Part shown: positions 1-64,000 of the stretch, one piece after another
How the letters are laid out: the number at the start of each line of letters is the position of its first letter
Position numbering within the stretch: position 1 is the stretch's first letter
Source of the DNA: Thermococcus sp. AM4
GTDB lineage: Archaea; Methanobacteriota_B; Thermococci; Thermococcales; Thermococcaceae
Length of the DNA: 64,000 nucleotides
Direction: 5' to 3'
NCBI RefSeq assembly: GCF_000151205.2
Contig: NC_016051.1
Span: 1,798,001-1,862,000 of the forward strand
Position numbers and translations under genes: made by a program
The notes under the pieces: generated by a model
Seen by the model: only the letters and a program-made list of their open reading frames with translations
Database searches by the model: none
Told to the model about the DNA's origin: nothing

Positions 1-491
1 TCGAGAGGGTGGCAAGTGAATTGGACCCCGTGCACTACGACCCTTCTGTATTCCCAGGGGCCATTTACAAGATGGGATCCTTTGGGGTAACGTTTTTGAT
101 ATTCTACTCCGGAAAGCTCGTCTGCACGGGGGCAAAGAGCGTTGAAACAATCAAAAGGGCCACTGAGGAGCTCAAACAGACGCTGGAATCCATGGGCATG
201 AAGTTCAGGGGAAAGCCCGAGATACGTGTTCAGAACATCGTGGCTGCCGGCGATGCGGGTTTTAGGACGCTCGACCTTGACACTGTTGCACTAACACTTC
301 CGAACGTTGAATATGAACCTGAAATCTTCCCCGGTGTGGTCTACAGGGTTAAAAACTCTAGGATAACGATTCTCATCTTTAACAGCGGGAAGATAGTCGT
401 ATCAGGGGCAAAAACGGAGGAGGACATTCAGAGGGCCGTTAACGAGCTAATCTCGGAATTTAAAAAATATGGTTTGGTAGGTGGGGAATGA
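1..491 (+). CDS. tbp: TATA-box binding protein (TBP), 5' truncated by window edge
   Basis: This is the saddle-shaped general transcription factor that binds TATA boxes with TFB. The frame is open to the window edge, so the first residues seen (ERVASELDPV) are internal and the GTG at 9 is not the start. Both direct repeats are visible: one with FPG and SGKLVCTGAKS, the second with VQNIV, ALTLPN, YEPEIFPGVVYRV and SGKIVVSGAK. By recall, the second repeat looks clearly more diverged from the Pyrococcus/Thermococcus housekeeping TBP than those are from each other. The usual acidic Glu-rich tail is missing: the protein ends KKYGLVGGE. It is therefore probably a second, divergent TBP. The gene is convergent with the antiporter module. 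Confidence 0.9.
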   Translation, partial: ERVASELDPVHYDPSVFPGAIYKMGSFGVTFLIFYSGKLVCTGAKSVETIKRATEELKQTLESMGMKFRGKPEIRVQNIVAAGDAGFRTLDLDTVALTLPNVEYEPEIFPGVVYRVKNSRITILIFNSGKIVVSGAKTEEDIQRAVNELISEFKKYGLVGGE

Positions 492-499
492 GTATCATA

Positions 500-525
500 A
501 TATCCTCTTTTTGTGTTTAAGTTCT
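500..525 (+). terminator. T-rich terminator after tbp
   Basis: A run of T residues (tcctctttttgtgttt) lies just after the tbp stop codon. It fits the oligo-T intrinsic termination used by Thermococcus RNA polymerase. No strong hairpin precedes it. The rest of the gap to 700 holds a short direct repeat (gaaacgcga at about 537 and 548) and nothing else recognisable. Confidence 0.45.
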
Positions 526-700
526 CAAAAGTGAAATGAAACGCGATGAAACGCGAAGGGTTAGTGTCTCCTAGACTAACTCCTTAAATTAATTTAAAGT
601 TTGGCCTCGCCTTCTTCCTCGCGGGGGTGGGGATTCACAAAAGAGTCCTTGAGAGGAGGTTCACCTCACATTCTCGTCCTTTCGGACTAGACCTTACAAG

Positions 701-722
701 AAAAATTGAAAAAACGAGAATT
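701..722 (-). terminator. Oligo-T terminator of the CO/hydrogenase/Mrp operon
   Basis: On the minus strand, shortly after the mrpD stop codon, the transcript would contain two T-runs (TTTTTT and TTTTT separated by CAA). This is a typical archaeal termination signal and would close the long minus-strand operon facing tbp. Confidence 0.45.
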
Positions 723-730
723 AGAATCTA

Positions 731-2296
731 TTAAGATATTTTAATTTTCCCTGCTAAGGTTAATGCCTCGTGGATGTATTGTTTGTAGTTCACTGCTTGG
801 ACTACCGCCGGGTTAATATAGTGGCTGACAATGTAGGGGGCAACAAGGCCAATAACAATACACGCCAAGGCCAAGACTAGGCACACACCACTCATACTCC
901 AGCACTCCCTAACCTCGATGTTCTCCCTGGGCTCTCCGAGCCAGACCTCGTAGAACACTCTAATGTAAGCCACCAAAGCCGTCACCGAACTCACAACCAG
1001 CACCAAAGCCAGCACTGGATTTTCATCCAAAAACGCATTGAACAAGAGCAGCTTGCTGAAAAACACATTGAACGGCGGCACACCCACCAGACTCAGCGAA
1101 GCCACCGCCAAACTGAAAGTCGCCACCGGCATCCTCCTCCCAAGGCCAGCCAAATCCTCAATATTCCTCGAGCCAGCAGCGTGAATAAACACTCCAGCCG
1201 CGAGGAAAAGCAACGCCTTAGCAACCGCGTGGTTCATCATGTGGAAGAGTGCGGCGCTTAACGCCAACTCACTCCCAACACCAACCGCCATCACCAGATA
1301 ACCCATGTGCATTACTGTCGAGTAAGCAATCAGCCTCTTCACATCCCTCTGCACGAGCATCATTAGGGCTCCAAAGAGCGCCGAAACTGCTCCAAGGAAC
1401 ATTAGAATAACACTAAGCGAGTGGACAACACCAGACAGGCCAGAACTTAGAGTCCCACCGTAGACGGTGTACAAAAACCTGGCCAAAGCATAAACGCCCA
1501 CATTAACCACCAGCCCAGAGAGCACAGCCGAAATTGGACTCGGCGCCGCCGGGTGGGCCTCCGGAAGCCAGAAGTGGTTCGGAAACACAGCAGCTTTTAT
1601 GAGGAACGCCCAGGTTGCCAGGGCCAAGGCGATCCCAGAGGCAATAACCACGTCTCCCCAGGGCTTCCCAACCACCGGGAAGTCCATTCCATGGAGTAGG
1701 GCACTCAGGTTGGCGAAGTTCAGCGTTCCAAAAGCGTAGTAGAGGACTCCAAGGGCCAGGAAGTACATTGTCGTTCCAACTGCTCCAATCAGCGCGTACT
1801 TCAAGCCCGCAACCACCGAATCTCCCCTGTCACGGTAAAACATGACCAGAGCATACGCTGCGATGCTGGTAACTTCTATCATAACGAAGAGGTTGAAGGC
1901 GTCACCGGTCAGGAGAACGCCGAGTAAACCCGCCTCAAGGCCGAGGTAGAGCGTGTAGTACCATTCCAGCCCGCTCTCGCCCTCGAGGTGACGGTAGCTG
2001 TAGACTGCGATGAGGAACATCAATGCCGCGGTCACGAGGGTTATTAACGCACTCATCCGGTCGACTTCATAAATTATGCCAACCGGAGCCGCCCAGCCGC
2101 CAAACGTGTAAATCAACGGTTCTTTTGAAGAGTAAGCCAGCTGGAAGAGTTTAAAAGCGCTCACAGCTGTTAAACCCGTTCCGGCTAGAGCGTAAGCCAG
2201 CACAATCCTCCTGTTCCCCTTAATGAGGATTGATGTCAGTGGTAACGCGAAGGCGAAGAGGATTGGGATTACGGGAGTCAAACCAACGACGTTCAT
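731..2296 (-). CDS. mrpD: Mrp-type Na+/H+ antiporter subunit D
   Basis: This is a polytopic membrane protein of the MrpD/NuoN/ND2 proton-translocating family, about 521 residues with about 14 hydrophobic segments. It would carry ion translocation in the antiporter module attached to the CO-linked hydrogenase. Visible family features are the Lys/His helices around FLIKAAVFPNHFWLPEAHP and the broken-helix stretch PISAVLSG. It is the last gene of the cluster. The start is the ATG at 2296, correctly spaced after GAGGTGGTG; the adjacent ATG at 2299 is possible but too close to the Shine-Dalgarno. It lies 10 bases after mrpE. Confidence 0.92.
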   Translation of the reverse strand: MNVVGLTPVIPILFAFALPLTSILIKGNRRIVLAYALAGTGLTAVSAFKLFQLAYSSKEPLIYTFGGWAAPVGIIYEVDRMSALITLVTAALMFLIAVYSYRHLEGESGLEWYYTLYLGLEAGLLGVLLTGDAFNLFVMIEVTSIAAYALVMFYRDRGDSVVAGLKYALIGAVGTTMYFLALGVLYYAFGTLNFANLSALLHGMDFPVVGKPWGDVVIASGIALALATWAFLIKAAVFPNHFWLPEAHPAAPSPISAVLSGLVVNVGVYALARFLYTVYGGTLSSGLSGVVHSLSVILMFLGAVSALFGALMMLVQRDVKRLIAYSTVMHMGYLVMAVGVGSELALSAALFHMMNHAVAKALLFLAAGVFIHAAGSRNIEDLAGLGRRMPVATFSLAVASLSLVGVPPFNVFFSKLLLFNAFLDENPVLALVLVVSSVTALVAYIRVFYEVWLGEPRENIEVRECWSMSGVCLVLALACIVIGLVAPYIVSHYINPAVVQAVNYKQYIHEALTLAGKIKIS

Positions 2297-2306
2297 CATC
2301 ACCACC

Positions 2307-2792
2307 TCACTCGAATATTCTCTCCGCGTACTTCTCAAACTCCTCGCAGATTTCTTTCTTGGCCTTTTCAGGCTCTTCAGTAGTCACGTTGATCCAGTTC
2401 ACGTAAAGGTAATCCTCATCAACGTCAACAACTACAGTTCCGGGAGTGTTCGTTATCGAGTTGGCGACCAAAGCCCTCGCGTACTCGCTCTTTACCTTCA
2501 ACGGGACTTTCACGATTCCAGGCTCGACTTTTCCCGTGATTATTCTCCCAATAACGTCCAGGTGGGCTTTAACTTCAGCCACGAGGAAGTACCAGAGGAA
2601 GTAAATCAGCCCCCATGCCCACCTGGCCGGGTTGAGGGCTTTGACATCGTTTTTTACCAGAAAGCGGCCAACCAAGAGGCCTACAATTACTCCAACTATT
2701 ACTCCAGTGACCAAGTCGTAGGGTGTAACTGAACCCGTGAAGATGATGTACGTCACAAAGGCCAATATCGCCGTTGGAATCACGCCCTTCAT
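2307..2792 (-). CDS. mrpE: Mrp-type Na+/H+ antiporter subunit E
   Basis: This is a 161-residue membrane protein of the MnhE/MrpE family. It has two to three N-terminal hydrophobic helices, then a soluble part with the family signature ANSITNTPGTVVVDVDEDYLY. It is a structural subunit of the multi-subunit antiporter. The start overlaps the mrpC stop by four bases, so the two are translationally coupled. Confidence 0.92.
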   Translation of the reverse strand: MKGVIPTAILAFVTYIIFTGSVTPYDLVTGVIVGVIVGLLVGRFLVKNDVKALNPARWAWGLIYFLWYFLVAEVKAHLDVIGRIITGKVEPGIVKVPLKVKSEYARALVANSITNTPGTVVVDVDEDYLYVNWINVTTEEPEKAKKEICEEFEKYAERIFE

Positions 2793-3193
2793 GCTTCATC
2801 CCTCCTCAATAAGCTGGGGAGGAGTTTGCCGACTTCCCTCACATCCAGCGTCCCGTAAATCCTGTAAATCTGGATTATCGCGAAGGCTATGAGAATGTTA
2901 ACCGCCATTCCAATGACTACTGCCGTTAAAACCAACGCCTGCGGGAGCGGGTCAACGGCCGTCCTAACGAACTCTCCGAGGGCCGTTTTGGAGAGCTGGG
3001 GCAGAATTGGGGGCTTTACGGGGTAGATTACCCTATAACCGAGGAGAACCACGAGGACGTTGGCCGTATCACCGAAGATAGTTAACGCTATGAGTTTTTT
3101 CACGAGGTTGGGCTTTGCCACAATCCCGTAAACGCTTATGATCAGCGTTGCGAGGAGGGAAGTTATTGTAATGCTCCAGAGGAGGGTGCTCAT
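2789..3193 (-). CDS. mrpC: Mrp-type Na+/H+ antiporter subunit C (NuoK-like)
   Basis: This is a 134-residue protein with three hydrophobic helices, related to NuoK and MrpC (LTIFGDTANVLVVLLGYR; ALVLTAVVIGMAVNILIAFA). It is part of the membrane arm that couples electron flow to cation transport. It overlaps mrpB and mrpE by four bases on each side, which supports a single operon. Confidence 0.9.
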   Translation of the reverse strand: MSTLLWSITITSLLATLIISVYGIVAKPNLVKKLIALTIFGDTANVLVVLLGYRVIYPVKPPILPQLSKTALGEFVRTAVDPLPQALVLTAVVIGMAVNILIAFAIIQIYRIYGTLDVREVGKLLPSLLRRDEA

Positions 3194-3948
3194 CTCCTCA
3201 CCCCCAGGAATTTTCTGAACTTTTCCTCTGGAATGCTCAGGAGGAGGAAGACTGCCGTGAAGCCTGCCCCAACGGCGAGGTATTCAAAGAAGTTGTAGAA
3301 CACCAGAGAACCCCCCAGGGGTACTCCGAGGGCTTTTGCCGGGAAGATGGGCTGGTTCTGCATGAGGTAGCCTCCCGTGAGGAGTGGGACTAAAGCAGTG
3401 AGTACAACTCCGAGCAGTCCGATTGAACGGATTATTATGGCCCTCGTCTTGTCGAGACCGTTCTTTTCAAGCGCGTACTTGGTGCAGACTGCTATTATCA
3501 GCAACGGAGCAACTGCCAGTGCGGAGCCACCCTGAAAGCCGCCGCCGGGTGTTAATTGCCCGTGGAGTGCTATTGAAGCGGAAACAGCCAGAATCATTGC
3601 GACTATGAGTTTTGTCACTGTTCCCACCGGTTCTGGGAGTTCTGGTTTTGGCTCGCCTTGTTTTGCTTCTTCGCTTTGTTCTTTGCTCAGCCTGAAGAGG
3701 GTTAGGCTTCCTATTATTGCCAGGAAGAAGACGGCCGTCTCGAATAGTGTATCAACTCCACGGTAGTCCCAGATGATTGAAGTTACTGCCTCTGGGCTTT
3801 TTGCGGAGTATTCTCCGAAGTAGCTGTTCTGGAGGTAGAATTCTCCGAGGGGGTGGAGGTTCTTTTGTGGGGTCAGGTTTTGGGCAATGTAACAAGCAAC
3901 CCCAAGGACGGTGATTAGGGTGATGATTAGGCCGATTAAGCGCTTCAT
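3190..3948 (-). CDS. mrpB: Mrp-type antiporter subunit B (MbhE/MbhF-like fusion)
   Basis: The protein has 252 residues. The N-terminal third (helix, then a region with YRGVDTLFETAVFFLAIIGS) resembles the MrpA C-terminal/MbhE segment. The C-terminal part (VTKLIVAMILAV, LTPGGGFQGG, FFEYLAVGAGF) is the MnhB domain. In other Thermococcales modules these can be two genes, so this looks like a fusion. It abuts the small MbhD-like gene with no gap. Confidence 0.88.
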   Translation of the reverse strand: MKRLIGLIITLITVLGVACYIAQNLTPQKNLHPLGEFYLQNSYFGEYSAKSPEAVTSIIWDYRGVDTLFETAVFFLAIIGSLTLFRLSKEQSEEAKQGEPKPELPEPVGTVTKLIVAMILAVSASIALHGQLTPGGGFQGGSALAVAPLLIIAVCTKYALEKNGLDKTRAIIIRSIGLLGVVLTALVPLLTGGYLMQNQPIFPAKALGVPLGGSLVFYNFFEYLAVGAGFTAVFLLLSIPEEKFRKFLGVRR

Positions 3949-4203
3949 TCACACCACCTCGTACCTTTCGGTTTTTCCGATGATGAAGATGAGGAGCGCC
4001 GAGTATATTCCCACCGCTATTGCCACGTAGGCGAGGACAATGTCCGGCGCCATGAGGAGGTAGAAGATTATGGCGTAGGCTATGGCCTGGACTGCTGAGT
4101 AGGCCACTGCCCTGAGGAGGTCTTTTTCTGTTATTGCTAAGTATGAGAATGCCAGACCTATCAAGGCCGTGATTGCGAGGATTGATAGGTGCAGCTCGAT
4201 CAT
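3949..4203 (-). CDS. MbhD-like/DUF4040 antiporter subunit
   Basis: This is an 84-residue, three-helix membrane protein (LLRAVAYSAVQAIAYAIIFYL, then DIVLAYVAIAVGIYSALLIF). It matches the MbhD/DUF4040 piece that corresponds to a C-terminal part of MrpA. It overlaps mrpG by four bases. No full-length MrpA is present, so the module relies on this split version, as is usual in hydrogenase-linked Mrp modules. Confidence 0.87.
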   Translation of the reverse strand: MIELHLSILAITALIGLAFSYLAITEKDLLRAVAYSAVQAIAYAIIFYLLMAPDIVLAYVAIAVGIYSALLIFIIGKTERYEVV

Positions 4204-4547
4204 TCTCTCGCCTCCTTTAGGTGGTCAACCTTGGGTTTCCACTCCACAATCCCGCTCCTGTGGGCGGCGTAGGCCAGTGCCGTTGCTCCTGCCGGAGCCG
4301 CGAGGAGGACTATTATCCCCGTGATGAGGCTGGCTCCGGCTATCGCGTATTTGTGTGGGATGTTTGTGCCGAGTGCTAATAAGGCAACGCCGAAGAGCGG
4401 CACTACTGCCCCGCCTATTGTCCCGACGGTTGCCGCGTGCAGGCGGACGTAGAAGTTTGGAAACTTGAGCAGCCCGATTGCTCCAAGGAGGTCGCAGATT
4501 CCGCCGATGGTTATCAGGATTGCGCCGAGGATGAAGGTTATGCTCAT
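4200..4547 (-). CDS. mrpG: Mrp-type Na+/H+ antiporter subunit G
   Basis: This is a 115-residue MnhG/MrpG family protein with three hydrophobic helices. The typical sequence LGAIGLLKFPNFYVRLHAAT lies near residue 20. It is a small structural subunit of the antiporter and overlaps mrpF by four bases. Confidence 0.92.
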   Translation of the reverse strand: MSITFILGAILITIGGICDLLGAIGLLKFPNFYVRLHAATVGTIGGAVVPLFGVALLALGTNIPHKYAIAGASLITGIIVLLAAPAGATALAYAAHRSGIVEWKPKVDHLKEARE

Positions 4548-4825
4548 GCTCCCACCTCCTTCTTCGTGAGGTGGTTTGCGATGTAAACGTCTAAGAGGTA
4601 GGCCCAGAGTGCCAGGGTTATAGCCCCGCTGATGAGGTAGATGCTTCTGAAGTATACCGCGAGGATCGCCATGAATGCTGCTATGTCAAAGCTCATGCAG
4701 TCAACCGCTAGAATCATGTCTGGGACGGTTGGACCTTTGATGGCCCTTATTGTGTAGAGGATGAACGCCGCTATGTACAGGGGGAAGATGATTTCCATGA
4801 GCGTGACGAGATTACCCGCGGACAC
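4544..4825 (-). CDS. mrpF: Mrp-type Na+/H+ antiporter subunit F
   Basis: This is a three-helix MnhF/MrpF protein (IRAIKGPTVPDMILAVDCMS). I place the start at the GTG at 4825, six bases after AGGAGGG, giving 93 residues, the usual family length. The longer open frame upstream runs antiparallel through the hydrogenase small-subunit gene and is not real. The gene starts at the end of the hydrogenase small-subunit gene, joining the antiporter and hydrogenase modules. Confidence 0.9.
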   Translation of the reverse strand: MSAGNLVTLMEIIFPLYIAAFILYTIRAIKGPTVPDMILAVDCMSFDIAAFMAILAVYFRSIYLISGAITLALWAYLLDVYIANHLTKKEVGA

Positions 4826-4826
4826 C

Positions 4827-5390
4827 TCAGACCCTCCTGACCTCAAGCTTTGGAAGGAAGTGTCTCGTCTTTTCGGCTTCCATGAGAAGACTCGCCAGCC
4901 GAATCTTTTCCTCAGCAACACTTTCCTCTGGCTCAATGTAGACCTGTTTCCTCTGCTTCTTTTCGAGCATCCCTCTGGCGACGGCAACTCCGTAGATTAT
5001 GGCCTCCGGTTTCGGCGGGCAGCCGGGGATGAAAACGGTAGCGGGCGGTTCGATGTTGTACTCTTCCTTCAGGATTTTGTAGAGCTCTTTAATTCCCCCA
5101 ATGACGGAATACGTGTCGTACCAGATGCCTCCCCCGCAGGCGCAGGCTCCAATAGCGAGAACCACTTTGGGGTCGGGAACGGCTGTGAGGGCATCTATGA
5201 CTTTGGGAAGGCACTCCCTCGTGATGGGCCCGGTGAACGCTATGGCATCGGCGTGTCTAGGACTTCCAACGAGCTTTATCCCGAGCCTTTCGACGTCATT
5301 TCTTGGGGCAAACATGTTGAGAACTTCTATGTCACAGCCGTTGCACGAGCCTGAGTTGAGGTGGAAGACCCAGAGGCTTTTCTTTATCAT
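4827..5390 (-). CDS. Membrane-bound NiFe hydrogenase small subunit (NuoB/CooL-like)
   Basis: This 187-residue protein holds the proximal [4Fe-4S] cluster that hands electrons to the NiFe site. Cluster ligands are seen in SGSCNGCDIEVL (about residues 13-24), GACACGGG near residue 100 and PGCPPKPE near residue 140. This is the group 4 hydrogenase/NuoB pattern. It corresponds to CooL of Rhodospirillum and the small subunit of the T. onnurineus CO-linked (Mch) hydrogenase. It overlaps the ferredoxin-type subunit gene by four bases. Confidence 0.93.
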   Translation of the reverse strand: MIKKSLWVFHLNSGSCNGCDIEVLNMFAPRNDVERLGIKLVGSPRHADAIAFTGPITRECLPKVIDALTAVPDPKVVLAIGACACGGGIWYDTYSVIGGIKELYKILKEEYNIEPPATVFIPGCPPKPEAIIYGVAVARGMLEKKQRKQVYIEPEESVAEEKIRLASLLMEAEKTRHFLPKLEVRRV

Positions 5391-5893
5391 CGTTTACACC
5401 CCCAGAGCCTCCATTCTGAGGTCTTCTCCATCCGGCACTCGGGGCACAGAAGGAGCGACTTCCTCTCCCAGGGAGGAACGTTCTCCGCCACCTGTATCAG
5501 GTGCCTGTAGGTATCGAACGGTTTCCCGCACTTGCCGCAACGGATAAGTTTGAGCTCGACCACCTGATGGAGGTCGTCCTGATCGGGGGTTGCCAGCTCA
5601 AACTCCTTCGTCAGCTTTATCGCCCCCACCGGACAGACATCCTGACAGCGGGCGCAGAATATACACCTCCCGAGGAAAAGGTGCACGACCCTCACTCCTC
5701 TCTCAACGTCATCGTAGACCTGGATTGCTTGGGGCGGGCAGGCGTTGGCACAGGCGCCGCAACCGATGCACTTCTCTCCATCTATCACGGGCTTTCCCCT
5801 GTAGTCCTCCGGCACCTCAATCGGCGCAAAGGGATACTTCTCCGTGACCTTGCCTATGGAGAGGGCTTTAGAAATGAGTTTAAGCCTTCCCAT
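5387..5893 (-). CDS. Hydrogenase ferredoxin-like subunit (NuoI/CooX-like)
   Basis: This 168-residue protein has two [4Fe-4S] motifs, CIGCGACANACP (about residues 42-53) and CIFCARCQDVCP (about 77-88). It relays electrons from CooF towards the hydrogenase small subunit. A C-terminal stretch has two more CxxC pairs (CGKCGK and CPECR), which could bind a metal and extend beyond the minimal NuoI fold. It overlaps the large-subunit gene by 14 bases. Confidence 0.93.
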   Translation of the reverse strand: MGRLKLISKALSIGKVTEKYPFAPIEVPEDYRGKPVIDGEKCIGCGACANACPPQAIQVYDDVERGVRVVHLFLGRCIFCARCQDVCPVGAIKLTKEFELATPDQDDLHQVVELKLIRCGKCGKPFDTYRHLIQVAENVPPWERKSLLLCPECRMEKTSEWRLWGCKR

Positions 5894-7517
5894 TGCCCAC
5901 CCTCCTGATTCCTTCTTCCAGAGAACCTCTCCACAGGACTCTACCGTTTTCCGAGTCTATTATGGAGACGTGGTCTGTGCATGAGAAGCACGGGTCTATT
6001 GAGGCTATGATTATGGGAGCGTCCGCGATGTCATTGCCCCTGAGCATGACGGGAACCGCGGGCAGGTTGTTGTAGGTTGAGGCCCTCGGATGCCAGCGGT
6101 AGACCTTGTTCTCCCCCCATGTTATTACAACGTGCACGTCCTCTCCCCTGGGAGCCTCGGTGACGCCAAGGCCGAGCTTGAAGCCGGGTATCTCGTAGTC
6201 CTCGTTTATGAGCTCTCCTTCCGGCATGTTGTCCAGTGCCTGTCTTATCATGCTGAAGCTCTGGAAAGTTTCGTCGTATCTCACGAGGAACCTTGAGAGA
6301 ACGTCTTCACCTTTGTAAACGGGAACCTCAAAGTCAAGGTCACCGTATGCCGCGTATGGATGGTCCCTCCTGACGTCCGTGTCTATCCCCGAGGCCCTGG
6401 CAACCGGTCCGACAACACCTATTTCCCTGCCTTTCTTTTTCGGAAGAACACCGACGTTCTCCATCCTTTCTTTGAGCTCCCCCATCTTGACAACGTTGTC
6501 GAGGATTTCTCTGCTGTCCTTTTCTGCGAGGTCGAGGAGTTCCAGAACCTTTCTCTTTTTCTCCTCTGGGATATCCCTCCGAACACCACCGATAAGGTTT
6601 ATTCCGTAGGTTTTCCTGTTGCCCGTTATCAGCTCCGCTATGTCCATGATGTACTCCCTGGCCCTCCAGAGGTGCATGAAACCGCTGTCGAATCCAAGGA
6701 GATGACAGGCAACTCCAAACCAGAGGAGGTGGCTGTGTAACCTCTCTACCTCAAGCATTATTGTTCTGATGTACCTTGCGCGCTCTGGAACGTAAATGTT
6801 GGTTGCATCTTCCACGGCTTGACAGTAAGCAGTCGAGTGCGTGCAGCCGCAGATGCCGCATATTCTCTCGGCCAAGAACGGTACTTGGTTGAGGGTCATC
6901 CTGCTTTCTGCGAGTTTTTCCATGCCCCTGTGAATATGGAATCCCCTGTATTTTGCATCAACGATTTTGTCCCCTTTTACGTAGAGCTCAAAGTACTCCG
7001 GCTCGTGGAGAGTTGGGTGATAAGGCCCGAGAGGCACTTCGATGATATCGGGCCTTGGTTTCTTCCTTCCCTCCTTTGGTTTGGCTGGAGGGAGCTTCTT
7101 GTTGTACGGAAAGTCTTTTCTCAGAGGATACACCCCTTCAGGCCAATCTTCAGGCAGGATGAGTCTTTCCGGTTCTGGATGGCCCTCAAAAATGATTCCC
7201 AACATATCCATAGCTTCTCTCTCTGACCAGCTGGCTCCCTCTATCACAGGAGTTATCGATGGCAGTGTGAGCTCGTTGGTGGGAGTTGTCAGCTTGAGAA
7301 TTACGTGCCTCCTCTCGGCCTCGCAGTTGAAGACGTGATACATCGCGAACCTCATGTTGACCGGCCTCTCATCAACCCCCATTCCACACGAGTAGTAACA
7401 GCCGGCGTTGAATAGGCCCTTAGCTATTTCCCTGACCCTCTCAGGACTTACCTCCGCGACCGTTACCCTGTCATCGTGCCGCAGTATCTTGCATCCTTTC
7501 AGTACCTCAACCACCAT
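5880..7517 (-). CDS. Membrane-bound NiFe hydrogenase large subunit (NuoC-NuoD fusion, CooH-like)
   Basis: This 545-residue catalytic subunit reduces protons to H2. Residues 1-150 form a NuoC-like domain (WSEREAMDMLGIIFEGHP). The rest is the NuoD/hydrogenase domain. NiFe ligands are seen in ERICGICGCTHS (about residue 215) and near the C-terminus in DPCFSCTDH. About 28 residues follow the last motif, so whether it is processed by an endopeptidase is open. The start at 7517 follows GGGGTGGT. In Rhodospirillum the two domains are separate genes (cooU and cooH). Confidence 0.94.
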   Translation of the reverse strand: MVVEVLKGCKILRHDDRVTVAEVSPERVREIAKGLFNAGCYYSCGMGVDERPVNMRFAMYHVFNCEAERRHVILKLTTPTNELTLPSITPVIEGASWSEREAMDMLGIIFEGHPEPERLILPEDWPEGVYPLRKDFPYNKKLPPAKPKEGRKKPRPDIIEVPLGPYHPTLHEPEYFELYVKGDKIVDAKYRGFHIHRGMEKLAESRMTLNQVPFLAERICGICGCTHSTAYCQAVEDATNIYVPERARYIRTIMLEVERLHSHLLWFGVACHLLGFDSGFMHLWRAREYIMDIAELITGNRKTYGINLIGGVRRDIPEEKKRKVLELLDLAEKDSREILDNVVKMGELKERMENVGVLPKKKGREIGVVGPVARASGIDTDVRRDHPYAAYGDLDFEVPVYKGEDVLSRFLVRYDETFQSFSMIRQALDNMPEGELINEDYEIPGFKLGLGVTEAPRGEDVHVVITWGENKVYRWHPRASTYNNLPAVPVMLRGNDIADAPIIIASIDPCFSCTDHVSIIDSENGRVLWRGSLEEGIRRVGNGKA

Positions 7518-7519
7518 TT

Positions 7520-8401
7520 TTACCACCCCATTACAGCTAACAACCAGCATAAGGCACCGAGAATTGAAAACCTCTTGAGAAACCTCACTGCGTCCTTCGT
7601 CCTGAATCTCCCGCAGGAGGCCTCTATTGTGGAGTAGATCACTGATAGAACGATCAGGCCTATCACGTAATAAGTGGCCCTGATAGCTGAAGTTCCCCTG
7701 AGGAAAAAGTTCAGAAAGACCGTGAACAGGAGAAGTCTCTTTGTATATATTGAGAGCTTTAGGAGTGCAAGCTGCCTTCCACTGTACTCGATTAGGGGCC
7801 CCTCCACGATTTCAGGCTCTGCCTCAGCGACATCAAACGGAACCCTTGCCCCGGCCACATACACGAGCACAACGAAGAGCAGTGCGCCGATAAGGGCGGA
7901 AGCTTTGAACGGGAGGGGGAAGAGGTTTGAGAGCGTGAAGCTTTTGGCTGAAACCGCCAAAGCCGCTATAATAAAGGCCAGTGAAAACTCCTCGGCCATG
8001 AAGAGGGATATCTCTCTGTGGGATCCTATTTGGGCGTAGGGGTCTCCACTTGAGAAGCCCCCCAGGGTCACGGCAACGGTACCGAGTGTCATCAGGTAGA
8101 GGAATGCTATGATGTCCCCCCAGAACCTCATTGAGTCTGGCAGAATAGCTGGAACGAAGAAGAAAGCTGTGAGTATCGAGGCGAGTGCTATGGGAGGCCC
8201 AAGACGGAAGAGCCATCTCATTGACTCGGATGGGGTTGTCGAGGGCCTTCTGAAGAGCTTTATTAGATCAAACCATGTCTGAAGGATGGGCGGTCCCTGA
8301 CGGGTTTGAAGTTTGGCCTTGATTTTTCTTTCGAGACCATCTAAAAGCGGGGCAAAGATGACTGCAAATATTACGTTTACAATGCATCCTGCGAGAGTCA
8401 T
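7520..8401 (-). CDS. Hydrogenase membrane anchor subunit (NuoH/CooK-like)
   Basis: This NuoH/HycD-family protein of about 293 residues has about 8 hydrophobic helices. It anchors the hydrogenase to the membrane arm. Family signatures are LLDGLERKIKAKLQTRQGPP near residue 25 and the acidic loop RVPFDVAEAEPEIVEGPLIE near residue 200. The start ATG at 8401 overlaps the stop of the preceding gene and follows GGGGGTG. Longer open frames upstream lie inside that gene. Confidence 0.93.
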   Translation of the reverse strand: MTLAGCIVNVIFAVIFAPLLDGLERKIKAKLQTRQGPPILQTWFDLIKLFRRPSTTPSESMRWLFRLGPPIALASILTAFFFVPAILPDSMRFWGDIIAFLYLMTLGTVAVTLGGFSSGDPYAQIGSHREISLFMAEEFSLAFIIAALAVSAKSFTLSNLFPLPFKASALIGALLFVVLVYVAGARVPFDVAEAEPEIVEGPLIEYSGRQLALLKLSIYTKRLLLFTVFLNFFLRGTSAIRATYYVIGLIVLSVIYSTIEASCGRFRTKDAVRFLKRFSILGALCWLLAVMGW

Positions 8402-10296
8402 AGTGACACACCCCCAAGTATCAGAACCATTACCAGGAGAGTTATGGCGGAGGTTACCATCATCAGGTCGGCTTGATATGACCGCACCTCGTACAGAACC
8501 GCGAGTTTTCTTGTGGCTTTCCAGATCGAGCTCACCACTCTCCCCGCCCATCCGCCTAGGGAGTAGACTTCCTTAAACTCCTCCTCAAAGGAAGCGTAGT
8601 AGGAACTCGCCGGGAGGCGCATGGCGAGTGACTTTCTCGTTCCGGTTGTCCAGACCGGCAGGGCAATCTTGGAGTATGTTACAGCCAGTAGTGCCATTCC
8701 AAGAGACAGGAGGACAATGAAAATCGCCAGCGGTTCAATGTTTCCGGTGTTGGGGACAACGACCCCGGGGAACGTTTTCAGCGCCGGAGCTTTAACGCCC
8801 AGGAACGTTAGAGCTTTTGATATAAGACTGAGCGGTAGTTTGGGATAGATTCCGAAGACGAAACAGATGAACGCTAGTATTCCCTGCGGAATCCACATCG
8901 TTGGAGGCACTTCTTTAACCTCAATGCTCTCCAAGGGAGGCCTTGTGAATATCGTCGTGAAGTATTTGACGAATGAAGCGGTGGTTACCGAGCTTATGAA
9001 CAGCGCGAAGGCCCCGAAGAGGGAGAGAACCGTTGATGTTGGAAGTGTTGAGACGTATATCATCCATTTGCTTACGAAACCGTTCAGCGGCGGCATTCCC
9101 GCTATTGAAAGTGCTCCAATGAGGGCTGTGAGGGCTGTTATCGGCATGAACTTTGCCAGTCCTCCGAGGTAGTCCAGATCCCTGCTCCCGGTTCTATAAA
9201 CAACCGAACCCGCCGTGAGGAAGAGGAGGCCTTTGAAAGCTGCGTGGTTTATTGCATGGTACAACGATGCGGCCAGTGCAACCGCCCCAAGGAGTGTGTC
9301 TCCAGTCGAGAGGAGGTATATTCCCGCCCCAAGAGCTAAGATTACATAGCCTATCTGCCCAACGCTGTGATACGCTAAAAGTCTCTTCGAGTCGGTCTGT
9401 TTGAGGGCGTACATTGTCCCGAAGAAAAGGGTCAGCGTGCCCATCAGGGCTATTCCCAGCCCGAGGTACTTATCGAGGGGCAGGAACTTGAGAAACACGA
9501 CGAACATCATATAAACTGGGAGTTTTATCATGACTCCGCTGAGCAGGGCTGAGACGTTGCTTGGGGCCTCGGGGTGAGCGTCTGGAAGCCACGAGTGGAA
9601 GGGCACCATGGCGGCTTTAACTCCGAGTCCCACCAGCATGCCCGTTGCTATGGCGTAGGTTTCCACCGGGTGGTGGAGGAGATAAGACGGCAGAACCTGA
9701 GATATCCCAGAGTAGTCCGCCGTACCGGCCGTTTTGATTATCATGACGATTATCGCCAGTAGCATGAAGTCTGCCCCTGCCTTGGTCATGCAGAAGTACT
9801 TGAAAGCGGCCCTAACCGCCTTTTCGTTTCTTTCAAACGCCACCAGGAACTGGGAGAAGAGGGTCATCAGTTCCCAGAAGATTATAAACCAGAGGAGGTT
9901 CTGGGTCAGGAGAGTCAGCATCATAAACAGCAGGAAGAGGGGATAGCTGACGTTGTAGAGCCTCGTGTCCTTTTTGTACATCCCCATATAGCTAATGCCG
10001 TAAAGGGAAGCCGAAAACGAGAGGACGCCGAGGATCAGCAGGAAAAAAGCTGACAGAGGGGTTATTTTGAGAGTCAATGACCCCAAGGACCCTATCATGC
10101 CGCTTTCCCGTTCAAATAAGTTGAGTGCAACTGAGGGTGGGTTGTTTGTAAACCCGAGGATTCCAAGGTAGCATATCCCAAGGGATGCTAATGCTGAGAT
10201 CAGATTCACAACCTTTGTCATTATCCTTCCGCCGGAGAGCAATCCGATTAATGCCGCAAAAACTAAGAGGAGAACAATAGGGGCAAGGTACGTCAT
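8398..10296 (-). CDS. Hydrogenase proton/ion-translocating subunit (NuoL/HyfB/CooM-like)
   Basis: This 632-residue polytopic protein belongs to the NuoL/M/N-MrpA/D superfamily. Conserved parts are FIIFWELMTLFSQFLV, AAMVPFHSWLPDAHPEAPS and the Lys/His helix with AAFKGLLFLTAGS. It is shorter than Rhodospirillum CooM, which carries extra domains. Start ATG at 10296 overlaps the upstream CooT-like stop (ATGA) and follows GGGAGGTGA. It likely couples H2 evolution to ion transport together with the downstream Mrp module. Confidence 0.92.
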   Translation of the reverse strand: MTYLAPIVLLLVFAALIGLLSGGRIMTKVVNLISALASLGICYLGILGFTNNPPSVALNLFERESGMIGSLGSLTLKITPLSAFFLLILGVLSFSASLYGISYMGMYKKDTRLYNVSYPLFLLFMMLTLLTQNLLWFIIFWELMTLFSQFLVAFERNEKAVRAAFKYFCMTKAGADFMLLAIIVMIIKTAGTADYSGISQVLPSYLLHHPVETYAIATGMLVGLGVKAAMVPFHSWLPDAHPEAPSNVSALLSGVMIKLPVYMMFVVFLKFLPLDKYLGLGIALMGTLTLFFGTMYALKQTDSKRLLAYHSVGQIGYVILALGAGIYLLSTGDTLLGAVALAASLYHAINHAAFKGLLFLTAGSVVYRTGSRDLDYLGGLAKFMPITALTALIGALSIAGMPPLNGFVSKWMIYVSTLPTSTVLSLFGAFALFISSVTTASFVKYFTTIFTRPPLESIEVKEVPPTMWIPQGILAFICFVFGIYPKLPLSLISKALTFLGVKAPALKTFPGVVVPNTGNIEPLAIFIVLLSLGMALLAVTYSKIALPVWTTGTRKSLAMRLPASSYYASFEEEFKEVYSLGGWAGRVVSSIWKATRKLAVLYEVRSYQADLMMVTSAITLLVMVLILGGVSL

Positions 10297-10493
10297 TGGC
10301 TCACCTCCCTCAGGAATATTCTGTGAGAGACGAAGTCGATGCTTTCTACCTTGCATCCATGAAGGGTTTTCCTGTTGCCCATGATGTCCATGATTTCTAT
10401 TCTCCCGTCGTCCTTAACATCCATCAGAACAACATCCGTCATTATCACCTCGGCCCCGTTTCCGTTGAGGAGTATAACCCTTGACTGGCACAT
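10293..10493 (-). CDS. cooT: CooT-family small protein (second copy)
   Basis: A 66-residue protein beginning MCQSRVILLNG, then VIMTDVVLMDV. This matches the short CooT family: a start followed directly by Cys, a small beta fold, and Ni(II) binding in characterised members. The start at 10493 is set by GAGGTGA at the right distance. It follows the first copy with a 5-base gap. CooT proteins are linked to Ni supply to CO dehydrogenase; that role is inferred here from family and neighbourhood. Confidence 0.72.
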   Translation of the reverse strand: MCQSRVILLNGNGAEVIMTDVVLMDVKDDGRIEIMDIMGNRKTLHGCKVESIDFVSHRIFLREVSQ

Positions 10494-10498
10494 CGGGC

Positions 10499-10690
10499 TC
10501 ACCTCAGTTTTAGGTATATAACGTGGTGCATGAAGTCAATGCTATCTATCTCATAGTCCTCGAACACCATTTCCTCCCCGTGGAGGTTTCTTAGAACTGG
10601 CTTCCCATCCTTGAAGTACAGGAGAATGACATCTACCATAACCACCTCTTCTCTTTCCCCCTCGACTACTACCGCCTTTGCCTCGCACAT
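10499..10690 (-). CDS. cooT: CooT-family small protein (first copy)
   Basis: A 63-residue protein starting MCEAKAVVVEG, then VVMVDVILLYF, parallel in layout to the next gene. I prefer the ATG at 10690 because the conserved Cys is then residue 2 and GGGTGAT is suitably spaced; in-frame starts at 10696 and 10699 lie too close to it. It follows the cooC stop by 5 bases. The two copies share the layout but are diverged, so this is an old duplication. Confidence 0.72.
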   Translation of the reverse strand: MCEAKAVVVEGEREEVVMVDVILLYFKDGKPVLRNLHGEEMVFEDYEIDSIDFMHHVIYLKLR

Positions 10691-10695
10691 TTTCA

Positions 10696-11505
10696 TCACC
10701 CGACCTTCGATCTTCGTTTCAGGCTCAGTATTCTTTTTGCCGGGGACATTGCATCTCTGTACACAGTGGAATCCTTCGGGATGGAATCCACTCCAAGTCC
10801 GGAGTTATCGGCTTTCACCACATTTTCGTCGAAGCTTATCGTGCAGTAGGGGATTGCATCATCGGAGAAGACCTTCCCGTAAAGCCGGGATGCTTCCATA
10901 GTGTTCCGAACTTTGTTTATGACGAGCAGGAGCTTTGAAATCTTAAGCTCCCGACCCATCCTCAGGAGTTTTTTTGCTATCATGAGGGATTTGAGCGTAG
11001 GCTCAGCAACGCATATCATTATATCGAACTTCTCGGCAAGTCCCCTTCCAAACACCTCGGCACCGGCCTCACTATCGACTATCACGATATCCCTCTCTTT
11101 GAGGAGGACATGGGTTAGAAAAGCCCGTGCGAGCGCTATCGATGGGCACATACAGCCCTCCTTTGGCTGGTCAATACTTCCCACAACGACCAGACTGAGG
11201 TTTGGCCTTATTCTTATTCCGTACTTATCAACGAGGTCGTCCACCTTTGGGGTGAGCGAGAAAATAACTCCCCATCCGGAGCCAGGTCTCGCTCCCGTTC
11301 TCTCCTCAGCGAGTTCTTCATTCCTTGAAAGCGGCACTATCTCAAGGGCTTTCTCATAGGGAATCCCGAGGCTCTGGGCCAGGTTCGGAACCGAGTCGGT
11401 ATCTAAGCATAAAACGCTGTAGCCCTCATCCGCGAGTATGTGGGCCAGCAACGCTGAGACCGTGGTCTTTCCGACTCCCCCTTTTCCAGCGACGAGAATC
11501 TTCAC
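10696..11505 (-). CDS. cooC: CO dehydrogenase nickel-insertion ATPase CooC
   Basis: A 269-residue MinD/ParA-type P-loop ATPase that inserts Ni into the C-cluster of CO dehydrogenase. The deviant Walker A GKGGVGKTT lies at about residue 8. The CMCPS motif near residue 115 supplies the CxC metal site known for CooC dimers. IVIVDSEAG is the switch/Walker B region. The GTG at 11505 is preferred as start: GGAGGTGA sits just upstream, and the ATG at 11520 overlaps that ribosome site. Confidence 0.93.
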   Translation of the reverse strand: MKILVAGKGGVGKTTVSALLAHILADEGYSVLCLDTDSVPNLAQSLGIPYEKALEIVPLSRNEELAEERTGARPGSGWGVIFSLTPKVDDLVDKYGIRIRPNLSLVVVGSIDQPKEGCMCPSIALARAFLTHVLLKERDIVIVDSEAGAEVFGRGLAEKFDIMICVAEPTLKSLMIAKKLLRMGRELKISKLLLVINKVRNTMEASRLYGKVFSDDAIPYCTISFDENVVKADNSGLGVDSIPKDSTVYRDAMSPAKRILSLKRRSKVG

Positions 11506-11544
11506 GGCTGTCACCTCCATTAAGAAAAATTGGACAAAAATAAA

Positions 11545-13443
11545 TCAAAGGGGCCATCCAAGCTTCTTCCTCTTTTCGAGGATGACGTTGTATATTGTTT
11601 CAGCGGCCTTCACTGGATCTGGCTCCACGTAGAACTTTCCTCCGATAATGTCCTCAACGTCCTCCGTCAGAATCTTGGCCACTTTCTGGCTTCCCATTAC
11701 AGGTGGGACAACGCCAAGGTGAGTGAACACACCGCTGGCCACGAAGTATGTTCCTATTGAGACTGCCTTTTCACTCATCCACTCAGGAGCTGAACCCGCG
11801 GCCGGGAGGTCCGAGATGTCAACCCCCAAGGCATCTGCCAGCGCTCCGAGGGCTATCAGTATCCTCGAACAGTCAACGCAGCTGCCCATGTGGAGGCACG
11901 GCGGAATGTTCAGTGCCTCACATATCTTCTTCAGGCCAGGGCCGGCAAGGTCGACCGCCTTCGGAGACATCAGGCCTTCCATGGCCGCCGCTATCGACCA
12001 GCATCCGGTTCCTACAACGAGCACGTCCCTCTTTATGAGCTCCTTCGCAAGGGTAACGTGGCTGTAATTGTGTTTGACCTTCGGGTTGTTACAGCCGACT
12101 ATTCCGACGATGCCCTTTATGGTTCCATCCCTCAGGGCGTTGATGAGAGGTTCAAGCGTTCCGCCGAGGGCTTCAACTATGGCCTCGACGCTAAAGCCGG
12201 CTATGGCCTCCATCTTGTGCTTGGGGATGTGTACCCTGTCCCTCGGTCTGTTCGGGTAGTTTTCAATCGCTATTCTGACAATCTCCTTCGCTATTTCGTC
12301 AGCCTTCTCGGCGTTAAATTCTATGTGAACGGCCCCCGGAATGTGGCCCTTCGGTTCAGTCGTTATGACCTTGGTGTGGTAGCACTGGGCAACGTCAACT
12401 ATCGCTGGCATTATACACTGGTAGTCGACTATTATGGCCTCAACCGCACCGGTTATTATCGCCAGTTCCTGCATCAGGAAGCTTCCCGCTATTGGAACTC
12501 CGAGTCTCATGAGAACCTCGTTTCCTGTACAGCACATTCCGACGACGTTGACGCCTTTGGCCCCGTACTTCTTGGCGAACTTCTGCATCTCCTCGCTCAT
12601 GGCTATCTCTGCGATTTTTGTTGAGAGTATCGGGTTGTGTCCGTGGACTACTATGTTGACGTAATCTTCCTTGAGGACACCGAGGTTTGCCTCGGCCTTC
12701 AACGGCTTCGGCGTCCCAAAGAGTATGTCGCTCAGGTAAGTGGCCATCATTGAGCCGCTCCATCCATCGGCGAGGGAGGTCCGTATACCATGGAGGAGCA
12801 GCGAGACCGGGTCGGCATCGACACCGATGTGCGTCCGGTGCATGCACTCACAGACTTCCCTGTCTATGGCCCTTGGGAGAACACCGGCCTTCTCCCAGAC
12901 CTTGATCCTCTTTTTCGGAGCGAGGGCAAGCATCCTGAGAGGCTCGTCTCCCGGTTTTCCAAACTCCCATTCAAGTACTTCGGCGAGCTCTCTCGCTATC
13001 TCGTGTTCGTCCTTGCCCTCCGTGCTGATTCCCAGAGTCTCGGCAAGTGACTTGAGCTTCTCAACGTCGGTCAGCTTGTAGTACTGAAACCTTCCCTCTG
13101 CCACTCCCTTGAAGACCTCAACCACGTCCCTGGCGTGGTCGCTGTGGGCTGCCGCACCCGCGGCTATCATTCTCAGTAGGTTCCTTGCAACGATTGTGTC
13201 CGCTCCTGCTCCACAGACACCTTTTGTTGGTCCCGAACCGAATGGGTCAATCCTGCACGGCCCCATTGCACAGTTCCTACAGCAAACTCCGAGTTGTCCA
13301 AAGGCACACTGGGGTTGTTGCTCTAAGAGGCGGTGCCAAGCGGTCTTTATGCCTTCCTCTTCGGCCTTCTCAATCAGCTCGGCAACACCCTTGGTTGCCG
13401 AAACTCCCTTTGCGGGAACACGATACTTTATGTATTCGGCCAT
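11545..13443 (-). CDS. cooS: Carbon monoxide dehydrogenase catalytic subunit
   Basis: A 632-residue monofunctional Ni-Fe-S CO dehydrogenase: CO + H2O to CO2 + 2 H+ + 2 e-. The N-terminal Cys clusters for the D and B clusters are in FGQLGVCCRNCAMGPCRIDP (about residues 47-66). C-cluster region features are ECMHRTHIGVDADP (about 205), VVGMCCTGNEVL, IVGIVGCNN, GTGCWSIAAAM and HMGSCVDCSR. The start ATG at 13443 follows GAGGGGGTG. It is 14 bases after cooF and 39 before cooC. The full set of recognisable motifs suggests an active enzyme. Confidence 0.96.
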   Translation of the reverse strand: MAEYIKYRVPAKGVSATKGVAELIEKAEEEGIKTAWHRLLEQQPQCAFGQLGVCCRNCAMGPCRIDPFGSGPTKGVCGAGADTIVARNLLRMIAAGAAAHSDHARDVVEVFKGVAEGRFQYYKLTDVEKLKSLAETLGISTEGKDEHEIARELAEVLEWEFGKPGDEPLRMLALAPKKRIKVWEKAGVLPRAIDREVCECMHRTHIGVDADPVSLLLHGIRTSLADGWSGSMMATYLSDILFGTPKPLKAEANLGVLKEDYVNIVVHGHNPILSTKIAEIAMSEEMQKFAKKYGAKGVNVVGMCCTGNEVLMRLGVPIAGSFLMQELAIITGAVEAIIVDYQCIMPAIVDVAQCYHTKVITTEPKGHIPGAVHIEFNAEKADEIAKEIVRIAIENYPNRPRDRVHIPKHKMEAIAGFSVEAIVEALGGTLEPLINALRDGTIKGIVGIVGCNNPKVKHNYSHVTLAKELIKRDVLVVGTGCWSIAAAMEGLMSPKAVDLAGPGLKKICEALNIPPCLHMGSCVDCSRILIALGALADALGVDISDLPAAGSAPEWMSEKAVSIGTYFVASGVFTHLGVVPPVMGSQKVAKILTEDVEDIIGGKFYVEPDPVKAAETIYNVILEKRKKLGWPL

Positions 13444-13457
13444 ATCATAACACCCCC

Positions 13458-14093
13458 TCAATACCACCTAACAGAAGTGTACATCCTGTAGAGGTCCATG
13501 GGCTTAACAGGCCCTTCCTCCTTCTTCTCGACGATGGGCTTTACGTACACCATGCCAGGAACCTTCATTCCGGAAATCAGGTTCTCAGCCTTTTCCGTTC
13601 TGACCTCATCAAGGATGTCGCTGAGCCGCCCGAACTTCATCGCTCCGGTTGGGCATGCTTCGACGCACGCTGGAAGTTTACCTTCCCTAATGCGCTCGAC
13701 GCACGAATCGCATTTCAAAACTACCTTGTATTCTGGCTCGTATTTTGGATGACCAAAGGGACATGCCATCACGCACATAAGGCATCCAATGCACATGTTC
13801 GGGTTCAAAACAACGAAACCTTCCTCGGTCTTGGAGATTGCTCCCGTTGGGCACGCCTTCATACAGGGGGCATCCTCACAGTGCTGGCATCTCATTGGGA
13901 CATTGAAGAAGTCGGCAACGACGACCTTCAGTCTTGGTTTCGGCTTTGGTTTCTCCTGAATTGCCCCAAATAGTGTCTTGCTCATGGAATGCTCGATGGC
14001 ACATGCCATTTCGCACGCTCTGCACCCCATGCACTTGGAGGGATCTATATAGACCGTCAGCCTGTCCGTTGCAGGCGACAGTATAGAATCCAT
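13458..14093 (-). CDS. cooF: CooF-like ferredoxin, electron carrier for CO dehydrogenase
   Basis: A 211-residue polyferredoxin with four [4Fe-4S]-type Cys groups: CMGCRACEMACAIEH, CQHCEDAPCMKACP, CIGCLMCVMACPFGHP and CDSCVERIREGKLPACVEACP. It takes electrons from CooS and passes them to the hydrogenase. The start ATG at 14093 follows GAGGTGAT; an upstream open stretch to 14204 crosses the promoter and is not coding. It is probably the first gene of the structural operon, with its own promoter and inverted repeat upstream. Confidence 0.93.
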   Translation of the reverse strand: MDSILSPATDRLTVYIDPSKCMGCRACEMACAIEHSMSKTLFGAIQEKPKPKPRLKVVVADFFNVPMRCQHCEDAPCMKACPTGAISKTEEGFVVLNPNMCIGCLMCVMACPFGHPKYEPEYKVVLKCDSCVERIREGKLPACVEACPTGAMKFGRLSDILDEVRTEKAENLISGMKVPGMVYVKPIVEKKEEGPVKPMDLYRMYTSVRWY

Positions 14094-14103
14094 TGTTATC
14101 ACC

Positions 14104-14195
14104 TCAATCTTTAGGTTAAACAAAACAGATAAAAGGAAGTCGTGTTCGGGAATCAGGACATTAACAGCCATTGTTTCTCTAAATTCAGAACACGA
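14104..14195 (-). promoter_or_regulatory. cooF promoter with inverted repeat, candidate CorR operator
   Basis: Reading the minus strand, a perfect 8-base inverted repeat TCGTGTTC (14188-14195) and GAACACGA (14140-14147) is separated by about 40 bases. The proximal half ends just upstream of a TATA-like CCTTTTATC (14128-14136). Transcription would start about 14104, just before the cooF ribosome site. The position, upstream of BRE/TATA, suits an activator. CorQR is the natural candidate, by analogy with T. onnurineus. Confidence 0.5.
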
Positions 14196-14230
14196 GACTT
14201 TCACTTGGGATTATAACTAATGGGCGTCCT

Positions 14231-15358
14231 TCACGTGTATAGAGAGAGGAGTACCTTTTCCCTGACCCTGCGGTATTCTTCTAAAATGTCTCGTGCGAAT
14301 CCCGTCAAAACAGTTATACCCTTCTTTCTGCCCCCTCTCACGGTTATTAGTAGGGACATGCCAAGCTTGTACTCAAGTTCCTTTATTCTTTCCCAGTACG
14401 TTGAGGGGGAGACACCAATGGCTTTGCACGCAGCCCTGAAGGACTTTAGCTGGGAAATAAGCTCAAGAAGTTCCATGATGTCTGAAGGTATCTCAACTCC
14501 ATCCCGCGTTACAAAGGAAACTTTGACTTTGGGGGTTAGCTGAAGGGCATTTTGACTCAACGGGCATGGAGAAAAGAGCATCTTCCTGAGGTACTCAGTC
14601 GATATGTGGCGGTAGTTGATACTGAGCTTTGAGTGGGGGCATTTGGAAACATTGCCGTAGGGGTTTACATAAATGGTCTTGCAATTCTCTGAGGATGGAG
14701 ACGTCAGCAAGGTCACAGGATAGTCATCAAAGAAAACCTTAAGGGCATGATAGATATACTTTATCCCATAGTGTAGGCCCACCTCGGTGTTTTCCCTCTT
14801 CGCAAGTTTTTTCAGAAATTCCTCTGTTGGGGCTTTCTCATAGAATCTCGGCCCCACGGTTATTCTGAGTCCAAGTCTGCGGCAGATACCAATCAGGGAA
14901 AGTATCTCTGCAAAATCAAAACTCGATCCTAACGGTATGTACGCTTCAATGTTATCGACACCAAAGGACAGCAGGTTTTTTATCGTCTGAATTGACGACA
15001 TCATGGCCTTTTGAGAGTCCACCAAGATGATGAGGGCATGCACATTATCTGAAATTTTTTTAAGTTGACCGCTTCGAGCAACGTTCTTTAATCCCGGGAT
15101 TGTTATGAACATATCAATACGATCGCATATTTCTTGGGTTTTATTTACTATAACGTCTATCTTTGGATGGGAGAAGGGGTTGGGGCACGTTATAACACAC
15201 TCATCAAACCTGAAGCCATCTAGGTTCTCGGCCAAGATATCTACTACCTCAGGGGGTAGCATCACCCCTGTACACCCAAACTTCTCCCTCCATGGACAGA
15301 TCAAACAACCTCCGTCACATTTAGTGGAGGGTTGGATTACCAACAGGCTCATACCCAT
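14231..15358 (-). CDS. corR: CorR-like CO regulator: radical-SAM-like domain plus LysR-type HTH
   Basis: A 375-residue protein. The C-terminal 90 residues are a LysR/ModE-type helix-turn-helix (LKSFRAACKAIGVSPSTYWERI, split around residue 310), matching CorR of T. onnurineus, a regulator needed for CO growth. The N-terminal 280 residues carry KCDGGCLICPW, an exact CxxxCxxC radical-SAM motif. Later Cys are in ENCKTIYVNPYGNVSKCPH and FSPCPL, resembling a SPASM-type accessory cluster. Start ATG 15358 overlaps the corQ stop. Whether it binds SAM or uses the cluster as a CO or redox sensor cannot be told. Confidence 0.8.
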   Translation of the reverse strand: MGMSLLVIQPSTKCDGGCLICPWREKFGCTGVMLPPEVVDILAENLDGFRFDECVITCPNPFSHPKIDVIVNKTQEICDRIDMFITIPGLKNVARSGQLKKISDNVHALIILVDSQKAMMSSIQTIKNLLSFGVDNIEAYIPLGSSFDFAEILSLIGICRRLGLRITVGPRFYEKAPTEEFLKKLAKRENTEVGLHYGIKYIYHALKVFFDDYPVTLLTSPSSENCKTIYVNPYGNVSKCPHSKLSINYRHISTEYLRKMLFSPCPLSQNALQLTPKVKVSFVTRDGVEIPSDIMELLELISQLKSFRAACKAIGVSPSTYWERIKELEYKLGMSLLITVRGGRKKGITVLTGFARDILEEYRRVREKVLLSLYT

Positions 15359-15927
15359 CACTCGAATACCACTTCAAATCCGCAGAAATGATTGCCTAAT
15401 CCCCAGCAGTATACTTCCCTTGTAATGTTCTTGCCGATAAGAGCCTCCATGACTCCTTGGATGAAGCCGGCTTCAAAGTCGCAGAGGGTTCTCCCAACGG
15501 GCTTGATGTTGTAACAGCTTATGCACTCATAGAGGTTAACTTTCATGCGGTTGAAGGATTCTTCGATGATATCGACTATTCCAAGTTTCTGCTTCAGAAA
15601 CACCCTCGGGAGGTCGTCTATGCTCCTGATTTCGCTGGTCTCAACAAGTTTACGGGCTAAGTTATATCCTGCACCCCTGAGAATGAGTGTCCTCAGGGAG
15701 GGACTGTATTTGAGCATACCGTATGAGATCATCCTAAAAGTCCTCACGTACGTGGGATCTTCTGGGGATAATCTCACAAAGAACGGCCTTTTTACGTTGA
15801 AGTACACCGCCGGTTCAAGCTCGGAATATTCCACTTTTTCGGGGGTCTTTTTTTGTTTCTTTTCTTCTTTGTACACCTCCCGCCACTTTTTCAGTAAGGG
15901 TTCAACTGAATACGTGATGTCTTCCAC
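15358..15927 (-). CDS. corQ: CorQ-like V4R-domain regulator
   Basis: A protein of about 189 residues with a C-terminal 4-vinyl-reductase (V4R) domain: CISCYNIKPVGRTLCDFEAGF near residue 140 (continuous over the region) and ITREVYCWGLGNHFCGF at the end. The four conserved Cys could bind a metal or small ligand. It is cotranscribed with corR (ATGA overlap). In T. onnurineus the CorQ/CorR pair activates the CODH cluster. The start is uncertain: GTG at 15927 has the best-spaced ribosome site (TTGGTG); GTG 15936 and TTG 15939 are alternatives. A TATA-like element lies around 15941-15955. Confidence 0.82.
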   Translation of the reverse strand: MEDITYSVEPLLKKWREVYKEEKKQKKTPEKVEYSELEPAVYFNVKRPFFVRLSPEDPTYVRTFRMISYGMLKYSPSLRTLILRGAGYNLARKLVETSEIRSIDDLPRVFLKQKLGIVDIIEESFNRMKVNLYECISCYNIKPVGRTLCDFEAGFIQGVMEALIGKNITREVYCWGLGNHFCGFEVVFE

Positions 15928-16110
15928 TTTTAACACCAAGATTATATGGCTAAATATTCAACTAAAACCTTTTTGGTTGTTATTTATCTTTGGATACTCC
16001 CTTCTGACGTTTGGTTAAGCAACTTTGCCAGCATTATTGGAAGCCAAAACTGTTACCATGCCTTTAATTTCAATGCCCAAAACATCTTTTCAAGCTTATT
16101 TTTCACCCAA

Positions 16111-17004
16111 TTACTCTGGAGTGTTCCTTACGGAGAGGGCCGTCATTACTGGGACGATGATTGGGGCGAGGGAGTAGGCTTTGACGCTCCATTTGTCCCT
16201 GAGCCGGATTCCGATGAGTTTGGGCAGGACTTTGACGATGGCTTCTATGACTGCGAGAATGCCGAGCGTTCCTACGAGCGTAGTTTTGAGGATTTTGGCG
16301 AGTATGTCGCCCAAGTAAGGCTCGAAGAATTGGCGGAATTGGTTGGTGGCCATGACGACGGTTATGGAGAGTATTATGAGCCAGAGGAGTTCGGGCCGGC
16401 GGATTTCCCGGAAGGATTGGAGGGTGTGGCTTAGATAGGAGCGTTCGGGTTTCTGGAATTCATACTCGGGGATTGTGTAGGCGACTATGAGCGTGGCTAT
16501 TTCGAGGATTAGGGTCAATGCTAAGGGGAGGGTGAATCCGTAGAGTTGGGCAAGGATTCCGCCGATGGCTACTGTGAGGGCGGAGAGGGGTAGGGTTATG
16601 GTTTTGATGTCTTTCATGAGTTGTCTATACTCTTTTTCTCTGCCGAGGTGTTTGAGGTTGTCGTATAACCATGCTTGGAGGCTTCCGCTGATGAATGCGA
16701 CTGCGAGGGGTGTTATTATTGAGTAAGCGATGAGCATTGGGAAGTTTTTGAGGAGTATGAGTATTATCGTGCCGATTGGGTAGAGGGCGAGGCCTGTGAG
16801 GACGCTGGTTTTTCTGCTTATTTTGTCGCCGACTACTCCGGTTGGGACTTCGAAGAGGAATGTTCCTATGGTTGCTATGGCCATTGCTGTGCCTATTTGG
16901 GCGTAGTTGAAGCCTTTGGTTAGGTAGTAGATGACGAGAATGTTTCCTACGAATCCAACGTTCATGAGGGCATAAAAGAGCTTGTATTTCCTAACCAGGC
17001 CCAC
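16111..17004 (-). CDS. MFS transporter, 3' truncated
   Basis: A major facilitator superfamily protein with MFS loop motif VPTGVVGDKISRKTS near residue 53. It has about 8-9 hydrophobic helices and stops at residue 297, while relatives have about 390-400 residues and 12 helices. The other two frames downstream of the stop do not restore transporter-like sequence. The loss coincides with the left limit of the corQR/CODH cluster, so the gene was probably cut when the cluster or a rearrangement arrived. GTG start at 17004 follows GGTGGATG. Function, if any, unknown. Confidence 0.65.
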   Translation of the reverse strand: MGLVRKYKLFYALMNVGFVGNILVIYYLTKGFNYAQIGTAMAIATIGTFLFEVPTGVVGDKISRKTSVLTGLALYPIGTIILILLKNFPMLIAYSIITPLAVAFISGSLQAWLYDNLKHLGREKEYRQLMKDIKTITLPLSALTVAIGGILAQLYGFTLPLALTLILEIATLIVAYTIPEYEFQKPERSYLSHTLQSFREIRRPELLWLIILSITVVMATNQFRQFFEPYLGDILAKILKTTLVGTLGILAVIEAIVKVLPKLIGIRLRDKWSVKAYSLAPIIVPVMTALSVRNTPE

Positions 17005-17049
17005 TTAACATCCACCGCCCAATTAAGGAGCAGGAAAAATAAAAAGTTA

Positions 17050-17964
17050 TCACTCTCCAGGTGGAACATTCTTAGAGCGGTAAATATCCCCAATAATCTC
17101 TTTGATTGTGGCTTCATCTAGGGCTTTTTCAGTAGTTTGGAGCGGAAGTATGATGAGCTCTATTATTATAGTGGGAGAGTAGACCTTCGACGTTGAGATG
17201 GCAGTTACCATTTCATCGAGAAGAAGCTGGTATTTTTCCTCCAGAGGCCGGCCCTTTTCTTTGAGGATGTCCAAGGTTTTGGCCAATAATGAAGGAGAAA
17301 CTTCAGAAAGCCCTGTGTCTATCAATATGCGAGATATCTCCTCTTCAGCTTTCTTCGTATTGCGGGTTCTGTGAAATGTTTCAGTAAGTTTCCTAGCCAG
17401 CGTTGATAGATCGGTACACGAGTCCAAGTTGAGTGATGTGCAGGCTTTAATTTTGATTAATCCCAGAGACTCAAATTCCAGCAGACTTTTCTTTACAGTC
17501 CGGGAATCCTTGTTCAGTGTTCTCAAAGCGTCAACAAAGACCACAGCGGGAATAGGCACTTTAGTCCATGGAACCTTAATGTCAATTCTCCACCTAGATA
17601 GGATTGTGTTAAGCACATTTTCATATCTTTGGAGAATCTTGTCCCGCCTCTTATCTTTCCTGTATTTGTTCAGCCGGTGAATCCAGTTCTTTCTTGCTTC
17701 TTTATGCTCTAAAATCTCTTCGAGAGCACTCTCTAGCTCTTCAGGGGTTTCAATTAAATTAAGGATATGCCCTAGGACCAGCAGATCTTCAAGGGTATAA
17801 ACTATCTGTTCTTGGGCTGGGTCCTTAGGGTACCATCCTGAAGCTAAAATATCCAGGAGAGCGTTTATTCCAGGAGTCACCTTAATGCATTTCAGTTTCA
17901 ATTCTCCCGGCTCCATGAGTCCGTAAAGCACCCCAATAATCTCTTTAATTTCCTCCCTTTTCAT
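17050..17964 (-). CDS. Uncharacterised helical protein with possible winged-helix
   Basis: A 304-residue, mostly helical, charged protein that I do not recognise. No signal peptide or membrane segment is visible. Residues about 145-185 (VFVDALRTLNKDSRTVKKSL followed by LEFESLGLIKI) look like a winged-helix. The start at 17964 follows GGGGTGG; an in-frame ATG at 17994 lacks a ribosome site. The layout (helical N-terminal part, central HTH-like segment, helical C-terminal part) resembles the zinc-ribbon proteins at 21.6 and 25.8 kb, so it may belong with that system. Confidence 0.75.
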   Translation of the reverse strand: MKREEIKEIIGVLYGLMEPGELKLKCIKVTPGINALLDILASGWYPKDPAQEQIVYTLEDLLVLGHILNLIETPEELESALEEILEHKEARKNWIHRLNKYRKDKRRDKILQRYENVLNTILSRWRIDIKVPWTKVPIPAVVFVDALRTLNKDSRTVKKSLLEFESLGLIKIKACTSLNLDSCTDLSTLARKLTETFHRTRNTKKAEEEISRILIDTGLSEVSPSLLAKTLDILKEKGRPLEEKYQLLLDEMVTAISTSKVYSPTIIIELIILPLQTTEKALDEATIKEIIGDIYRSKNVPPGE

Positions 17965-18280
17965 TATCTGCCACCCCAGTTGTTTTATATCCATGAGTAA
18001 TTGATCCGCATAATTTCTATGCTCTAATTAATTAAATAATTATTGGGTCTCACTTTTAACCACCACCTTTTCTTGTCGTGAGATATACAAAAAGGAGCAA
18101 ACAAACGTTTACGAGATAAAAAGCTCTTAAAGTGGCCAGAATCTGAATTGAAAACTTTATATAGTATAAGAGCATAAAAGACGCCTTCTCGTTCCTAAAT
18201 CTTTATAAAGTTGTAAGTCTACATAATTACATAAAAACTTGTGTACACTACCATGAGAACTTGAACGAGGTGAGATAGTA
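17965..18280 (+). promoter_or_regulatory. AT-rich intergenic region with promoter of the RHH gene
   Basis: No gene is visible here. TATA-like elements lie at 18153-18165 (actttatatagt) and at about 18201-18210, where ctttataaag is itself a palindrome. A short inverted repeat tctcac/gtgaga is centred near 18065. The arrangement suggests a regulated promoter for the small ribbon-helix-helix gene, possibly bound by its product. Confidence 0.4.
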
Positions 18281-18445
18281 ATGAGGCAACTGCACGTTCT
18301 GATCCCAGACGAGCTGGATGAGGAATTTAGGCTCGCAGTTGGAAGGAGATACGGATCAAAGAAGGGAGCATTAGGGATTGCAGTCACCGAGGCTCTCAGG
18401 ATGTGGATTGAGAAGAATATGGCTGTGAAAATAAAAGAAGATTGA
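18281..18445 (+). CDS. Small ribbon-helix-helix-like protein
   Basis: A 54-residue open frame starting MRQLHVLIPDELDEEFRLAV, continuing YGSKKGALGIAVTEALRMWI. A short beta strand followed by two helices is the ribbon-helix-helix (CopG/Arc-like) layout common in plasmid and antitoxin repressors. The start ATG has GAGGTGAGAT at the right distance. It lies 47 bases upstream of the 588-residue gene and probably forms an operon with it. The DNA target is unknown; the palindrome ctttataaag upstream is a candidate. Confidence 0.7.
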   Translation: MRQLHVLIPDELDEEFRLAVGRRYGSKKGALGIAVTEALRMWIEKNMAVKIKED

Positions 18446-18492
18446 AACTCTTAGATAGCCGGCTCCGCTGACTAAAAGGGGGATACCCGAGA

Positions 18493-20259
18493 ATGACTAG
18501 GTTAGAGGATACTATAAATTTTATCCCTGCTAATGAATACAACAAAATATCATCAATCAACAGCTCTCATTTTGGATTACAGTCTCATTATTCTGCCGTT
18601 AGGCACCATTTTGTAGTATATTTCTCATACTCTAGCACATACATATATGACGTCTTGGAATTCCTAAGCCGGCATCTAATCAAGGCTCTAGTTCGGAATG
18701 TGATAAATAGCCGGGATAAGATAAGAGAAATAGAGCAGTGGAGATATATAGGTGAGACAAGAAAAAACGGGAAAAGGTATTACATATTCCTGAAGGAGCT
18801 AAAGAGGGAGGATATTAAGATCATTTTAGAAGCCCCTCTAGATTCAAGTCGCAAGTCAAAAAATTCGGAGGAAATGCCCCCAATTATTGTAAAAGGCTTC
18901 AAAAAGAACCAGGATATAGAAGGGGATCTACCCATATGGACAGTAACTGTGGAGACAATATACCGAAACACATTGGACGCTAGATATATAAGACCCTGGT
19001 ATGTACAATCAACAGTAAGAATCGACCTCTATGGCACCTACTATCCTTTTGGAGCTCTTAGTGCCATCAGGGATCTTCCTAATAGACCTATAAATTATAC
19101 ATATCGCCTTAAAGAAGCCAAATTGCTTGCTCCTGAGCTTTATATAAGATTTCCTAGATACGGCATAGATGAACATGGAAAAACTGTAGATAATCTTATG
19201 AGAGTTGACAGACTTCTAAATGAGTTAAGAAAAAGAGTAGGAATATCCCAACGCTTCGGTAGCAAAGGGGAATTTAGGAACTTGAAATGGTACTATAACA
19301 TAGTAGAAATACTTTGGAGAGGCCTTAAATTTCGGCTGAAGCTATATCTCTCAAAGTTACATTCATACAGGGATCCAAAATTGGAAATTATTGTTGTAGA
19401 TGGTGTTGATATTTCGAAAGACGAGATTCTTAACCCAGAGAAACTCTCAAAGAAGCTGGCCCTTATTCGAGAGAGAATTAACATGGCATCGGGAATACTG
19501 GGAGCAATAATGACTTTCACTGGAATATCGCCCCGATGGGACCCATATGAAGACTACAAGTATCTAGTCCAGAAGCTTTTAGTAGATAGAGGATTTTTAG
19601 CGTATTTAAAAGGCATAGATCTTGCGAACTATCTAGCCTGTCATAGCCAACATTTGACAAAGTTAGATAATTTAGACTATAAGATACTTCAGATAGCTAC
19701 TCAACATCTTGTTATTAGAATATCAATGTTAGCTGAACTCCTATCAAAAAGCGAATCAACAATAAGACGCAGACTAAAAAAGCTGGAAAAACTTGGATAT
19801 ATTTCTGGCACGACGGGCAAAAGGCCGAACTACTACTGGCTCAAAATATATGAAGACCTCTCCAAGACTACAATTGAAGAAAATGAGAACAAGTTCCCGT
19901 ACGTGGACACAAAATTCTTAGAGCATACTACTAGCATACTCCAACGTATTGCCTCCGAACATATATACAGCCAAGATGACATCGAAAAGATGAGTATAAT
20001 CCTTTGGGTCATTGGAATCGAGTGGAGCACGAGCGACCAACTCTTTAAGTTTGTTAGGTTCCTCGGAAAGCAGAGAGGTTTAAAGAAATTGTCGAAAAAA
20101 GCCATAAGCAGGTATCTGGAATTTTTAACAGATATAGGATTAGTAAAAGTTGAGGAATTCAAAGTTGGGAAAAAGAAAGAAAAAAGGTACCTTCTACTTG
20201 ATGAGACTCTGAAATCATACTTTAGCGACTTGGATTACTACAAAATATTCGGAGTATAA
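18493..20259 (+). CDS. Unrecognised 588-residue protein with helix-turn-helix
   Basis: I do not recognise this protein family. The N-terminal 390 residues are mixed and charged, with no visible signal peptide or membrane helices. Residues about 398-440 hold a clear winged HTH (MLAELLSKSESTIRRRLKKL), and a second HTH-like segment lies near 535-560 (LSKKAISRYLEFLTDIGLVK). The region is AT-rich and codon use differs from the flanking GC-rich genes, which fits transfer. Two HTH segments could mean a replication, partition or regulatory protein of an integrated element; that is inference. RBS GGGGGAT precedes the ATG. Confidence 0.7.
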   Translation: MTRLEDTINFIPANEYNKISSINSSHFGLQSHYSAVRHHFVVYFSYSSTYIYDVLEFLSRHLIKALVRNVINSRDKIREIEQWRYIGETRKNGKRYYIFLKELKREDIKIILEAPLDSSRKSKNSEEMPPIIVKGFKKNQDIEGDLPIWTVTVETIYRNTLDARYIRPWYVQSTVRIDLYGTYYPFGALSAIRDLPNRPINYTYRLKEAKLLAPELYIRFPRYGIDEHGKTVDNLMRVDRLLNELRKRVGISQRFGSKGEFRNLKWYYNIVEILWRGLKFRLKLYLSKLHSYRDPKLEIIVVDGVDISKDEILNPEKLSKKLALIRERINMASGILGAIMTFTGISPRWDPYEDYKYLVQKLLVDRGFLAYLKGIDLANYLACHSQHLTKLDNLDYKILQIATQHLVIRISMLAELLSKSESTIRRRLKKLEKLGYISGTTGKRPNYYWLKIYEDLSKTTIEENENKFPYVDTKFLEHTTSILQRIASEHIYSQDDIEKMSIILWVIGIEWSTSDQLFKFVRFLGKQRGLKKLSKKAISRYLEFLTDIGLVKVEEFKVGKKKEKRYLLLDETLKSYFSDLDYYKIFGV

Positions 20260-20285
20260 CTCTGAGAAATCCTAACGTTGGTGAC

Positions 20286-20642
20286 TTACATCCCGCCTGT
20301 TAACGCATTCACCTTTTCAATCATTACAGTTAGCTTTCTGCTGAGCTCTCCGCTCAATATGAAGCTACCCTCCTTACCTCTACCGATCAAGCCTAAACTG
20401 ACTAATTTCTTCAATGTACGATAGTAGAGCTGGATGTCCCTTGAAGATTTAGTGGGGATTATGACTTTCCACTCATCAGGCCACAGCCTTCCGTTTGTCT
20501 TTATGTGATTAATAATTCTCTCTGCCATTTCAGCTTCATTTTTGGTTAATAAAATCTCCAGAATCGGCGTTTCATACAGAACTGTTATTTCTTTGGGTAT
20601 TGCCACTTTAACTTCCGAGGGATATTTGGGACGTCTTGGCAT
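20286..20642 (-). CDS. Winged-helix DNA-binding protein, likely autoregulated repressor
   Basis: A 118-residue protein with an Arg/Lys-rich N-terminus (MPRRPKYPSEVKVAIPKEI) and a winged HTH in residues 40-100 (ILEILLTKNEAEMAERIINH; RDIQLYYRTLKKLVSLGLIG). It is convergent with the 588-residue gene. Its upstream region holds a perfect 12+12 palindrome and two further half copies, one overlapping its own start, which strongly suggests autoregulation. Ribosome site GGGGTG. Target beyond itself unknown. Confidence 0.75.
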   Translation of the reverse strand: MPRRPKYPSEVKVAIPKEITVLYETPILEILLTKNEAEMAERIINHIKTNGRLWPDEWKVIIPTKSSRDIQLYYRTLKKLVSLGLIGRGKEGSFILSGELSRKLTVMIEKVNALTGGM

Positions 20643-20822
20643 TATTCACACCCCATAGTGTAATATACTCATTACTTTGTAAATATTTCCCCTAAAGTGA
20701 TTAGGGCAAAGTCATGCTTATTCACATTTCAATGTGAATAAGTGTGGTTCTGCACTGAATAGGCTAGCCTATACTAAGGAAACTCAAAAGACAAAAGAAT
20801 ATTTACAATAACATGTGAATAA
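20641..20822 (-). promoter_or_regulatory. Palindromic operator array upstream of the winged-helix gene
   Basis: A perfect inverted repeat occupies 20717-20742: arms CTTATTCACATT and AATGTGAATAAG with a 2-base spacer. Half copies lie at 20641-20649 (ATTATTCAC, overlapping the start codon) and 20813-20822 (ATGTGAATAA). A separate perfect palindrome TAGGCTAGCCTA is at about 20759-20770. Three copies around one promoter are best explained as binding sites of the adjacent regulator. Confidence 0.6.
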
Positions 20823-20830
20823 ATAGCCCT

Positions 20831-21070
20831 TCACTCTTTATCTTTTTCGAGCAGTTCAATAAATTCCTCAACGCTCAAGCCAGAGACATTCTCTGGCTTC
20901 AAATTTTTCAGCTCAGCCTTCAATCGGCTCAACGTTTCCTCGTCAATCTCCTCTTCAGGCAGGTTATCAGCAATCATCTTCAGGACCATGATTTTCAGCT
21001 CTTCTACGTCGTTCTCAATCTGGATAACTTTTCTCAATATCTCATTGAGATTATGAAGAACGTCGTTCAT
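20831..21070 (-). CDS. Small coiled-coil acidic protein
   Basis: A 79-residue acidic protein. Residues 1-35 form an amphipathic helix or coiled coil (LNEILRKVIQIENDVEELKI), followed by a Glu-rich segment and LSVEEFIELLEKDKE. Function is not recognised. It could be an antitoxin-like or adaptor protein. A TATA-like GTTTATATTC lies upstream at about 21096-21106. It is followed by the operator array of the winged-helix gene, so the two could be cotranscribed or separately controlled. Confidence 0.6.
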   Translation of the reverse strand: MNDVLHNLNEILRKVIQIENDVEELKIMVLKMIADNLPEEEIDEETLSRLKAELKNLKPENVSGLSVEEFIELLEKDKE

Positions 21071-21567
21071 GCTACATCACACATCTATTTAGGAGGCCAT
21101 GAATATAAACTATCAACCCACACAACTTTCTCAGAGGCTTGGAAAATATAAGAATATAGTGACGGAATACCCTTGTGTAGAGACATAGTGTATCCGTCAC
21201 GAAAATACCCATTAATGAGTATTTATGAACAGAAAAGAAGCCCCAGTTTGTCTCAAAATCTCGGATGTTAGAGTTTGTAGGGGTTTATTCTAATAGTTAT
21301 TGCTGGTATAACTGCTCCAAATTTCTAGAAAAGCTCTAGGAGTTCTTTAATAACAACATAACTATCTTTAATCAGGTATTGAGAAGTTGAGGTTGTTACT
21401 GCTGGGAAAGTTGGTGGATTTATTCATAATATTATTGCTGCTATTAGTCTCTTTTTAAGAAAGCATATCCAGAGCTTTATTTTTGGATTGAATTAGATTA
21501 GAATGAAGGATAATATGACAAACTAGTGGTTTAGGGCAATATAGAGTTGGCATTATCTTGGTATTTC
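21071..21567. other. Intergenic stretch with an inverted repeat and possible gene remnant
   Basis: No intact gene. An inverted repeat with 8 perfect bases, GTGACGGA (21159-21166) and TCCGTCAC (21193-21200), encloses an 26-base loop; with one bulge it extends by four more pairs. Bases 21240-21540 contain short open stretches broken by stops, for example one reading GKVGGFIHNIIAAISLFL near 21385-21450. This could be a decayed gene or insertion-sequence remnant, but I cannot name it. Confidence 0.35.
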
Positions 21568-22572
21568 TTAGCTTCTCTCTCTTTCAATTTCTCGTATCCT
21601 CTCAATCATGCGAATAATGTACTCATTAAAGTCCTTATGGAGTTTGAACTCATGAGCTTCTTCATCAAAATCCTCAACAAGCTTAGATTTTCCATCGACA
21701 ATTCCAGTGATATTAACATAGAATTTTAATTTTATTTTTTTGTCTCCTAATAGAGATAGAAGTAGATCAAAGTCCACTTGAGCTATGCTGAATATTTCGG
21801 GATACACTGTTTTATCCAGATTGTCCTCAATTACCCTCGACAAGATCTTGAATATAGTTAGTACTTGTTTTAGATTCTTTTTCTTGTGTCCAGATAGATA
21901 TGCATCAACGTGTTTTTCTGTAATATCTAACATAAAGATAGCCTGGATTGCTGATGTGTACATCTCCCAATTAACAGAACGGAAGTTGTCACCATATACC
22001 TTCTTTATTTCAAGTAGAGACTGTAAAAGTTTTCCAGGTAGGAGTTTCCGATCGTTAGTTATGTCCACAATACCCAACTTATATAACTCTTGAAGAATCT
22101 CAGTTTTGTTTTTGTATGTATATTTTAACGAAACCAAGTCCTCAATTTCAATTCCTTCTATTTGAGCTTCATCATCAATTATATATTCCCACACTACTTC
22201 AGATACGACATTTTTATACGCCAAAAACTCGGGATAATTGGATAGGATTTCAGTGATCTTATTTGCAGCTTTAAGAGCCCATTCCGGAGGCTTTTCTTTA
22301 TGCATGATAGATTCTCTTAGTGTGTTTTTTAACGTTTTGATTTGAAATAATGATATCTGGCAGTTTTTGCATATTGGGATTTTACTAAGTGGATCAATAG
22401 ATGCACCGCAAAGTTTACATTTCCTTCTATGTCTAAGAACACTTCTTTTCATTTTTTTGGGTTTTTTATATCGTTTACGTTTGGATCGTCTTTCTGAATG
22501 GGTGGTTTCTGATCTATGAGGGTCGCCCTGCTTACTGTATTTTTTTAGATATTCATCAAGTCGTTTTTCCAT
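21568..22572 (-). CDS. Zinc-ribbon protein of the SMC-like ATPase operon
   Basis: A 334-residue protein of unknown function. A basic N-terminal 55 residues (RSKRKRYKKPKKMKRSVLRH) precede a zinc ribbon CKLCGASIDPLSKIPICKNC (about 57-76). The middle (about 150-175) has a winged-helix-like segment KTEILQELYKLGIVDI. The rest is helical. It is the last gene of the minus-strand operon, 44 bases after the SMC-like gene. The basic tail plus zinc ribbon suggests nucleic-acid binding. Confidence 0.75.
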   Translation of the reverse strand: MEKRLDEYLKKYSKQGDPHRSETTHSERRSKRKRYKKPKKMKRSVLRHRRKCKLCGASIDPLSKIPICKNCQISLFQIKTLKNTLRESIMHKEKPPEWALKAANKITEILSNYPEFLAYKNVVSEVVWEYIIDDEAQIEGIEIEDLVSLKYTYKNKTEILQELYKLGIVDITNDRKLLPGKLLQSLLEIKKVYGDNFRSVNWEMYTSAIQAIFMLDITEKHVDAYLSGHKKKNLKQVLTIFKILSRVIEDNLDKTVYPEIFSIAQVDFDLLLSLLGDKKIKLKFYVNITGIVDGKSKLVEDFDEEAHEFKLHKDFNEYIIRMIERIREIERERS

Positions 22573-22616
22573 GAGTCTTACCCCACTGGTCTTATTAAAA
22601 TATTAAAATACTAACC

Positions 22617-24587
22617 TCATAAAACACTCACTTTTATGTCATTGACATTAGATGTTGTTCTAGTTAACACTATGGTAACTTGTTCTTGCTTGGCATATTC
22701 ATTGAGAAGTTTTAGTATTTCATCTGTTCTATACTGGTCAAAATACTCGTACATGTTGTCTATAATGATATAGTTTATATTCTCTCTGTACACCTTGTTC
22801 AAAGCTAACATCAATACAAGAGCTATAGCAACTCTCTCCGACTCACTGAGAGCGTATGGTTGTATGATCTTAACTTCCCCATTGGGCGCTACATATTGGA
22901 CATTTAATATGTAATCCTTGTCGAGGTAAATCTTCTTGAATTCACTAAACCCAATGCGCTTTAACACGCTAGTTATCATAGTGTTAAACTGTTTTCTAGC
23001 TTCTTGCCTTACTTTTTCGGCCTGATTATGTGCATATTTATATGCACTACTAAGCTCCTTTGCCAACTTTTCAAGTATTTGTTGAGCGGCCTCTAGTTCT
23101 ATGTTGACTCCATATATTTCCATGTAACCCATAGTAGTATATTGTGACTCTTTGTGTTTCAGTAGTTTTTCTTTTTCATCGATCTTCCTCGATATTTCAT
23201 CTAGCTCTGCGATCAATTCAGGATTCTCTTTCCTTAGGAGTTCCTTAAGCTCTGAGATTTTCTTATCTACTTGATCTAGCTGTTTTTTGAGAGTTTCTAG
23301 CTTACTCATGTCATTCTGTAACTCTACTTTTTTTGTATCTACATATTGTTTAAGCCAGCCAATTTTTCCATGTGTTTCCCTTTCTTCAGCAACTAATGAT
23401 TCACGCCGTCTTTCAAGCTCTTTTAGGTACCGCTCTATTTGTGTTTTCTTAGACACAAGTTCACGTAGTCTCTTTTCAATTTCAGAAACTTTGTTCTTTG
23501 TTTCATTGAGGTGACTCTCTATATGAGAAACATCCAATGTCCCTACTCCACAGAGCGGACAAACAGAGGGCTCATTAGTTTCCTTAATATTTTCAAGTGC
23601 TATGTAATATAGATCAGCTAACGCTTGTAAACGAATTCTCTCTTCTTGCAGAGATGAGATTTCATGTTCTATATCATCCAAATCCGGCGGATTTGAAAGC
23701 TCCTTTTCTATTTGACTCAGAGTTTTCTTTATCTCTTCAAGTCTTTTAGTTAAAAATGCAATTTCTGCTTCTTTTTGTTTAATTTCTTCTTTAATTCTTT
23801 CCTGGGAGGTTGTAAGCTCTCTCATCTCTTGTTTAAGGCTTTCTTTCTCTTTTTCCAATTTTTCAAGGTTGCGTTTTAGTTTGGATATTTCCTGTTTTTT
23901 ATCTGCTCTATCGGTTCCAATCATTGCCATCAGACTGTTTTTCTTTTGGGTAAGCTCTTTGATTTCCTTTTTCAATTGCTCAATCTCTTTTTTTAGATTG
24001 GGAATCATTGCTTTTCTCTTTCTTAACTCATTCTGAAGTTTATGGATCTGAGAATAGTATTCCTGGATCAAAACTCCCGCACTTTCATATTTGTCCGCTT
24101 TTGCAGATAATCTTGTGATGTAATTCTTAAAGATGGATTCGTTTCTTATATCCCCGGGCCTACTAATCGCTGTATATAACCAGGAATTTGGCGTTAAAAC
24201 TCCAACTAAGAGAAAATTCGAATTTGCATTAATATCTGGGTATACCTTGCCGGATTCGTCTATGATAAGTCTTCTTTCCAAAGATTTTTCTTTGAGAACT
24301 ACTTCTCCTCTACTAGCATGTGCGTGAAGAATTCCTGCTCTGTGTCCCCCCCTTTCTGGGAGAAGGCCTAGATTTCTGGCTTCAATAGCCCATATCTTAC
24401 TGTAATTCCCTACGTGGAGTACCTTATTGTCAAGTCCTAGAACTGCCATCAGGCCCTTAGCAATACTGCTTTTCCCACTGGCATTAGGACCTTCTACAAT
24501 ATTTAGTGTGCCTTCTGCTAGATTGATTTGTTTTTTGCCTAGAATTCCTCCGATGTTTAGAACTTCCAAAGTGATGCTGTCTCTCAT
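22617..24587 (-). CDS. Rad50/SMC-like ATPase with CxxC hook
   Basis: A 656-residue ABC-type ATPase. Walker A is GPNASGKSS (about residue 34). Two long heptad coiled coils (about 165-305 and 350-490) flank a zinc-hook-like CPLCG at about residue 343. The C-terminal lobe has a signature-like YALSESERVAIAL and Walker B-like YIIIDNMYEYFD. The usual Asp-Glu pair is Asp-Asn, so catalysis may be altered. Length and layout are like Rad50-type and DndD-type proteins, but no specific match is claimed. It is encoded with small partners and an AAA+ ATPase. Confidence 0.85.
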   Translation of the reverse strand: MRDSITLEVLNIGGILGKKQINLAEGTLNIVEGPNASGKSSIAKGLMAVLGLDNKVLHVGNYSKIWAIEARNLGLLPERGGHRAGILHAHASRGEVVLKEKSLERRLIIDESGKVYPDINANSNFLLVGVLTPNSWLYTAISRPGDIRNESIFKNYITRLSAKADKYESAGVLIQEYYSQIHKLQNELRKRKAMIPNLKKEIEQLKKEIKELTQKKNSLMAMIGTDRADKKQEISKLKRNLEKLEKEKESLKQEMRELTTSQERIKEEIKQKEAEIAFLTKRLEEIKKTLSQIEKELSNPPDLDDIEHEISSLQEERIRLQALADLYYIALENIKETNEPSVCPLCGVGTLDVSHIESHLNETKNKVSEIEKRLRELVSKKTQIERYLKELERRRESLVAEERETHGKIGWLKQYVDTKKVELQNDMSKLETLKKQLDQVDKKISELKELLRKENPELIAELDEISRKIDEKEKLLKHKESQYTTMGYMEIYGVNIELEAAQQILEKLAKELSSAYKYAHNQAEKVRQEARKQFNTMITSVLKRIGFSEFKKIYLDKDYILNVQYVAPNGEVKIIQPYALSESERVAIALVLMLALNKVYRENINYIIIDNMYEYFDQYRTDEILKLLNEYAKQEQVTIVLTRTTSNVNDIKVSVL

Positions 24588-24715
24588 TTTTTAGCCCCCT
24601 CTACTTTTTCTTTAAGAATTCTTTCCAATTCCTTTCTAAATTGAGTCTCTGTGATCCTTCCTTGAACATACTCCTCGACTAGTATTAGGAGGGAAGGGTT
24701 TTTGGGTTCAGTCAT
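24584..24715 (-). CDS. 43-residue small helical protein between operon genes
   Basis: Reads MTEPKNPSLLILVEEYVQGR, then a helix ending KEKVEGAKK. Start ATG at 24715 overlaps the end of the 130-residue gene and has GAGGGTGATTAG upstream. Its stop overlaps the ATG of the SMC-like gene (ATGA), so translation is coupled on both sides. Such tight packing supports that it is real. It may be a small subunit of the SMC-like ATPase; function unknown. Confidence 0.65.
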   Translation of the reverse strand: MTEPKNPSLLILVEEYVQGRITETQFRKELERILKEKVEGAKK

Positions 24716-25100
24716 ATCTAATCACCCTCCTCGCTATTAGTATGTAGTAATCCCCAAACCATTCTGGTTTTCCATTTTCTTTTTTCTTCTCTAATATTTC
24801 AAACAATGCCTCATAGAATTCGGGAGTTGCGTTTTCTATCAGATATTTATACTCTCCCCCTTTGGCTTTACCTGCTCTTCCCTTTTTCTTGGCGGGTGAG
24901 ATATATCGGGTTAGCGCGTATTCTAGAGGCACGATGCTGGTTTCAGGAGATGCTGCCTTTAACTTCTTTGGTAACTCTTCCATTAGCCAAGTTCTGGCTT
25001 CATTCTGAACGTAGTCTTTTAGAATTCTAAAATAAATTCCAACAATTAGAATGCCCTCTTTCATTGTGTCTTCATCATACCATATGGGGTACTCACTCAT
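24708..25100 (-). CDS. 130-residue unknown protein of the SMC-like operon
   Basis: Not recognised. Starts MSEYPIWYDEDTMKEGILIV, has a basic loop SPAKKKGRAGKAKGGEYKYL near residue 75 and ends in EWFGDYYILIARRVIRYD. No membrane segment. ATG 25100 overlaps the AAA+ gene stop and follows GGTGATATTG; the preceding in-frame codons are inside the AAA+ gene. Possible partner of the SMC-like or AAA+ ATPase. Confidence 0.72.
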   Translation of the reverse strand: MSEYPIWYDEDTMKEGILIVGIYFRILKDYVQNEARTWLMEELPKKLKAASPETSIVPLEYALTRYISPAKKKGRAGKAKGGEYKYLIENATPEFYEALFEILEKKKENGKPEWFGDYYILIARRVIRYD

Positions 25101-25818
25101 CAATATCACCTTCCGAGATGTAATTAAATGTCATCATCGCTATCTCATATAGTACTCCTCTTAGGTCTTGTATTTTATCATTTTCTATTTTATTCCTAAT
25201 TGCAGATGCTATTTTTGTTTTTATATTTTCAGGGAGCTCTATTGAAGACATCATGTTGTCAAGAAGAGAAAATAGTTCAGATTTTGGAACTCTTGGAATT
25301 TCAATTAAGTAGAATCTAGATTTCAATGCATCATCTACTAGATCGATTCTATTTGTGGTAGCTAAAACAACGCATTTCGATGGATCTATAAAATCCAATG
25401 CATGAAATAGCACCGAATTTATTGAATAATGCCACTCTTTTGCAATAGATGCTCCCCGGCTCATCATTAAGCTCTCAATATCATCAAAAATTATTATTCT
25501 CCTTTCATTCTCGGAGATATTGAATACATCCTGAAGTTTCTTTTCTGCTTCCCCCCATTTTGGAGATGCAATATCTGCACCATCAATATAATATACTTTC
25601 ACATTTGGATAAGCCTCTGCTATCTTTTTACTTACTTGCTTTACTATTTCACTTTTCCCAGTTCCGGGGGGACCATAAAGGAGAAAGCCCTTGAAGGGAA
25701 TATTCTCAAAAGTGCTATCAAACAACCAGTTCACTACGTTATATATCTTCTTGAAAATGCGTTCTTGATATTCTAGCAATTTGACTTCTTTTATTGTAAA
25801 TGGATCAATCTCTGGCAT
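25093..25818 (-). CDS. AAA+ ATPase
   Basis: A 241-residue single AAA+ domain. Walker A is LLYGPPGTGKSEIV (about residue 46), Walker B IIIFDDIESLM (about 107), sensor 1 VVLATTNRIDLVD (about 148), arginine finger region DALKSRFYLIEIPR (about 160). A short C-terminal helical lid follows. It resembles CDC48/FtsH-type AAA folds without extra domains, so partner specificity probably comes from neighbours such as the zinc-ribbon/HTH protein whose gene overlaps its start by 14 bases. Confidence 0.87.
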   Translation of the reverse strand: MPEIDPFTIKEVKLLEYQERIFKKIYNVVNWLFDSTFENIPFKGFLLYGPPGTGKSEIVKQVSKKIAEAYPNVKVYYIDGADIASPKWGEAEKKLQDVFNISENERRIIIFDDIESLMMSRGASIAKEWHYSINSVLFHALDFIDPSKCVVLATTNRIDLVDDALKSRFYLIEIPRVPKSELFSLLDNMMSSIELPENIKTKIASAIRNKIENDKIQDLRGVLYEIAMMTFNYISEGDIDE

Positions 25819-26695
25819 TCTCTCTCACCCTGCTAGCATATATTCTTTCCAAGGCTCTTATAAGATCCTCCCTCACTATAAATTCAACTCCGTTATTCCC
25901 TGTAGGCTGGATGTTTTCAATAAATTGTTGAACTGAGTTGGGATTTATTGCTTTTAAGGCAGATATGTAGTTAGATATAGTAGTTGTTGAAAGACCCCGT
26001 TTTGCAAGGAATTTCCGAAACTCATCTTCAGTGAAATGTCTTCCCTCTTCCCCTTTTGTTAATCTAGTAGTCCAAAGAAACATCGTTGCCACCCATGGTG
26101 CTTTGGGGGAATGAACGCCAAAAGTATTTTCGATTTCTGTCTTAGTTTTTAATTTAGCTAGTACATATAATTCGTGTAGAATAGCATACATAGTTAGGAC
26201 AGAGGCAACTCTCGTTTTTGCTTGTTCTTTAGCTTTATACACTCTATATACCTTGGCAAAATTCTCTAACACCGGCCCAGGTTTAACTACCCGGCTAATC
26301 CTATCGGGAGATTCTAACTTGAGAATCTCAGCGTCTTCCATAGATTTCAGAACCTTTAGAATATTTCTTCTGGATCTTGTTCTCCTCCACAACTCATCAT
26401 AATCAATCTCCGTCAGGTTTTGTATAGCAAATGCTTCTAAAAGTTCCTTTACAATGGCTGCGTATACAGAGAGCTTGGGATTCTTTTGGATAACAAAATA
26501 AGTTTGTTTTAGTATTTCATAAATATCTGAAGCTTCAATTGGGGCTGAAGGGTCCAAAAATGTCTCCTTGGCAGTCTCATAAAGAGAGATAACTACCTGT
26601 TCATGCTGCTTGCATTCATCACAAATAAAGGTCTCATAATCCACATTGGACCGTCTTCCACTTGTAACTCCACACTTTATGCATCTTACAGGCAT
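25805..26695 (-). CDS. Zinc-ribbon/HTH protein, first gene of the SMC-like operon
   Basis: A 296-residue protein. An N-terminal zinc ribbon has CIKCG and CDEC (residues 5-9 and 26-29). A helical region is followed by an HTH-like segment near 110-140 (SRRNILKVLKSMEDAEILKL) and a C-terminal part with LSTTTISNYISALKAIN, another HTH-like stretch. No family name can be given. Start ATG at 26695 follows AGGAGGTATACAT. It heads the operon and shares a divergent promoter with the PAPS-reductase-like gene. Confidence 0.75.
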   Translation of the reverse strand: MPVRCIKCGVTSGRRSNVDYETFICDECKQHEQVVISLYETAKETFLDPSAPIEASDIYEILKQTYFVIQKNPKLSVYAAIVKELLEAFAIQNLTEIDYDELWRRTRSRRNILKVLKSMEDAEILKLESPDRISRVVKPGPVLENFAKVYRVYKAKEQAKTRVASVLTMYAILHELYVLAKLKTKTEIENTFGVHSPKAPWVATMFLWTTRLTKGEEGRHFTEDEFRKFLAKRGLSTTTISNYISALKAINPNSVQQFIENIQPTGNNGVEFIVREDLIRALERIYASRVRENARD

Positions 26696-26816
26696 ATGTA
26701 TACCTCCTACCAAATACTTTCTACTTTACACTATCCATAGCATACTATTTAAATGTTTTGGCTATGCCTTGAGTCAAGGTAAACATTTAATAGGCTCATC
26801 AACGTGATGGTAAAAC
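26696..26816. promoter_or_regulatory. Symmetrical divergent promoter of the accessory cassette
   Basis: Between the zinc-ribbon/HTH gene (minus) and the PAPS-reductase-like gene (plus) lies an inverted repeat: CTATTTAAATGTTT (26745-26758) and AAACATTTAATAG (26781-26793), identical except for one extra T. Each arm contains a TATA-like TTTAAA/TTTAAT at a distance that suits one of the two genes. The symmetry suggests one regulator or matched TATA elements controlling both directions. Confidence 0.55.
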
Positions 26817-27950
26817 ATGAGCACTGAGAAAGAACTAAAAAAGAAAGAACTAGAAGCGCTGTATTTCTTGAGACAATTCCCCAAGTCTGCGATAGCAGTG
26901 AGTTTTTCGGGGGGTAAAGATAGTTTGGTTGCCCTTCATTTAGCTTCGAGAGTTGGTATTAGAAGAGCGGTTTTCAGTGATACAACAATTGAATCTTCTA
27001 AAACAATTGAGTACATTAAAGAGGTTGAGACTATATTAGGGGTTAAAATAGATATTGTGCGCCCACAAAAATCTTTTTGGGAGCTATTGCCCATGCTTGG
27101 ACCCCCTTCCACTCGCCACAGGTGGTGTTGTCCAACTATCAAATATCCCCAACTTAGTGAGTATGCCAAAAAGCATCACATTAAATATTATATAACCGGC
27201 TTAAGGAGAAATGAGAGTCTAATTAGAATGGAATACAAAAAAATTGGCAAGAACCCCATGATACCTTACGTCATTCAAGTTAACCCGATTATTGATTGGA
27301 CTGAAAATGAAGTATGGGAATACATTAAAAAATATAACCTCCCAATTCATCCAAACTACAAACTTGGATTATCCAGAAATGGTTGTGTAATCTGCCCATA
27401 TAAATCGCCAAAAGAGCTTAGAAAACTCAAAGAGATAGAGCCTGAAATCTGGGAGAAATTCGAGGAGTTCTTAATTACATACGCTGATACAATGGGAATA
27501 CCTAACAAAGAGGAGTTCTTAAATGGAGGATGGCGCTCTTGGAGGCCTCCAACTAAGAGAAAGATTGTTGGGGAGGTTGAAATCTCCAATTTTAAGGTTA
27601 GTTTTAATAATGGACTGTCAAAAGAGAGCTTCAAACTACTAGGTATACTAAGCAATGGACCAAATCTTCAAGATTACCAATATAGGAACAAAGTCAGGAT
27701 TATAATTGAGAAAGAGCTCAATTGTATTGGGTGTGGGGCTTGTATCTCACTATGTCCAACAAATGCGTTGTTTATAAACAAGGAGGGCAAAATAGATGTT
27801 AATTTATCTAACTGTATCCACTGCTATGCATGTCTAGATACATCTAAATTGAGAGGAGCATGTATTGGTCGAACGTATACTTTAGAAACATTTGTTGTTA
27901 AAGTTAAGGATATTAAAGAAAAATCCAAGTCATCAGCTAAGAGCATCTGA
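26817..27950 (+). CDS. PAPS-reductase-family protein with C-terminal ferredoxin domain
   Basis: A 377-residue protein. Residues 1-240 form the PP-loop ATP pyrophosphatase/PAPS reductase fold: SFSGGKDSLVALHLA (about 29), STRHRWCCPTIKYPQL (about 98), ITGLRRNESLIR, WTENEVWEYIKKYNLPIHP, and NGCVICPYKSPKELRKL. Residues 300-350 carry a ferredoxin domain with CIGCGACISLCP and CIHCYACLDTSKLRGAC. Such proteins move sulfur or activate substrates by adenylation; DndC of DNA phosphorothioation is one relative by fold. A housekeeping CysH role is unlikely given the AT-rich setting without other sulfate genes. Confidence 0.85.
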   Translation: MSTEKELKKKELEALYFLRQFPKSAIAVSFSGGKDSLVALHLASRVGIRRAVFSDTTIESSKTIEYIKEVETILGVKIDIVRPQKSFWELLPMLGPPSTRHRWCCPTIKYPQLSEYAKKHHIKYYITGLRRNESLIRMEYKKIGKNPMIPYVIQVNPIIDWTENEVWEYIKKYNLPIHPNYKLGLSRNGCVICPYKSPKELRKLKEIEPEIWEKFEEFLITYADTMGIPNKEEFLNGGWRSWRPPTKRKIVGEVEISNFKVSFNNGLSKESFKLLGILSNGPNLQDYQYRNKVRIIIEKELNCIGCGACISLCPTNALFINKEGKIDVNLSNCIHCYACLDTSKLRGACIGRTYTLETFVVKVKDIKEKSKSSAKSI

Positions 27951-27996
27951 TAACATTTATAACTTTCAAACTTCTGAATACTTTTTGGTGAGTTCA

Positions 27997-28485
27997 ATGG
28001 ATGAATTAAACACAAAAACCATTAGGCTCACAGTGGATGCATACAAAATCCTAAATTCTGAAAAGAAAAAGCTGAATCAGATTGCTAATGTCTCATACAC
28101 ATATTCAGACATAATACTAGCAAGCTTGGCAATACTGGAAGCGTTAAACAATGAAAACCAGCCTCTTGTCATCGACATCCTTAGGAAGTTCAAAAATGCC
28201 AGGGTTAACAGTGATAAAACTAACATTGAAGAACTCTTTAAAAATACAGCCAATGAGATCGTTAGTAAACTTTCATCTAACCTTCTGAAAGAGGCTATCA
28301 CTAGGATAATCGAACATTTGATTGAAAGAGGCTTTCCAGGGGCCGCTATGGAAGTTTTGTTAAGTAATGTTAACCTTTTTGATGTTCATGAAAGAAATCA
28401 ACTTAGCTTTGAGATTCTCTCGGCAATGGCTGAGATTAGCCAGCCAGAAGTTAAGGAAAACCTAAAGAAGAAACTTGAAGGTTAA
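27997..28485 (+). CDS. Unknown 162-residue protein with RHH-like N-terminus
   Basis: Starts MDELNTKTIRLTVDAYKILN, which resembles a ribbon-helix-helix strand and first helix, then YTYSDIILASLAILEALN. The C-terminal 100 residues are helical and unrecognised. ATG at 27997 has GGTGA five bases upstream; a longer frame to 27892 overlaps the previous gene and is not favoured. A TATA-like catttataact lies at about 27954-27964, so it can be transcribed alone. Possibly the regulator of the cassette. Confidence 0.68.
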   Translation: MDELNTKTIRLTVDAYKILNSEKKKLNQIANVSYTYSDIILASLAILEALNNENQPLVIDILRKFKNARVNSDKTNIEELFKNTANEIVSKLSSNLLKEAITRIIEHLIERGFPGAAMEVLLSNVNLFDVHERNQLSFEILSAMAEISQPEVKENLKKKLEG

Positions 28486-28512
28486 AGGTTTTGGGTATTT
28501 TTATTAACCGAT

Positions 28513-28547
28513 GACGGCTAATTGGCTCTTTTTTCTTAGCTGTTTTT
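28513..28547 (+). terminator. T-run terminator
   Basis: The stretch ggctaattggctcttttttc followed by a second T-run (gttttt) lies 30-60 bases after the stop of the 162-residue gene. It fits archaeal oligo-T termination and separates the accessory cassette from the structured region that follows. Confidence 0.5.
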
Positions 28548-28589
28548 AGATGGTAAAACCTTTTAACCTCTCTTTCTTGGGTAAGTTTA

Positions 28590-28715
28590 AAGGGGGTGGG
28601 ATGACAGACCCACTTTAACCGATGACACCCACTCCGTTGAAAAGGCCCCTTTGGCCGAAAGAAGGCTTGAAAGGGGAGATTTGGGTTGCGAACCGATGAG
28701 GAGTGTCATCCCTCC
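28590..28715 (+). ncRNA. Candidate structured non-coding RNA
   Basis: The sequence is more GC-rich than the cassette to its left and rich in complementary segments. An outer helix could form between GGGATGACA (28598-28606) and TGTCATCCC (28704-28712). An inner hairpin is CCCCTTTGGCC/GGCTTGAAAGGGG (about 28646-28676), and ACCCA/TGGGT could pair around it. The string AACCGATGA occurs at 28506, 28617 and 28691. A TATA-like aaccttttaacc at about 28557-28567 would place the transcript start near 28590. It could instead be the 5' leader of the next gene. Class unknown; no known family is recognised. Confidence 0.4.
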
Positions 28716-28757
28716 TGATGTCGAGATGATGACATTATCCCCACCCGAGGTGGTTCA

Positions 28758-29222
28758 ATGCTGGGCTTTTTGAGGAGGAAGAAAACCTACGGGCCCTTCG
28801 TTTACCTGACGGAGCCCACCTTCCTCTACCACACCCGAACAGAGAGGGCAATCCTTGAAATCATCGAGGAAAAGCTGAACTCCAACAACATCCTCGTGCC
28901 GTCAAAGTATGGCATTCGAGACACGAGCGACAGGATTGAAGAGGCGGAATATCTCGTCGCGGTAGCCCCTCTCGGGAAATTCACCTCCCTCGTCGGCAGA
29001 GAGGTTAGGATTGCGCAGGAGCTCGGCGTCAAAGTGTTCACGATTCTCCTCGCCCGGAAGGGAGAAGAGCTCGTCTATCTGTGGGTTGAAGGAGTTCCTG
29101 AGGATGTCGAGTGGCTCTCGCCGGAAGAAACGATGGAGTTCATGAAAACGTTTGCGAACAGCGAGTTCATGGACTTCGTGAAATACGGACTCTTTCTGGG
29201 TTCGAGAAAAAGGGAATGGTAA
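28758..29222 (+). CDS. Conserved-type hypothetical protein, 154 residues
   Basis: A soluble 154-residue protein. The core EEAEYLVAVAPLGKFTSLVG and REVRIAQELGVKVFTILLAR alternates strand and helix in a Rossmann-like way, a little like nucleoside deoxyribosyltransferase or TIR-like folds, but no catalytic residues can be assigned. GAGGTGGTTCA precedes the ATG. GC content returns to the chromosomal level here. It is convergent with sudA. Confidence 0.72.
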   Translation: MLGFLRRKKTYGPFVYLTEPTFLYHTRTERAILEIIEEKLNSNNILVPSKYGIRDTSDRIEEAEYLVAVAPLGKFTSLVGREVRIAQELGVKVFTILLARKGEELVYLWVEGVPEDVEWLSPEETMEFMKTFANSEFMDFVKYGLFLGSRKREW

Positions 29223-29230
29223 AGACGAAA

Positions 29231-30646
<1,416 letters not shown>

Positions 30647-31507
30647 TCAAATCACCCCCTTGGCGCGGAGGTACTCAAGGTAGCGCTCCTTGGCGAGCCT
30701 CTCCTGCTCTGCAAAGCGCTCCGCGTTCCTCCTAATCGCGTCCTCCCAGTCAATCTTGTGGGCGTCGAAGACCGGCCCGTCCCTGCAGGCGAACTTTACT
30801 TCTCCGTCGTAGAGGACCCTGCACGAACCGCACATGCCTGTTCCGTCCACCATAATCTGCCTCACCGTCGCGTAGGTTGGGATTCCGTAGGGCCTCGTGA
30901 GCTCCGCGAGCTTGGCGAGAGAGCCGAGCTTTCCGCCGGCGAAGATGATGTCGACCTTGTCCTTCTCGATGAGCTCCTTCACGACGTCGAGGTAGTGGCC
31001 CTTTATTCCGACGGAACCGTCGAGTGTAGTCAGGTAGTACTCGTCCGCCACTTCTCTCGCCAGGAACTTCTCGGGGTAGACCCTTTCCCTGTCTTCGAAC
31101 GTCTGAACGGAGATGGTGTAGTTACCGGCCTCGCGCATGGCCTTCAGCGTTGCGTAGTTCTCGGCCTGCCCGCAGACCGCATCGGAAACAAAGGCCACCC
31201 TGCCGTAATCCTTGATTTTGATCGGCCTTCCAAGGGGCCCGACAAAGCTCCAGAGCTCGTCTCCGGGCTTGTACTCGTGGTAGAGCTGTAGGCTGGTCTT
31301 TCCGAGCTTTCTGATGAACATGCTTACCCTTCCGTCCTCGGCCTTGTAGACAGACATTGGAACCCTTTCGCCCTTCTCGTGGAGGATGAAAACAACGAAC
31401 TGGCCCGGTTTCCATGCTTTGGCGACGTGCGGGGCCTCCACCTCCACAAAATAGTCAATCGGGCTCAAATCTTCCTTTGCAGTGATCCGGTATCCCAAGA
31501 TGAACAC
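30647..31507 (-). CDS. sudB: Sulfide dehydrogenase / Nfn small subunit (FNR-like)
   Basis: A 286-residue ferredoxin-NADP-reductase-like subunit. FAD-binding GERVPMSVYKAED is near residue 50, the NAD domain follows, and a [2Fe-2S] site is built from GTGMCGSCRV and VKFACRDGPVFD near residue 225. It pairs with SudA. The GTG at 31507 overlaps its own ribosome site (GGGGGTG), so the TTG at 31498, six bases beyond that site and giving the N-terminus GYRITAKEDLS, is a serious alternative start. Upstream SurR-type motifs point to sulfur-responsive control. Confidence 0.9.
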   Translation of the reverse strand: MFILGYRITAKEDLSPIDYFVEVEAPHVAKAWKPGQFVVFILHEKGERVPMSVYKAEDGRVSMFIRKLGKTSLQLYHEYKPGDELWSFVGPLGRPIKIKDYGRVAFVSDAVCGQAENYATLKAMREAGNYTISVQTFEDRERVYPEKFLAREVADEYYLTTLDGSVGIKGHYLDVVKELIEKDKVDIIFAGGKLGSLAKLAELTRPYGIPTYATVRQIMVDGTGMCGSCRVLYDGEVKFACRDGPVFDAHKIDWEDAIRRNAERFAEQERLAKERYLEYLRAKGVI

Positions 31508-31540
31508 CCCCGTTCACGGGAACAACATTGTTCACCAGAA

Positions 31541-31589
31541 GTTTTGAACCTAGAGTTTATACGGTTTTCTTGAACCAAAGGTTTAGAAC
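31541..31589 (-). promoter_or_regulatory. sudBA promoter with two SurR-type motifs flanking TATA
   Basis: On the minus strand GTTctaAACctttgGTT (31573-31589) is an exact match to the extended SurR motif GTTn3AACn5GTT. It lies just upstream of a TATA-like CGTATAAACTC (31553-31563). A second GTTn3AAC (31541-31549, GTTttgAAC) is downstream of TATA near the expected start. SurR is the redox/S0-responsive regulator of Thermococcales. A site upstream of TATA usually activates and one downstream usually represses, so dual control is possible. Confidence 0.65.
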
Positions 31590-31684
31590 CCCTTTCCGGC
31601 CAAAAGGAGGAATGAGCTGGCTTTTTGGTTAAGGGCTGAGGACAGGTTTATTAGGGGTTGGGAGAAACCCCTCCGGTGATTGGA

Positions 31685-32470
31685 ATGGTGAAGATCCCCA
31701 AGAGCCATCCGCGCTACTGGAGCCTTTACTACCGTGAGAAAATCATCGAGGGCATGGAGAAGGGAATGACTGCCAAAGCCGGTCTAATCGCCCACGGACG
31801 GGGGGAGGCGTTCGATTACCTAATCGGAGAAAGGACCATAGAGCCTGCGGAAAGGGCGATGAGGGTGGCGGTTGCCAAGTTCCTGCTTGCGGAGTGGCCG
31901 GTCATATCAGTAAACGGCAACGTCGCGGCGCTCGTTCCAAAGGAGACGATTGAGCTGGCGAAGGCCCTCAACGCGAGGCTCGAGATAAACCTCTTCTACC
32001 GAACGGAGGAGCGCGTTAGGGCCATAGAGCGGGAGCTCAGGAAGTATGACCCGGAGATAGAGATACTCGGGATAAACCCGACGAAGAGGATTCCGGGCCT
32101 CGAGCACGAGCGCGGGAAAGTTGACGAAAACGGCATCTGGAGGGCCGACGTGGTTCTCGTCCCGCTCGAGGACGGCGACAGAACGGAAGCGCTCGTGAAG
32201 ATGGGCAAGTTTGTGGTTACCGTCGATTTAAACCCCCTCTCAAGGAGCGCAAGGATGGCGGACGTAACGATAGTCGACAACATCGTTAGAGCGTACCCGA
32301 GGATGATAGAGCTGGCGAACGAGATGAAGGACCTTCCGAGGGAAGAGCTTGAAATAATTGTGGAGTCATACGACAACGGGAAAACGCTGAGCGACGTTCT
32401 GATCCACATGAGGAACAGGCTAACTAAGCTTGCGGAGGAGGGGATCTGGAGGAGGAAGAGCCTGGATTAG
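31685..32470 (+). CDS. Phosphopantothenate synthetase (4-phosphopantoate-beta-alanine ligase)
   Basis: A 261-residue archaeal enzyme of CoA synthesis: 4-phosphopantoate + beta-alanine + ATP to 4'-phosphopantothenate. The N-terminus MVKIPKSHPRYWSLYYREKI is strongly conserved in Thermococcales, and RADVVLVPLEDGDRTEAL and VTVDLNPLSRSARMADVTIV are family segments. The ATG at 31685 follows GGTGAT and sets the family N-terminus; the upstream in-frame ATG-less extension is not needed. It is convergent with and overlaps the XRE regulator gene by four bases. Confidence 0.92.
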   Translation: MVKIPKSHPRYWSLYYREKIIEGMEKGMTAKAGLIAHGRGEAFDYLIGERTIEPAERAMRVAVAKFLLAEWPVISVNGNVAALVPKETIELAKALNARLEINLFYRTEERVRAIERELRKYDPEIEILGINPTKRIPGLEHERGKVDENGIWRADVVLVPLEDGDRTEALVKMGKFVVTVDLNPLSRSARMADVTIVDNIVRAYPRMIELANEMKDLPREELEIIVESYDNGKTLSDVLIHMRNRLTKLAEEGIWRRKSLD

Positions 32471-33198
32471 TCTATTCTCTCGCTTTTTTCGACCAGCGCG
32501 CGGAGGCCCGCTATCAGTTCGTTTTCGTTTTCGGCGTGCGAAACGACAAGGGGTATCTTCTCCTTCTCCGCGAGCTTTACGGCAAGTTCATCGAGCTTCT
32601 TGACCCCGTGAACGACGACAACGGCCGGTTTAAGCCCCTGAACCCGGACGGCTATCATTGGACTCCGCCCTGTGCTCACCTTGGTGAAAACGAGTGCCCT
32701 CTCCGTCGTCCAGCCGTAGAGCTTGAGGAACTCCTCGCTGCTCATTTCGAGGATGGCCTTTATGCTGTCGACCACGGTGTAGCCGTAGATTCGCCTGTCC
32801 AGGTCTTCTTTTCTGGTTACGACCTCGCCCTTTACGGCCTCCACCAGCTCCGCTATCGTCACCGGTATCGCGAACTCCCTGATGTCGAGTATCGCGCTCG
32901 TCGGGAGCTCCACCCCGATGGTCCTGCTGAAGGCCTTTATGACGTTGCCTCCCCTCTTCTCGTCTATCTCCAGAAGTGCCTCAACGAACTTCTTTATCGT
33001 TGCGGCTCCGGGGCTTTTCCTCCTGCCGCCTTCGTAGTCGCTTATCACGGAGGAGGAGACGCCGAGGTGCTCCGCGAGTTCGGTCTGGCTTATCCCGAAT
33101 ATCTCGCGCCACTTTCTCATGGTCTTCCCGGGATCGGAGGAAAGGGCTATCTCGCCGGCGATCCTCCTCGCGAGGGCTTCCTTCTCTTTCTCCAGCAT
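32467..33198 (-). CDS. XRE-family transcriptional regulator
   Basis: A 243-residue protein with an N-terminal Cro/C1 HTH (ISQTELAEHLGVSSSVISDY, about residues 35-55, then EGGRRKSPGAATIKKFVEAL). A C-terminal ligand-like domain of about 150 residues contains VFTKVSTGRSPMIAVRVQGL and VVVVHGVKKLDEL. The ligand is unknown; next to phosphopantothenate synthetase, a role in CoA or amino-acid control is possible but unproven. The TATA box is about 25 bases before the ATG and there is no Shine-Dalgarno, so the mRNA is probably leaderless. Confidence 0.85.
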   Translation of the reverse strand: MLEKEKEALARRIAGEIALSSDPGKTMRKWREIFGISQTELAEHLGVSSSVISDYEGGRRKSPGAATIKKFVEALLEIDEKRGGNVIKAFSRTIGVELPTSAILDIREFAIPVTIAELVEAVKGEVVTRKEDLDRRIYGYTVVDSIKAILEMSSEEFLKLYGWTTERALVFTKVSTGRSPMIAVRVQGLKPAVVVVHGVKKLDELAVKLAEKEKIPLVVSHAENENELIAGLRALVEKSERID

Positions 33199-33220
33199 GT
33201 TTTGATGATCCAGCCTAACG

Positions 33221-33231
33221 GTTATAAACCT
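33221..33231 (-). promoter_or_regulatory. TATA box of the XRE regulator (leaderless transcript)
   Basis: Minus-strand AGGTTTATAAC lies about 25 bases upstream of the ATG at 33198. That is the usual distance from TATA to the transcription start in archaea, so transcription begins at or next to the start codon. Confidence 0.6.
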
Positions 33232-33626
33232 ATCGGCAATTGCTGAAATTCGGTCTTAGCTGATCGAGTACATGTCAACTCATCATGGAAGCCAGAAGGG
33301 CCCCCTTCTTAGAGCGAAACACTCACAAGCAAGCTTTTGGGAAAAAGTTTGACCAAAAGGGTCAAACCCTCCCAGGGGGTAAAGATAGAGTGCATGCCTT
33401 TCCAAGTGATCCGTTGGTTTTTGGGTTTGTTTTAATAAGGGCTCTTGGGAAAGGGGTTTAAACTTGAAACGCGCCCGAAGGGCGCTAATGGAAAAACACG
33501 CTCGAGAACGGCGAGTTTGAGAGCAAACCCACTCGAAAATGAACCCGTCTAAAAGCATGCCCACTTTGATGAAACTTTTCACCAGAAAAGTTTCTCCGCC
33601 AGCGCTTTCGTCAGAAAGGGCTGTTG
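33232..33626. other. Intergenic region with palindromes, no gene seen
   Basis: No supported gene. A perfect inverted repeat GTTTGACC (33347-33354) / GGTCAAAC (33360-33367) with a 5-base spacer looks like a protein-binding site. A strong hairpin GCGCCC-GAA-GGGCGC is at 33471-33485, preceded by a TATA-like ggggtttaaactt at about 33453-33466. Together these could mark a small RNA or a regulatory site, but the sequence does not decide. The open frame on the minus strand here has no ribosome site. Confidence 0.35.
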
Positions 33627-33704
33627 TGGTGGGCCCGCGGGGCTTCGAACCCCGGACCTCCCGCTTATCAGGCGGGCGCTCTGACCAGGCTGAGCCACGG
33701 GCCC
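33627..33704 (-). tRNA. tRNA-Ile (GAT)
   Basis: The minus strand folds into a full cloverleaf: acceptor GGGCCCG/CGGGCCC, anticodon arm with loop CTGATAA (anticodon GAT), T arm GGGGTTCGAAGCCCC. Discriminator A and the CCA end are encoded. No intron. It lies 10 bases after tRNA-Glu and is probably cotranscribed. Confidence 0.95.
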
Positions 33705-33714
33705 ACGAGAATTC

Positions 33715-33792
33715 TGGTGCCCCGGCCGGGATTTGAACCCGGGTCGCGGGATCGAGAGTCCCGCATGATTGACCGGGCTACACCACCGGGGC
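33715..33792 (-). tRNA. tRNA-Glu (CTC)
   Basis: Minus-strand cloverleaf: acceptor GCCCCGG/CCGGGGC, anticodon stem CGGGA/TCCCG with loop CTCTCGA (anticodon CTC, codon GAG), T arm with GGGTTCAAATCCC. The CCA end is encoded. No intron. Confidence 0.95.
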
Positions 33793-33820
33793 GCGTCCGA
33801 GATTAAGGGTGAGGGAGGGT

Positions 33821-34969
33821 TTAAAAAGTTTTCGGATCGAGGAGGGGCGTCGCGAGCAGATGTGCCAGGGTCCAGGCCATCCCTATTCCCGTTATGCCCT
33901 CCCTCGGCAGGAGGAAATAGCTGAGGAGAAGGAAAGATACACCCCTCACGAGGTTTATTGCCAGGATTCTTCCCGCGGCGTTCCTGAGGGTGAGCCCCGA
34001 GATTCCGAGGTAAACGAGCCCAAACGGCCCGAGACCGAGGGCGATCGCCTTGAGCATTGGGAGGGCATTGAGGTAGTCCATGCCAAAGATTTTGAGAATT
34101 GGTTCTCCAAGCAGGAACGTGCCGGCAGCTGCAAGGGCCCAGTAGGAGAGCACAAGGCCCAGGGATTTTCTAAAGAGTGCCTTTTTTCCGTCCCTAATGA
34201 GGACGGTGGAGAGGGCTATTATCGGGGTCGTCAGGAGGTTCCCTATGGTAAAGCCGATGTAGTAATAGCCCGCCCACTCCTTCCCCAGCTCCACGAGAAC
34301 GATCGTCGGCATCAGGTAGAGGGGAAGCACGTTGACGATAGATCCAATGTAGTTGCTCAGGGACAGCGCGAGGCTTTCCCTTATGAACTCGACGTCGATT
34401 GTGAAGGAAACCTGTTCCCGGAATTCCTTCATTCCCAGGGCCGATGCGACGGCCAGACCGAGGGAAGTTGCCAGAACCATGCCTCCTGCCTTCAGGGTTC
34501 GTAGGAAGGGCAGGAAAACGACCCTCAGGCAGTAGAGGGCGCTCATCTTAACGTACACTTCCGTTCTGCCGAGGGGGATGGAGACGAAGCCTAAAGCGTT
34601 GTAGAGGGCCCCAAAGAGGGCGAGCAGATAGGCCCCGAGGATGAGTTCCGGTCTTTCGAAGGCCCCGCCCGGGTTCATCAGAACGTAAGCGGTTGTTAGC
34701 CCCGTTGAGAGCAGCAGCATCGCCGTTACCATCGTGCCAGAGGCCCCCTTTCCGTGGATCCTGTAGAACCTGACGAGCCCGATGTTAAGTCCAAGCGTTG
34801 ATAGGGCGAAGACGAGGTTCATGAAGGATACGAGCGCCGAGGCGGTGCCTATCTCCTCAGCCGGATACAGCCTGGCCGCAAAAAGCCAGAAGAAAAGCCC
34901 GCTGAGGGCCATTACGATCGTCCCGAGGGTTAAGTCTGTCGTTGACCTCAGGAGGGCCTTCAGCTCCAC
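33821..34969 (-). CDS. Polysaccharide/lipid-linked oligosaccharide flippase (Wzx/MATE-like)
   Basis: A 382-residue membrane protein with about 11-12 hydrophobic helices, starting with TDLTLGTIVMALSGLFFWLF, a typical polysaccharide-biosynthesis (Wzx-type, MOP superfamily) pattern. It would move the lipid-linked glycan across the membrane for the oligosaccharyltransferase, whose gene overlaps its 5' end by ten bases. It is a little shorter than many Wzx proteins (about 400-480). GTG start at 34969. Confidence 0.82.
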   Translation of the reverse strand: MELKALLRSTTDLTLGTIVMALSGLFFWLFAARLYPAEEIGTASALVSFMNLVFALSTLGLNIGLVRFYRIHGKGASGTMVTAMLLLSTGLTTAYVLMNPGGAFERPELILGAYLLALFGALYNALGFVSIPLGRTEVYVKMSALYCLRVVFLPFLRTLKAGGMVLATSLGLAVASALGMKEFREQVSFTIDVEFIRESLALSLSNYIGSIVNVLPLYLMPTIVLVELGKEWAGYYYIGFTIGNLLTTPIIALSTVLIRDGKKALFRKSLGLVLSYWALAAAGTFLLGEPILKIFGMDYLNALPMLKAIALGLGPFGLVYLGISGLTLRNAAGRILAINLVRGVSFLLLSYFLLPREGITGIGMAWTLAHLLATPLLDPKTF

Positions 34970-37302
34970 CCATCCGACCTCCTGAAAACGCCCCTGTCGA
35001 GGATCGTCTCCCCCTTGAGGTAGGTGTACCTTATCACGACGCCCCTGACCTCGGGAGGTATCTTGAACTCCGTCATTCCGGAGACGTTGTAGGCCCTGTA
35101 AAAGACCCTCTTCCCGGAATCGGTGTAGCCGTATATCCTAAGTGTATCTCCGGTTGCGTTTTCGAACCTGAGAAGCCCTTCTTCGCGGTCGAGGGCAACG
35201 TTTGGGTGCACCAACTTGAATATCTTGACCATTCCCCCATCCGTGTAGGCGAGCCTGAAATCCCCGGGATAATCGTTCGTGAACATGAGCCTCGCGAAGG
35301 GTGTCTTAAACGTCTCCCCGTCCATCAGCACCGCGTAGCCGTAGTTGAGGTTGACGTACAGGTAGGCGTTGCCGGCTTTTTTCCCGGTTACGTTCGCCAG
35401 GAAGGAACCGTCTTTTCCCTCTATCCAAGTCTCGTTTGGTATGAACTGGGCACCGCCGGCGTTTACGAGCACGTCCCACGTTTTCCCGTTCTTCCTCACG
35501 GCCACCTGGTAGTTACCGTTCTGGAAAACCGCGGTGTCCCCGTAGGCTCCCCTGAACGGCAGGAGGATGAGGACGTAACCGCTTTTCTGGCCGGCAGTTG
35601 CCTTGAGCGAGCCCCACTTGAGCATCGTGTCGAAGGAAACCGTGACGTAGTCCACTCCAAGTGCCATAAGGTCTTCCTTCGTCGTTTTTCCCAGGTAGAA
35701 CTTTGACACCAGCTCGCTCGGCGTCCCCTGTGCAACCGCCGCCCTGTGGGCGAAGTATGTAACCCAGTGGCCGTGATCCCACCACGTCAGCACTATATCG
35801 TTCTCGTTGGAAACACCCCGCAGGTATTCCAAGGCCCTCTCCCAGTGCTCATCGACTATGGGCTTAACCTCGTACGTGGCCTTTACGGAGTGGTAGCCGC
35901 CTATGAGGAGCAGGATGGCTATCAAGAGAATTCCGACGGGACGGGCGTTTTTCTTCGTCAGCTTGAGGAACTCCGCCCCCCCAATGCCGCCGAGCAGTGC
36001 CAGGCCAAATGATCCGATGAAGAGGAAGCGGGTCCAGTAGAGGGAGAGCAGGAGCAGGGGAAGGGAAGAACCGAGGGCGAAGGCATCGCCGAGCCTTGGT
36101 CTTCTCAGGGAGAGGGGATAGAGGAAGAGAAAGAGCAGGAGCGCGTGGTAGGCGGTCTTGATGTCCCACCACCCCGGCCTCGACATCTCGGCCGTGGCCG
36201 CTCCGCCGAAGGCGTTGAGTCCCGAGGCGAGTATCTCCAGTGTACCCCCGTACCTCCAGAGCAGCCCGAGGAAAACAACGAGGGCAAGGGCTAAAGTTCC
36301 GGCGGTTCCGATCTTCCTGGCTTTCTCTGGGATTTTTGACTTAAGGGCCCACAGAAGGGCGATTATTACGAGCGTGGCTGGGAGGAGGACGAGGAGATGG
36401 AGGACGAGGTACGCATCCTGGAGGGGACCCGGGCTTATTCCGGTGAGCTTTACTAGGTTTTTTCCCTGCCAGTTCTCGATCCAGAACATTCCGAAGCCGA
36501 AGAGCCTGCCGAGGAGTGAGGCAACGACGGCCGCTATTCCCGTTGAAAGGGTCATCAGAACACCGTCCTTGATGCCCTCTCCCCGTAGGAAGCCGTAGGC
36601 TGAAACGCTCAGCCCAACGAAGAGGGGCAGCACGAGGACTATGTAATAGGCGCTCCAGAAGGCGCTTGAGAGCCCGCCGGCGAGACCGCTCAGCGCGTAG
36701 AGCTCCACCTTTCTCCGGGGGTTTTTCTCGAACAGGGCGAGGGAGAAGAACAGGAGCACGACGGAGTACCAGAAGAGGGCGTAGTTGTCACCCCTGTAGT
36801 AGTTGGACATGGATCTGAAGACGTGCCCGAAGGTCAGGGCCAGGATCAGAGAAGATATAATCGCTGCTCTCGTCGAGTGTATCCTCCTGACGGTGTAGTA
36901 CAGCGCCAGAACCGTTAGGGTGCCGAAGATAGGAGGGGTTAGTTTGAACGCACCGTAAACTGATAGACCGGCCCATTTTCCCATGAGGTAGACCGCGTAA
37001 GGCGCCCCCCACAGTCCCTTGGGGTGGAAGTGGTTTATCAGGAAGCCCCACGGGCCAAGGGCGTAGGGGAAGTAGTTCACCCATCCGTGCTCCGTGACGT
37101 ACTGGAGGTATGCCAGGTGGAAGTAGGGATCGTAGCCTATTGGATACCTGAGCCTGTACGGTATGAGCCTTATGAGGAACGCGATCAGCGCTATGAGGAC
37201 GGGGACTGAATAGGGGGATGATTTAATCCTTTCAAGCGCGGCTGTTTTTTTCCGCTCGGTTCTTTCAATTTCACCCTTCTTCCCTTCTCTCTTTCTCGCC
37301 AT
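34960..37302 (-). CDS. aglB: Dolichyl-phosphooligosaccharide-protein glycotransferase (STT3/AglB)
   Basis: A 780-residue oligosaccharyltransferase that transfers lipid-linked glycan to Asn in N-x-S/T outside the cell. About 13 N-terminal helices carry the first acidic motif YPIGYDPYFHL (about residue 50) and a second, YYRGDNYALFW. The soluble C-terminal domain begins with the catalytic signature TWWDHGHWVTYF (WWDxG, about residue 485). The start at 37302 (MARKREGKK) follows GGGTG; the longer frame crosses the promoter. Its neighbours supply glycan flipping, glycosyltransferases and likely substrates. Confidence 0.93.
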   Translation of the reverse strand: MARKREGKKGEIERTERKKTAALERIKSSPYSVPVLIALIAFLIRLIPYRLRYPIGYDPYFHLAYLQYVTEHGWVNYFPYALGPWGFLINHFHPKGLWGAPYAVYLMGKWAGLSVYGAFKLTPPIFGTLTVLALYYTVRRIHSTRAAIISSLILALTFGHVFRSMSNYYRGDNYALFWYSVVLLFFSLALFEKNPRRKVELYALSGLAGGLSSAFWSAYYIVLVLPLFVGLSVSAYGFLRGEGIKDGVLMTLSTGIAAVVASLLGRLFGFGMFWIENWQGKNLVKLTGISPGPLQDAYLVLHLLVLLPATLVIIALLWALKSKIPEKARKIGTAGTLALALVVFLGLLWRYGGTLEILASGLNAFGGAATAEMSRPGWWDIKTAYHALLLFLFLYPLSLRRPRLGDAFALGSSLPLLLLSLYWTRFLFIGSFGLALLGGIGGAEFLKLTKKNARPVGILLIAILLLIGGYHSVKATYEVKPIVDEHWERALEYLRGVSNENDIVLTWWDHGHWVTYFAHRAAVAQGTPSELVSKFYLGKTTKEDLMALGVDYVTVSFDTMLKWGSLKATAGQKSGYVLILLPFRGAYGDTAVFQNGNYQVAVRKNGKTWDVLVNAGGAQFIPNETWIEGKDGSFLANVTGKKAGNAYLYVNLNYGYAVLMDGETFKTPFARLMFTNDYPGDFRLAYTDGGMVKIFKLVHPNVALDREEGLLRFENATGDTLRIYGYTDSGKRVFYRAYNVSGMTEFKIPPEVRGVVIRYTYLKGETILDRGVFRRSDGWS

Positions 37303-37384
37303 CACGGGCACCCGATTCGGATTGACTTTTTCATATATATCTCTGACGGAAACGTTATATTGCCTGGGGCCGTAGGGTAGTCCC
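37303..37384. promoter_or_regulatory. Divergent promoter of aglB and the repeat protein
   Basis: An 82-base gap between divergent genes. On the minus strand GATATATATGAAA (about 37328-37341) is a TATA box placed 30-40 bases before the aglB start. On the plus strand gttatatt (37354-37361) lies about 25 bases before the ATG at 37385, so that mRNA is short-leadered or leaderless. Confidence 0.5.
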
Positions 37385-38200
37385 ATGGTGATGCCCGTGG
37401 AGAAAAAGCTCAAGGCCTGGCTCGGCATCCTGACGGTGCTCGTTTTGATCCTCCTGCTGATAGACGTTGGGGCGATGGTTTTAGTGTTCAAAGTCAAGGG
37501 AAAGGCGGCCTCGTCCGTGGATCAAGCCATCGCGTCCCTTCAGGATCTGAAGAACAAGACGTTCCAGGTCAAGATCCCGATCCACAAGACAGTGAAGATT
37601 CCCGTGAACACAACGGTCAGGGTTCACGTTTCAAAGACCTTCCACGTGGGGCTTGAGAAGACGGTCGAGGTTGATGTCAACAAGAGCTTCCGGGTCAACA
37701 TTTCAGATACCGTTGAAGTTCCCATAAACCAGGAGGTAAGCTTCGACGTGCCCATCGACCAGGTCGTGGAGGTTCCGATAAACACCGTAACGAGGGTCCA
37801 CATCGTTCAAACCGTCAACACCACGGCGTACAACAGGGAGGAAAACCTCACCCTCAACGTGACCGTTCCGATAGACAAATGGGTGGACGTCCCGATAAAC
37901 ACCACCGTGAAGGTCCGCATAAACACAACGGTCCCGGTTACGACCCTTGTGAACACGACCGCGACAGTTCCGATAAACACCACCGCGGTCGTCCCGTTCC
38001 ACGACACGCTGAAGGTGCCGATAAACACGACGATCGACGTGCCCTTCGACGACTACCTCGACGTCCCCATAAACCAGGAACTTGAGGTTCCCATCGACAT
38101 GGAGTTCACGATGAACCTGACCGCTAAAGAGCTGGGCCTTGACGAGATGATAGACCAGGCCGTTCAGATGCTTGAGGAGATAAAGGCCGGTCTCGGGTGA
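37385..38200 (+). CDS. Membrane-anchored repeat protein rich in N-glycosylation sequons
   Basis: A 271-residue protein. One N-terminal membrane helix (WLGILTVLVLILLLIDVGA) is followed by residues 60-250 of short repeats of about 8-10 residues with the theme V-P-I-N-T-T-V. Many carry NTT, NIS or NLT sequons. Alternating hydrophobic residues predict a beta-solenoid or stalk outside the cell. It ends in a helical segment. It stands beside the oligosaccharyltransferase, so it may be a heavily glycosylated surface stalk. I do not recognise a named family. Confidence 0.78.
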   Translation: MVMPVEKKLKAWLGILTVLVLILLLIDVGAMVLVFKVKGKAASSVDQAIASLQDLKNKTFQVKIPIHKTVKIPVNTTVRVHVSKTFHVGLEKTVEVDVNKSFRVNISDTVEVPINQEVSFDVPIDQVVEVPINTVTRVHIVQTVNTTAYNREENLTLNVTVPIDKWVDVPINTTVKVRINTTVPVTTLVNTTATVPINTTAVVPFHDTLKVPINTTIDVPFDDYLDVPINQELEVPIDMEFTMNLTAKELGLDEMIDQAVQMLEEIKAGLG

Positions 38201-38246
38201 GGGTTAAACCTAAAAGCCCACCCTTCAATTTTTTCCAGGTGAGGCG

Positions 38247-39356
38247 ATGGACGTTTCGGTGGTTCTGCCGACGATGAACGAGGAAGAGGCGATAAGGGTA
38301 GTTCTCCCTAAGATAAAAGACGTCCTCGATAGGATGGGTCTTGAGTATGAAATCATAGTCGTCGACAAGAGCAGCGATCGAACGCCGGAGATAGCGAGGG
38401 GGCTTGGCGCTATAGTTGTGAGGCAGAGGGGCAAAGGCTACGGCGATGCTTACCTTGAGGGGTTCAGGAGGGCCCGGGGGAAGTACGTTCTCATGCTCGA
38501 CCCCGATGGGAGCTACGATCCGGAGGATATACCGGCGATGCTGGAGCCCCTCCTTAAGGGTGAGGCCGACTTCGTGATCGGCTCCCGCCTAAAGGGCGAG
38601 ATGGATCCCGGGGCCATGCCTTGGCTTCACAGGAGGATTGGCAACCCCTTCCTGACGTGGGTTCTGAACCTCTTCTTCAAGGCGGGCATATCCGACGCCC
38701 ACTGCGGAATGAGGGCCATAAGGAGGGATGCCCTTGAAAGGCTTCCACTCAAGTGTAAGGGCATGGAGTTCGCCAGCGAGATGGTCATAGAGGCTGCTAA
38801 GCACGGACTCCGTATAAAGGAGGTTCCTATAAGGTACCACCCTAGGATAGGTGAGTCAAAGCTGAGCTCCTTCAAGGACGGCTGGCGGCACCTCCGCCTC
38901 ATGCTCCTGTACTCTCCGACATACCTCTTCCTGATTCCCGGACTCGTTCTCCTTGCCCTTGGGCTGTTCCTCTTAGCTTACACGTACATCTTTGAGCCCA
39001 TTAGGCTGCACACGATGATACTCGGCTCCCTCCTAACCATCACGGGGACGCAGGTCCTCGGCTTTGGGGTTTCCGCCAAGGTCTACGCCGTTAAGGAGGG
39101 CTTCGAAAAGCCGGACAGGATAACGGGCTTTTTCATGAGGTACTCCATCCTTGAGGAGGGCCTTTTGGCAGGAGGAGTTCTCCTGTTCGTCGGTCTCGTC
39201 CTGGGAATTAGGCTGTTTCTCCAGTGGAGGAAAGCAAACTACGGTGCCCTGTTCCACATCCAGGAGGCAATCCTGATACTGACCCTGATAACCCTCGGCC
39301 TCCAGGTGGTCTTCTTCTCCTTCTTCATCAGCGTGTACATGCTCAAGGAGGGTTAG
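38247..39356 (+). CDS. Family 2 glycosyltransferase with C-terminal membrane helices
   Basis: A 369-residue DPM1/AglD-like GT-A enzyme. The catalytic domain (1-225) has VVLPTMNEEEAIRVVLPKI, IIVVDKSSDRTPE, the DxD-type MLDPDGSYDPED and GSRLKGEMDPGAMP. Four hydrophobic helices follow. Such proteins load a sugar onto dolichyl phosphate. Start ATG follows AGGTGAGGCG. It is followed after two bases by a second glycosyltransferase. Confidence 0.9.
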   Translation: MDVSVVLPTMNEEEAIRVVLPKIKDVLDRMGLEYEIIVVDKSSDRTPEIARGLGAIVVRQRGKGYGDAYLEGFRRARGKYVLMLDPDGSYDPEDIPAMLEPLLKGEADFVIGSRLKGEMDPGAMPWLHRRIGNPFLTWVLNLFFKAGISDAHCGMRAIRRDALERLPLKCKGMEFASEMVIEAAKHGLRIKEVPIRYHPRIGESKLSSFKDGWRHLRLMLLYSPTYLFLIPGLVLLALGLFLLAYTYIFEPIRLHTMILGSLLTITGTQVLGFGVSAKVYAVKEGFEKPDRITGFFMRYSILEEGLLAGGVLLFVGLVLGIRLFLQWRKANYGALFHIQEAILILTLITLGLQVVFFSFFISVYMLKEG

Positions 39357-39358
39357 CC

Positions 39359-40498
39359 TTGCGGATTCTTCTGGTTTCCCCTTATTTTCCCCCTGAAGGC
39401 GGCGGCCTTGAGAGCTACGCTCTGGCCATGGCCGAGGAACTCCTGGAGGAACATGAGGTTCGGGTTCTGTGCATGAGCCGGGGTTCATCCTCCAGGGAGA
39501 CAATGAGGATCCGGGGAAAGTCCCTGCCGGTCGAGCGCGTGAAGGCGTTCGTGTTCTCCAACACTCCCATAAGCCTGAGGTTCGTTCTGAGGCTTTTTTC
39601 CATCGTCAGGAACTGGAGGCCGGAGCTTATAATCGCCCATACGCCGGTCCCCTTTGCGGCCGATGCTGCGGCTTTTGCTTCCGTCCTCTTCCGCGTTCCG
39701 CTCATGATAGTCTATCACACAGTCGGCCTGAGGAAGGGATCCGCCCTCGATGCCGTTGCAGCTCTCTACTCAAAAACCCTGGAGCGGTTTACCCTCTCAC
39801 GGGCGGGGCTTCTGGTGGCGGTCTCCCCGTCGGTCAGGGATTACCTCCGTGAGGCCGGCTTTCATCCCATAATTATTCCGCCGAGGCCGAAGTCAGAGCT
39901 TCTCAGGGCCGTTCCGGAGAAGCTTCCACCCAAGGAGAAGGTGGTCCTCTTCGTCGGTCGGCTCTCCTCCTTCCATCGCTTCAAGAACTTTGAGCTTCTT
40001 TTGAGGGCCTTCGCTCAGGCTTCGCGGGATCATCCCGACTGGGAGCTCTGGGTTGTTGGGGGTGGAGACGAGCTGCCGAGGTATCGCGCTCTTGCTGAGG
40101 AACTCGGCTTGGAGGATAGAGTGAGGTTTTTTGGCCCGGTTTCGGATGCAGAAAAACTTGCCGGGATCTATTCCGGGGCCGCGATAGTGGTTCTCCCGTC
40201 TTCTTTTGAGTCGTTCGGCCTCGTCGTCGTCGAGGGGGCCCTCTTTGGAGCGGTTCCTCTTGTTTCGGATGTGGTGGCAAGGAACGTTTTTCTCTTCCAT
40301 CCAGGGATTGGCAGGGCTTCCCGCGTGTTACGGCAAAAGGCGGAGCTTTCTTCGATGTTAAACGAGCTGTTTGAACATCCGAAAACTTTAAAAAAGCTTT
40401 CTGCAATGCTTGGGAAGATCGAGGGATTCAGAAAATCCTTCAAAAGGTTTAGATACATCAGCGTTCTTTCAGAACTCAATCTTTTGGAAAAATTTTGA
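39359..40498 (+). CDS. Family 4 (GT-B) glycosyltransferase
   Basis: A 379-residue GT-B enzyme. The N-terminal lobe has LLVSPYFPPEGGGLESYALA and the C-terminal lobe VVLFVGRLSSFHRFKNFELL, WVVGGGDELPRY and the E-x7-E region LPSSFESFGLVVVEGALFG. It adds a sugar from an activated donor during glycan assembly. I take the TTG at 39359 as start: it begins the conserved first strand and lies six bases after GGAGGG. The earlier open frame lies inside the previous gene. Confidence 0.9.
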   Translation: MRILLVSPYFPPEGGGLESYALAMAEELLEEHEVRVLCMSRGSSSRETMRIRGKSLPVERVKAFVFSNTPISLRFVLRLFSIVRNWRPELIIAHTPVPFAADAAAFASVLFRVPLMIVYHTVGLRKGSALDAVAALYSKTLERFTLSRAGLLVAVSPSVRDYLREAGFHPIIIPPRPKSELLRAVPEKLPPKEKVVLFVGRLSSFHRFKNFELLLRAFAQASRDHPDWELWVVGGGDELPRYRALAEELGLEDRVRFFGPVSDAEKLAGIYSGAAIVVLPSSFESFGLVVVEGALFGAVPLVSDVVARNVFLFHPGIGRASRVLRQKAELSSMLNELFEHPKTLKKLSAMLGKIEGFRKSFKRFRYISVLSELNLLEKF

Positions 40499-40570
40499 AG
40501 ATATTGGGCGTTTTTCCGTGAAACTAGTTCTTATGCCTTCAATTATTAAATAATGCTCGGTGATCCAGCG

Positions 40571-40584
40571 AAAGGTTTATATTT
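40571..40584 (+). promoter_or_regulatory. BRE/TATA of the giant surface protein gene
   Basis: aaaggtttatattt is a good BRE plus TATA match. Transcription would begin about 40605, leaving a leader of about 55-60 bases with ribosome site aggtgaa before the ATG at 40664. A long leader is unusual for this window and suits a highly expressed surface protein. Confidence 0.6.
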
Positions 40585-40663
40585 GTCTGGTGGCCTATAA
40601 GGTATTGGCCTTCCATGAGGCCGGCCTCAAAGAGTGGCAAAAAAGGAAGGTAGGTGAAGTAGT

Positions 40664-43600
40664 ATGAATAAGCGCAGGAAAGCGCGGATCTTTAGTTTGT
40701 TATTGGCATTTTTAATGGTAGCCTCAGTAGTTCCAGCAGGATTCATTGGCTTCCTTAAACCGGTAAGTGCTGCAGATTACATTACCAGTGTAGTTGCTGA
40801 GAGTAACTATGGCGACAAAATACTGTACAGGGGGTACAATTACACAATATCGTTCAAAATTTCAGGAACTGTAACTTCGTACAACGTGACCCTAATATAC
40901 GACTTTGGAACTCACCAGGAGATTGCTTATAGTGGAAGGTGGTTTGGTAACCCAACCAATGGTACAATAAACTCATCCGATACCCTGGATCCGTATATGA
41001 TACGTCCAGGTCCGCTTCCTCCAGAAGTACAGAGAGTTTACTTGGAAGTGTACTACTGGACTGACACTGCGGGGAATATAGGCAGTCCATATATACTCAA
41101 CTTTACTGTCAAGGATCCATTCAACGTCACAATAACCTCAATACACAGTGAGATCCCTTACAACGACAGCGGTACTTGGAAGTACGATAAGGCATTCGCT
41201 TACATTCCGTTTAACTTGACAGTGAACGTTACGTATGATCCCAATTTTGTCAACTACTCCCCAAGCTCTCAGATTGTGTCAATAATCCTACCAAACGGAT
41301 CCGTAAAAGAGGTCCCAGTGACCCTTGTTAATGGAACCGGTGTAGCCAATGTTTCAGTAGACGGGGTGAAAGCGGGTTCAATTGGTGTGACCTCCACTAG
41401 CGGAGTTTACACATACTCTAACCCCAATGCTGGCGTCGTTCACTCTTGGCACATTGAAACTGAGATTGACAAGTACACCTATAACGCAGATACTCTGACA
41501 CAGCCTTACAAGTACGTTCCTTTCAACGCTACCATCAACGTAACTGCCCTTAGCGATGCTGGTGAGCTTCTCGGTGTCAACGACACCATAATCGCTGAGG
41601 TCAGCGGGGCCGTTGAAGAACACGGACCTTACAGTGGTGCAATGATCAACGGTACCGGTCAGGTAACCCTCACTGACATCAGAGTTGATCCAGCAACGGT
41701 GCTCCTCTACCTCGGAAACTACACGGCAATAAACACAACTTTCACCCTTACCGCCAGTGAGTGGGTGATCTCCGCTGACTACAACGTTACCTACGTTGGC
41801 AACCAAGTAAGTGACAGGTTCTACATTAACGTTCCTGCGAACCTTACAGTTAACGTTACCTACAATCTCCCGGTTAACGTTAGCAGCAACAACGTCAATT
41901 ACACCATTAAGTTCCCGAATGGTTTGAGCATTCCTGGTAACTTCAATGTTACCAACAACACCGGCAACTTCACAGTCGAGATACCCAGTGATTACGTTAA
42001 CGAGCTTGGTAACGTCGTTGTTATCATCAACGACACCTATTATCACGTCAGCAAGATTATCACGATACCCATTGAAAACTGGAGTGTCTCCGTTGTCTCA
42101 CATGAGGTCCTCTACACTGGAAACACTCAGAGTGATCCGAACTTCTACATTAACGTTCCTGCGAACCTTACGTTCCAAGTTCACTACAACATTCCAATAC
42201 TCCTAAACTCAACGAACGTTAACTACAGGATCATTGTTCCGGGCATTGCTACTCCAATAACTGGAGTCTTTAACATCACGAACGGTGTTGCCATAGTCAA
42301 CGTGAACGCTTCAATGATTCCAAGTGAGCTCGGCAACGTTACTGTGATAATCAACGACACGACCTACAGCAGAGTATCAGAGCCTTACAAGATCCCAGTT
42401 AAGGACTGGAACGTTAGCGGTGCTTATATCGTCTACCACTACGGCAATCCTGCCTACCCGGACAGGGTGTTCTACATCGGCATTCCGGCCAGCCTGTACG
42501 TTAACGCCACCTTTGAGAACATTACCATCAACTTGGACAGTGGTGTTATCGTTGAGGTATATGGACCAGACGGAACCCTGGTCAGGACCAAGAGGGTGAC
42601 TATTACCAGCAACTTCGGAGAAGACATACTCGATGGGCTCCAGTTTGACCAGCTTGGCTACGTCACAGTGAAGATATACAACAGCACTTACAGAATACTT
42701 GACACCCTCAGAATCCCCGTAAGGGACTGGGGCATCTACGTTGACAGCACTCCGGAGAACCTTACGGTGAACGAGCCCACCTCACTGACAGTTGAGATCA
42801 GGGAGAGCCTTTACTTCCCAGGTGCAAAGGACGTCAACGTCACGCTCTATCTACCGGATGGTACAGTTAAGCAGAGAACCGTGACCCTTGTTGGAAGCTC
42901 CTACGGCACCAACGGTGGCTACTATGGTGTCGTTACCTTCGGCAACGTTACTTCAACAGAGCCGGGTATCGCGAAGGTAGTCGTTACTGACTCGGGCAAA
43001 GAGGCAGTTAAGCTCATCCCAGTGTTCCCGCAGGGAGGCAGGCTCTACCTTGAGGTCACAGCGCCAGAGCTTTACAAATACGTTCCGGCGGAGCTCACGG
43101 TCAAAGTAATGAACTACACCGGTTCAACACCGACTTACTTCAACATCACGGTCTACGATCCGAACGGTGATGTGATCTACACCAAGAAGGTACTTTACAA
43201 CAGCAACGTTCCAGTCTTTGAGATTCCTGTCACTGTGGACCAAGCGGGCAACATAACCATCGTTGTCATGGACGAGGGCGGTAACTTCATGGGTGTTTAC
43301 AAGGTACCAGTTCACGACTGGAGTGTCACCTTTGACTGGACCCTGCCCAGTAGGGTTTACAAGTGGGTTCCGGCCAGTGGTAGTGTGAGTGTTAGCACTG
43401 TTCCGGACGAGCCTGTGACTATCGAACTTTACAGGAATGGAGAGCTAGTTTACAGTGGCTCTGACTTGACGATACCGTTTGACATTCCGACTGAAAACGA
43501 CACCGTGAACTACACAGTCAAAGTTTACTACAACGGTCACCTTGTTGGCAGTGACGAGAGGAGCATAACAATCCAGTCGTGGAATGTTACCGTTGATGTT

Positions 43601-46600
43601 AGCCCGAGTGAGGTTTACAAGTGGGTTCCGAGTGATGTCAGTGTTAGCGTTGAGCCTACGATTAGCGCAGTGGATGCTAGTGAGCTTGAGGTTTACGTTA
43701 ATGGTCAGCCGTACACTGGACCGTTCAGTGTTGAGCTTGAGAACAACACTAACTACACCATCACCGTCTACTACCACGGACACCTCATCAAGAACATCAC
43801 CAAGACAATCACCGTTGAGAACTGGAGCGTTAGCATAGAGCCATCCACTACATGGATTTACAAGTATGTACCGACAACTGTGACATTCACAGCCACTCCA
43901 AGCATTGATGCGGTTAGTGCTAGTGAGCTTGAGATTACTCCAGAGAGCGTGATCATAGATGACACTACTAACGTAACGGTGACAGTTAAGTACAGAGGAC
44001 ATGTCATAAAGACTGAAGAAATACCAATAACCGCCAAGGAGTGGAACGCTCAGATTGACTACTACACTGACAAGCCGGTATACGAGGGTGTTCCAGTGAC
44101 TGTGTACATTGATCAGTACAATGAACCCGGAGTCCAGGTAAATGTCACCATCTACAAGAATGGTATCCCAGTTACGCAGGGCATTGACAGTGCAGAGTTC
44201 ACAATTGAGAACCCGCAGGGTACCATGGTATATGAAATCAACGTCACGTACAGAGGACATGTAGTGGGCCACAGGGTTATATCTTTAACTGCAAAGCCGT
44301 GGGGTATTTACATCAACACGTACCCAGAGAAGCTTAAAGTTGGCGAGAGGGTGAACCTGAGCGTGCACATCACCAGTGACAGGGTTGGATTCGATGGCCT
44401 TGTAAAGGTCACGCTTGTACTGCCCGATGGAACAGTAATGTCTTTAACTCGCACACTGGCCTACGATGGTTCTCAGCAGGAAGCTACCATAGTCCTGCAT
44501 GATGTGGTCTCAGAGAAGCCTGGACTTGCCAAGGTAATAGTAACTGACGAACTTTCAGGCAAAGAGTTCGTCAAGTACATCCCGGTCTACCCGAACGGTG
44601 AGATAACCGGCAGGTGGATCGACGTCAAGGTTACTCCGGAGAAGAGCCCGGTTTACGCTTACGTTGAGAACTCCCTCAGGATCGACGCCCAGTACTACTA
44701 CAACATGGGCGATGGAGCCTACAAGGATGACGTCAACAGCTACGTCAACATAACCATCATTGATGCCGACGGTAGCGTCTACAAGCTCAACAACGTCCCA
44801 GTGATCAATGGTGTCATAAGCATACCGAACTATCCACTCCCAGTTAACGGAACTGGTTCAATCTATGTAATGGCAGTGGATGCATTCAACAGCAGTATCA
44901 TGGGCTTTGCTGAGATCCCAGTTGAGGACTGGAAGGTTACCTTCGACATAAACACCAACGGTCCTGTCTACCAGTACGTTGACAACATCCTCAAGGTCAC
45001 CGTGCACGTTCCGGCTGGAGTTCCCGTTGACGTCAACGTTAGCGGCCAGATATTCACCGGCGTCACCGACGGCCAGGTCATAAGCATACCGATAGTTGAC
45101 CCGACCTCGGACATAAACGTCAACGTCGTTGCCAAGTACCACAACGCCGTCGCCGGCAAGGACTACGTCGTCGGAAGCGCGAGCAAGACCATCGAGCTCA
45201 GGGGATGGCACGTCGAGATAACCTACACGCCGAAGGTCATCTACACCCACATACCGGCCACGCTCACCGTCAACGCCATAGCCGTCGACAACGAGACCGG
45301 TGAGACCCTGCCGTTTGACCTCAAAGTTGGTCTCTTCAATGAGACCCTCAGCTTGGTCGCTGTTGAGACCAACACCGTTAGCATCCCGATCCAGGACGAC
45401 ACCGGTGCAGGACTTACCTACTTCGTCACCGTTAACTACGGTGCCCACGAGATGGTGAGCTACGAGCCAATACTCATCGACACCCACGACTGGGCCATTG
45501 AGGTCACCAAGACCATAACCTCAAGCGCCTACAGCGGAACCGACTACCTCTGGGCTGGAGTTCCGGCTCAGATCACGTTCAGCGTCGTAACCTACGACCT
45601 TGACACCAACGCTCCCGTCAGCCTGCCGGTCAGCATACCGATCAACGTCACCTATAACGGCTACACCTACACCGGAACCGACTCGATAACCATCAACCTC
45701 GCCTCACCCGAGCCGGCCAGCGAGGCCTTCCACGTCGAGGCGGCTTACCAGGACATAAGCTACGTCAACGACTTCATCGTTCCGGTCAAGGACTGGAGCA
45801 TCTACGTCAACGCCTACCCGAGCAAGCTCTACGCCGACCTGCCGCAGCAGCTAACCCTCATCATCGGCTACAGCGCCGGAATCGAGAGCGTCGCCACCGT
45901 TGACGTTGGCGGAACCACCTACACCGCCCACGTCGAGCCGGTTGGCGAGGACAGCGCCATAGCGGTCGTCAACGTTGGCGAGGTCGTTGCCTCCGAGGGC
46001 TACCTCCGCGTCACCGTCACCGACCAGTACGGCAAGACCGCCACCCTCAAGATCCCGGTCGTCAGCTGGGACATCGCGGTCACCTCGAACGTCAACTTCG
46101 TCTACACCAACGTCTCAACCGACATCACCGTTGACGTCCACTACAGCGACAGCATGCTCGACGGAAACGCCAACGTATACCTTGTCCTGCCCGACGGAAC
46201 CATGCTGACCAAGACCGCCACCATCCTCGACGGCAAGGGCCAGGTCACCTTCACCGGCGTCGTTGCCGATAGGGCCGGCAACATCACTATCTACGCGGAG
46301 GACGTTGCCTCCGGCAAGAAGAGCGGCAACATCACCATTGAGGTCCACGACTGGCACATGGAGGTTAACCTCACCCCGACCGAGTGGTACACCTACCTGC
46401 CGCACGACTACATCGTTGGAATCAAGTACATCGACGATGTCACCGGAGGCATAGCGAACATCGACTCGACCGTGGAGGTCAGCTACAACCTCACCGGTGT
46501 CACCGGCAGCGAGCTCGTCAACGTTACGGGCGGCCAGGGAGAGGTTACCTTCACCGGACTCGCTACCGAGAACGCGGGCGTTGGAACCTTCACAGTCACC

Positions 46601-49465
46601 GACGCCGCCCACGGCAAGAGCGGAACCGTAAACGTTACAATCCACGGATGGACAGTCAAGGTTACATACCCAGAGAAGCTCTTCGTTGCTCCAGGCTACA
46701 GGAACCCAGTGGTCGTTGGCTTTGCATACATTGCTGACGACAACAGCACCGTCCCATACACCGGTAACACTACTGTCACGATTGAGCTACCCGGGAACTT
46801 TACGCGCACTCTCAATGTCAATGCCAGCCCCGCTGACTTTGGTCAGATTAAACTTAACCAGACCGGCGTTGGAACCATAACAGTCTTTGCCAACGACTAC
46901 CCAGAGGTCAACTTCACGGGTACCATCCAGGTCGAGAACCTCCTCGAGATGAGCTTGATAACCAAGAGGATCTATGAGAACGTTCCGACTGACATTGTTG
47001 TCAACATAACTTACAACGGCGGAGACTACCATAACCTTGAGGTCTACATCGAGGGACAGAACATAACTCTGACCACCACCAATGGCCAGATTTGGACCGC
47101 TGAGGTCAGCCTGCCAGCAGGAAACTATACAGTTGTTGCATACGATCCCGTCTATAACGTCACAGTCACCGACACGTTCCACGTCGCTCCATGGCACCTC
47201 GAGATCGTCCCGAGCACCACCAGCATCTCCGCCGGCAACCTTGAGGAGGTCAACTTCACCGTCAGGGCGATCGACGACGAGACCAACACCACCGCTGACA
47301 TCGACGCACTCATACACATCCAGATAACCTTCAGCAACTCTGCCCTCATACCGAACGGCACCTTTGAGGTCGCTGACTTCAACCTCGTGAACGGTGAGTA
47401 CACCTTCACCGAGAGCCTCTTCGCACCGGCTCCAGGTAACTTCACCGTCAAGGCTATGGCTGTTGACTACGGCAAGTGCGCCAAGACGATCATCCAAGTA
47501 ACCGAGCCAACGGTTCCACCGACCTATGCCTACATCAAAGTCTATAAACAGGGTACCCTCGAGGTTCCAAACGACACCGTGGTACTCTACTGGTCAGTCG
47601 ATGGCAAGACATACTTCCCAGCATATGATGCCAAAGCTGGCAGGATAGCTGAGATAAACACTGCTGAAAACAACGAAATAGTGCTTACCCTGTATCCAAC
47701 CAACCAGTTCACCCTCTACATAATCGCGGTTCCGAAGTTCATCGCCGACAAGTATCCGATCCTTACCTCAGAACCAATTGATACTAGAGTTACCCACGAG
47801 TACGTCTGGTACAACTACTCCATCACCTCAGTGAACGGTACGATAAAGGCCAAGGTCGTTGCCTACAAGAAGACCATCACCGAGGGCTGGACCTACCAGA
47901 TCCCAGAGGCTCCGGGTTACATCTCGGTCATCCCACCGGCCTCAGTACAGGGTGTCGCTCCGTACACCGGCTACCAGTACGTGTACAAGGAGGAGCTCGC
48001 CAACGAAACCAACTGCACCAAGTACACCTTCACATTCGAGCCTACTGAGTTCATTAAGTTCAAGAAGCTCAGCACCCTCAGCATACAGCCGGCTCAGTAC
48101 GGCTCATACTTCGAGTTCGAGGCTATCCTCTACGAGAAGTACCTCAACATGAGCGGCCAGTTCGACGAGCAGTTCAAGGTCTTCGAGGACAACGTCAAGA
48201 GCATGGTCTCAAGCCTGCAGTTCCTCAGCGACGACCAGAAGCAGGAGCTCATTGACGAGATAATCAACGAGGCCCTTGGCTACAAGGACGAGATCATCGG
48301 TGCCTACCCGCAGGATGAGATCCCGATCAGCGGCGCTGAGGTGCAGTTCCACATTGACAACCCGGCCATAGCGTACCTCGAGCCAGTCAACGCCACAACC
48401 GACGAGAACGGCATTGCCAAGGTGAAGGTCTACTCCGCCGCTCCGAAGGACGCCACCCCAGAGGAGCTTGTCAAGTACATGGGCAGCGTCACCGTCTGGG
48501 CTACCTACGACAACATGACCAGCGAGAACTACACCGTCTCCTTCGGCGGCATCGGTAGCATCTCAGGTGACGTCGTCGATCCGAACAACAACCTCCTGCC
48601 GGGAGCCAAGGTCGAGCTCTGGATCAACGACAACGGCCAGTGGGTCATCGCCAAGGACTACGCCGGCAACAACCTCACCACAATAACAGACGGCCACGGC
48701 CACTACTCGTTCAACGTGCCGGCCGCTCCACAGGGAACCGCCTACAGGGTCGTTGCCTACTACGGAGACGGCACCGGCTACGCTGACGTGGTCGTCTATC
48801 CGTTCAAGACCAGCACCGCCGACGTCGTCGTCACGACCTACGAGACCACCAACGTCACCGGACTCGGTGCCTTCCTCAGCGACGCCCAGACCCACGACGT
48901 CAAGATCGTCCTCGGCAAGAACGCCCTCACCTCAGTCGACTACCACGCCATGGACTTCCTCCTCGAGTACATCGGTGTCAAGCCAGTCTACAGCGACAGC
49001 GACATCAACGTTGACAGCCTCTCCGCCAGCGACATGATAATCGCCGTTGGTGGTCCAGAGGTCAACAGCATCACCGCCTACTACCAGAAGATGACCCCGG
49101 TCAGGATGGTCACCAACGCCGACGGCTCAATAAGCATCATCGTCAACAACGAGACAGTCGCCAACTGGACCGCTCCGAGCCCATGGTGGAACGTCACCAA
49201 GGGCTACTGGGTCATCCAGAGGGTCGTTGATCCGGACACCGGTGCAGTGGTCTACATGATCTACGGTACCGATGCCGACAGCACCTGGGCAGCGGCCTAC
49301 TACTTCAGCAAGCACTTCAGCGAGCTCAACAACGTCAACTACGTCGTCGGCTGCTGGAAGGACACCGACAACATGATCTACAGCCCAGCGTTCCTCAAGT
49401 TCGCCAGCGACGACAAGAACGGATTCAGCCCGACCGACAAGATCGGGGTTATCGTTGAGGGCTGA
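40664..49465 (+). CDS. Giant secreted surface (S-layer-type) protein with Ig-like tandem repeats
   Basis: A 2,933-residue protein with a signal peptide (basic MNKRRKAR, hydrophobic core, cleavage probably after PVSA). Residues about 270-2280 hold about 21 tandem beta domains of 80-110 residues. Most start with an acidic/Trp linker such as DWSVTF, SWNVTV or GWHVEI, then a tYxyVP motif. After them come a coiled region near 2500, a carboxypeptidase-regulatory-like domain (ISGDVVDPNNNLLPGAKVEL) and a C-terminal domain with IIAVGGPEVNS and NYVVGCWKDTD. N-x-S/T sequons are very frequent. No C-terminal membrane helix is seen. It lies in the glycosylation locus and likely forms or decorates the cell envelope. 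Confidence 0.88.
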   Translation: MNKRRKARIFSLLLAFLMVASVVPAGFIGFLKPVSAADYITSVVAESNYGDKILYRGYNYTISFKISGTVTSYNVTLIYDFGTHQEIAYSGRWFGNPTNGTINSSDTLDPYMIRPGPLPPEVQRVYLEVYYWTDTAGNIGSPYILNFTVKDPFNVTITSIHSEIPYNDSGTWKYDKAFAYIPFNLTVNVTYDPNFVNYSPSSQIVSIILPNGSVKEVPVTLVNGTGVANVSVDGVKAGSIGVTSTSGVYTYSNPNAGVVHSWHIETEIDKYTYNADTLTQPYKYVPFNATINVTALSDAGELLGVNDTIIAEVSGAVEEHGPYSGAMINGTGQVTLTDIRVDPATVLLYLGNYTAINTTFTLTASEWVISADYNVTYVGNQVSDRFYINVPANLTVNVTYNLPVNVSSNNVNYTIKFPNGLSIPGNFNVTNNTGNFTVEIPSDYVNELGNVVVIINDTYYHVSKIITIPIENWSVSVVSHEVLYTGNTQSDPNFYINVPANLTFQVHYNIPILLNSTNVNYRIIVPGIATPITGVFNITNGVAIVNVNASMIPSELGNVTVIINDTTYSRVSEPYKIPVKDWNVSGAYIVYHYGNPAYPDRVFYIGIPASLYVNATFENITINLDSGVIVEVYGPDGTLVRTKRVTITSNFGEDILDGLQFDQLGYVTVKIYNSTYRILDTLRIPVRDWGIYVDSTPENLTVNEPTSLTVEIRESLYFPGAKDVNVTLYLPDGTVKQRTVTLVGSSYGTNGGYYGVVTFGNVTSTEPGIAKVVVTDSGKEAVKLIPVFPQGGRLYLEVTAPELYKYVPAELTVKVMNYTGSTPTYFNITVYDPNGDVIYTKKVLYNSNVPVFEIPVTVDQAGNITIVVMDEGGNFMGVYKVPVHDWSVTFDWTLPSRVYKWVPASGSVSVSTVPDEPVTIELYRNGELVYSGSDLTIPFDIPTENDTVNYTVKVYYNGHLVGSDERSITIQSWNVTVDVSPSEVYKWVPSDVSVSVEPTISAVDASELEVYVNGQPYTGPFSVELENNTNYTITVYYHGHLIKNITKTITVENWSVSIEPSTTWIYKYVPTTVTFTATPSIDAVSASELEITPESVIIDDTTNVTVTVKYRGHVIKTEEIPITAKEWNAQIDYYTDKPVYEGVPVTVYIDQYNEPGVQVNVTIYKNGIPVTQGIDSAEFTIENPQGTMVYEINVTYRGHVVGHRVISLTAKPWGIYINTYPEKLKVGERVNLSVHITSDRVGFDGLVKVTLVLPDGTVMSLTRTLAYDGSQQEATIVLHDVVSEKPGLAKVIVTDELSGKEFVKYIPVYPNGEITGRWIDVKVTPEKSPVYAYVENSLRIDAQYYYNMGDGAYKDDVNSYVNITIIDADGSVYKLNNVPVINGVISIPNYPLPVNGTGSIYVMAVDAFNSSIMGFAEIPVEDWKVTFDINTNGPVYQYVDNILKVTVHVPAGVPVDVNVSGQIFTGVTDGQVISIPIVDPTSDINVNVVAKYHNAVAGKDYVVGSASKTIELRGWHVEITYTPKVIYTHIPATLTVNAIAVDNETGETLPFDLKVGLFNETLSLVAVETNTVSIPIQDDTGAGLTYFVTVNYGAHEMVSYEPILIDTHDWAIEVTKTITSSAYSGTDYLWAGVPAQITFSVVTYDLDTNAPVSLPVSIPINVTYNGYTYTGTDSITINLASPEPASEAFHVEAAYQDISYVNDFIVPVKDWSIYVNAYPSKLYADLPQQLTLIIGYSAGIESVATVDVGGTTYTAHVEPVGEDSAIAVVNVGEVVASEGYLRVTVTDQYGKTATLKIPVVSWDIAVTSNVNFVYTNVSTDITVDVHYSDSMLDGNANVYLVLPDGTMLTKTATILDGKGQVTFTGVVADRAGNITIYAEDVASGKKSGNITIEVHDWHMEVNLTPTEWYTYLPHDYIVGIKYIDDVTGGIANIDSTVEVSYNLTGVTGSELVNVTGGQGEVTFTGLATENAGVGTFTVTDAAHGKSGTVNVTIHGWTVKVTYPEKLFVAPGYRNPVVVGFAYIADDNSTVPYTGNTTVTIELPGNFTRTLNVNASPADFGQIKLNQTGVGTITVFANDYPEVNFTGTIQVENLLEMSLITKRIYENVPTDIVVNITYNGGDYHNLEVYIEGQNITLTTTNGQIWTAEVSLPAGNYTVVAYDPVYNVTVTDTFHVAPWHLEIVPSTTSISAGNLEEVNFTVRAIDDETNTTADIDALIHIQITFSNSALIPNGTFEVADFNLVNGEYTFTESLFAPAPGNFTVKAMAVDYGKCAKTIIQVTEPTVPPTYAYIKVYKQGTLEVPNDTVVLYWSVDGKTYFPAYDAKAGRIAEINTAENNEIVLTLYPTNQFTLYIIAVPKFIADKYPILTSEPIDTRVTHEYVWYNYSITSVNGTIKAKVVAYKKTITEGWTYQIPEAPGYISVIPPASVQGVAPYTGYQYVYKEELANETNCTKYTFTFEPTEFIKFKKLSTLSIQPAQYGSYFEFEAILYEKYLNMSGQFDEQFKVFEDNVKSMVSSLQFLSDDQKQELIDEIINEALGYKDEIIGAYPQDEIPISGAEVQFHIDNPAIAYLEPVNATTDENGIAKVKVYSAAPKDATPEELVKYMGSVTVWATYDNMTSENYTVSFGGIGSISGDVVDPNNNLLPGAKVELWINDNGQWVIAKDYAGNNLTTITDGHGHYSFNVPAAPQGTAYRVVAYYGDGTGYADVVVYPFKTSTADVVVTTYETTNVTGLGAFLSDAQTHDVKIVLGKNALTSVDYHAMDFLLEYIGVKPVYSDSDINVDSLSASDMIIAVGGPEVNSITAYYQKMTPVRMVTNADGSISIIVNNETVANWTAPSPWWNVTKGYWVIQRVVDPDTGAVVYMIYGTDADSTWAAAYYFSKHFSELNNVNYVVGCWKDTDNMIYSPAFLKFASDDKNGFSPTDKIGVIVEG

Positions 49466-49491
49466 GGCCCTTCCAACCTTTCTTTTCTCGT

Positions 49492-51618
49492 TTGTTTATT
49501 ACAAATCCCTTGGTGGTCGTTTTGATTTCGAGGGATTCTCTAACAGGTGCGGTCCGCTTCGCTGGTATGTTTCTCGCCCTGTGGCTCTTGATCAGGTTTG
49601 GCTACGGCAGAATAACCACCACATTTGACGAGGCTTACTATCTCTCAACACTGAGAACAGGTGGCGTTTACTCGGGATTGATCACTCCCTACGTTCTAAA
49701 GGCAGTTAATGCCCTTATTTCCAGCCCTGTAGTTTCCCTTCTGCTGGTCTCGTTGGTACTGTTCGTTACGTATCCGTTTTTTCTCCTCCGGTTTCATAGG
49801 TCTTTCAGCGGATATCAATCAACGTCACTTTCGTTCTTCCTGGCTTTGCTCCTGAGCAGTCACTACCTTTGGTCCTCCAACGAGGTCCGGCCGCAGCAGA
49901 TAGGAACGCTGGTGGGACTTGTTCTTATTCTTGCAGTCATGAGAATCCACGAGAATAACTCGTCAGGGGTTAAGGGGTTTCTCTGGGTTTCCGCGCTGTG
50001 GGTTTTGCTGGGCCTCGCCCATGTTCTCTCGCTTGTGGTCTTTCTTGCCCTGGCTTGGTTCGTGGGTGTTCTTGAGCTCATTAGGGGCAGACCCCTAAAG
50101 GCTTACCTGCTTTCCCTGGGTTCCTCTTTCTTTGCGGTTTCTCTGCTTTTCATCTCCGAATACAGAACGATGGTCTTCTCAATAAAATGGATGCTCAAGC
50201 ACTCCACCAACACCCTTTTCCATTTCATCGGCTGGAACTTTTACACATCTCTCGTTCTCGGATGGTTTCTCCTTTTGGTCTCCGGCCCTGTGATCGCTTT
50301 GCTGTGGAATAGAAACCCCTTGTTAAGTTTGACCCTGGGGAGAGTCAGGGATGAGATCGTTAAGCGGGCGGGACCATACGCCCTTTTAGGAGCCCTGGCC
50401 ATGGCTTGCCTTATGATAGTTCAGTTCCAGTTGAGCAGGAACGTTTACGAACTGGTGTATCGCAATCCCTATTTCATCCCGATAATGCAGGTGGGAAACC
50501 TCATATTTGGAATCCTCACCATCGCGGGATTTATCGGATCGCTCAATGAAAAACGATCTGACTTCAGTAGGGAGATTCTCGTCTTCATGATTGGTCTAAT
50601 GATCTCCGCCCTTCTCGTCTCGACGGTGATGCCTGCCGGCTTCGGAAGCTTTGGCTTCAGAAACTGGATGATCCGGATGTATCAGTACTTCGTCGTGTTC
50701 TCCGTCCCATTTGTCGCTCGGGAGATTGAGGCTTTGCTGGGAAGTTTTCAGTGGCGCAGGGCCTTAGTTCTCGTGCTGGTCTTTGGCATCGCGGTGAGCG
50801 TTCTGAACGTGAGCCGGCCTCCGATCGTTTACAACTACCCCTATTACTGGACAGAGTCCGATCTTGAGCTTCTGCCGAAGGTTGGTCCTGGATTTGTGTA
50901 CCTGGGCGATACCCTTTCCCCTCCTGAGAACTCCCTGGCGGTATCGTTCCTTGGGTGGGCCTACGGGAACCGTATCGAGCCCTATCCCAATAATTTAGGG
51001 TATCCCCCGGAACCAGATCAGTGCGTCTCGGATCTCTGTCATTCTCCTTATCCCTATCATGAGATTCCACTGACGTCGGTGAACGTATCCCAAGCGACGA
51101 TTGTCTCTGGAAGCACCCCGGTGGGCCTCACGTCTTGGGCGCGATCGCTCTTCCACCTCAACGGAACGGGGAGAGGTCCCGTTATAGCACTGGGTAACTC
51201 CACCCTGAACCCCCTGATTTCAAGGCTTGAGTCCAGGTACCTTCTCCCTGTGGTTGTCAACTACTCGATAGTCACGGGGCCCCACTTCCGGTACTACTTC
51301 GCCATTCGGGAAGGGCGGGTTAAGGGGGACGTTGACCGCTCGATGTTCGTAATCCAGGCAGTTCTGGTAAACGACACCCCAGTGATCGTCATCAGCTCAC
51401 CTTCCTTGGACGGTGTTGCCGCCGGGCTCTGGGTGCTCAAAACTGAAATCCTCCAGAACAGAACGAAATGGAGGGGTGTTTCCTTCGTCGTTGGTGAATG
51501 GAGCGAGAAAGACGGAAGGGTTCTTCCCATGCTGAAGGCCTATCCAGAGGACGAAAACGGCTTCAGTTACGCAGACAGGATAAAAATTCTAAGAACAGGA
51601 ACGGTCGGAAAGCCCTGA
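49492..51618 (+). CDS. Multispanning membrane protein with S-layer-like C-terminal domain
   Basis: A 708-residue protein. The first 460 residues have about 12 membrane helices and a GT-C-like acidic loop, TTTFDEAYYLSTLRTGG, after the first helix, as in polytopic glycosyltransferases. Residues about 470-708 are extracellular. The last 70 (VIVISSPSLDGVAAGLWVLK, then SFVVGEWSEKDG and DENGFSYADRIKIL) match the pattern of the giant protein's end, 27 bases upstream. It may glycosylate, export or anchor the giant protein. The start is uncertain: TTG at 49492 gives the longest frame, later starts near 49513 are possible. Confidence 0.75.
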   Translation: MFITNPLVVVLISRDSLTGAVRFAGMFLALWLLIRFGYGRITTTFDEAYYLSTLRTGGVYSGLITPYVLKAVNALISSPVVSLLLVSLVLFVTYPFFLLRFHRSFSGYQSTSLSFFLALLLSSHYLWSSNEVRPQQIGTLVGLVLILAVMRIHENNSSGVKGFLWVSALWVLLGLAHVLSLVVFLALAWFVGVLELIRGRPLKAYLLSLGSSFFAVSLLFISEYRTMVFSIKWMLKHSTNTLFHFIGWNFYTSLVLGWFLLLVSGPVIALLWNRNPLLSLTLGRVRDEIVKRAGPYALLGALAMACLMIVQFQLSRNVYELVYRNPYFIPIMQVGNLIFGILTIAGFIGSLNEKRSDFSREILVFMIGLMISALLVSTVMPAGFGSFGFRNWMIRMYQYFVVFSVPFVAREIEALLGSFQWRRALVLVLVFGIAVSVLNVSRPPIVYNYPYYWTESDLELLPKVGPGFVYLGDTLSPPENSLAVSFLGWAYGNRIEPYPNNLGYPPEPDQCVSDLCHSPYPYHEIPLTSVNVSQATIVSGSTPVGLTSWARSLFHLNGTGRGPVIALGNSTLNPLISRLESRYLLPVVVNYSIVTGPHFRYYFAIREGRVKGDVDRSMFVIQAVLVNDTPVIVISSPSLDGVAAGLWVLKTEILQNRTKWRGVSFVVGEWSEKDGRVLPMLKAYPEDENGFSYADRIKILRTGTVGKP

Positions 51619-51667
51619 CCGATCATCACACTTCAGGGTCCTGGCTTCTCGTCATCCCGGGAGGAGC

Positions 51668-51856
51668 TCACTCACTTCCCAGCTTCTTGAGGGCCCTCTT
51701 GCCCTTTGGCCGGCCATCCCTGAAGAGCCAGCCGTGGGATTTGTTGACGTGCCTTATGTAGTCTCTGCTCCTCCGGAAGACCATACCGCAGCGCGGGCAG
51801 CGATAGTAGAGCTCGCCATCCCTATCGACGAAGGTGATGGCCTTGAGCTCCACCAT
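51668..51856 (-). CDS. Small C2H2-like zinc-finger protein
   Basis: A 62-residue protein with one C2H2-like finger: [20 protein letters not shown] followed by NKSHG (Cys 20 and 23, His 36 and 41). The tail is basic. Single-finger proteins of this size occur in Thermococcales; the target is unknown. Start ATG 51856 with GTGGGAGG directly upstream; GTG at 51853 is an alternative. Confidence 0.75.
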
Positions 51857-51904
51857 CCTCCCACCCCCGATTTCTCCGGGTATTTGCGTTTTTTAAAGGT
51901 TGCG

Positions 51905-52714
51905 CTAGGCCCATATCCTGTTGCCCTTGACTTTGAGGTATCCCAGAGCTTGCAGTTCCTTCAGGAAGCTCTCGATGGCCTCCTCATCAAAGTACACATG
52001 GACGGTTTCCCGCTCACCCTCAACTGTTAGGGGCTCCATCTCGAGGAGTTTCTCTATCAGTTCGTCCTTCCTCCGTATCCGCTCCGCTAGTTTTAGGATT
52101 ACGTCCGCCAGGACAGATCTCGCTATCCCCACGAACATGGCCTCAACGTAGCTCTCCTCCGTTGAGTACTCCCTCGCTATCTCAAGCGCTGCCTCAATTA
52201 GTTCTCTATCGACCTCGAGCACCTCGACGTAGTAGGTTTTCATCATGGCAACTTCCGTTATCATCCTCGGACTGAACCTCTCCTCCAGTTCCTCAAGATC
52301 TTCCTCAAGCTCGTCAAGGGAAAACCTGAGTTCGATTTCAAGATCCTCCAGCGGCGGCTTTGAAACGATCTTCAACCGCTCTCCACTCTCCTCAAGGGCT
52401 CCCTCGGCCGCCAGTGCCTCCAGCAGCGCAAGACCTCCATCCAGTTCCTCTAAAAGCTCTTCCGGGCCGATCTCATCCCCTATCTCCCGGGACAGAAAAA
52501 CATTCTGGTAAACCCCCCTGATGGACTGGAGGGCTTCCTCCACAGGCGCGATGCCCTCGGCCTTCTCGAACAGCTCTCCGTACCTGCCGGAGATGACCAC
52601 GTAGTGTGAGACTTCCTTTCTGACTTCCTCCACCTTTCTGTTCATGATCCCCGCTCTGCTGAGCTGCCTTGAAAGCTCATTCATATCGTCCTTTGAGAGA
52701 ACCTCGAACTTCAT
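51905..52714 (-). CDS. Helical acidic protein of unknown function
   Basis: A 269-residue, very Glu-rich helical protein with a coiled-coil segment LDELEEDLEELEERF near residue 135. The C-terminal part could be a winged helix (IESFLKELQALGYLKVKGNR). No family is recognised. The ATG at 52714 follows AGGTGG with better spacing than the TTG at 52717. It follows the 121-residue gene by 48 bases on the same strand. Confidence 0.72.
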   Translation of the reverse strand: MKFEVLSKDDMNELSRQLSRAGIMNRKVEEVRKEVSHYVVISGRYGELFEKAEGIAPVEEALQSIRGVYQNVFLSREIGDEIGPEELLEELDGGLALLEALAAEGALEESGERLKIVSKPPLEDLEIELRFSLDELEEDLEELEERFSPRMITEVAMMKTYYVEVLEVDRELIEAALEIAREYSTEESYVEAMFVGIARSVLADVILKLAERIRRKDELIEKLLEMEPLTVEGERETVHVYFDEEAIESFLKELQALGYLKVKGNRIWA

Positions 52715-52762
52715 CAAACCACCTGCACTAACTTCCCCTTCAAAGTTAAAAAGAAAGCGGCG

Positions 52763-53128
52763 TCAAACTGTCCTCTCTTCCTCGGGCTCGCCCTTTCTCC
52801 TGCTCTCGTTTTTGATGACCTGTATGACGTAGTCGATGAACTTCCTGACCTCCTCGAGCTCCTCCTCGGGGATGTCCTGGATTTTTTTGTTCTTGGTCTT
52901 GTATGTGAGCAGCTTGAGGAGTGCAAGCCTTCCCAGGGCAGTCTTCGTGCTTATCTCTCCGTTCTTCCAGTCGCGCCATATGGCGTTCGCTATGCCGTAG
53001 AACTCCGGGATGCTGTCGAGTCCCGGGTCACCGACGTCAATAACTTCTTTTCCGAGGTACTTGTAGCGCTTCTCCTTCTCCTCTTTTGTGAGCTCTTTGG
53101 TTTTGTCTTTGATGTACTCGTGCACCAT
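52763..53128 (-). CDS. Hypothetical 121-residue charged protein
   Basis: A soluble, highly charged protein (MVHEYIKDKTKELTKEEKEK, then IPEFYGIANAIWRDWKNGEI). No motif of known function. A strong ribosome site (GGGGGTGAT) precedes the ATG. It stands alone downstream of the EamA transporter gene, 47 bases away and on the same strand. Confidence 0.7.
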   Translation of the reverse strand: MVHEYIKDKTKELTKEEKEKRYKYLGKEVIDVGDPGLDSIPEFYGIANAIWRDWKNGEISTKTALGRLALLKLLTYKTKNKKIQDIPEEELEEVRKFIDYVIQVIKNESRRKGEPEEERTV

Positions 53129-53175
53129 GATATCACCCCCTTCGGTTTCTTCACTTATTTATTAACCTTCAGTTC

Positions 53176-54030
53176 TTAAAAGTGTTCCGGAGGCAGCTGG
53201 TGCCCTTCGTTCCTTATCTCCCTCCAGATGGCACCGAGAATTAGCAGGGCCCCGAGGTATCCCCTCGGACTGAGAAACTCTCTGAAAAACAGGAGGGAGG
53301 CAATGTGGCCGAATATCGGTTCGGTGGAGTATATGAGCGCCGCGCGGTAAGCTTTGATGTACTTCTGGTACTTGACCTGAAGGGTGAACGCCAAGACCGT
53401 GGCAAAGGCCCCCGTGTAGAGTGCCCCCAGCCAGGGGACAGGATTCCTCCAGAGAGCAAGCTCTCCGGTGAGGATTACGTACAGGAAGGAGAGGGCGAAA
53501 TTCCAGAATATCTGCCAGAAGGACAGGCTGAGGTAGTCGTTTTCCCTGAATTTCTCGACGAGTACGATCTGAAAGGCGAAGCTCACTGCACACAGCACCG
53601 TTAGCAGGTCGCCATAGTTCAGCTCCAGAGAAGCGTTGGAGATCAAGTAAAGGCCGAGCAGAGCCAGGAGCAGGGACTCTACGTCTCTACTACCCACCTT
53701 CTCTCCGAGGAGGAAGTACGCCACGAAGGGCGTGAAGACCACGTAGAGGGAAGTTATGAAGGCTGAGTTTGAGGGGGTTGTGTACTTCAGTCCCACGATC
53801 TGGAAACCGTGCCCTAAAAACAGGGTAACGCCCAGAACAAAACCCCTCCAGAAGGTGTCCCTTCTCAGCACCCGTCCCCCAAAGAGGAGCAGCATCAGCA
53901 GGGAGGCGATGCCGAACCTGTACACTAAGAAGGTCATAGGCTCGGAATAGCCCAGGCTTACCTTCATGATCGGAAAAGTTGAACCCCAGATCGCCGTTAT
54001 GCCCAAGAGTATGGCTTCTTCTCTCTTCAT
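53176..54030 (-). CDS. EamA/DMT-family transporter
   Basis: A 284-residue membrane protein with ten hydrophobic helices in two EamA halves. The first half starts AILLGITAIWGSTFPIMKVS and has FITSLYVVFTPFVAYFLLGE. The second has AALIYSTEPIFGHIASLLFF followed by RE. Drug/metabolite exporter family; substrate unknown. Start ATG 54030 follows GGGTAAGG; the longer frame upstream runs into the promoter of the divergent OsmC-like gene. Confidence 0.87.
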   Translation of the reverse strand: MKREEAILLGITAIWGSTFPIMKVSLGYSEPMTFLVYRFGIASLLMLLLFGGRVLRRDTFWRGFVLGVTLFLGHGFQIVGLKYTTPSNSAFITSLYVVFTPFVAYFLLGEKVGSRDVESLLLALLGLYLISNASLELNYGDLLTVLCAVSFAFQIVLVEKFRENDYLSLSFWQIFWNFALSFLYVILTGELALWRNPVPWLGALYTGAFATVLAFTLQVKYQKYIKAYRAALIYSTEPIFGHIASLLFFREFLSPRGYLGALLILGAIWREIRNEGHQLPPEHF

Positions 54031-54139
54031 ACGCCTTACCCTTGTTCCTTCGTTCTTTCCCTGAACCAGCGCTTCTAAACCTTTGGTTTTGGAGACGCTT
54101 TTAAGGTTTCCGTCTGATCTTGAAGTGAGGTGGTGAAGA

Positions 54140-54571
54140 ATGCCGAAGTACAAGGACATGCCGATCAAAATATCTGGAATCCGGGTCTCCCCCACCAAGA
54201 TGAAGGTTGTTGGGGATGGCTTTGAAATAATGGTGGATAAGCTCGGCGGCGAAGCCCCCAGCCCGCTCCACTATCAGCTCGCGGCGCTGGCAGGATGCCT
54301 GAACATAGTGGGTACCCTCGTTGCCAACGACATGAAGATCGATCTCGAAGACCTTGAGGTAGAGGTCGTTGGAATATTCAACCCCTCGAAGTTCATGGGA
54401 CTCGAGGATGGCAGGGCCGGCTTTAAGGAGATTGAGGTAACGATCCGGGTGAAGACGAACGCAGACGAGGAAACCCTGAAGAAGTGGCTCAGTCTCGTGG
54501 AGGAGCGCTGTCCAATAAGCGACAACCTGAGCAACCCGACACCCATCAGGATAGGAATCAAGAGGGAGTGA
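54140..54571 (+). CDS. OsmC-family protein (peroxide-reductase-like)
   Basis: A 143-residue OsmC/Ohr-type protein. The two conserved Cys are in ALAGCLNIVGTL (about residue 53) and EERCPISDNL (about 124). Members reduce organic hydroperoxides with a Cys pair; here the physiological reductant is unknown. GAGGTGGTGA precedes the ATG. It is convergent with the small 102-residue gene. Confidence 0.88.
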   Translation: MPKYKDMPIKISGIRVSPTKMKVVGDGFEIMVDKLGGEAPSPLHYQLAALAGCLNIVGTLVANDMKIDLEDLEVEVVGIFNPSKFMGLEDGRAGFKEIEVTIRVKTNADEETLKKWLSLVEERCPISDNLSNPTPIRIGIKRE

Positions 54572-54572
54572 C

Positions 54573-54881
54573 TCACTCCCCCGGTCCGTTAACGCACGAC
54601 ATGTTCATAGCAAGGAGCATCTCGACGTAGCCACTCTCCAGGTTTCTTTTTATCCTTTCGGAGAGCTTTCTCAGTTCGTGCTCCTTGAGGGGTTCCTTGC
54701 TCCTCAGCCACTTGATAAGCCCGTCCCTTTTGTCCAGTATCACGATCTCCCCCTCTGTGATCAGGGGGACATAGTTCATCTTTACGCCGTAGAGTTCCTC
54801 GGCAAAGGCCAGCTTCGCCCTCAAAAGCTCCAGGTAGTTGGCCAGCTCCTCCCCAAGGAGTTCCCTCAAGAGCTTCTTCAT
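54573..54881 (-). CDS. Hypothetical 102-residue protein
   Basis: A soluble helical protein (LLGEELANYLELLRAKLAFA; LKEHELRKLSERIKRNLESG) ending MNMSCVNGPGE. No known motif. GGTGGGAGA precedes the ATG. Its stop is one base beyond the stop of the convergent OsmC-like gene. Confidence 0.68.
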   Translation of the reverse strand: MKKLLRELLGEELANYLELLRAKLAFAEELYGVKMNYVPLITEGEIVILDKRDGLIKWLRSKEPLKEHELRKLSERIKRNLESGYVEMLLAMNMSCVNGPGE

Positions 54882-54985
54882 TCTCCCACCAGGTGTACTT
54901 TGCTGGACAGGTTTATTAACCTATCGGGCAGATGTGGGTAGGAAAAGGGGATAAGACTCCTTAACTTATCACTCCCGGTGAGACC

Positions 54986-56713
54986 ATGCTCATGAAGTAC
55001 GCCCACCACTTCCACGCCTATCAGCCAGGGGATATAGTCTACGTTGAGGACGGCGACGGATCCAGGCCTATAGAGTACGAGGAACGGAAAAGCCCGGTCT
55101 CAATTAGGATCGGCGATGAAGAGGTTAGAGGTGAGAACTGGACGAGGGCGATGCTCTACTCCTATGAGAGGATCTCAGAGGTTCTGTCGAGGCTCCGGGG
55201 GGTCAGCGTTGACATCGAGCTCTTCACGTTCCTCATGCTCCTCCATTATCGGAAGGGCACCTTTGAGGAAACGGTTGAGCTCCTTAAGAACCTCGATGCC
55301 GTTCCAACGGTTCCATTTCATCCAATAATGCCCCATCTCGATGAATTCGAGCAGAGAATCCTCGCGGGGGTTTCCTTTGACTTCTACGCTCCCCTGATTG
55401 GGGATAAGGGCGTCATCGGCTACTGGCTTCCGGAAGCCGTGATAACGAGGAGAACGACTGAAATCGTCGAGGCTTCGACGGACAGAAAGCTAGTCTTCCT
55501 GCTCGATGAGAGACAGCTCCTCTACGACTTTCCGCAGGCGAAGTACTCGTGCAACCGCTACTCCAGCTCCTTTGTCTTCGGCCGCGAGTGGAGCCTTAGC
55601 GACGCCTTCGCCTTCAACACCCTCGACGTCCCCGGGCTGGTGAGCGAGACCCTCTCGCGGAGGGACGACTACAAGGAGAACCTCGGCGTCCCCTACCTGG
55701 TCTTCACCGCGAGCGACCTTGAGAGCCTGCTCGGCAATCCGGCACAGCTCGAACGATTCGTTGCCTGGATGGAGGGGCTTGAAAAGCGGGGCATTGAGAG
55801 GCTCTCGGCGATGGAGTTCGTTAAAAGAAAGCTCTCGGGTGAATTCAAACGACTGGAAGGAGAGTGCTCCTTTGAGATGAATGTTAAGGACTACTCCAGC
55901 TGGAGCGATTACTTTGACCTTAGCCTCGACGGCAAGACGAGCGACTCGCGCTGGCTCGGCTATCGTAGGGCCGATGGAAGGGTCTTCGCGAGGGAAATAA
56001 ACGGGAGAAAAATCTCCCAGCTCTGGAAGGTCGCCTTCACGAGGCTCTTCGAGGAGCTCAACAGGACGGTAAGGCTTGGCGTTTTAAAGGGCCTGAGAGA
56101 GCTTAACGCCGATCCCGAGGAGTTCCTGATCAGGTACGCGCGGATTTTCTTCAGGGACTACTACGATTACTTTGGCCTGGACACGTCGTTCAACTACGTT
56201 CTCGAGCCTGCCAACGGCGATAGGGACGCCCTACCGCTCGGCAGGGCCTACTACCTTATGCTCCTCGCCAACCACTCCTGCCCGCGCTTCTGGGAGAACC
56301 TCGACACACGCGTTGCCTTCTCCAATGTCTCGGTCATGGCGAAGGCTTTGATTGAGCTTATGAAGTACTTCGGGGGAAGCGAACTTCAGGGCCTTTTCAC
56401 CGAGGCCTATCTACGGCTCCTCAACTTCGAGAACCTCTACCATTTGTGGAACCTCTCCGCAATGCCTTCACTCGAGGGCTGGGAAACAAGCGAGAAAGCT
56501 TGGCGCGAGGCTTTGAAGCCGGAAGTTCCAACGAGCGGTTACAGCGTCGTAACGAGGGCCGCTCTCTATGTTGGGAAGCGTGATCTATCGGGCGAACTGA
56601 AGAGCATCCTTGATAGCTATAACCTGGAATGGGCAACCGCGGACACTGGCCACATCCCCGGCGAAAAGCACGGTATCTGGGAGAATCCCGAGTACTGCGA
56701 GCACAGGCCTTAA
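54986..56713 (+). CDS. Family GH57 glycoside hydrolase-like protein
   Basis: A 575-residue protein. The N-terminal HHFHAYQPGD is the GH57 His-containing motif 1, FHPIMPHL resembles motif 2, and IGYWLPEAV matches the region holding the catalytic nucleophile Glu in GH57. GH57 enzymes act on alpha-glucans (amylase, amylopullulanase, branching enzyme, glucanotransferase). It is shorter than the Thermococcus branching enzyme (about 675), so the activity is open. No signal peptide, so cytoplasmic. GGTGAG precedes the ATG. It overlaps the convergent CCA-adding enzyme gene by four bases. Confidence 0.83.
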   Translation: MLMKYAHHFHAYQPGDIVYVEDGDGSRPIEYEERKSPVSIRIGDEEVRGENWTRAMLYSYERISEVLSRLRGVSVDIELFTFLMLLHYRKGTFEETVELLKNLDAVPTVPFHPIMPHLDEFEQRILAGVSFDFYAPLIGDKGVIGYWLPEAVITRRTTEIVEASTDRKLVFLLDERQLLYDFPQAKYSCNRYSSSFVFGREWSLSDAFAFNTLDVPGLVSETLSRRDDYKENLGVPYLVFTASDLESLLGNPAQLERFVAWMEGLEKRGIERLSAMEFVKRKLSGEFKRLEGECSFEMNVKDYSSWSDYFDLSLDGKTSDSRWLGYRRADGRVFAREINGRKISQLWKVAFTRLFEELNRTVRLGVLKGLRELNADPEEFLIRYARIFFRDYYDYFGLDTSFNYVLEPANGDRDALPLGRAYYLMLLANHSCPRFWENLDTRVAFSNVSVMAKALIELMKYFGGSELQGLFTEAYLRLLNFENLYHLWNLSAMPSLEGWETSEKAWREALKPEVPTSGYSVVTRAALYVGKRDLSGELKSILDSYNLEWATADTGHIPGEKHGIWENPEYCEHRP

Positions 56714-58074
56714 CCCTTGATGTTCCATTTTTCCCTGCTCAGGAAGAGGTAGGCCTCCTCCTCCAGTCCACGGGGAACGTAGTTCAGCAGTATATCCGCT
56801 TCCTTCACCGCGTTCCTTATTCCTTTTCCGAGCGACACCTGGTTCTTATCGAGGAGTTCGAGGATGACATCCACAACGCTCTCCGTGACCATCTTTTCGG
56901 AGTAGAGCCTCTTTCCGATTAGCCATACCTTCTCGTTCTTCCGGTAGAAGTTCCGTCCCCGCTCGGTGAAGAACTCCGGGCCGGGCTTGATCTTCACTCT
57001 CACTCTTTTTTCCCTGTCGAGCTCGAGCATTATGAAGGCCTTTTCTTTTCTCCCGACGTTCCAGCCGAGAACGCGGAAGCCTTCCCTCTCAAGGGCCTTC
57101 TCGAAGCCCCTCGCGCTCCTCTCCAGCTGGGGCAAAAGGATGTCGTCCACCATATCCGGGGCATCGATTAGGAGCGTTACAAGGGCTGTTCCCCTTTTCC
57201 TCAGCTCGTCGAGGTAGTTTCCCTTGGGTTTCTTCGGTGGGAAGAAGAACCGGACCGAGGGATTCTCAAGGAACTCCATGCTCTTGAAGTAGAAGCGCCC
57301 GTACTTCTCCCAGCTCAGGTTGGCCGAAACGTTCCGCCGCGGGTCAACGGGGTCTATCACTATCAGCGGTCTGTCCTCCTCGGTTTCCCTCTTCACCGTC
57401 CTGAGTGCGATTTCCGGTTCTCTCCTCAGCCAGTCCGCCGGGTCTATTATCTTCTGCCTCAGTATGAAGTCAGCCTTCCTGACCACGTCGAGGAAAGAAC
57501 CGTACTTGATGACGAGGATCTCGGCCAAATAGCCGGAAAAGCCCCTAACGTAAATCTCGCTTCCATAGGCGTTGATGCCCTTCAGGAAGCGCTTGAGAAG
57601 CCTTACCTCGTCGTTCCGTCCCCGGAGGTTCTCGTTTATCCACCTTGTATGGAGTATCGAGCGGTCAACGGCAGTTCTAACGTCCCTCCAATTTCTGACG
57701 TCGTAGCAGGGAACTAAATCAACGCTCACTCCCTTATATCTCGCCCGGACGTAGGGGTGCTCCGCGTAGGCTATCTCGTAGGAGTCGAGTTGTTCTGCTA
57801 TGGCTTTTCCGAGTTCCGGGCCTTTTTTCCTCAGCTCCTCAAGGGGGGTTTCGAGGGGAAAAGCCAAGAACAGGTCAACGTCGTGGTCTCCAGCTAAATA
57901 GGTGTCCTTCGCGAGCGAGCCGACGAAGTAGGGCTTAACCTTGAGGCCAAGTTCGGTTATCTTTTCCTCTGCAAGCTCCCTCAGCTCCTTCATCAACCCC
58001 TCGACGAAGGCCCGTTCTTCCTCGCTTGGTTTTATCCGCTTGAGAACTTCGTTGACGACTTCTTCCAGTTCCAT
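56710..58074 (-). CDS. cca: CCA-adding enzyme (archaeal class I tRNA nucleotidyltransferase)
   Basis: A 454-residue enzyme that adds or repairs CCA at tRNA 3' ends. The nucleotidyltransferase motif GSLAKDTYLAGDHDVDLFLA (about residue 50) supplies the two catalytic Asp, and VDLVPCYDV the third acid. The archaeal tail domains follow (DPVDPRRNVSANLS). Start ATG 58074 follows AGGTG; GTG 58083 is an alternative. The tRNAs in this window already encode CCA, so repair may be its main role for them. Confidence 0.94.
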   Translation of the reverse strand: MELEEVVNEVLKRIKPSEEERAFVEGLMKELRELAEEKITELGLKVKPYFVGSLAKDTYLAGDHDVDLFLAFPLETPLEELRKKGPELGKAIAEQLDSYEIAYAEHPYVRARYKGVSVDLVPCYDVRNWRDVRTAVDRSILHTRWINENLRGRNDEVRLLKRFLKGINAYGSEIYVRGFSGYLAEILVIKYGSFLDVVRKADFILRQKIIDPADWLRREPEIALRTVKRETEEDRPLIVIDPVDPRRNVSANLSWEKYGRFYFKSMEFLENPSVRFFFPPKKPKGNYLDELRKRGTALVTLLIDAPDMVDDILLPQLERSARGFEKALEREGFRVLGWNVGRKEKAFIMLELDREKRVRVKIKPGPEFFTERGRNFYRKNEKVWLIGKRLYSEKMVTESVVDVILELLDKNQVSLGKGIRNAVKEADILLNYVPRGLEEEAYLFLSREKWNIKG

Positions 58075-58141
58075 TCTATGCACCTGCTGAAACTAACTCA
58101 CAATGCATCTCATATATCTTTTGTTCTGATCCTAGCCCGAC

Positions 58142-58594
58142 CTAAAGGGCGAGTCTTTCGGGAGAAGATTCATTTTCAGCGCAAAGCATTCTCCTTTTCT
58201 CCTCTTTACTGAGCGGGTAGCCGGCGTCGGTGAGGAGTTTGGCGGCAACGATTGCGAAAAGCAACCCAAGTGTTCCGAGCACGAGGAGGTTTCCGTTGAA
58301 CCATCGGCCGAATATTGAGGCCGTTATTGGGATGATGCCTATCATAAAGCGGGTGATGAGGAGGTTGTTGGCTATTCGATCTGCATCTCTTTTGGGGTAC
58401 ACCTTTGAAAGGCTCTGCCATTCCTCTCGATATGTGTGGAGGATTATAGGGGCCATCACAAGCGACCACAAGATACCGAACTTCACTCCCACTTCGGGAG
58501 CGTATTTTCCGAAGATTATTACTAAAACCTCTGCGCTTATCAATCTTGTGACGAAGTTATATATGAACTTTCTTTTGGGTGGAACGTTTATCAT
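58142..58594 (-). CDS. Small membrane protein, unknown
   Basis: A 150-residue protein with four hydrophobic helices (ISAEVLVIIFGKYAPEVGVK; FGILWSLVMAPIILHTYREE; LVLGTLGLLFAIVAAKLLTD). No family is recognised. Start ATG 58594 follows AAAGGTGAT. It lies upstream of cca on the same strand, with a 67-base gap. The 170 bases upstream hold no gene. Confidence 0.7.
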   Translation of the reverse strand: MINVPPKRKFIYNFVTRLISAEVLVIIFGKYAPEVGVKFGILWSLVMAPIILHTYREEWQSLSKVYPKRDADRIANNLLITRFMIGIIPITASIFGRWFNGNLLVLGTLGLLFAIVAAKLLTDAGYPLSKEEKRRMLCAENESSPERLAL

Positions 58595-58764
58595 GAGGAT
58601 CACCTTTAATCAGTGTAATGTTTTGGTCGCTCTGTCAGTTATAAGTTTTTTCTTATTGCTAATTTTTCGAGGGGACGAACTCATTCCGAATTTGTGTTTC
58701 CTATTAACATCACACAAAAAGTTCGAGTAAAGGGATAGAGACGGGGAGGGGAGAAAAGTTCATC

Positions 58765-59319
58765 TCATTCGGCCAGCTCGAACCTCGCAACGGTCTCGTA
58801 AATCGGGCCCTTTGGAGTAAGCGTGCTCTTCTTCAGCTCTATCGCCTCAACCTCGAACTCGCCGAAGTCCTTGTTGGCGAGGTCTTTGAGTGCAATCGCC
58901 AGTTCGACTTTATCGCGGACGAACTTGACACGTCCAATTGTTATGTGGGCCACGAAGTCCTTGTCCTTTTTGAAGCCCAGCCTTCTCATCTCGCGCTCGA
59001 CGTCGTTCGCTATCGCCTTTATTCCCTTGTCGTTTTCGATTCCGGCCCATATCACCCTCACGTAGTTCGGGTTCGGAAAGACGCCGATTCCCTTAACGCG
59101 AACGCGGTGCTTTTTGTGCTTCCTCGCTATTTCCGCCAGGGCCTTCTTGACCTCCTCCGCCGTTATCTCGTCAATTTCCCCGAGGAACTTGAGTGTCACG
59201 TGAAAGTTCTCCCGCTCGACGAACTTTATCTTTGCTGACTTGTTCCCTATCCTCTCCTGAGCCTTCAGAAGGTTGTCGCGAACCTCGTCGCTCACATCTA
59301 TCGCTATGAACGCCCTCAT
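58765..59319 (-). CDS. thpR: RNA 2',3'-cyclic phosphodiesterase (ThpR, 2'-5' RNA ligase family)
   Basis: A 184-residue 2H phosphoesterase. Both HxTx motifs are present: [12 protein letters not shown] (about residue 40) and [11 protein letters not shown] (about 125). It opens 2',3'-cyclic phosphates on RNA, and family members were first seen as 2'-5' RNA ligases. In Thermococcales it often lies near cca, which suggests a link with tRNA ends. GGTGGT precedes the ATG. Confidence 0.93.
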
Positions 59320-59371
59320 ACCACCACCGAGAAAAGTTGGAGGGAGGGGTTAAAGGGATTGCGATTGGTTG

Positions 59372-60550
59372 TCATTCTTTCTCAAGGATGAACCACGGGT
59401 ACATTTCCACCTTGATTTTTATTTCTGGGGCTTCTTTGTAAGTTTTTAGATTATACATTGCACATCCTGTATAAATTATTGGTGGGCAGTAAAGCTTTTT
59501 ATATTCTCCAACAAAGCGTGCCCTTGCTTCGATTTCTATGTCTCCCTCATGAAAAGCCACTTCAGGATTAACCGTTACTATAGTTAATGTTGTTGCCCCG
59601 AATATTTCACCCCATGCAGGTGAATCTCCTTTTCTCAACTTATAAAATTTGAAGGTTATATCCCTGTTTGGATCACTGGAGGATACGTACCATCTAAAGT
59701 TAAGCCCATCACTTGAAGTTTCGCTGAATCCCGCGGATATGGAGGGTAAGATGTATGGGAATTCAGGGGCAGCACTGGCACCAATGTTTATTCCCCAAGT
59801 CTTTGTTGCCTCTTTTGATTCACCGCTCCCATAGGGCATGTAATCGGACAGGAAAACCTGTATGTTTCCATCGAATCTATTGCGATAGTTGAGGATTCTA
59901 ACTGACTCTTGGACACTGTCTACGGCTAATTTTAGGCCATTTTGCTCCTCTTTGTCTGGTACCTCGGCTTCGTGCTTTGTGAACACATAGTAGTCATATT
60001 GGCCACTTGTCGTTGTTCCATACCAAAAATCTGCTTTAACTTTGTGGGATGCCTCCAAACACACTCCCGCTGAGTTGCATACCTTTGTGGTTTTTTCTTG
60101 CCAGATTATTGTTCCTATCTTCTTAAGCTCTCTTGAGGGTTCAATATCGACTGAAACAATAGACGTTAGTGGGGTTCTTTCAATTCTAAATATATGTTTT
60201 TTGAATTCCTCTTCACTTTGAGAAATGTCGGTGCTATCGCTTATGTAGTATGTGGGTATGTACATCCCGTTGGGTAGTTCTCTGAGATATATTCCAACGA
60301 AATGAGCTGTGGAAAATTCCGACAGGTTAACCTTCAAAGTGAGGTGATCCCCGTACCTTTCAATGAATCTGAGAGCATCTTGAACGGCATTTTGTCCCGT
60401 GAATACCTTGAACTCTGGGGTGGTGCTAGGCACGGGAAGCAAGGCGTTTGGTGGTGTAGTTTTTGCATCTATCCTCTCTATTTCTGTCCCCTTTGCAGGA
60501 GAAATGGCTAAAACAACCAGAAGAATCAGTGCCAGTATTTTTAGTTTCAT
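59372..60550 (-). CDS. Secreted protein of unknown function
   Basis: A 392-residue protein with a signal peptide (MKLKILALILLVVLAISPAKG). The mature part is mostly beta-rich with aromatic segments (VKADFWYGTTTSGQYDYYVF; NFRWYVSSSDPNRDITFKFY) and two Cys pairs (VCNSAGVC and YCPPIIYTGC), which may form disulfides. No known domain. Start ATG 60550 is set by AAAGGTGAT; upstream ATGs lie too close to that site or before the TATA box. Confidence 0.75.
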   Translation of the reverse strand: MKLKILALILLVVLAISPAKGTEIERIDAKTTPPNALLPVPSTTPEFKVFTGQNAVQDALRFIERYGDHLTLKVNLSEFSTAHFVGIYLRELPNGMYIPTYYISDSTDISQSEEEFKKHIFRIERTPLTSIVSVDIEPSRELKKIGTIIWQEKTTKVCNSAGVCLEASHKVKADFWYGTTTSGQYDYYVFTKHEAEVPDKEEQNGLKLAVDSVQESVRILNYRNRFDGNIQVFLSDYMPYGSGESKEATKTWGINIGASAAPEFPYILPSISAGFSETSSDGLNFRWYVSSSDPNRDITFKFYKLRKGDSPAWGEIFGATTLTIVTVNPEVAFHEGDIEIEARARFVGEYKKLYCPPIIYTGCAMYNLKTYKEAPEIKIKVEMYPWFILEKE

Positions 60551-60598
60551 TAGGTTCATCACCTTTAATGTTTTTTCAACAGAATGTTGATCACTAGT

Positions 60599-60610
60599 TT
60601 TTATAAATTT
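60599..60610 (-). promoter_or_regulatory. TATA box of the secreted protein gene
   Basis: Minus-strand AAATTTATAAAAA lies about 50 bases before the ATG at 60550, leaving a leader of about 20-25 bases with the ribosome site AAAGGTGAT. Confidence 0.55.
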
Positions 60611-60715
60611 TTTGTTCATTAGAGTTGTTAGTATCTGTATATTTCTCTGAGTGTAGTATTACTCATAGCTATATTCTCTTTATGGGACAAGCTAAGAAAC
60701 ATAAAAGATAAAAGC

Positions 60716-61180
60716 TCACTCCCTCACCACAACGGGGAACTCCTCCCAGGGGAAGACTATCCACTTGTCTGTTCTGAAGACGTAGAAGTCCGGCACCACC
60801 TTCGTCCAGGGCTTCATGCTGAGGCACGCTACTTTGACCTCCTTCGCCCCGGCCTTCTTGACCTCCTCGATGACGACCTCAAGGGTCTTTCCGGTATCGC
60901 TGACGTCATCTACAATAACTACCTTCTTGCCCTCCAGCGAGCCGTGGAGCGGAATCGTCACAACTGGCTTTTCCATCCTCTCGTCGATGCCCTTGTAGAA
61001 CTTGACATCTATGACCTTGAGCTCCACATCGCCCAGAACGTGGCTCAGCCTCACCGCTGGAATAAGCCCGCCCCTCGCGATTCCGACTATCACGTCGGGC
61101 ATGAAGTGCTTCTGTATCTCCTCGGCGAGCGCGAAGACGGCCCTATCAATCTGCCACCAGGTCAGGTAAACCTTGTCCAT
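60716..61180 (-). CDS. Purine phosphoribosyltransferase-like protein
   Basis: A 154-residue type I phosphoribosyltransferase. The PRPP loop is VVIVDDVSDTGKTL (about residue 88), and DVIVGIARGGLIPAVRLSHV holds the pyrophosphate loop. The ending WIVFPWEEFP resembles the Gpt/xanthine-guanine group. It likely salvages a purine base. GGAGGTG precedes the ATG. It is followed by a 95-base gap with no gene. Confidence 0.86.
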   Translation of the reverse strand: MDKVYLTWWQIDRAVFALAEEIQKHFMPDVIVGIARGGLIPAVRLSHVLGDVELKVIDVKFYKGIDERMEKPVVTIPLHGSLEGKKVVIVDDVSDTGKTLEVVIEEVKKAGAKEVKVACLSMKPWTKVVPDFYVFRTDKWIVFPWEEFPVVVRE

Positions 61181-61340
61181 GGGAACACCTCCGAATAGCG
61201 TGAGTTCTCAACGCCAAACTTAAGCTTTGGGTGAGTGGTGGAAGTTAAAAGATAGGGATTAAAAAACCTATTTTGGCAGGAATATGTTAAAAGATGTCTG
61301 GAGGAACGAAATTAAGGGGCAAAGAAAACGGAAGAAACCC

Positions 61341-64000
<2,660 letters not shown>

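What the first reader, a model, noticed from the sequence alone, without database searches (positions are those of the whole stretch)
21568..28485. Candidate undescribed system: zinc-ribbon/HTH + AAA+ + SMC-like ATPase + PAPS-reductase-ferredoxin
A tightly overlapping operon (zinc-ribbon/HTH, AAA+, 130 aa, 43 aa, Rad50-like ATPase with CPLCG hook, zinc-ribbon protein) shares a symmetrical promoter with a PAPS-reductase-family protein fused to a ferredoxin. A hook ATPase beside a PP-loop sulfur protein recalls DndD/DndC, but the other Dnd genes are absent and AAA+ and zinc-ribbon genes are new partners. It could be DNA modification, defence or plasmid control. The divergent orientation with shared regulation argues for joint function.
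Basis: partly seen in the sequence, partly recalled or inferred. Interest (0 to 1): 0.85.

Follow-up and report, generated by a model that had tools for sequence, protein, structure and literature searches.

The report
Mobile archaeal SMC-like ATPase/sulfur-enzyme gene cassette
A seven-gene cassette, found whole in three archaeal genomes and one bacterial draft genome, pairs an SMC-like DNA-handling ATPase of a poorly understood archaeal family with an AAA+ motor, two zinc-ribbon proteins and a sulfur-chemistry enzyme, and it matters because no partner genes were known for most of this ATPase family.

Summary
In a Thermococcus-type genome, an AT-rich island carries a six-gene operon (zinc-ribbon/HTH, AAA+, 133 aa, 43 aa, SMC-like ATPase, zinc-ribbon) divergent from a PAPS-reductase-like/ferredoxin gene. 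The same seven genes occur in the same order and orientation in two genomes of the phylum Halobacteriota and on a contig of a bacterial MAG. A more distant cassette holds six of the seven genes, all co-directional, with the PAPS-Fd gene last. A palindrome, CCTTGA[A/G]TCAAGG, lies 33-37 bp before the PAPS-Fd start in all four divergent loci (one mismatch in one). The ATPase is an ASRP (coalescin/Sph family), not Rad50, DndD or SMC; a 2022 survey found no consensus ASRP neighbours. The cassette is sporadic (1 of 94 Thermococcaceae) and sits beside integrase, resolvase/ParA/Orc1 or McrB-like genes. Best guess: a mobile genome-defence or DNA-modification system in which ASRP+AAA+ handle DNA and a BrxP/SspD-like PP-loop iron-sulfur enzyme supplies sulfur chemistry. 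Joint function is well supported; the biochemical role is inferred. Plasmid or chromosome organisation is the main rival.

The parts
26817..27950 (+). PP-loop PAPS-reductase-like protein with alpha/beta linker and C-terminal 4Fe-4S ferredoxin region (PAPS-Fd)
   Evidence: Pfam PAPS_reduct 1e-38 plus Fer4; PADLOC BrxP 4.6e-54, SspD 7e-19; 63-76% identity among window, L067, L109, L110 and 42-46% between L111 and those four
26767..26779 (.). 13-bp palindromic operator-like site CCTTGAGTCAAGG between the divergent promoters
   Evidence: Same site 33-37 bp before the PAPS-Fd start in L109, L110 (exact palindrome) and L067 (one mismatch); a single copy in the 64-kb window
25805..26695 (-). Zinc-ribbon/HTH-type protein, first gene of the operon (start placed at ATG 26695 by analogy with L109/L110; mechanical ORF runs to 26713)
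   Evidence: No Pfam/NCBIfam family above cut-off; 60-62% identical to L067, L109, L110
25093..25818 (-). Single-domain classic AAA+ ATPase (Cdc48/VCP-like), overlapping the previous gene by 14 bp
   Evidence: Pfam AAA 4e-23; best PDB matches archaeal VCP-like ATPase; 73-77% identical to L067, L109, L110
24708..25109 (-). 133-aa conserved protein of unknown fold
   Evidence: No family match; 59-70% identical to L067, L109, L110; the matching gene of L111 looks like a tandem duplication, 261 aa
24584..24715 (-). 43-aa small, fast-evolving protein directly upstream of the ATPase
   Evidence: Counterparts of 48, 45 and 44 aa in L067, L109 and L110
22617..24587 (-). Archaea-specific SMC-related protein (ASRP): zinc-hook (CPLCG) coiled-coil ABC-type ATPase
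   Evidence: NCBIfam NF045487 371 bits vs cut-off 300; Walker A, hook and signature aligned with Sph proteins; tree
21568..22572 (-). Second zinc-ribbon/winged-helix protein, last gene of the operon
   Evidence: 41-61% identical among the four close cassettes; weak profile match to the 302-aa protein (hhalign E 2.7e-4, probability 42%)
17000..28500 (.). AT-rich island (34-43% GC against about 55% to its right) holding the cassette; synteny with five relatives begins just right of it
   Evidence: GC profile; tblastx against five relatives

Best explanation
A horizontally mobile gene system that guards or modifies DNA. Shown: seven genes travel together with conserved order and a shared palindromic operator. 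Inferred: the zinc-hook ASRP ATPase, with the AAA+ ring as its remodeller or loader, captures or scans DNA (the role DndD-type ATPases are proposed to play in Dnd). The two zinc-ribbon/winged-helix proteins give DNA recognition, and one of them probably represses both promoters through CCTTGANTCAAGG. The PAPS-Fd protein, a PP-loop adenylating enzyme with an iron-sulfur cluster site and a built-in ferredoxin, does sulfur chemistry of the BrxP/SspD type, probably DNA-backbone thiolation, fed by host sulfide or a host desulfurase. The likely benefit is discrimination against viruses and plasmids.
For: Seven genes in the same order and orientation in window, L067, L109 and L110; six with PAPS-Fd co-directional in L111. 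Identity matrices agree across genes: L109/L110 closest, L111 most distant. Cassette PAPS-Fd proteins separate from the core Thermococcaceae PAPS proteins (99/97). Conserved operator. PAPS-Fd matches PADLOC BrxP in all four cassettes scanned (window, L067, L109, L111; E 4e-48 to 4e-54), and its PP-loop, alpha/beta, ferredoxin-region layout is the one reported for BrxP and some SspD (PMC12839542). Sporadic: 1/94, 1/115, 1/296, 3 clear PAPS-Fd cassettes in 393. Mobile or defence-like neighbours: integrase and AAA_11/12 helicase in L111; resolvase, ParA, Orc1/Cdc6 and transposase in L109; McrB-like AAA and HNH genes in L067.
Against: No nuclease, DndE, PglZ, BrxL, SspB or cysteine desulfurase is recognised in any cassette. 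PAPS-Fd scores far below the DndC model (26 against 290 bits), and housekeeping archaeal PAPS proteins share the PP-loop plus ferredoxin layout (PRK13795 is the best NCBIfam hit). Studied ASRPs act in chromosome compartments (coalescin) or cell shape (Sph3), not defence. More distant ASRP-AAA+ cores (L113-L115) show no PAPS-Fd on their short contigs, so sulfur chemistry may be an add-on.
Confidence: 0.42

Rival explanations
1. A plasmid or chromosome organisation/partition module: the ASRP folds or tethers DNA as coalescin does, the AAA+ recycles it, and the zinc-ribbon proteins are site-specific loaders; PAPS-Fd modifies or redox-tunes one of them.
For: ASRP membership; coalescin compartments chromosomes (PMC11946384); L109 lies near Orc1/Cdc6 and ParA, L110 beside an Orc1/Cdc6-like fragment; the window has a 588-aa HTH protein nearby with weak replication-initiator matches.
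Against: The host has further SMC/Rad50-type ATPases; the cassette is dispensable and very sporadic; a PP-loop iron-sulfur enzyme is unexplained.
Confidence: 0.27
2. The operon and PAPS-Fd are regulated together for sulfur or redox metabolism: PAPS-Fd acts on RNA or a small molecule, with no DNA modification and no defence.
For: PAPS-Fd is close to the archaeal PRK13795 family found in nearly all Thermococcaceae; a related PAPS-Fd occurs without ASRP genes on a Methanobacterium plasmid.
Against: It does not explain an SMC-like ATPase, an AAA+ and two DNA-binding-type proteins co-inherited with it; the C-terminal cysteine motif of true APS/PAPS reductases is not seen in the alignment (by inspection).
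Confidence: 0.12
3. The PAPS-Fd gene is a passenger: the core is the ASRP-AAA+ operon, and PAPS-Fd is an accessory of one lineage.
For: Three distant cores (L113-L115) show a gene at the zinc-ribbon position, AAA+, about 130 aa and ASRP with no PAPS-Fd visible.
Against: Those contigs are under 6 kb; wherever both flanks can be seen (window, L067, L109, L110, L111) PAPS-Fd is present, in two arrangements, with a conserved shared operator in four.
Confidence: 0.1

Closest known systems
ASRP family (coalescin ClsN of Sulfolobus; Sph1-Sph4 of haloarchaea)
   Same: NF045487 match above cut-off; N-terminal Walker A, zinc hook, C-terminal signature and Walker B; groups with haloarchaeal Sph away from DndD/PbeC-like ATPases
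   Different: Part of a conserved multi-gene operon with AAA+ and zinc-ribbon proteins; no RdfA partner; forms its own group (91/93); Walker B Glu position is Asn in the four close cassettes
Haloarchaeal RdfA-Sph pair (cell shape; PMC10869688)
   Same: ASRP gene directly downstream of a partner gene; RdfA often has a zinc-ribbon-like C-terminus
   Different: RdfA has no detectable homology to either zinc-ribbon protein here (hhalign probability 0.1 and 2.7%); no AAA+ or PAPS-Fd
Dnd / Pbe DNA phosphorothioation systems
   Same: Coiled-coil zinc-hook ABC ATPase, a small fast-evolving protein (as PbeB) next to it, and, in Dnd, a PAPS-reductase-like PP-loop enzyme
   Different: DndC model far below cut-off; ATPase is ASRP, not DndD/PbeC; no DndE, DndB or DndFGH; a Cdc48-type AAA+ is present
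Ssp and type-4 BREX (SspD, BrxP)
   Same: PAPS-reductase domain plus alpha/beta segment plus Cys-rich ferredoxin region; best PADLOC match is BrxP (PMC12839542)
   Different: No SspB/C/E, PglZ, BrxL or BREX ATPase; BrxP is about 780-807 aa with extra regions
Lamassu and Wadjet (SMC-like defence ATPases)
   Same: SMC-like ATPase beside defence-type genes; weak, mostly coiled-coil matches to LmuB/JetC
   Different: No LmuA-type nuclease, no JetA/B/D; best LmuB score of the window protein only 78 bits

Membership tests
[quoted passage not shown]
   371 bits vs 300; the only one of 115 genomes in the phylum over cut-off
[quoted passage not shown]
   GPNASGKSS, CPLCG, LSESER, IIIDN in order; aligned with Sph
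[quoted passage not shown]
   100/100 split from DndD/PbeC-like rows; ClsN itself, SMC and Rad50 were not in the tree
RdfA-Sph cell-shape pair | RdfA-family gene adjacent to the ASRP gene | tested here: not met
   hhalign of RdfA profile vs both zinc-ribbon proteins: probability 0.1% and 2.7%; the 133-aa protein was not compared
Dnd phosphorothioation | DndC equivalog (TIGR03183) | tested here: not met
   26.4 bits vs cut-off 290.4
Dnd phosphorothioation | DndD-type ATPase with DndE | tested here: not met
   ATPase is ASRP; no DndE match among the cassette proteins
Dnd phosphorothioation | Phosphorothioate in DNA | not testable with these tools
   Needs LC-MS/MS or iodine cleavage
Type-4 BREX | BrxP-type PAPS reductase layout (PP-loop, alpha/beta domain, ferredoxin region) | tested here: inconclusive
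   BrxP 4.6e-54, but the best stretch covers the PP-loop part and PRK13795 proteins share the layout
Type-4 BREX | PglZ, BrxL and BREX ATPase | tested here: not met
   No match among the cassette proteins
Ssp | SspB, SspC, SspE beside SspD | tested here: not met
   Only a 66.6-bit SspD match
Assimilatory APS/PAPS reductase | PP-loop and CC...CxxC iron-sulfur ligands of APS reductase | tested here: met
   SGGKDS, RWCC, CVICP aligned with solved APS/PAPS reductases and conserved in cassette PAPS-Fd
Assimilatory APS/PAPS reductase | C-terminal catalytic Cys motif (ECGxH type) | tested here: not met
   No such motif between the PP-loop domain and the ferredoxin region in five sequences (by inspection)
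Lamassu | LmuA effector with LmuB | tested here: not met
   LmuB only weakly matched (77.6 bits), no LmuA match

The most novel reading that the evidence does not exclude
A previously undescribed class of mobile genome-defence/DNA-modification system, built on ASRP ATPases: an ASRP-AAA+ core that acts on DNA, coupled in one lineage to a dedicated sulfur-transfer enzyme, which would make it a further route to sulfur-modified DNA and the first defence role for the coalescin/Sph family.
Probability: 0.33. Interest if true: 0.93.

Novelty: new variant of a known kind. Interest (0 to 1): 0.8.

Why it matters
ASRPs are spread widely through archaea, yet outside coalescin and the Sph proteins their function is unknown, and the defining 2022 survey reported no consensus neighbours (PMC9389158). 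This work finds a conserved core operon (ZR-position gene, AAA+, about 130 aa, ASRP) in eight loci and, in the five with both flanks visible, a tightly linked PP-loop iron-sulfur enzyme. That gives named partners, an operator sequence and a Thermococcus host, so the question of what ASRPs do becomes directly testable. If DNA sulfur modification is involved, it would link SMC-like DNA handling to sulfur chemistry by a gene set unlike Dnd, Ssp or BREX.

Tried and rejected
(1) Rad50/Mre11: no Mre11 gene in the operon; Rad50 models hit far below cut-off, over the coiled coil. (2) DndD: profile and tree place the ATPase with ASRPs. (3) RdfA-like partner: no homology. (4) A TFB-like reading of the zinc-ribbon proteins was considered because of zinc ribbon plus helices; the model of the 334-aa protein shows a winged helix and PDB fold search gave nothing at E<0.001. 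(5) Structure of the 133-aa protein: pLDDT 54, not used. (6) Plasmid and viral-contig searches for the ASRP and AAA+: no relative (the 302-aa protein was searched in plasmids only). (7) First AAA+ search of Thermococcaceae returned, outside the window, only matches at 30-41% identity in larger Cdc48-sized frames. (9) Insertion boundaries: the right edge is clear (about 28.5 kb); the left edge could not be set because the relatives' upstream 20 kb share nothing with the window. (10) L112 has an AAA+ homologue without the other genes and is not counted.
Full report
OBSERVATION. The window is positions 1798001-1862000 of a complete 2,086,428-bp Thermococcus-type chromosome (the genus is my reading of the relatives). 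They lie in an AT-rich island (about 17-28.5 kb, 34-43% GC against about 55% to its right). Synteny with five relatives starts immediately to the right, at about 28.6-28.8 kb. The 302-aa zinc-ribbon gene probably starts at ATG 26695 rather than the TTG at 26713, because its orthologues start at the same residue.

WHAT EACH PROTEIN IS. The SMC-like ATPase is a member of NCBIfam NF045487, archaea-specific SMC-related protein, at 371 bits against a cut-off of 300; Rad50 and SMC models score far below their own cut-offs. Aligned with haloarchaeal Sph proteins it keeps the N-terminal NIGGI segment, Walker A, the CPLCG hook and the LSESER signature. The 241-aa protein is a classic AAA+ domain whose nearest solved relatives are archaeal VCP-like ATPases. 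The 377-aa protein has a PAPS-reductase PP-loop domain, the CC...CxxC cluster ligands of APS reductase, an alpha/beta segment and a ferredoxin region. It lacks a C-terminal ECGxH-type motif of true reductases (by inspection). Its best defence-library match is BrxP (4.6e-54), then SspD (7e-19); DndC is weak and the DndC equivalog cut-off is not met. Its best NCBIfam match is the archaeal PRK13795 family; all 74 Thermococcaceae genomes of good quality carry a match of this kind, mostly in frames of about 630-690 aa. The two zinc-ribbon proteins, the 133-aa and the 43-aa proteins match no family; the two zinc-ribbon proteins are weakly similar to each other, and the model of the second shows a winged helix.

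DOES IT CO-OCCUR ELSEWHERE? Yes. The ASRP is unique to this genome among 94 Thermococcaceae and the 302-aa protein among 115 genomes of the phylum. A genome-collection scan found one contig, L067 (JACIXO010000009.1, a MAG labelled Actinomycetota), with all seven genes in the same order and orientation. Identities are PAPS-Fd 69%, AAA+ 75%, zinc-ribbon/HTH 61%, 133-aa 60%, ASRP 49%, second zinc-ribbon 49%, 43-aa 37%. The L067 zinc-ribbon/HTH gene is broken by two apparent indels near its start, either sequencing error or decay. The contig's GC (35%) resembles other contigs of that MAG, but binning error cannot be excluded. A search of 393 genomes drawn from the phylum of a haloarchaeon found seven genomes with AAA+ matches. 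Two (L109, L110) carry the whole seven-gene divergent cassette. One (L111; by its contig length of 2,242,317 bp probably Methanohalobium evestigatum, from memory) has zinc-ribbon/HTH, AAA+, a duplicated 133-aa-like gene, ASRP, second zinc-ribbon and PAPS-Fd, all on one strand. Three short contigs (L113-L115) have a gene at the zinc-ribbon position, AAA+, an approximately 130-aa gene and ASRP; there the first and third genes are positional counterparts only, without significant sequence similarity, and the ends of the contigs hide whether PAPS-Fd is near. One (L112) has an AAA+ alone. A 296-genome sample of the L067 phylum gave only L067.

CO-INHERITANCE AND SHARED REGULATION. Identity matrices agree across genes: L109 and L110 are closest, window and L067 next, L111 far. 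The cassette PAPS-Fd proteins fall on one side of a 99/97 branch with the Thermococcaceae core PAPS proteins on the other (a Methanobacterium plasmid protein and two partial viral rows also fall on the cassette side). Cassette ASRPs group apart from haloarchaeal Sph (91/93 against 96/90) and from DndD/PbeC-like ATPases (100/100). The AAA+ gene overlaps the zinc-ribbon/HTH gene by 14 bp in window, L067, L109 and L110 (coordinates). Between the divergent genes the palindrome is CCTTGAGTCAAGG in the window, CCTTGAATCAAGG in L109 and L110, and CTTTGATTCAAGG in L067, at 37, 37, 33 and 35 bp from the PAPS-Fd start. It occurs once in the 64-kb window.

MOBILE AND DEFENCE CONTEXT. L111: tyrosine integrase and a divergent 1279-aa AAA_11/AAA_12 helicase protein with a MkoA-like match. 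L109: resolvase, ParA, Orc1/Cdc6 and a transposase. L067: an AAA_5 McrB-like protein with a possible McrC neighbour (the McrC match is below threshold) and an HNH protein. L110 looks chromosomal, beside an Orc1/Cdc6-like fragment (my reading of the sequence). The pattern of whole-cassette transfer, rarity and such neighbours fits a defence or mobile-element system but does not prove it.

MECHANISM. Shown: gene content, co-inheritance, shared operator, family memberships. Inferred from family knowledge: ASRP dimers joined at the zinc hook hold or loop DNA; the AAA+ ring remodels a partner; the zinc-ribbon/winged-helix proteins recognise DNA and at least one is a repressor; PAPS-Fd adenylates and reduces a substrate, using its own ferredoxin. 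For type-4 BREX the literature reports the same PAPS-reductase, alpha/beta and ferredoxin-region layout in BrxP and some SspD proteins (PMC12839542), and for Dnd it proposes that the coiled-coil ABC ATPase loops DNA while DndE finds the site (PMC10853773). I therefore put sulfur-based DNA modification or defence first (0.42), DNA organisation or partition second (0.27), and non-DNA sulfur metabolism or a passenger role for PAPS-Fd lower. A curious detail: the residue after the Walker-B Asp, normally the catalytic Glu, is Asn in the four close cassettes, Asp in L111 and Glu in L113-L115, which hints at slow or altered ATP hydrolysis.

KNOWN OR NEW. The ATPase family is known; its founding survey reports no consensus neighbours (PMC9389158), and the RdfA-Sph pair is the only established ASRP linkage I found (PMC10869688). 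I found no paper describing this cassette in the held library, which lacks most subscription journals. No defining set of Dnd, Ssp, BREX-4, Lamassu or RdfA-Sph is met, so I do not file it under any of them; it works, at most, like them.

LIMITS.

Noticed in passing
L018:19-4206 and L019:606-4735 (G089, G093): Two other Thermococcaceae carry a helicase gene (SWI2_SNF2/Helicase_C), a small protein (in L018 weakly Sp-DndD-like), a zinc-hook DndD/PbeC-like ATPase and, in L018, a DUF7680 gene: a different, Dnd/Pbe-like system.
   Followed up: partly
L051:14051-14542 (G034): A remnant of a PAPS-Fd gene: only the ferredoxin end survives, joined to an unrelated N-terminus, near repeated sequence; no other cassette gene was found there.
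   Followed up: partly
22617-24587: The Walker-B catalytic Glu position of the ASRP is Asn here and in L067, L109 and L110, Asp in L111, Glu in L113-L115, and variable in haloarchaeal Sph.
   Followed up: partly
27997-28485: 162-aa protein with a ribbon-helix-helix-like start, just downstream of PAPS-Fd and co-directional; not conserved with the cassette elsewhere.
   Followed up: partly
18493-20642: A 588-aa HTH protein with weak matches to replication initiators, and a 118-aa protein matching a viral transcription-regulator family (phrog_32591, 1e-10), inside the same AT-rich island.
   Followed up: partly
8398-17004: Left neighbourhood holds a carbon monoxide dehydrogenase-family gene, an iron-sulfur protein, a ParA/CooC-like ATPase and a proton-antiporter-type subunit, also without counterpart in the 20 kb fetched from five relatives.
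   Followed up: no
L088:8920-10065: A Methanobacterium congolense plasmid carries a PAPS-Fd related to that of L111, with no ASRP or AAA+ cassette genes in the 13.8 kb examined.
   Followed up: partly
MT835506.1 29409-30599 and others: Several gut-phage records encode proteins matching both the PP-loop and ferredoxin parts of PAPS-Fd at about 26-28% identity.
   Followed up: no
40664-49465: A 2933-aa open reading frame on the + strand; not examined.
   Followed up: no
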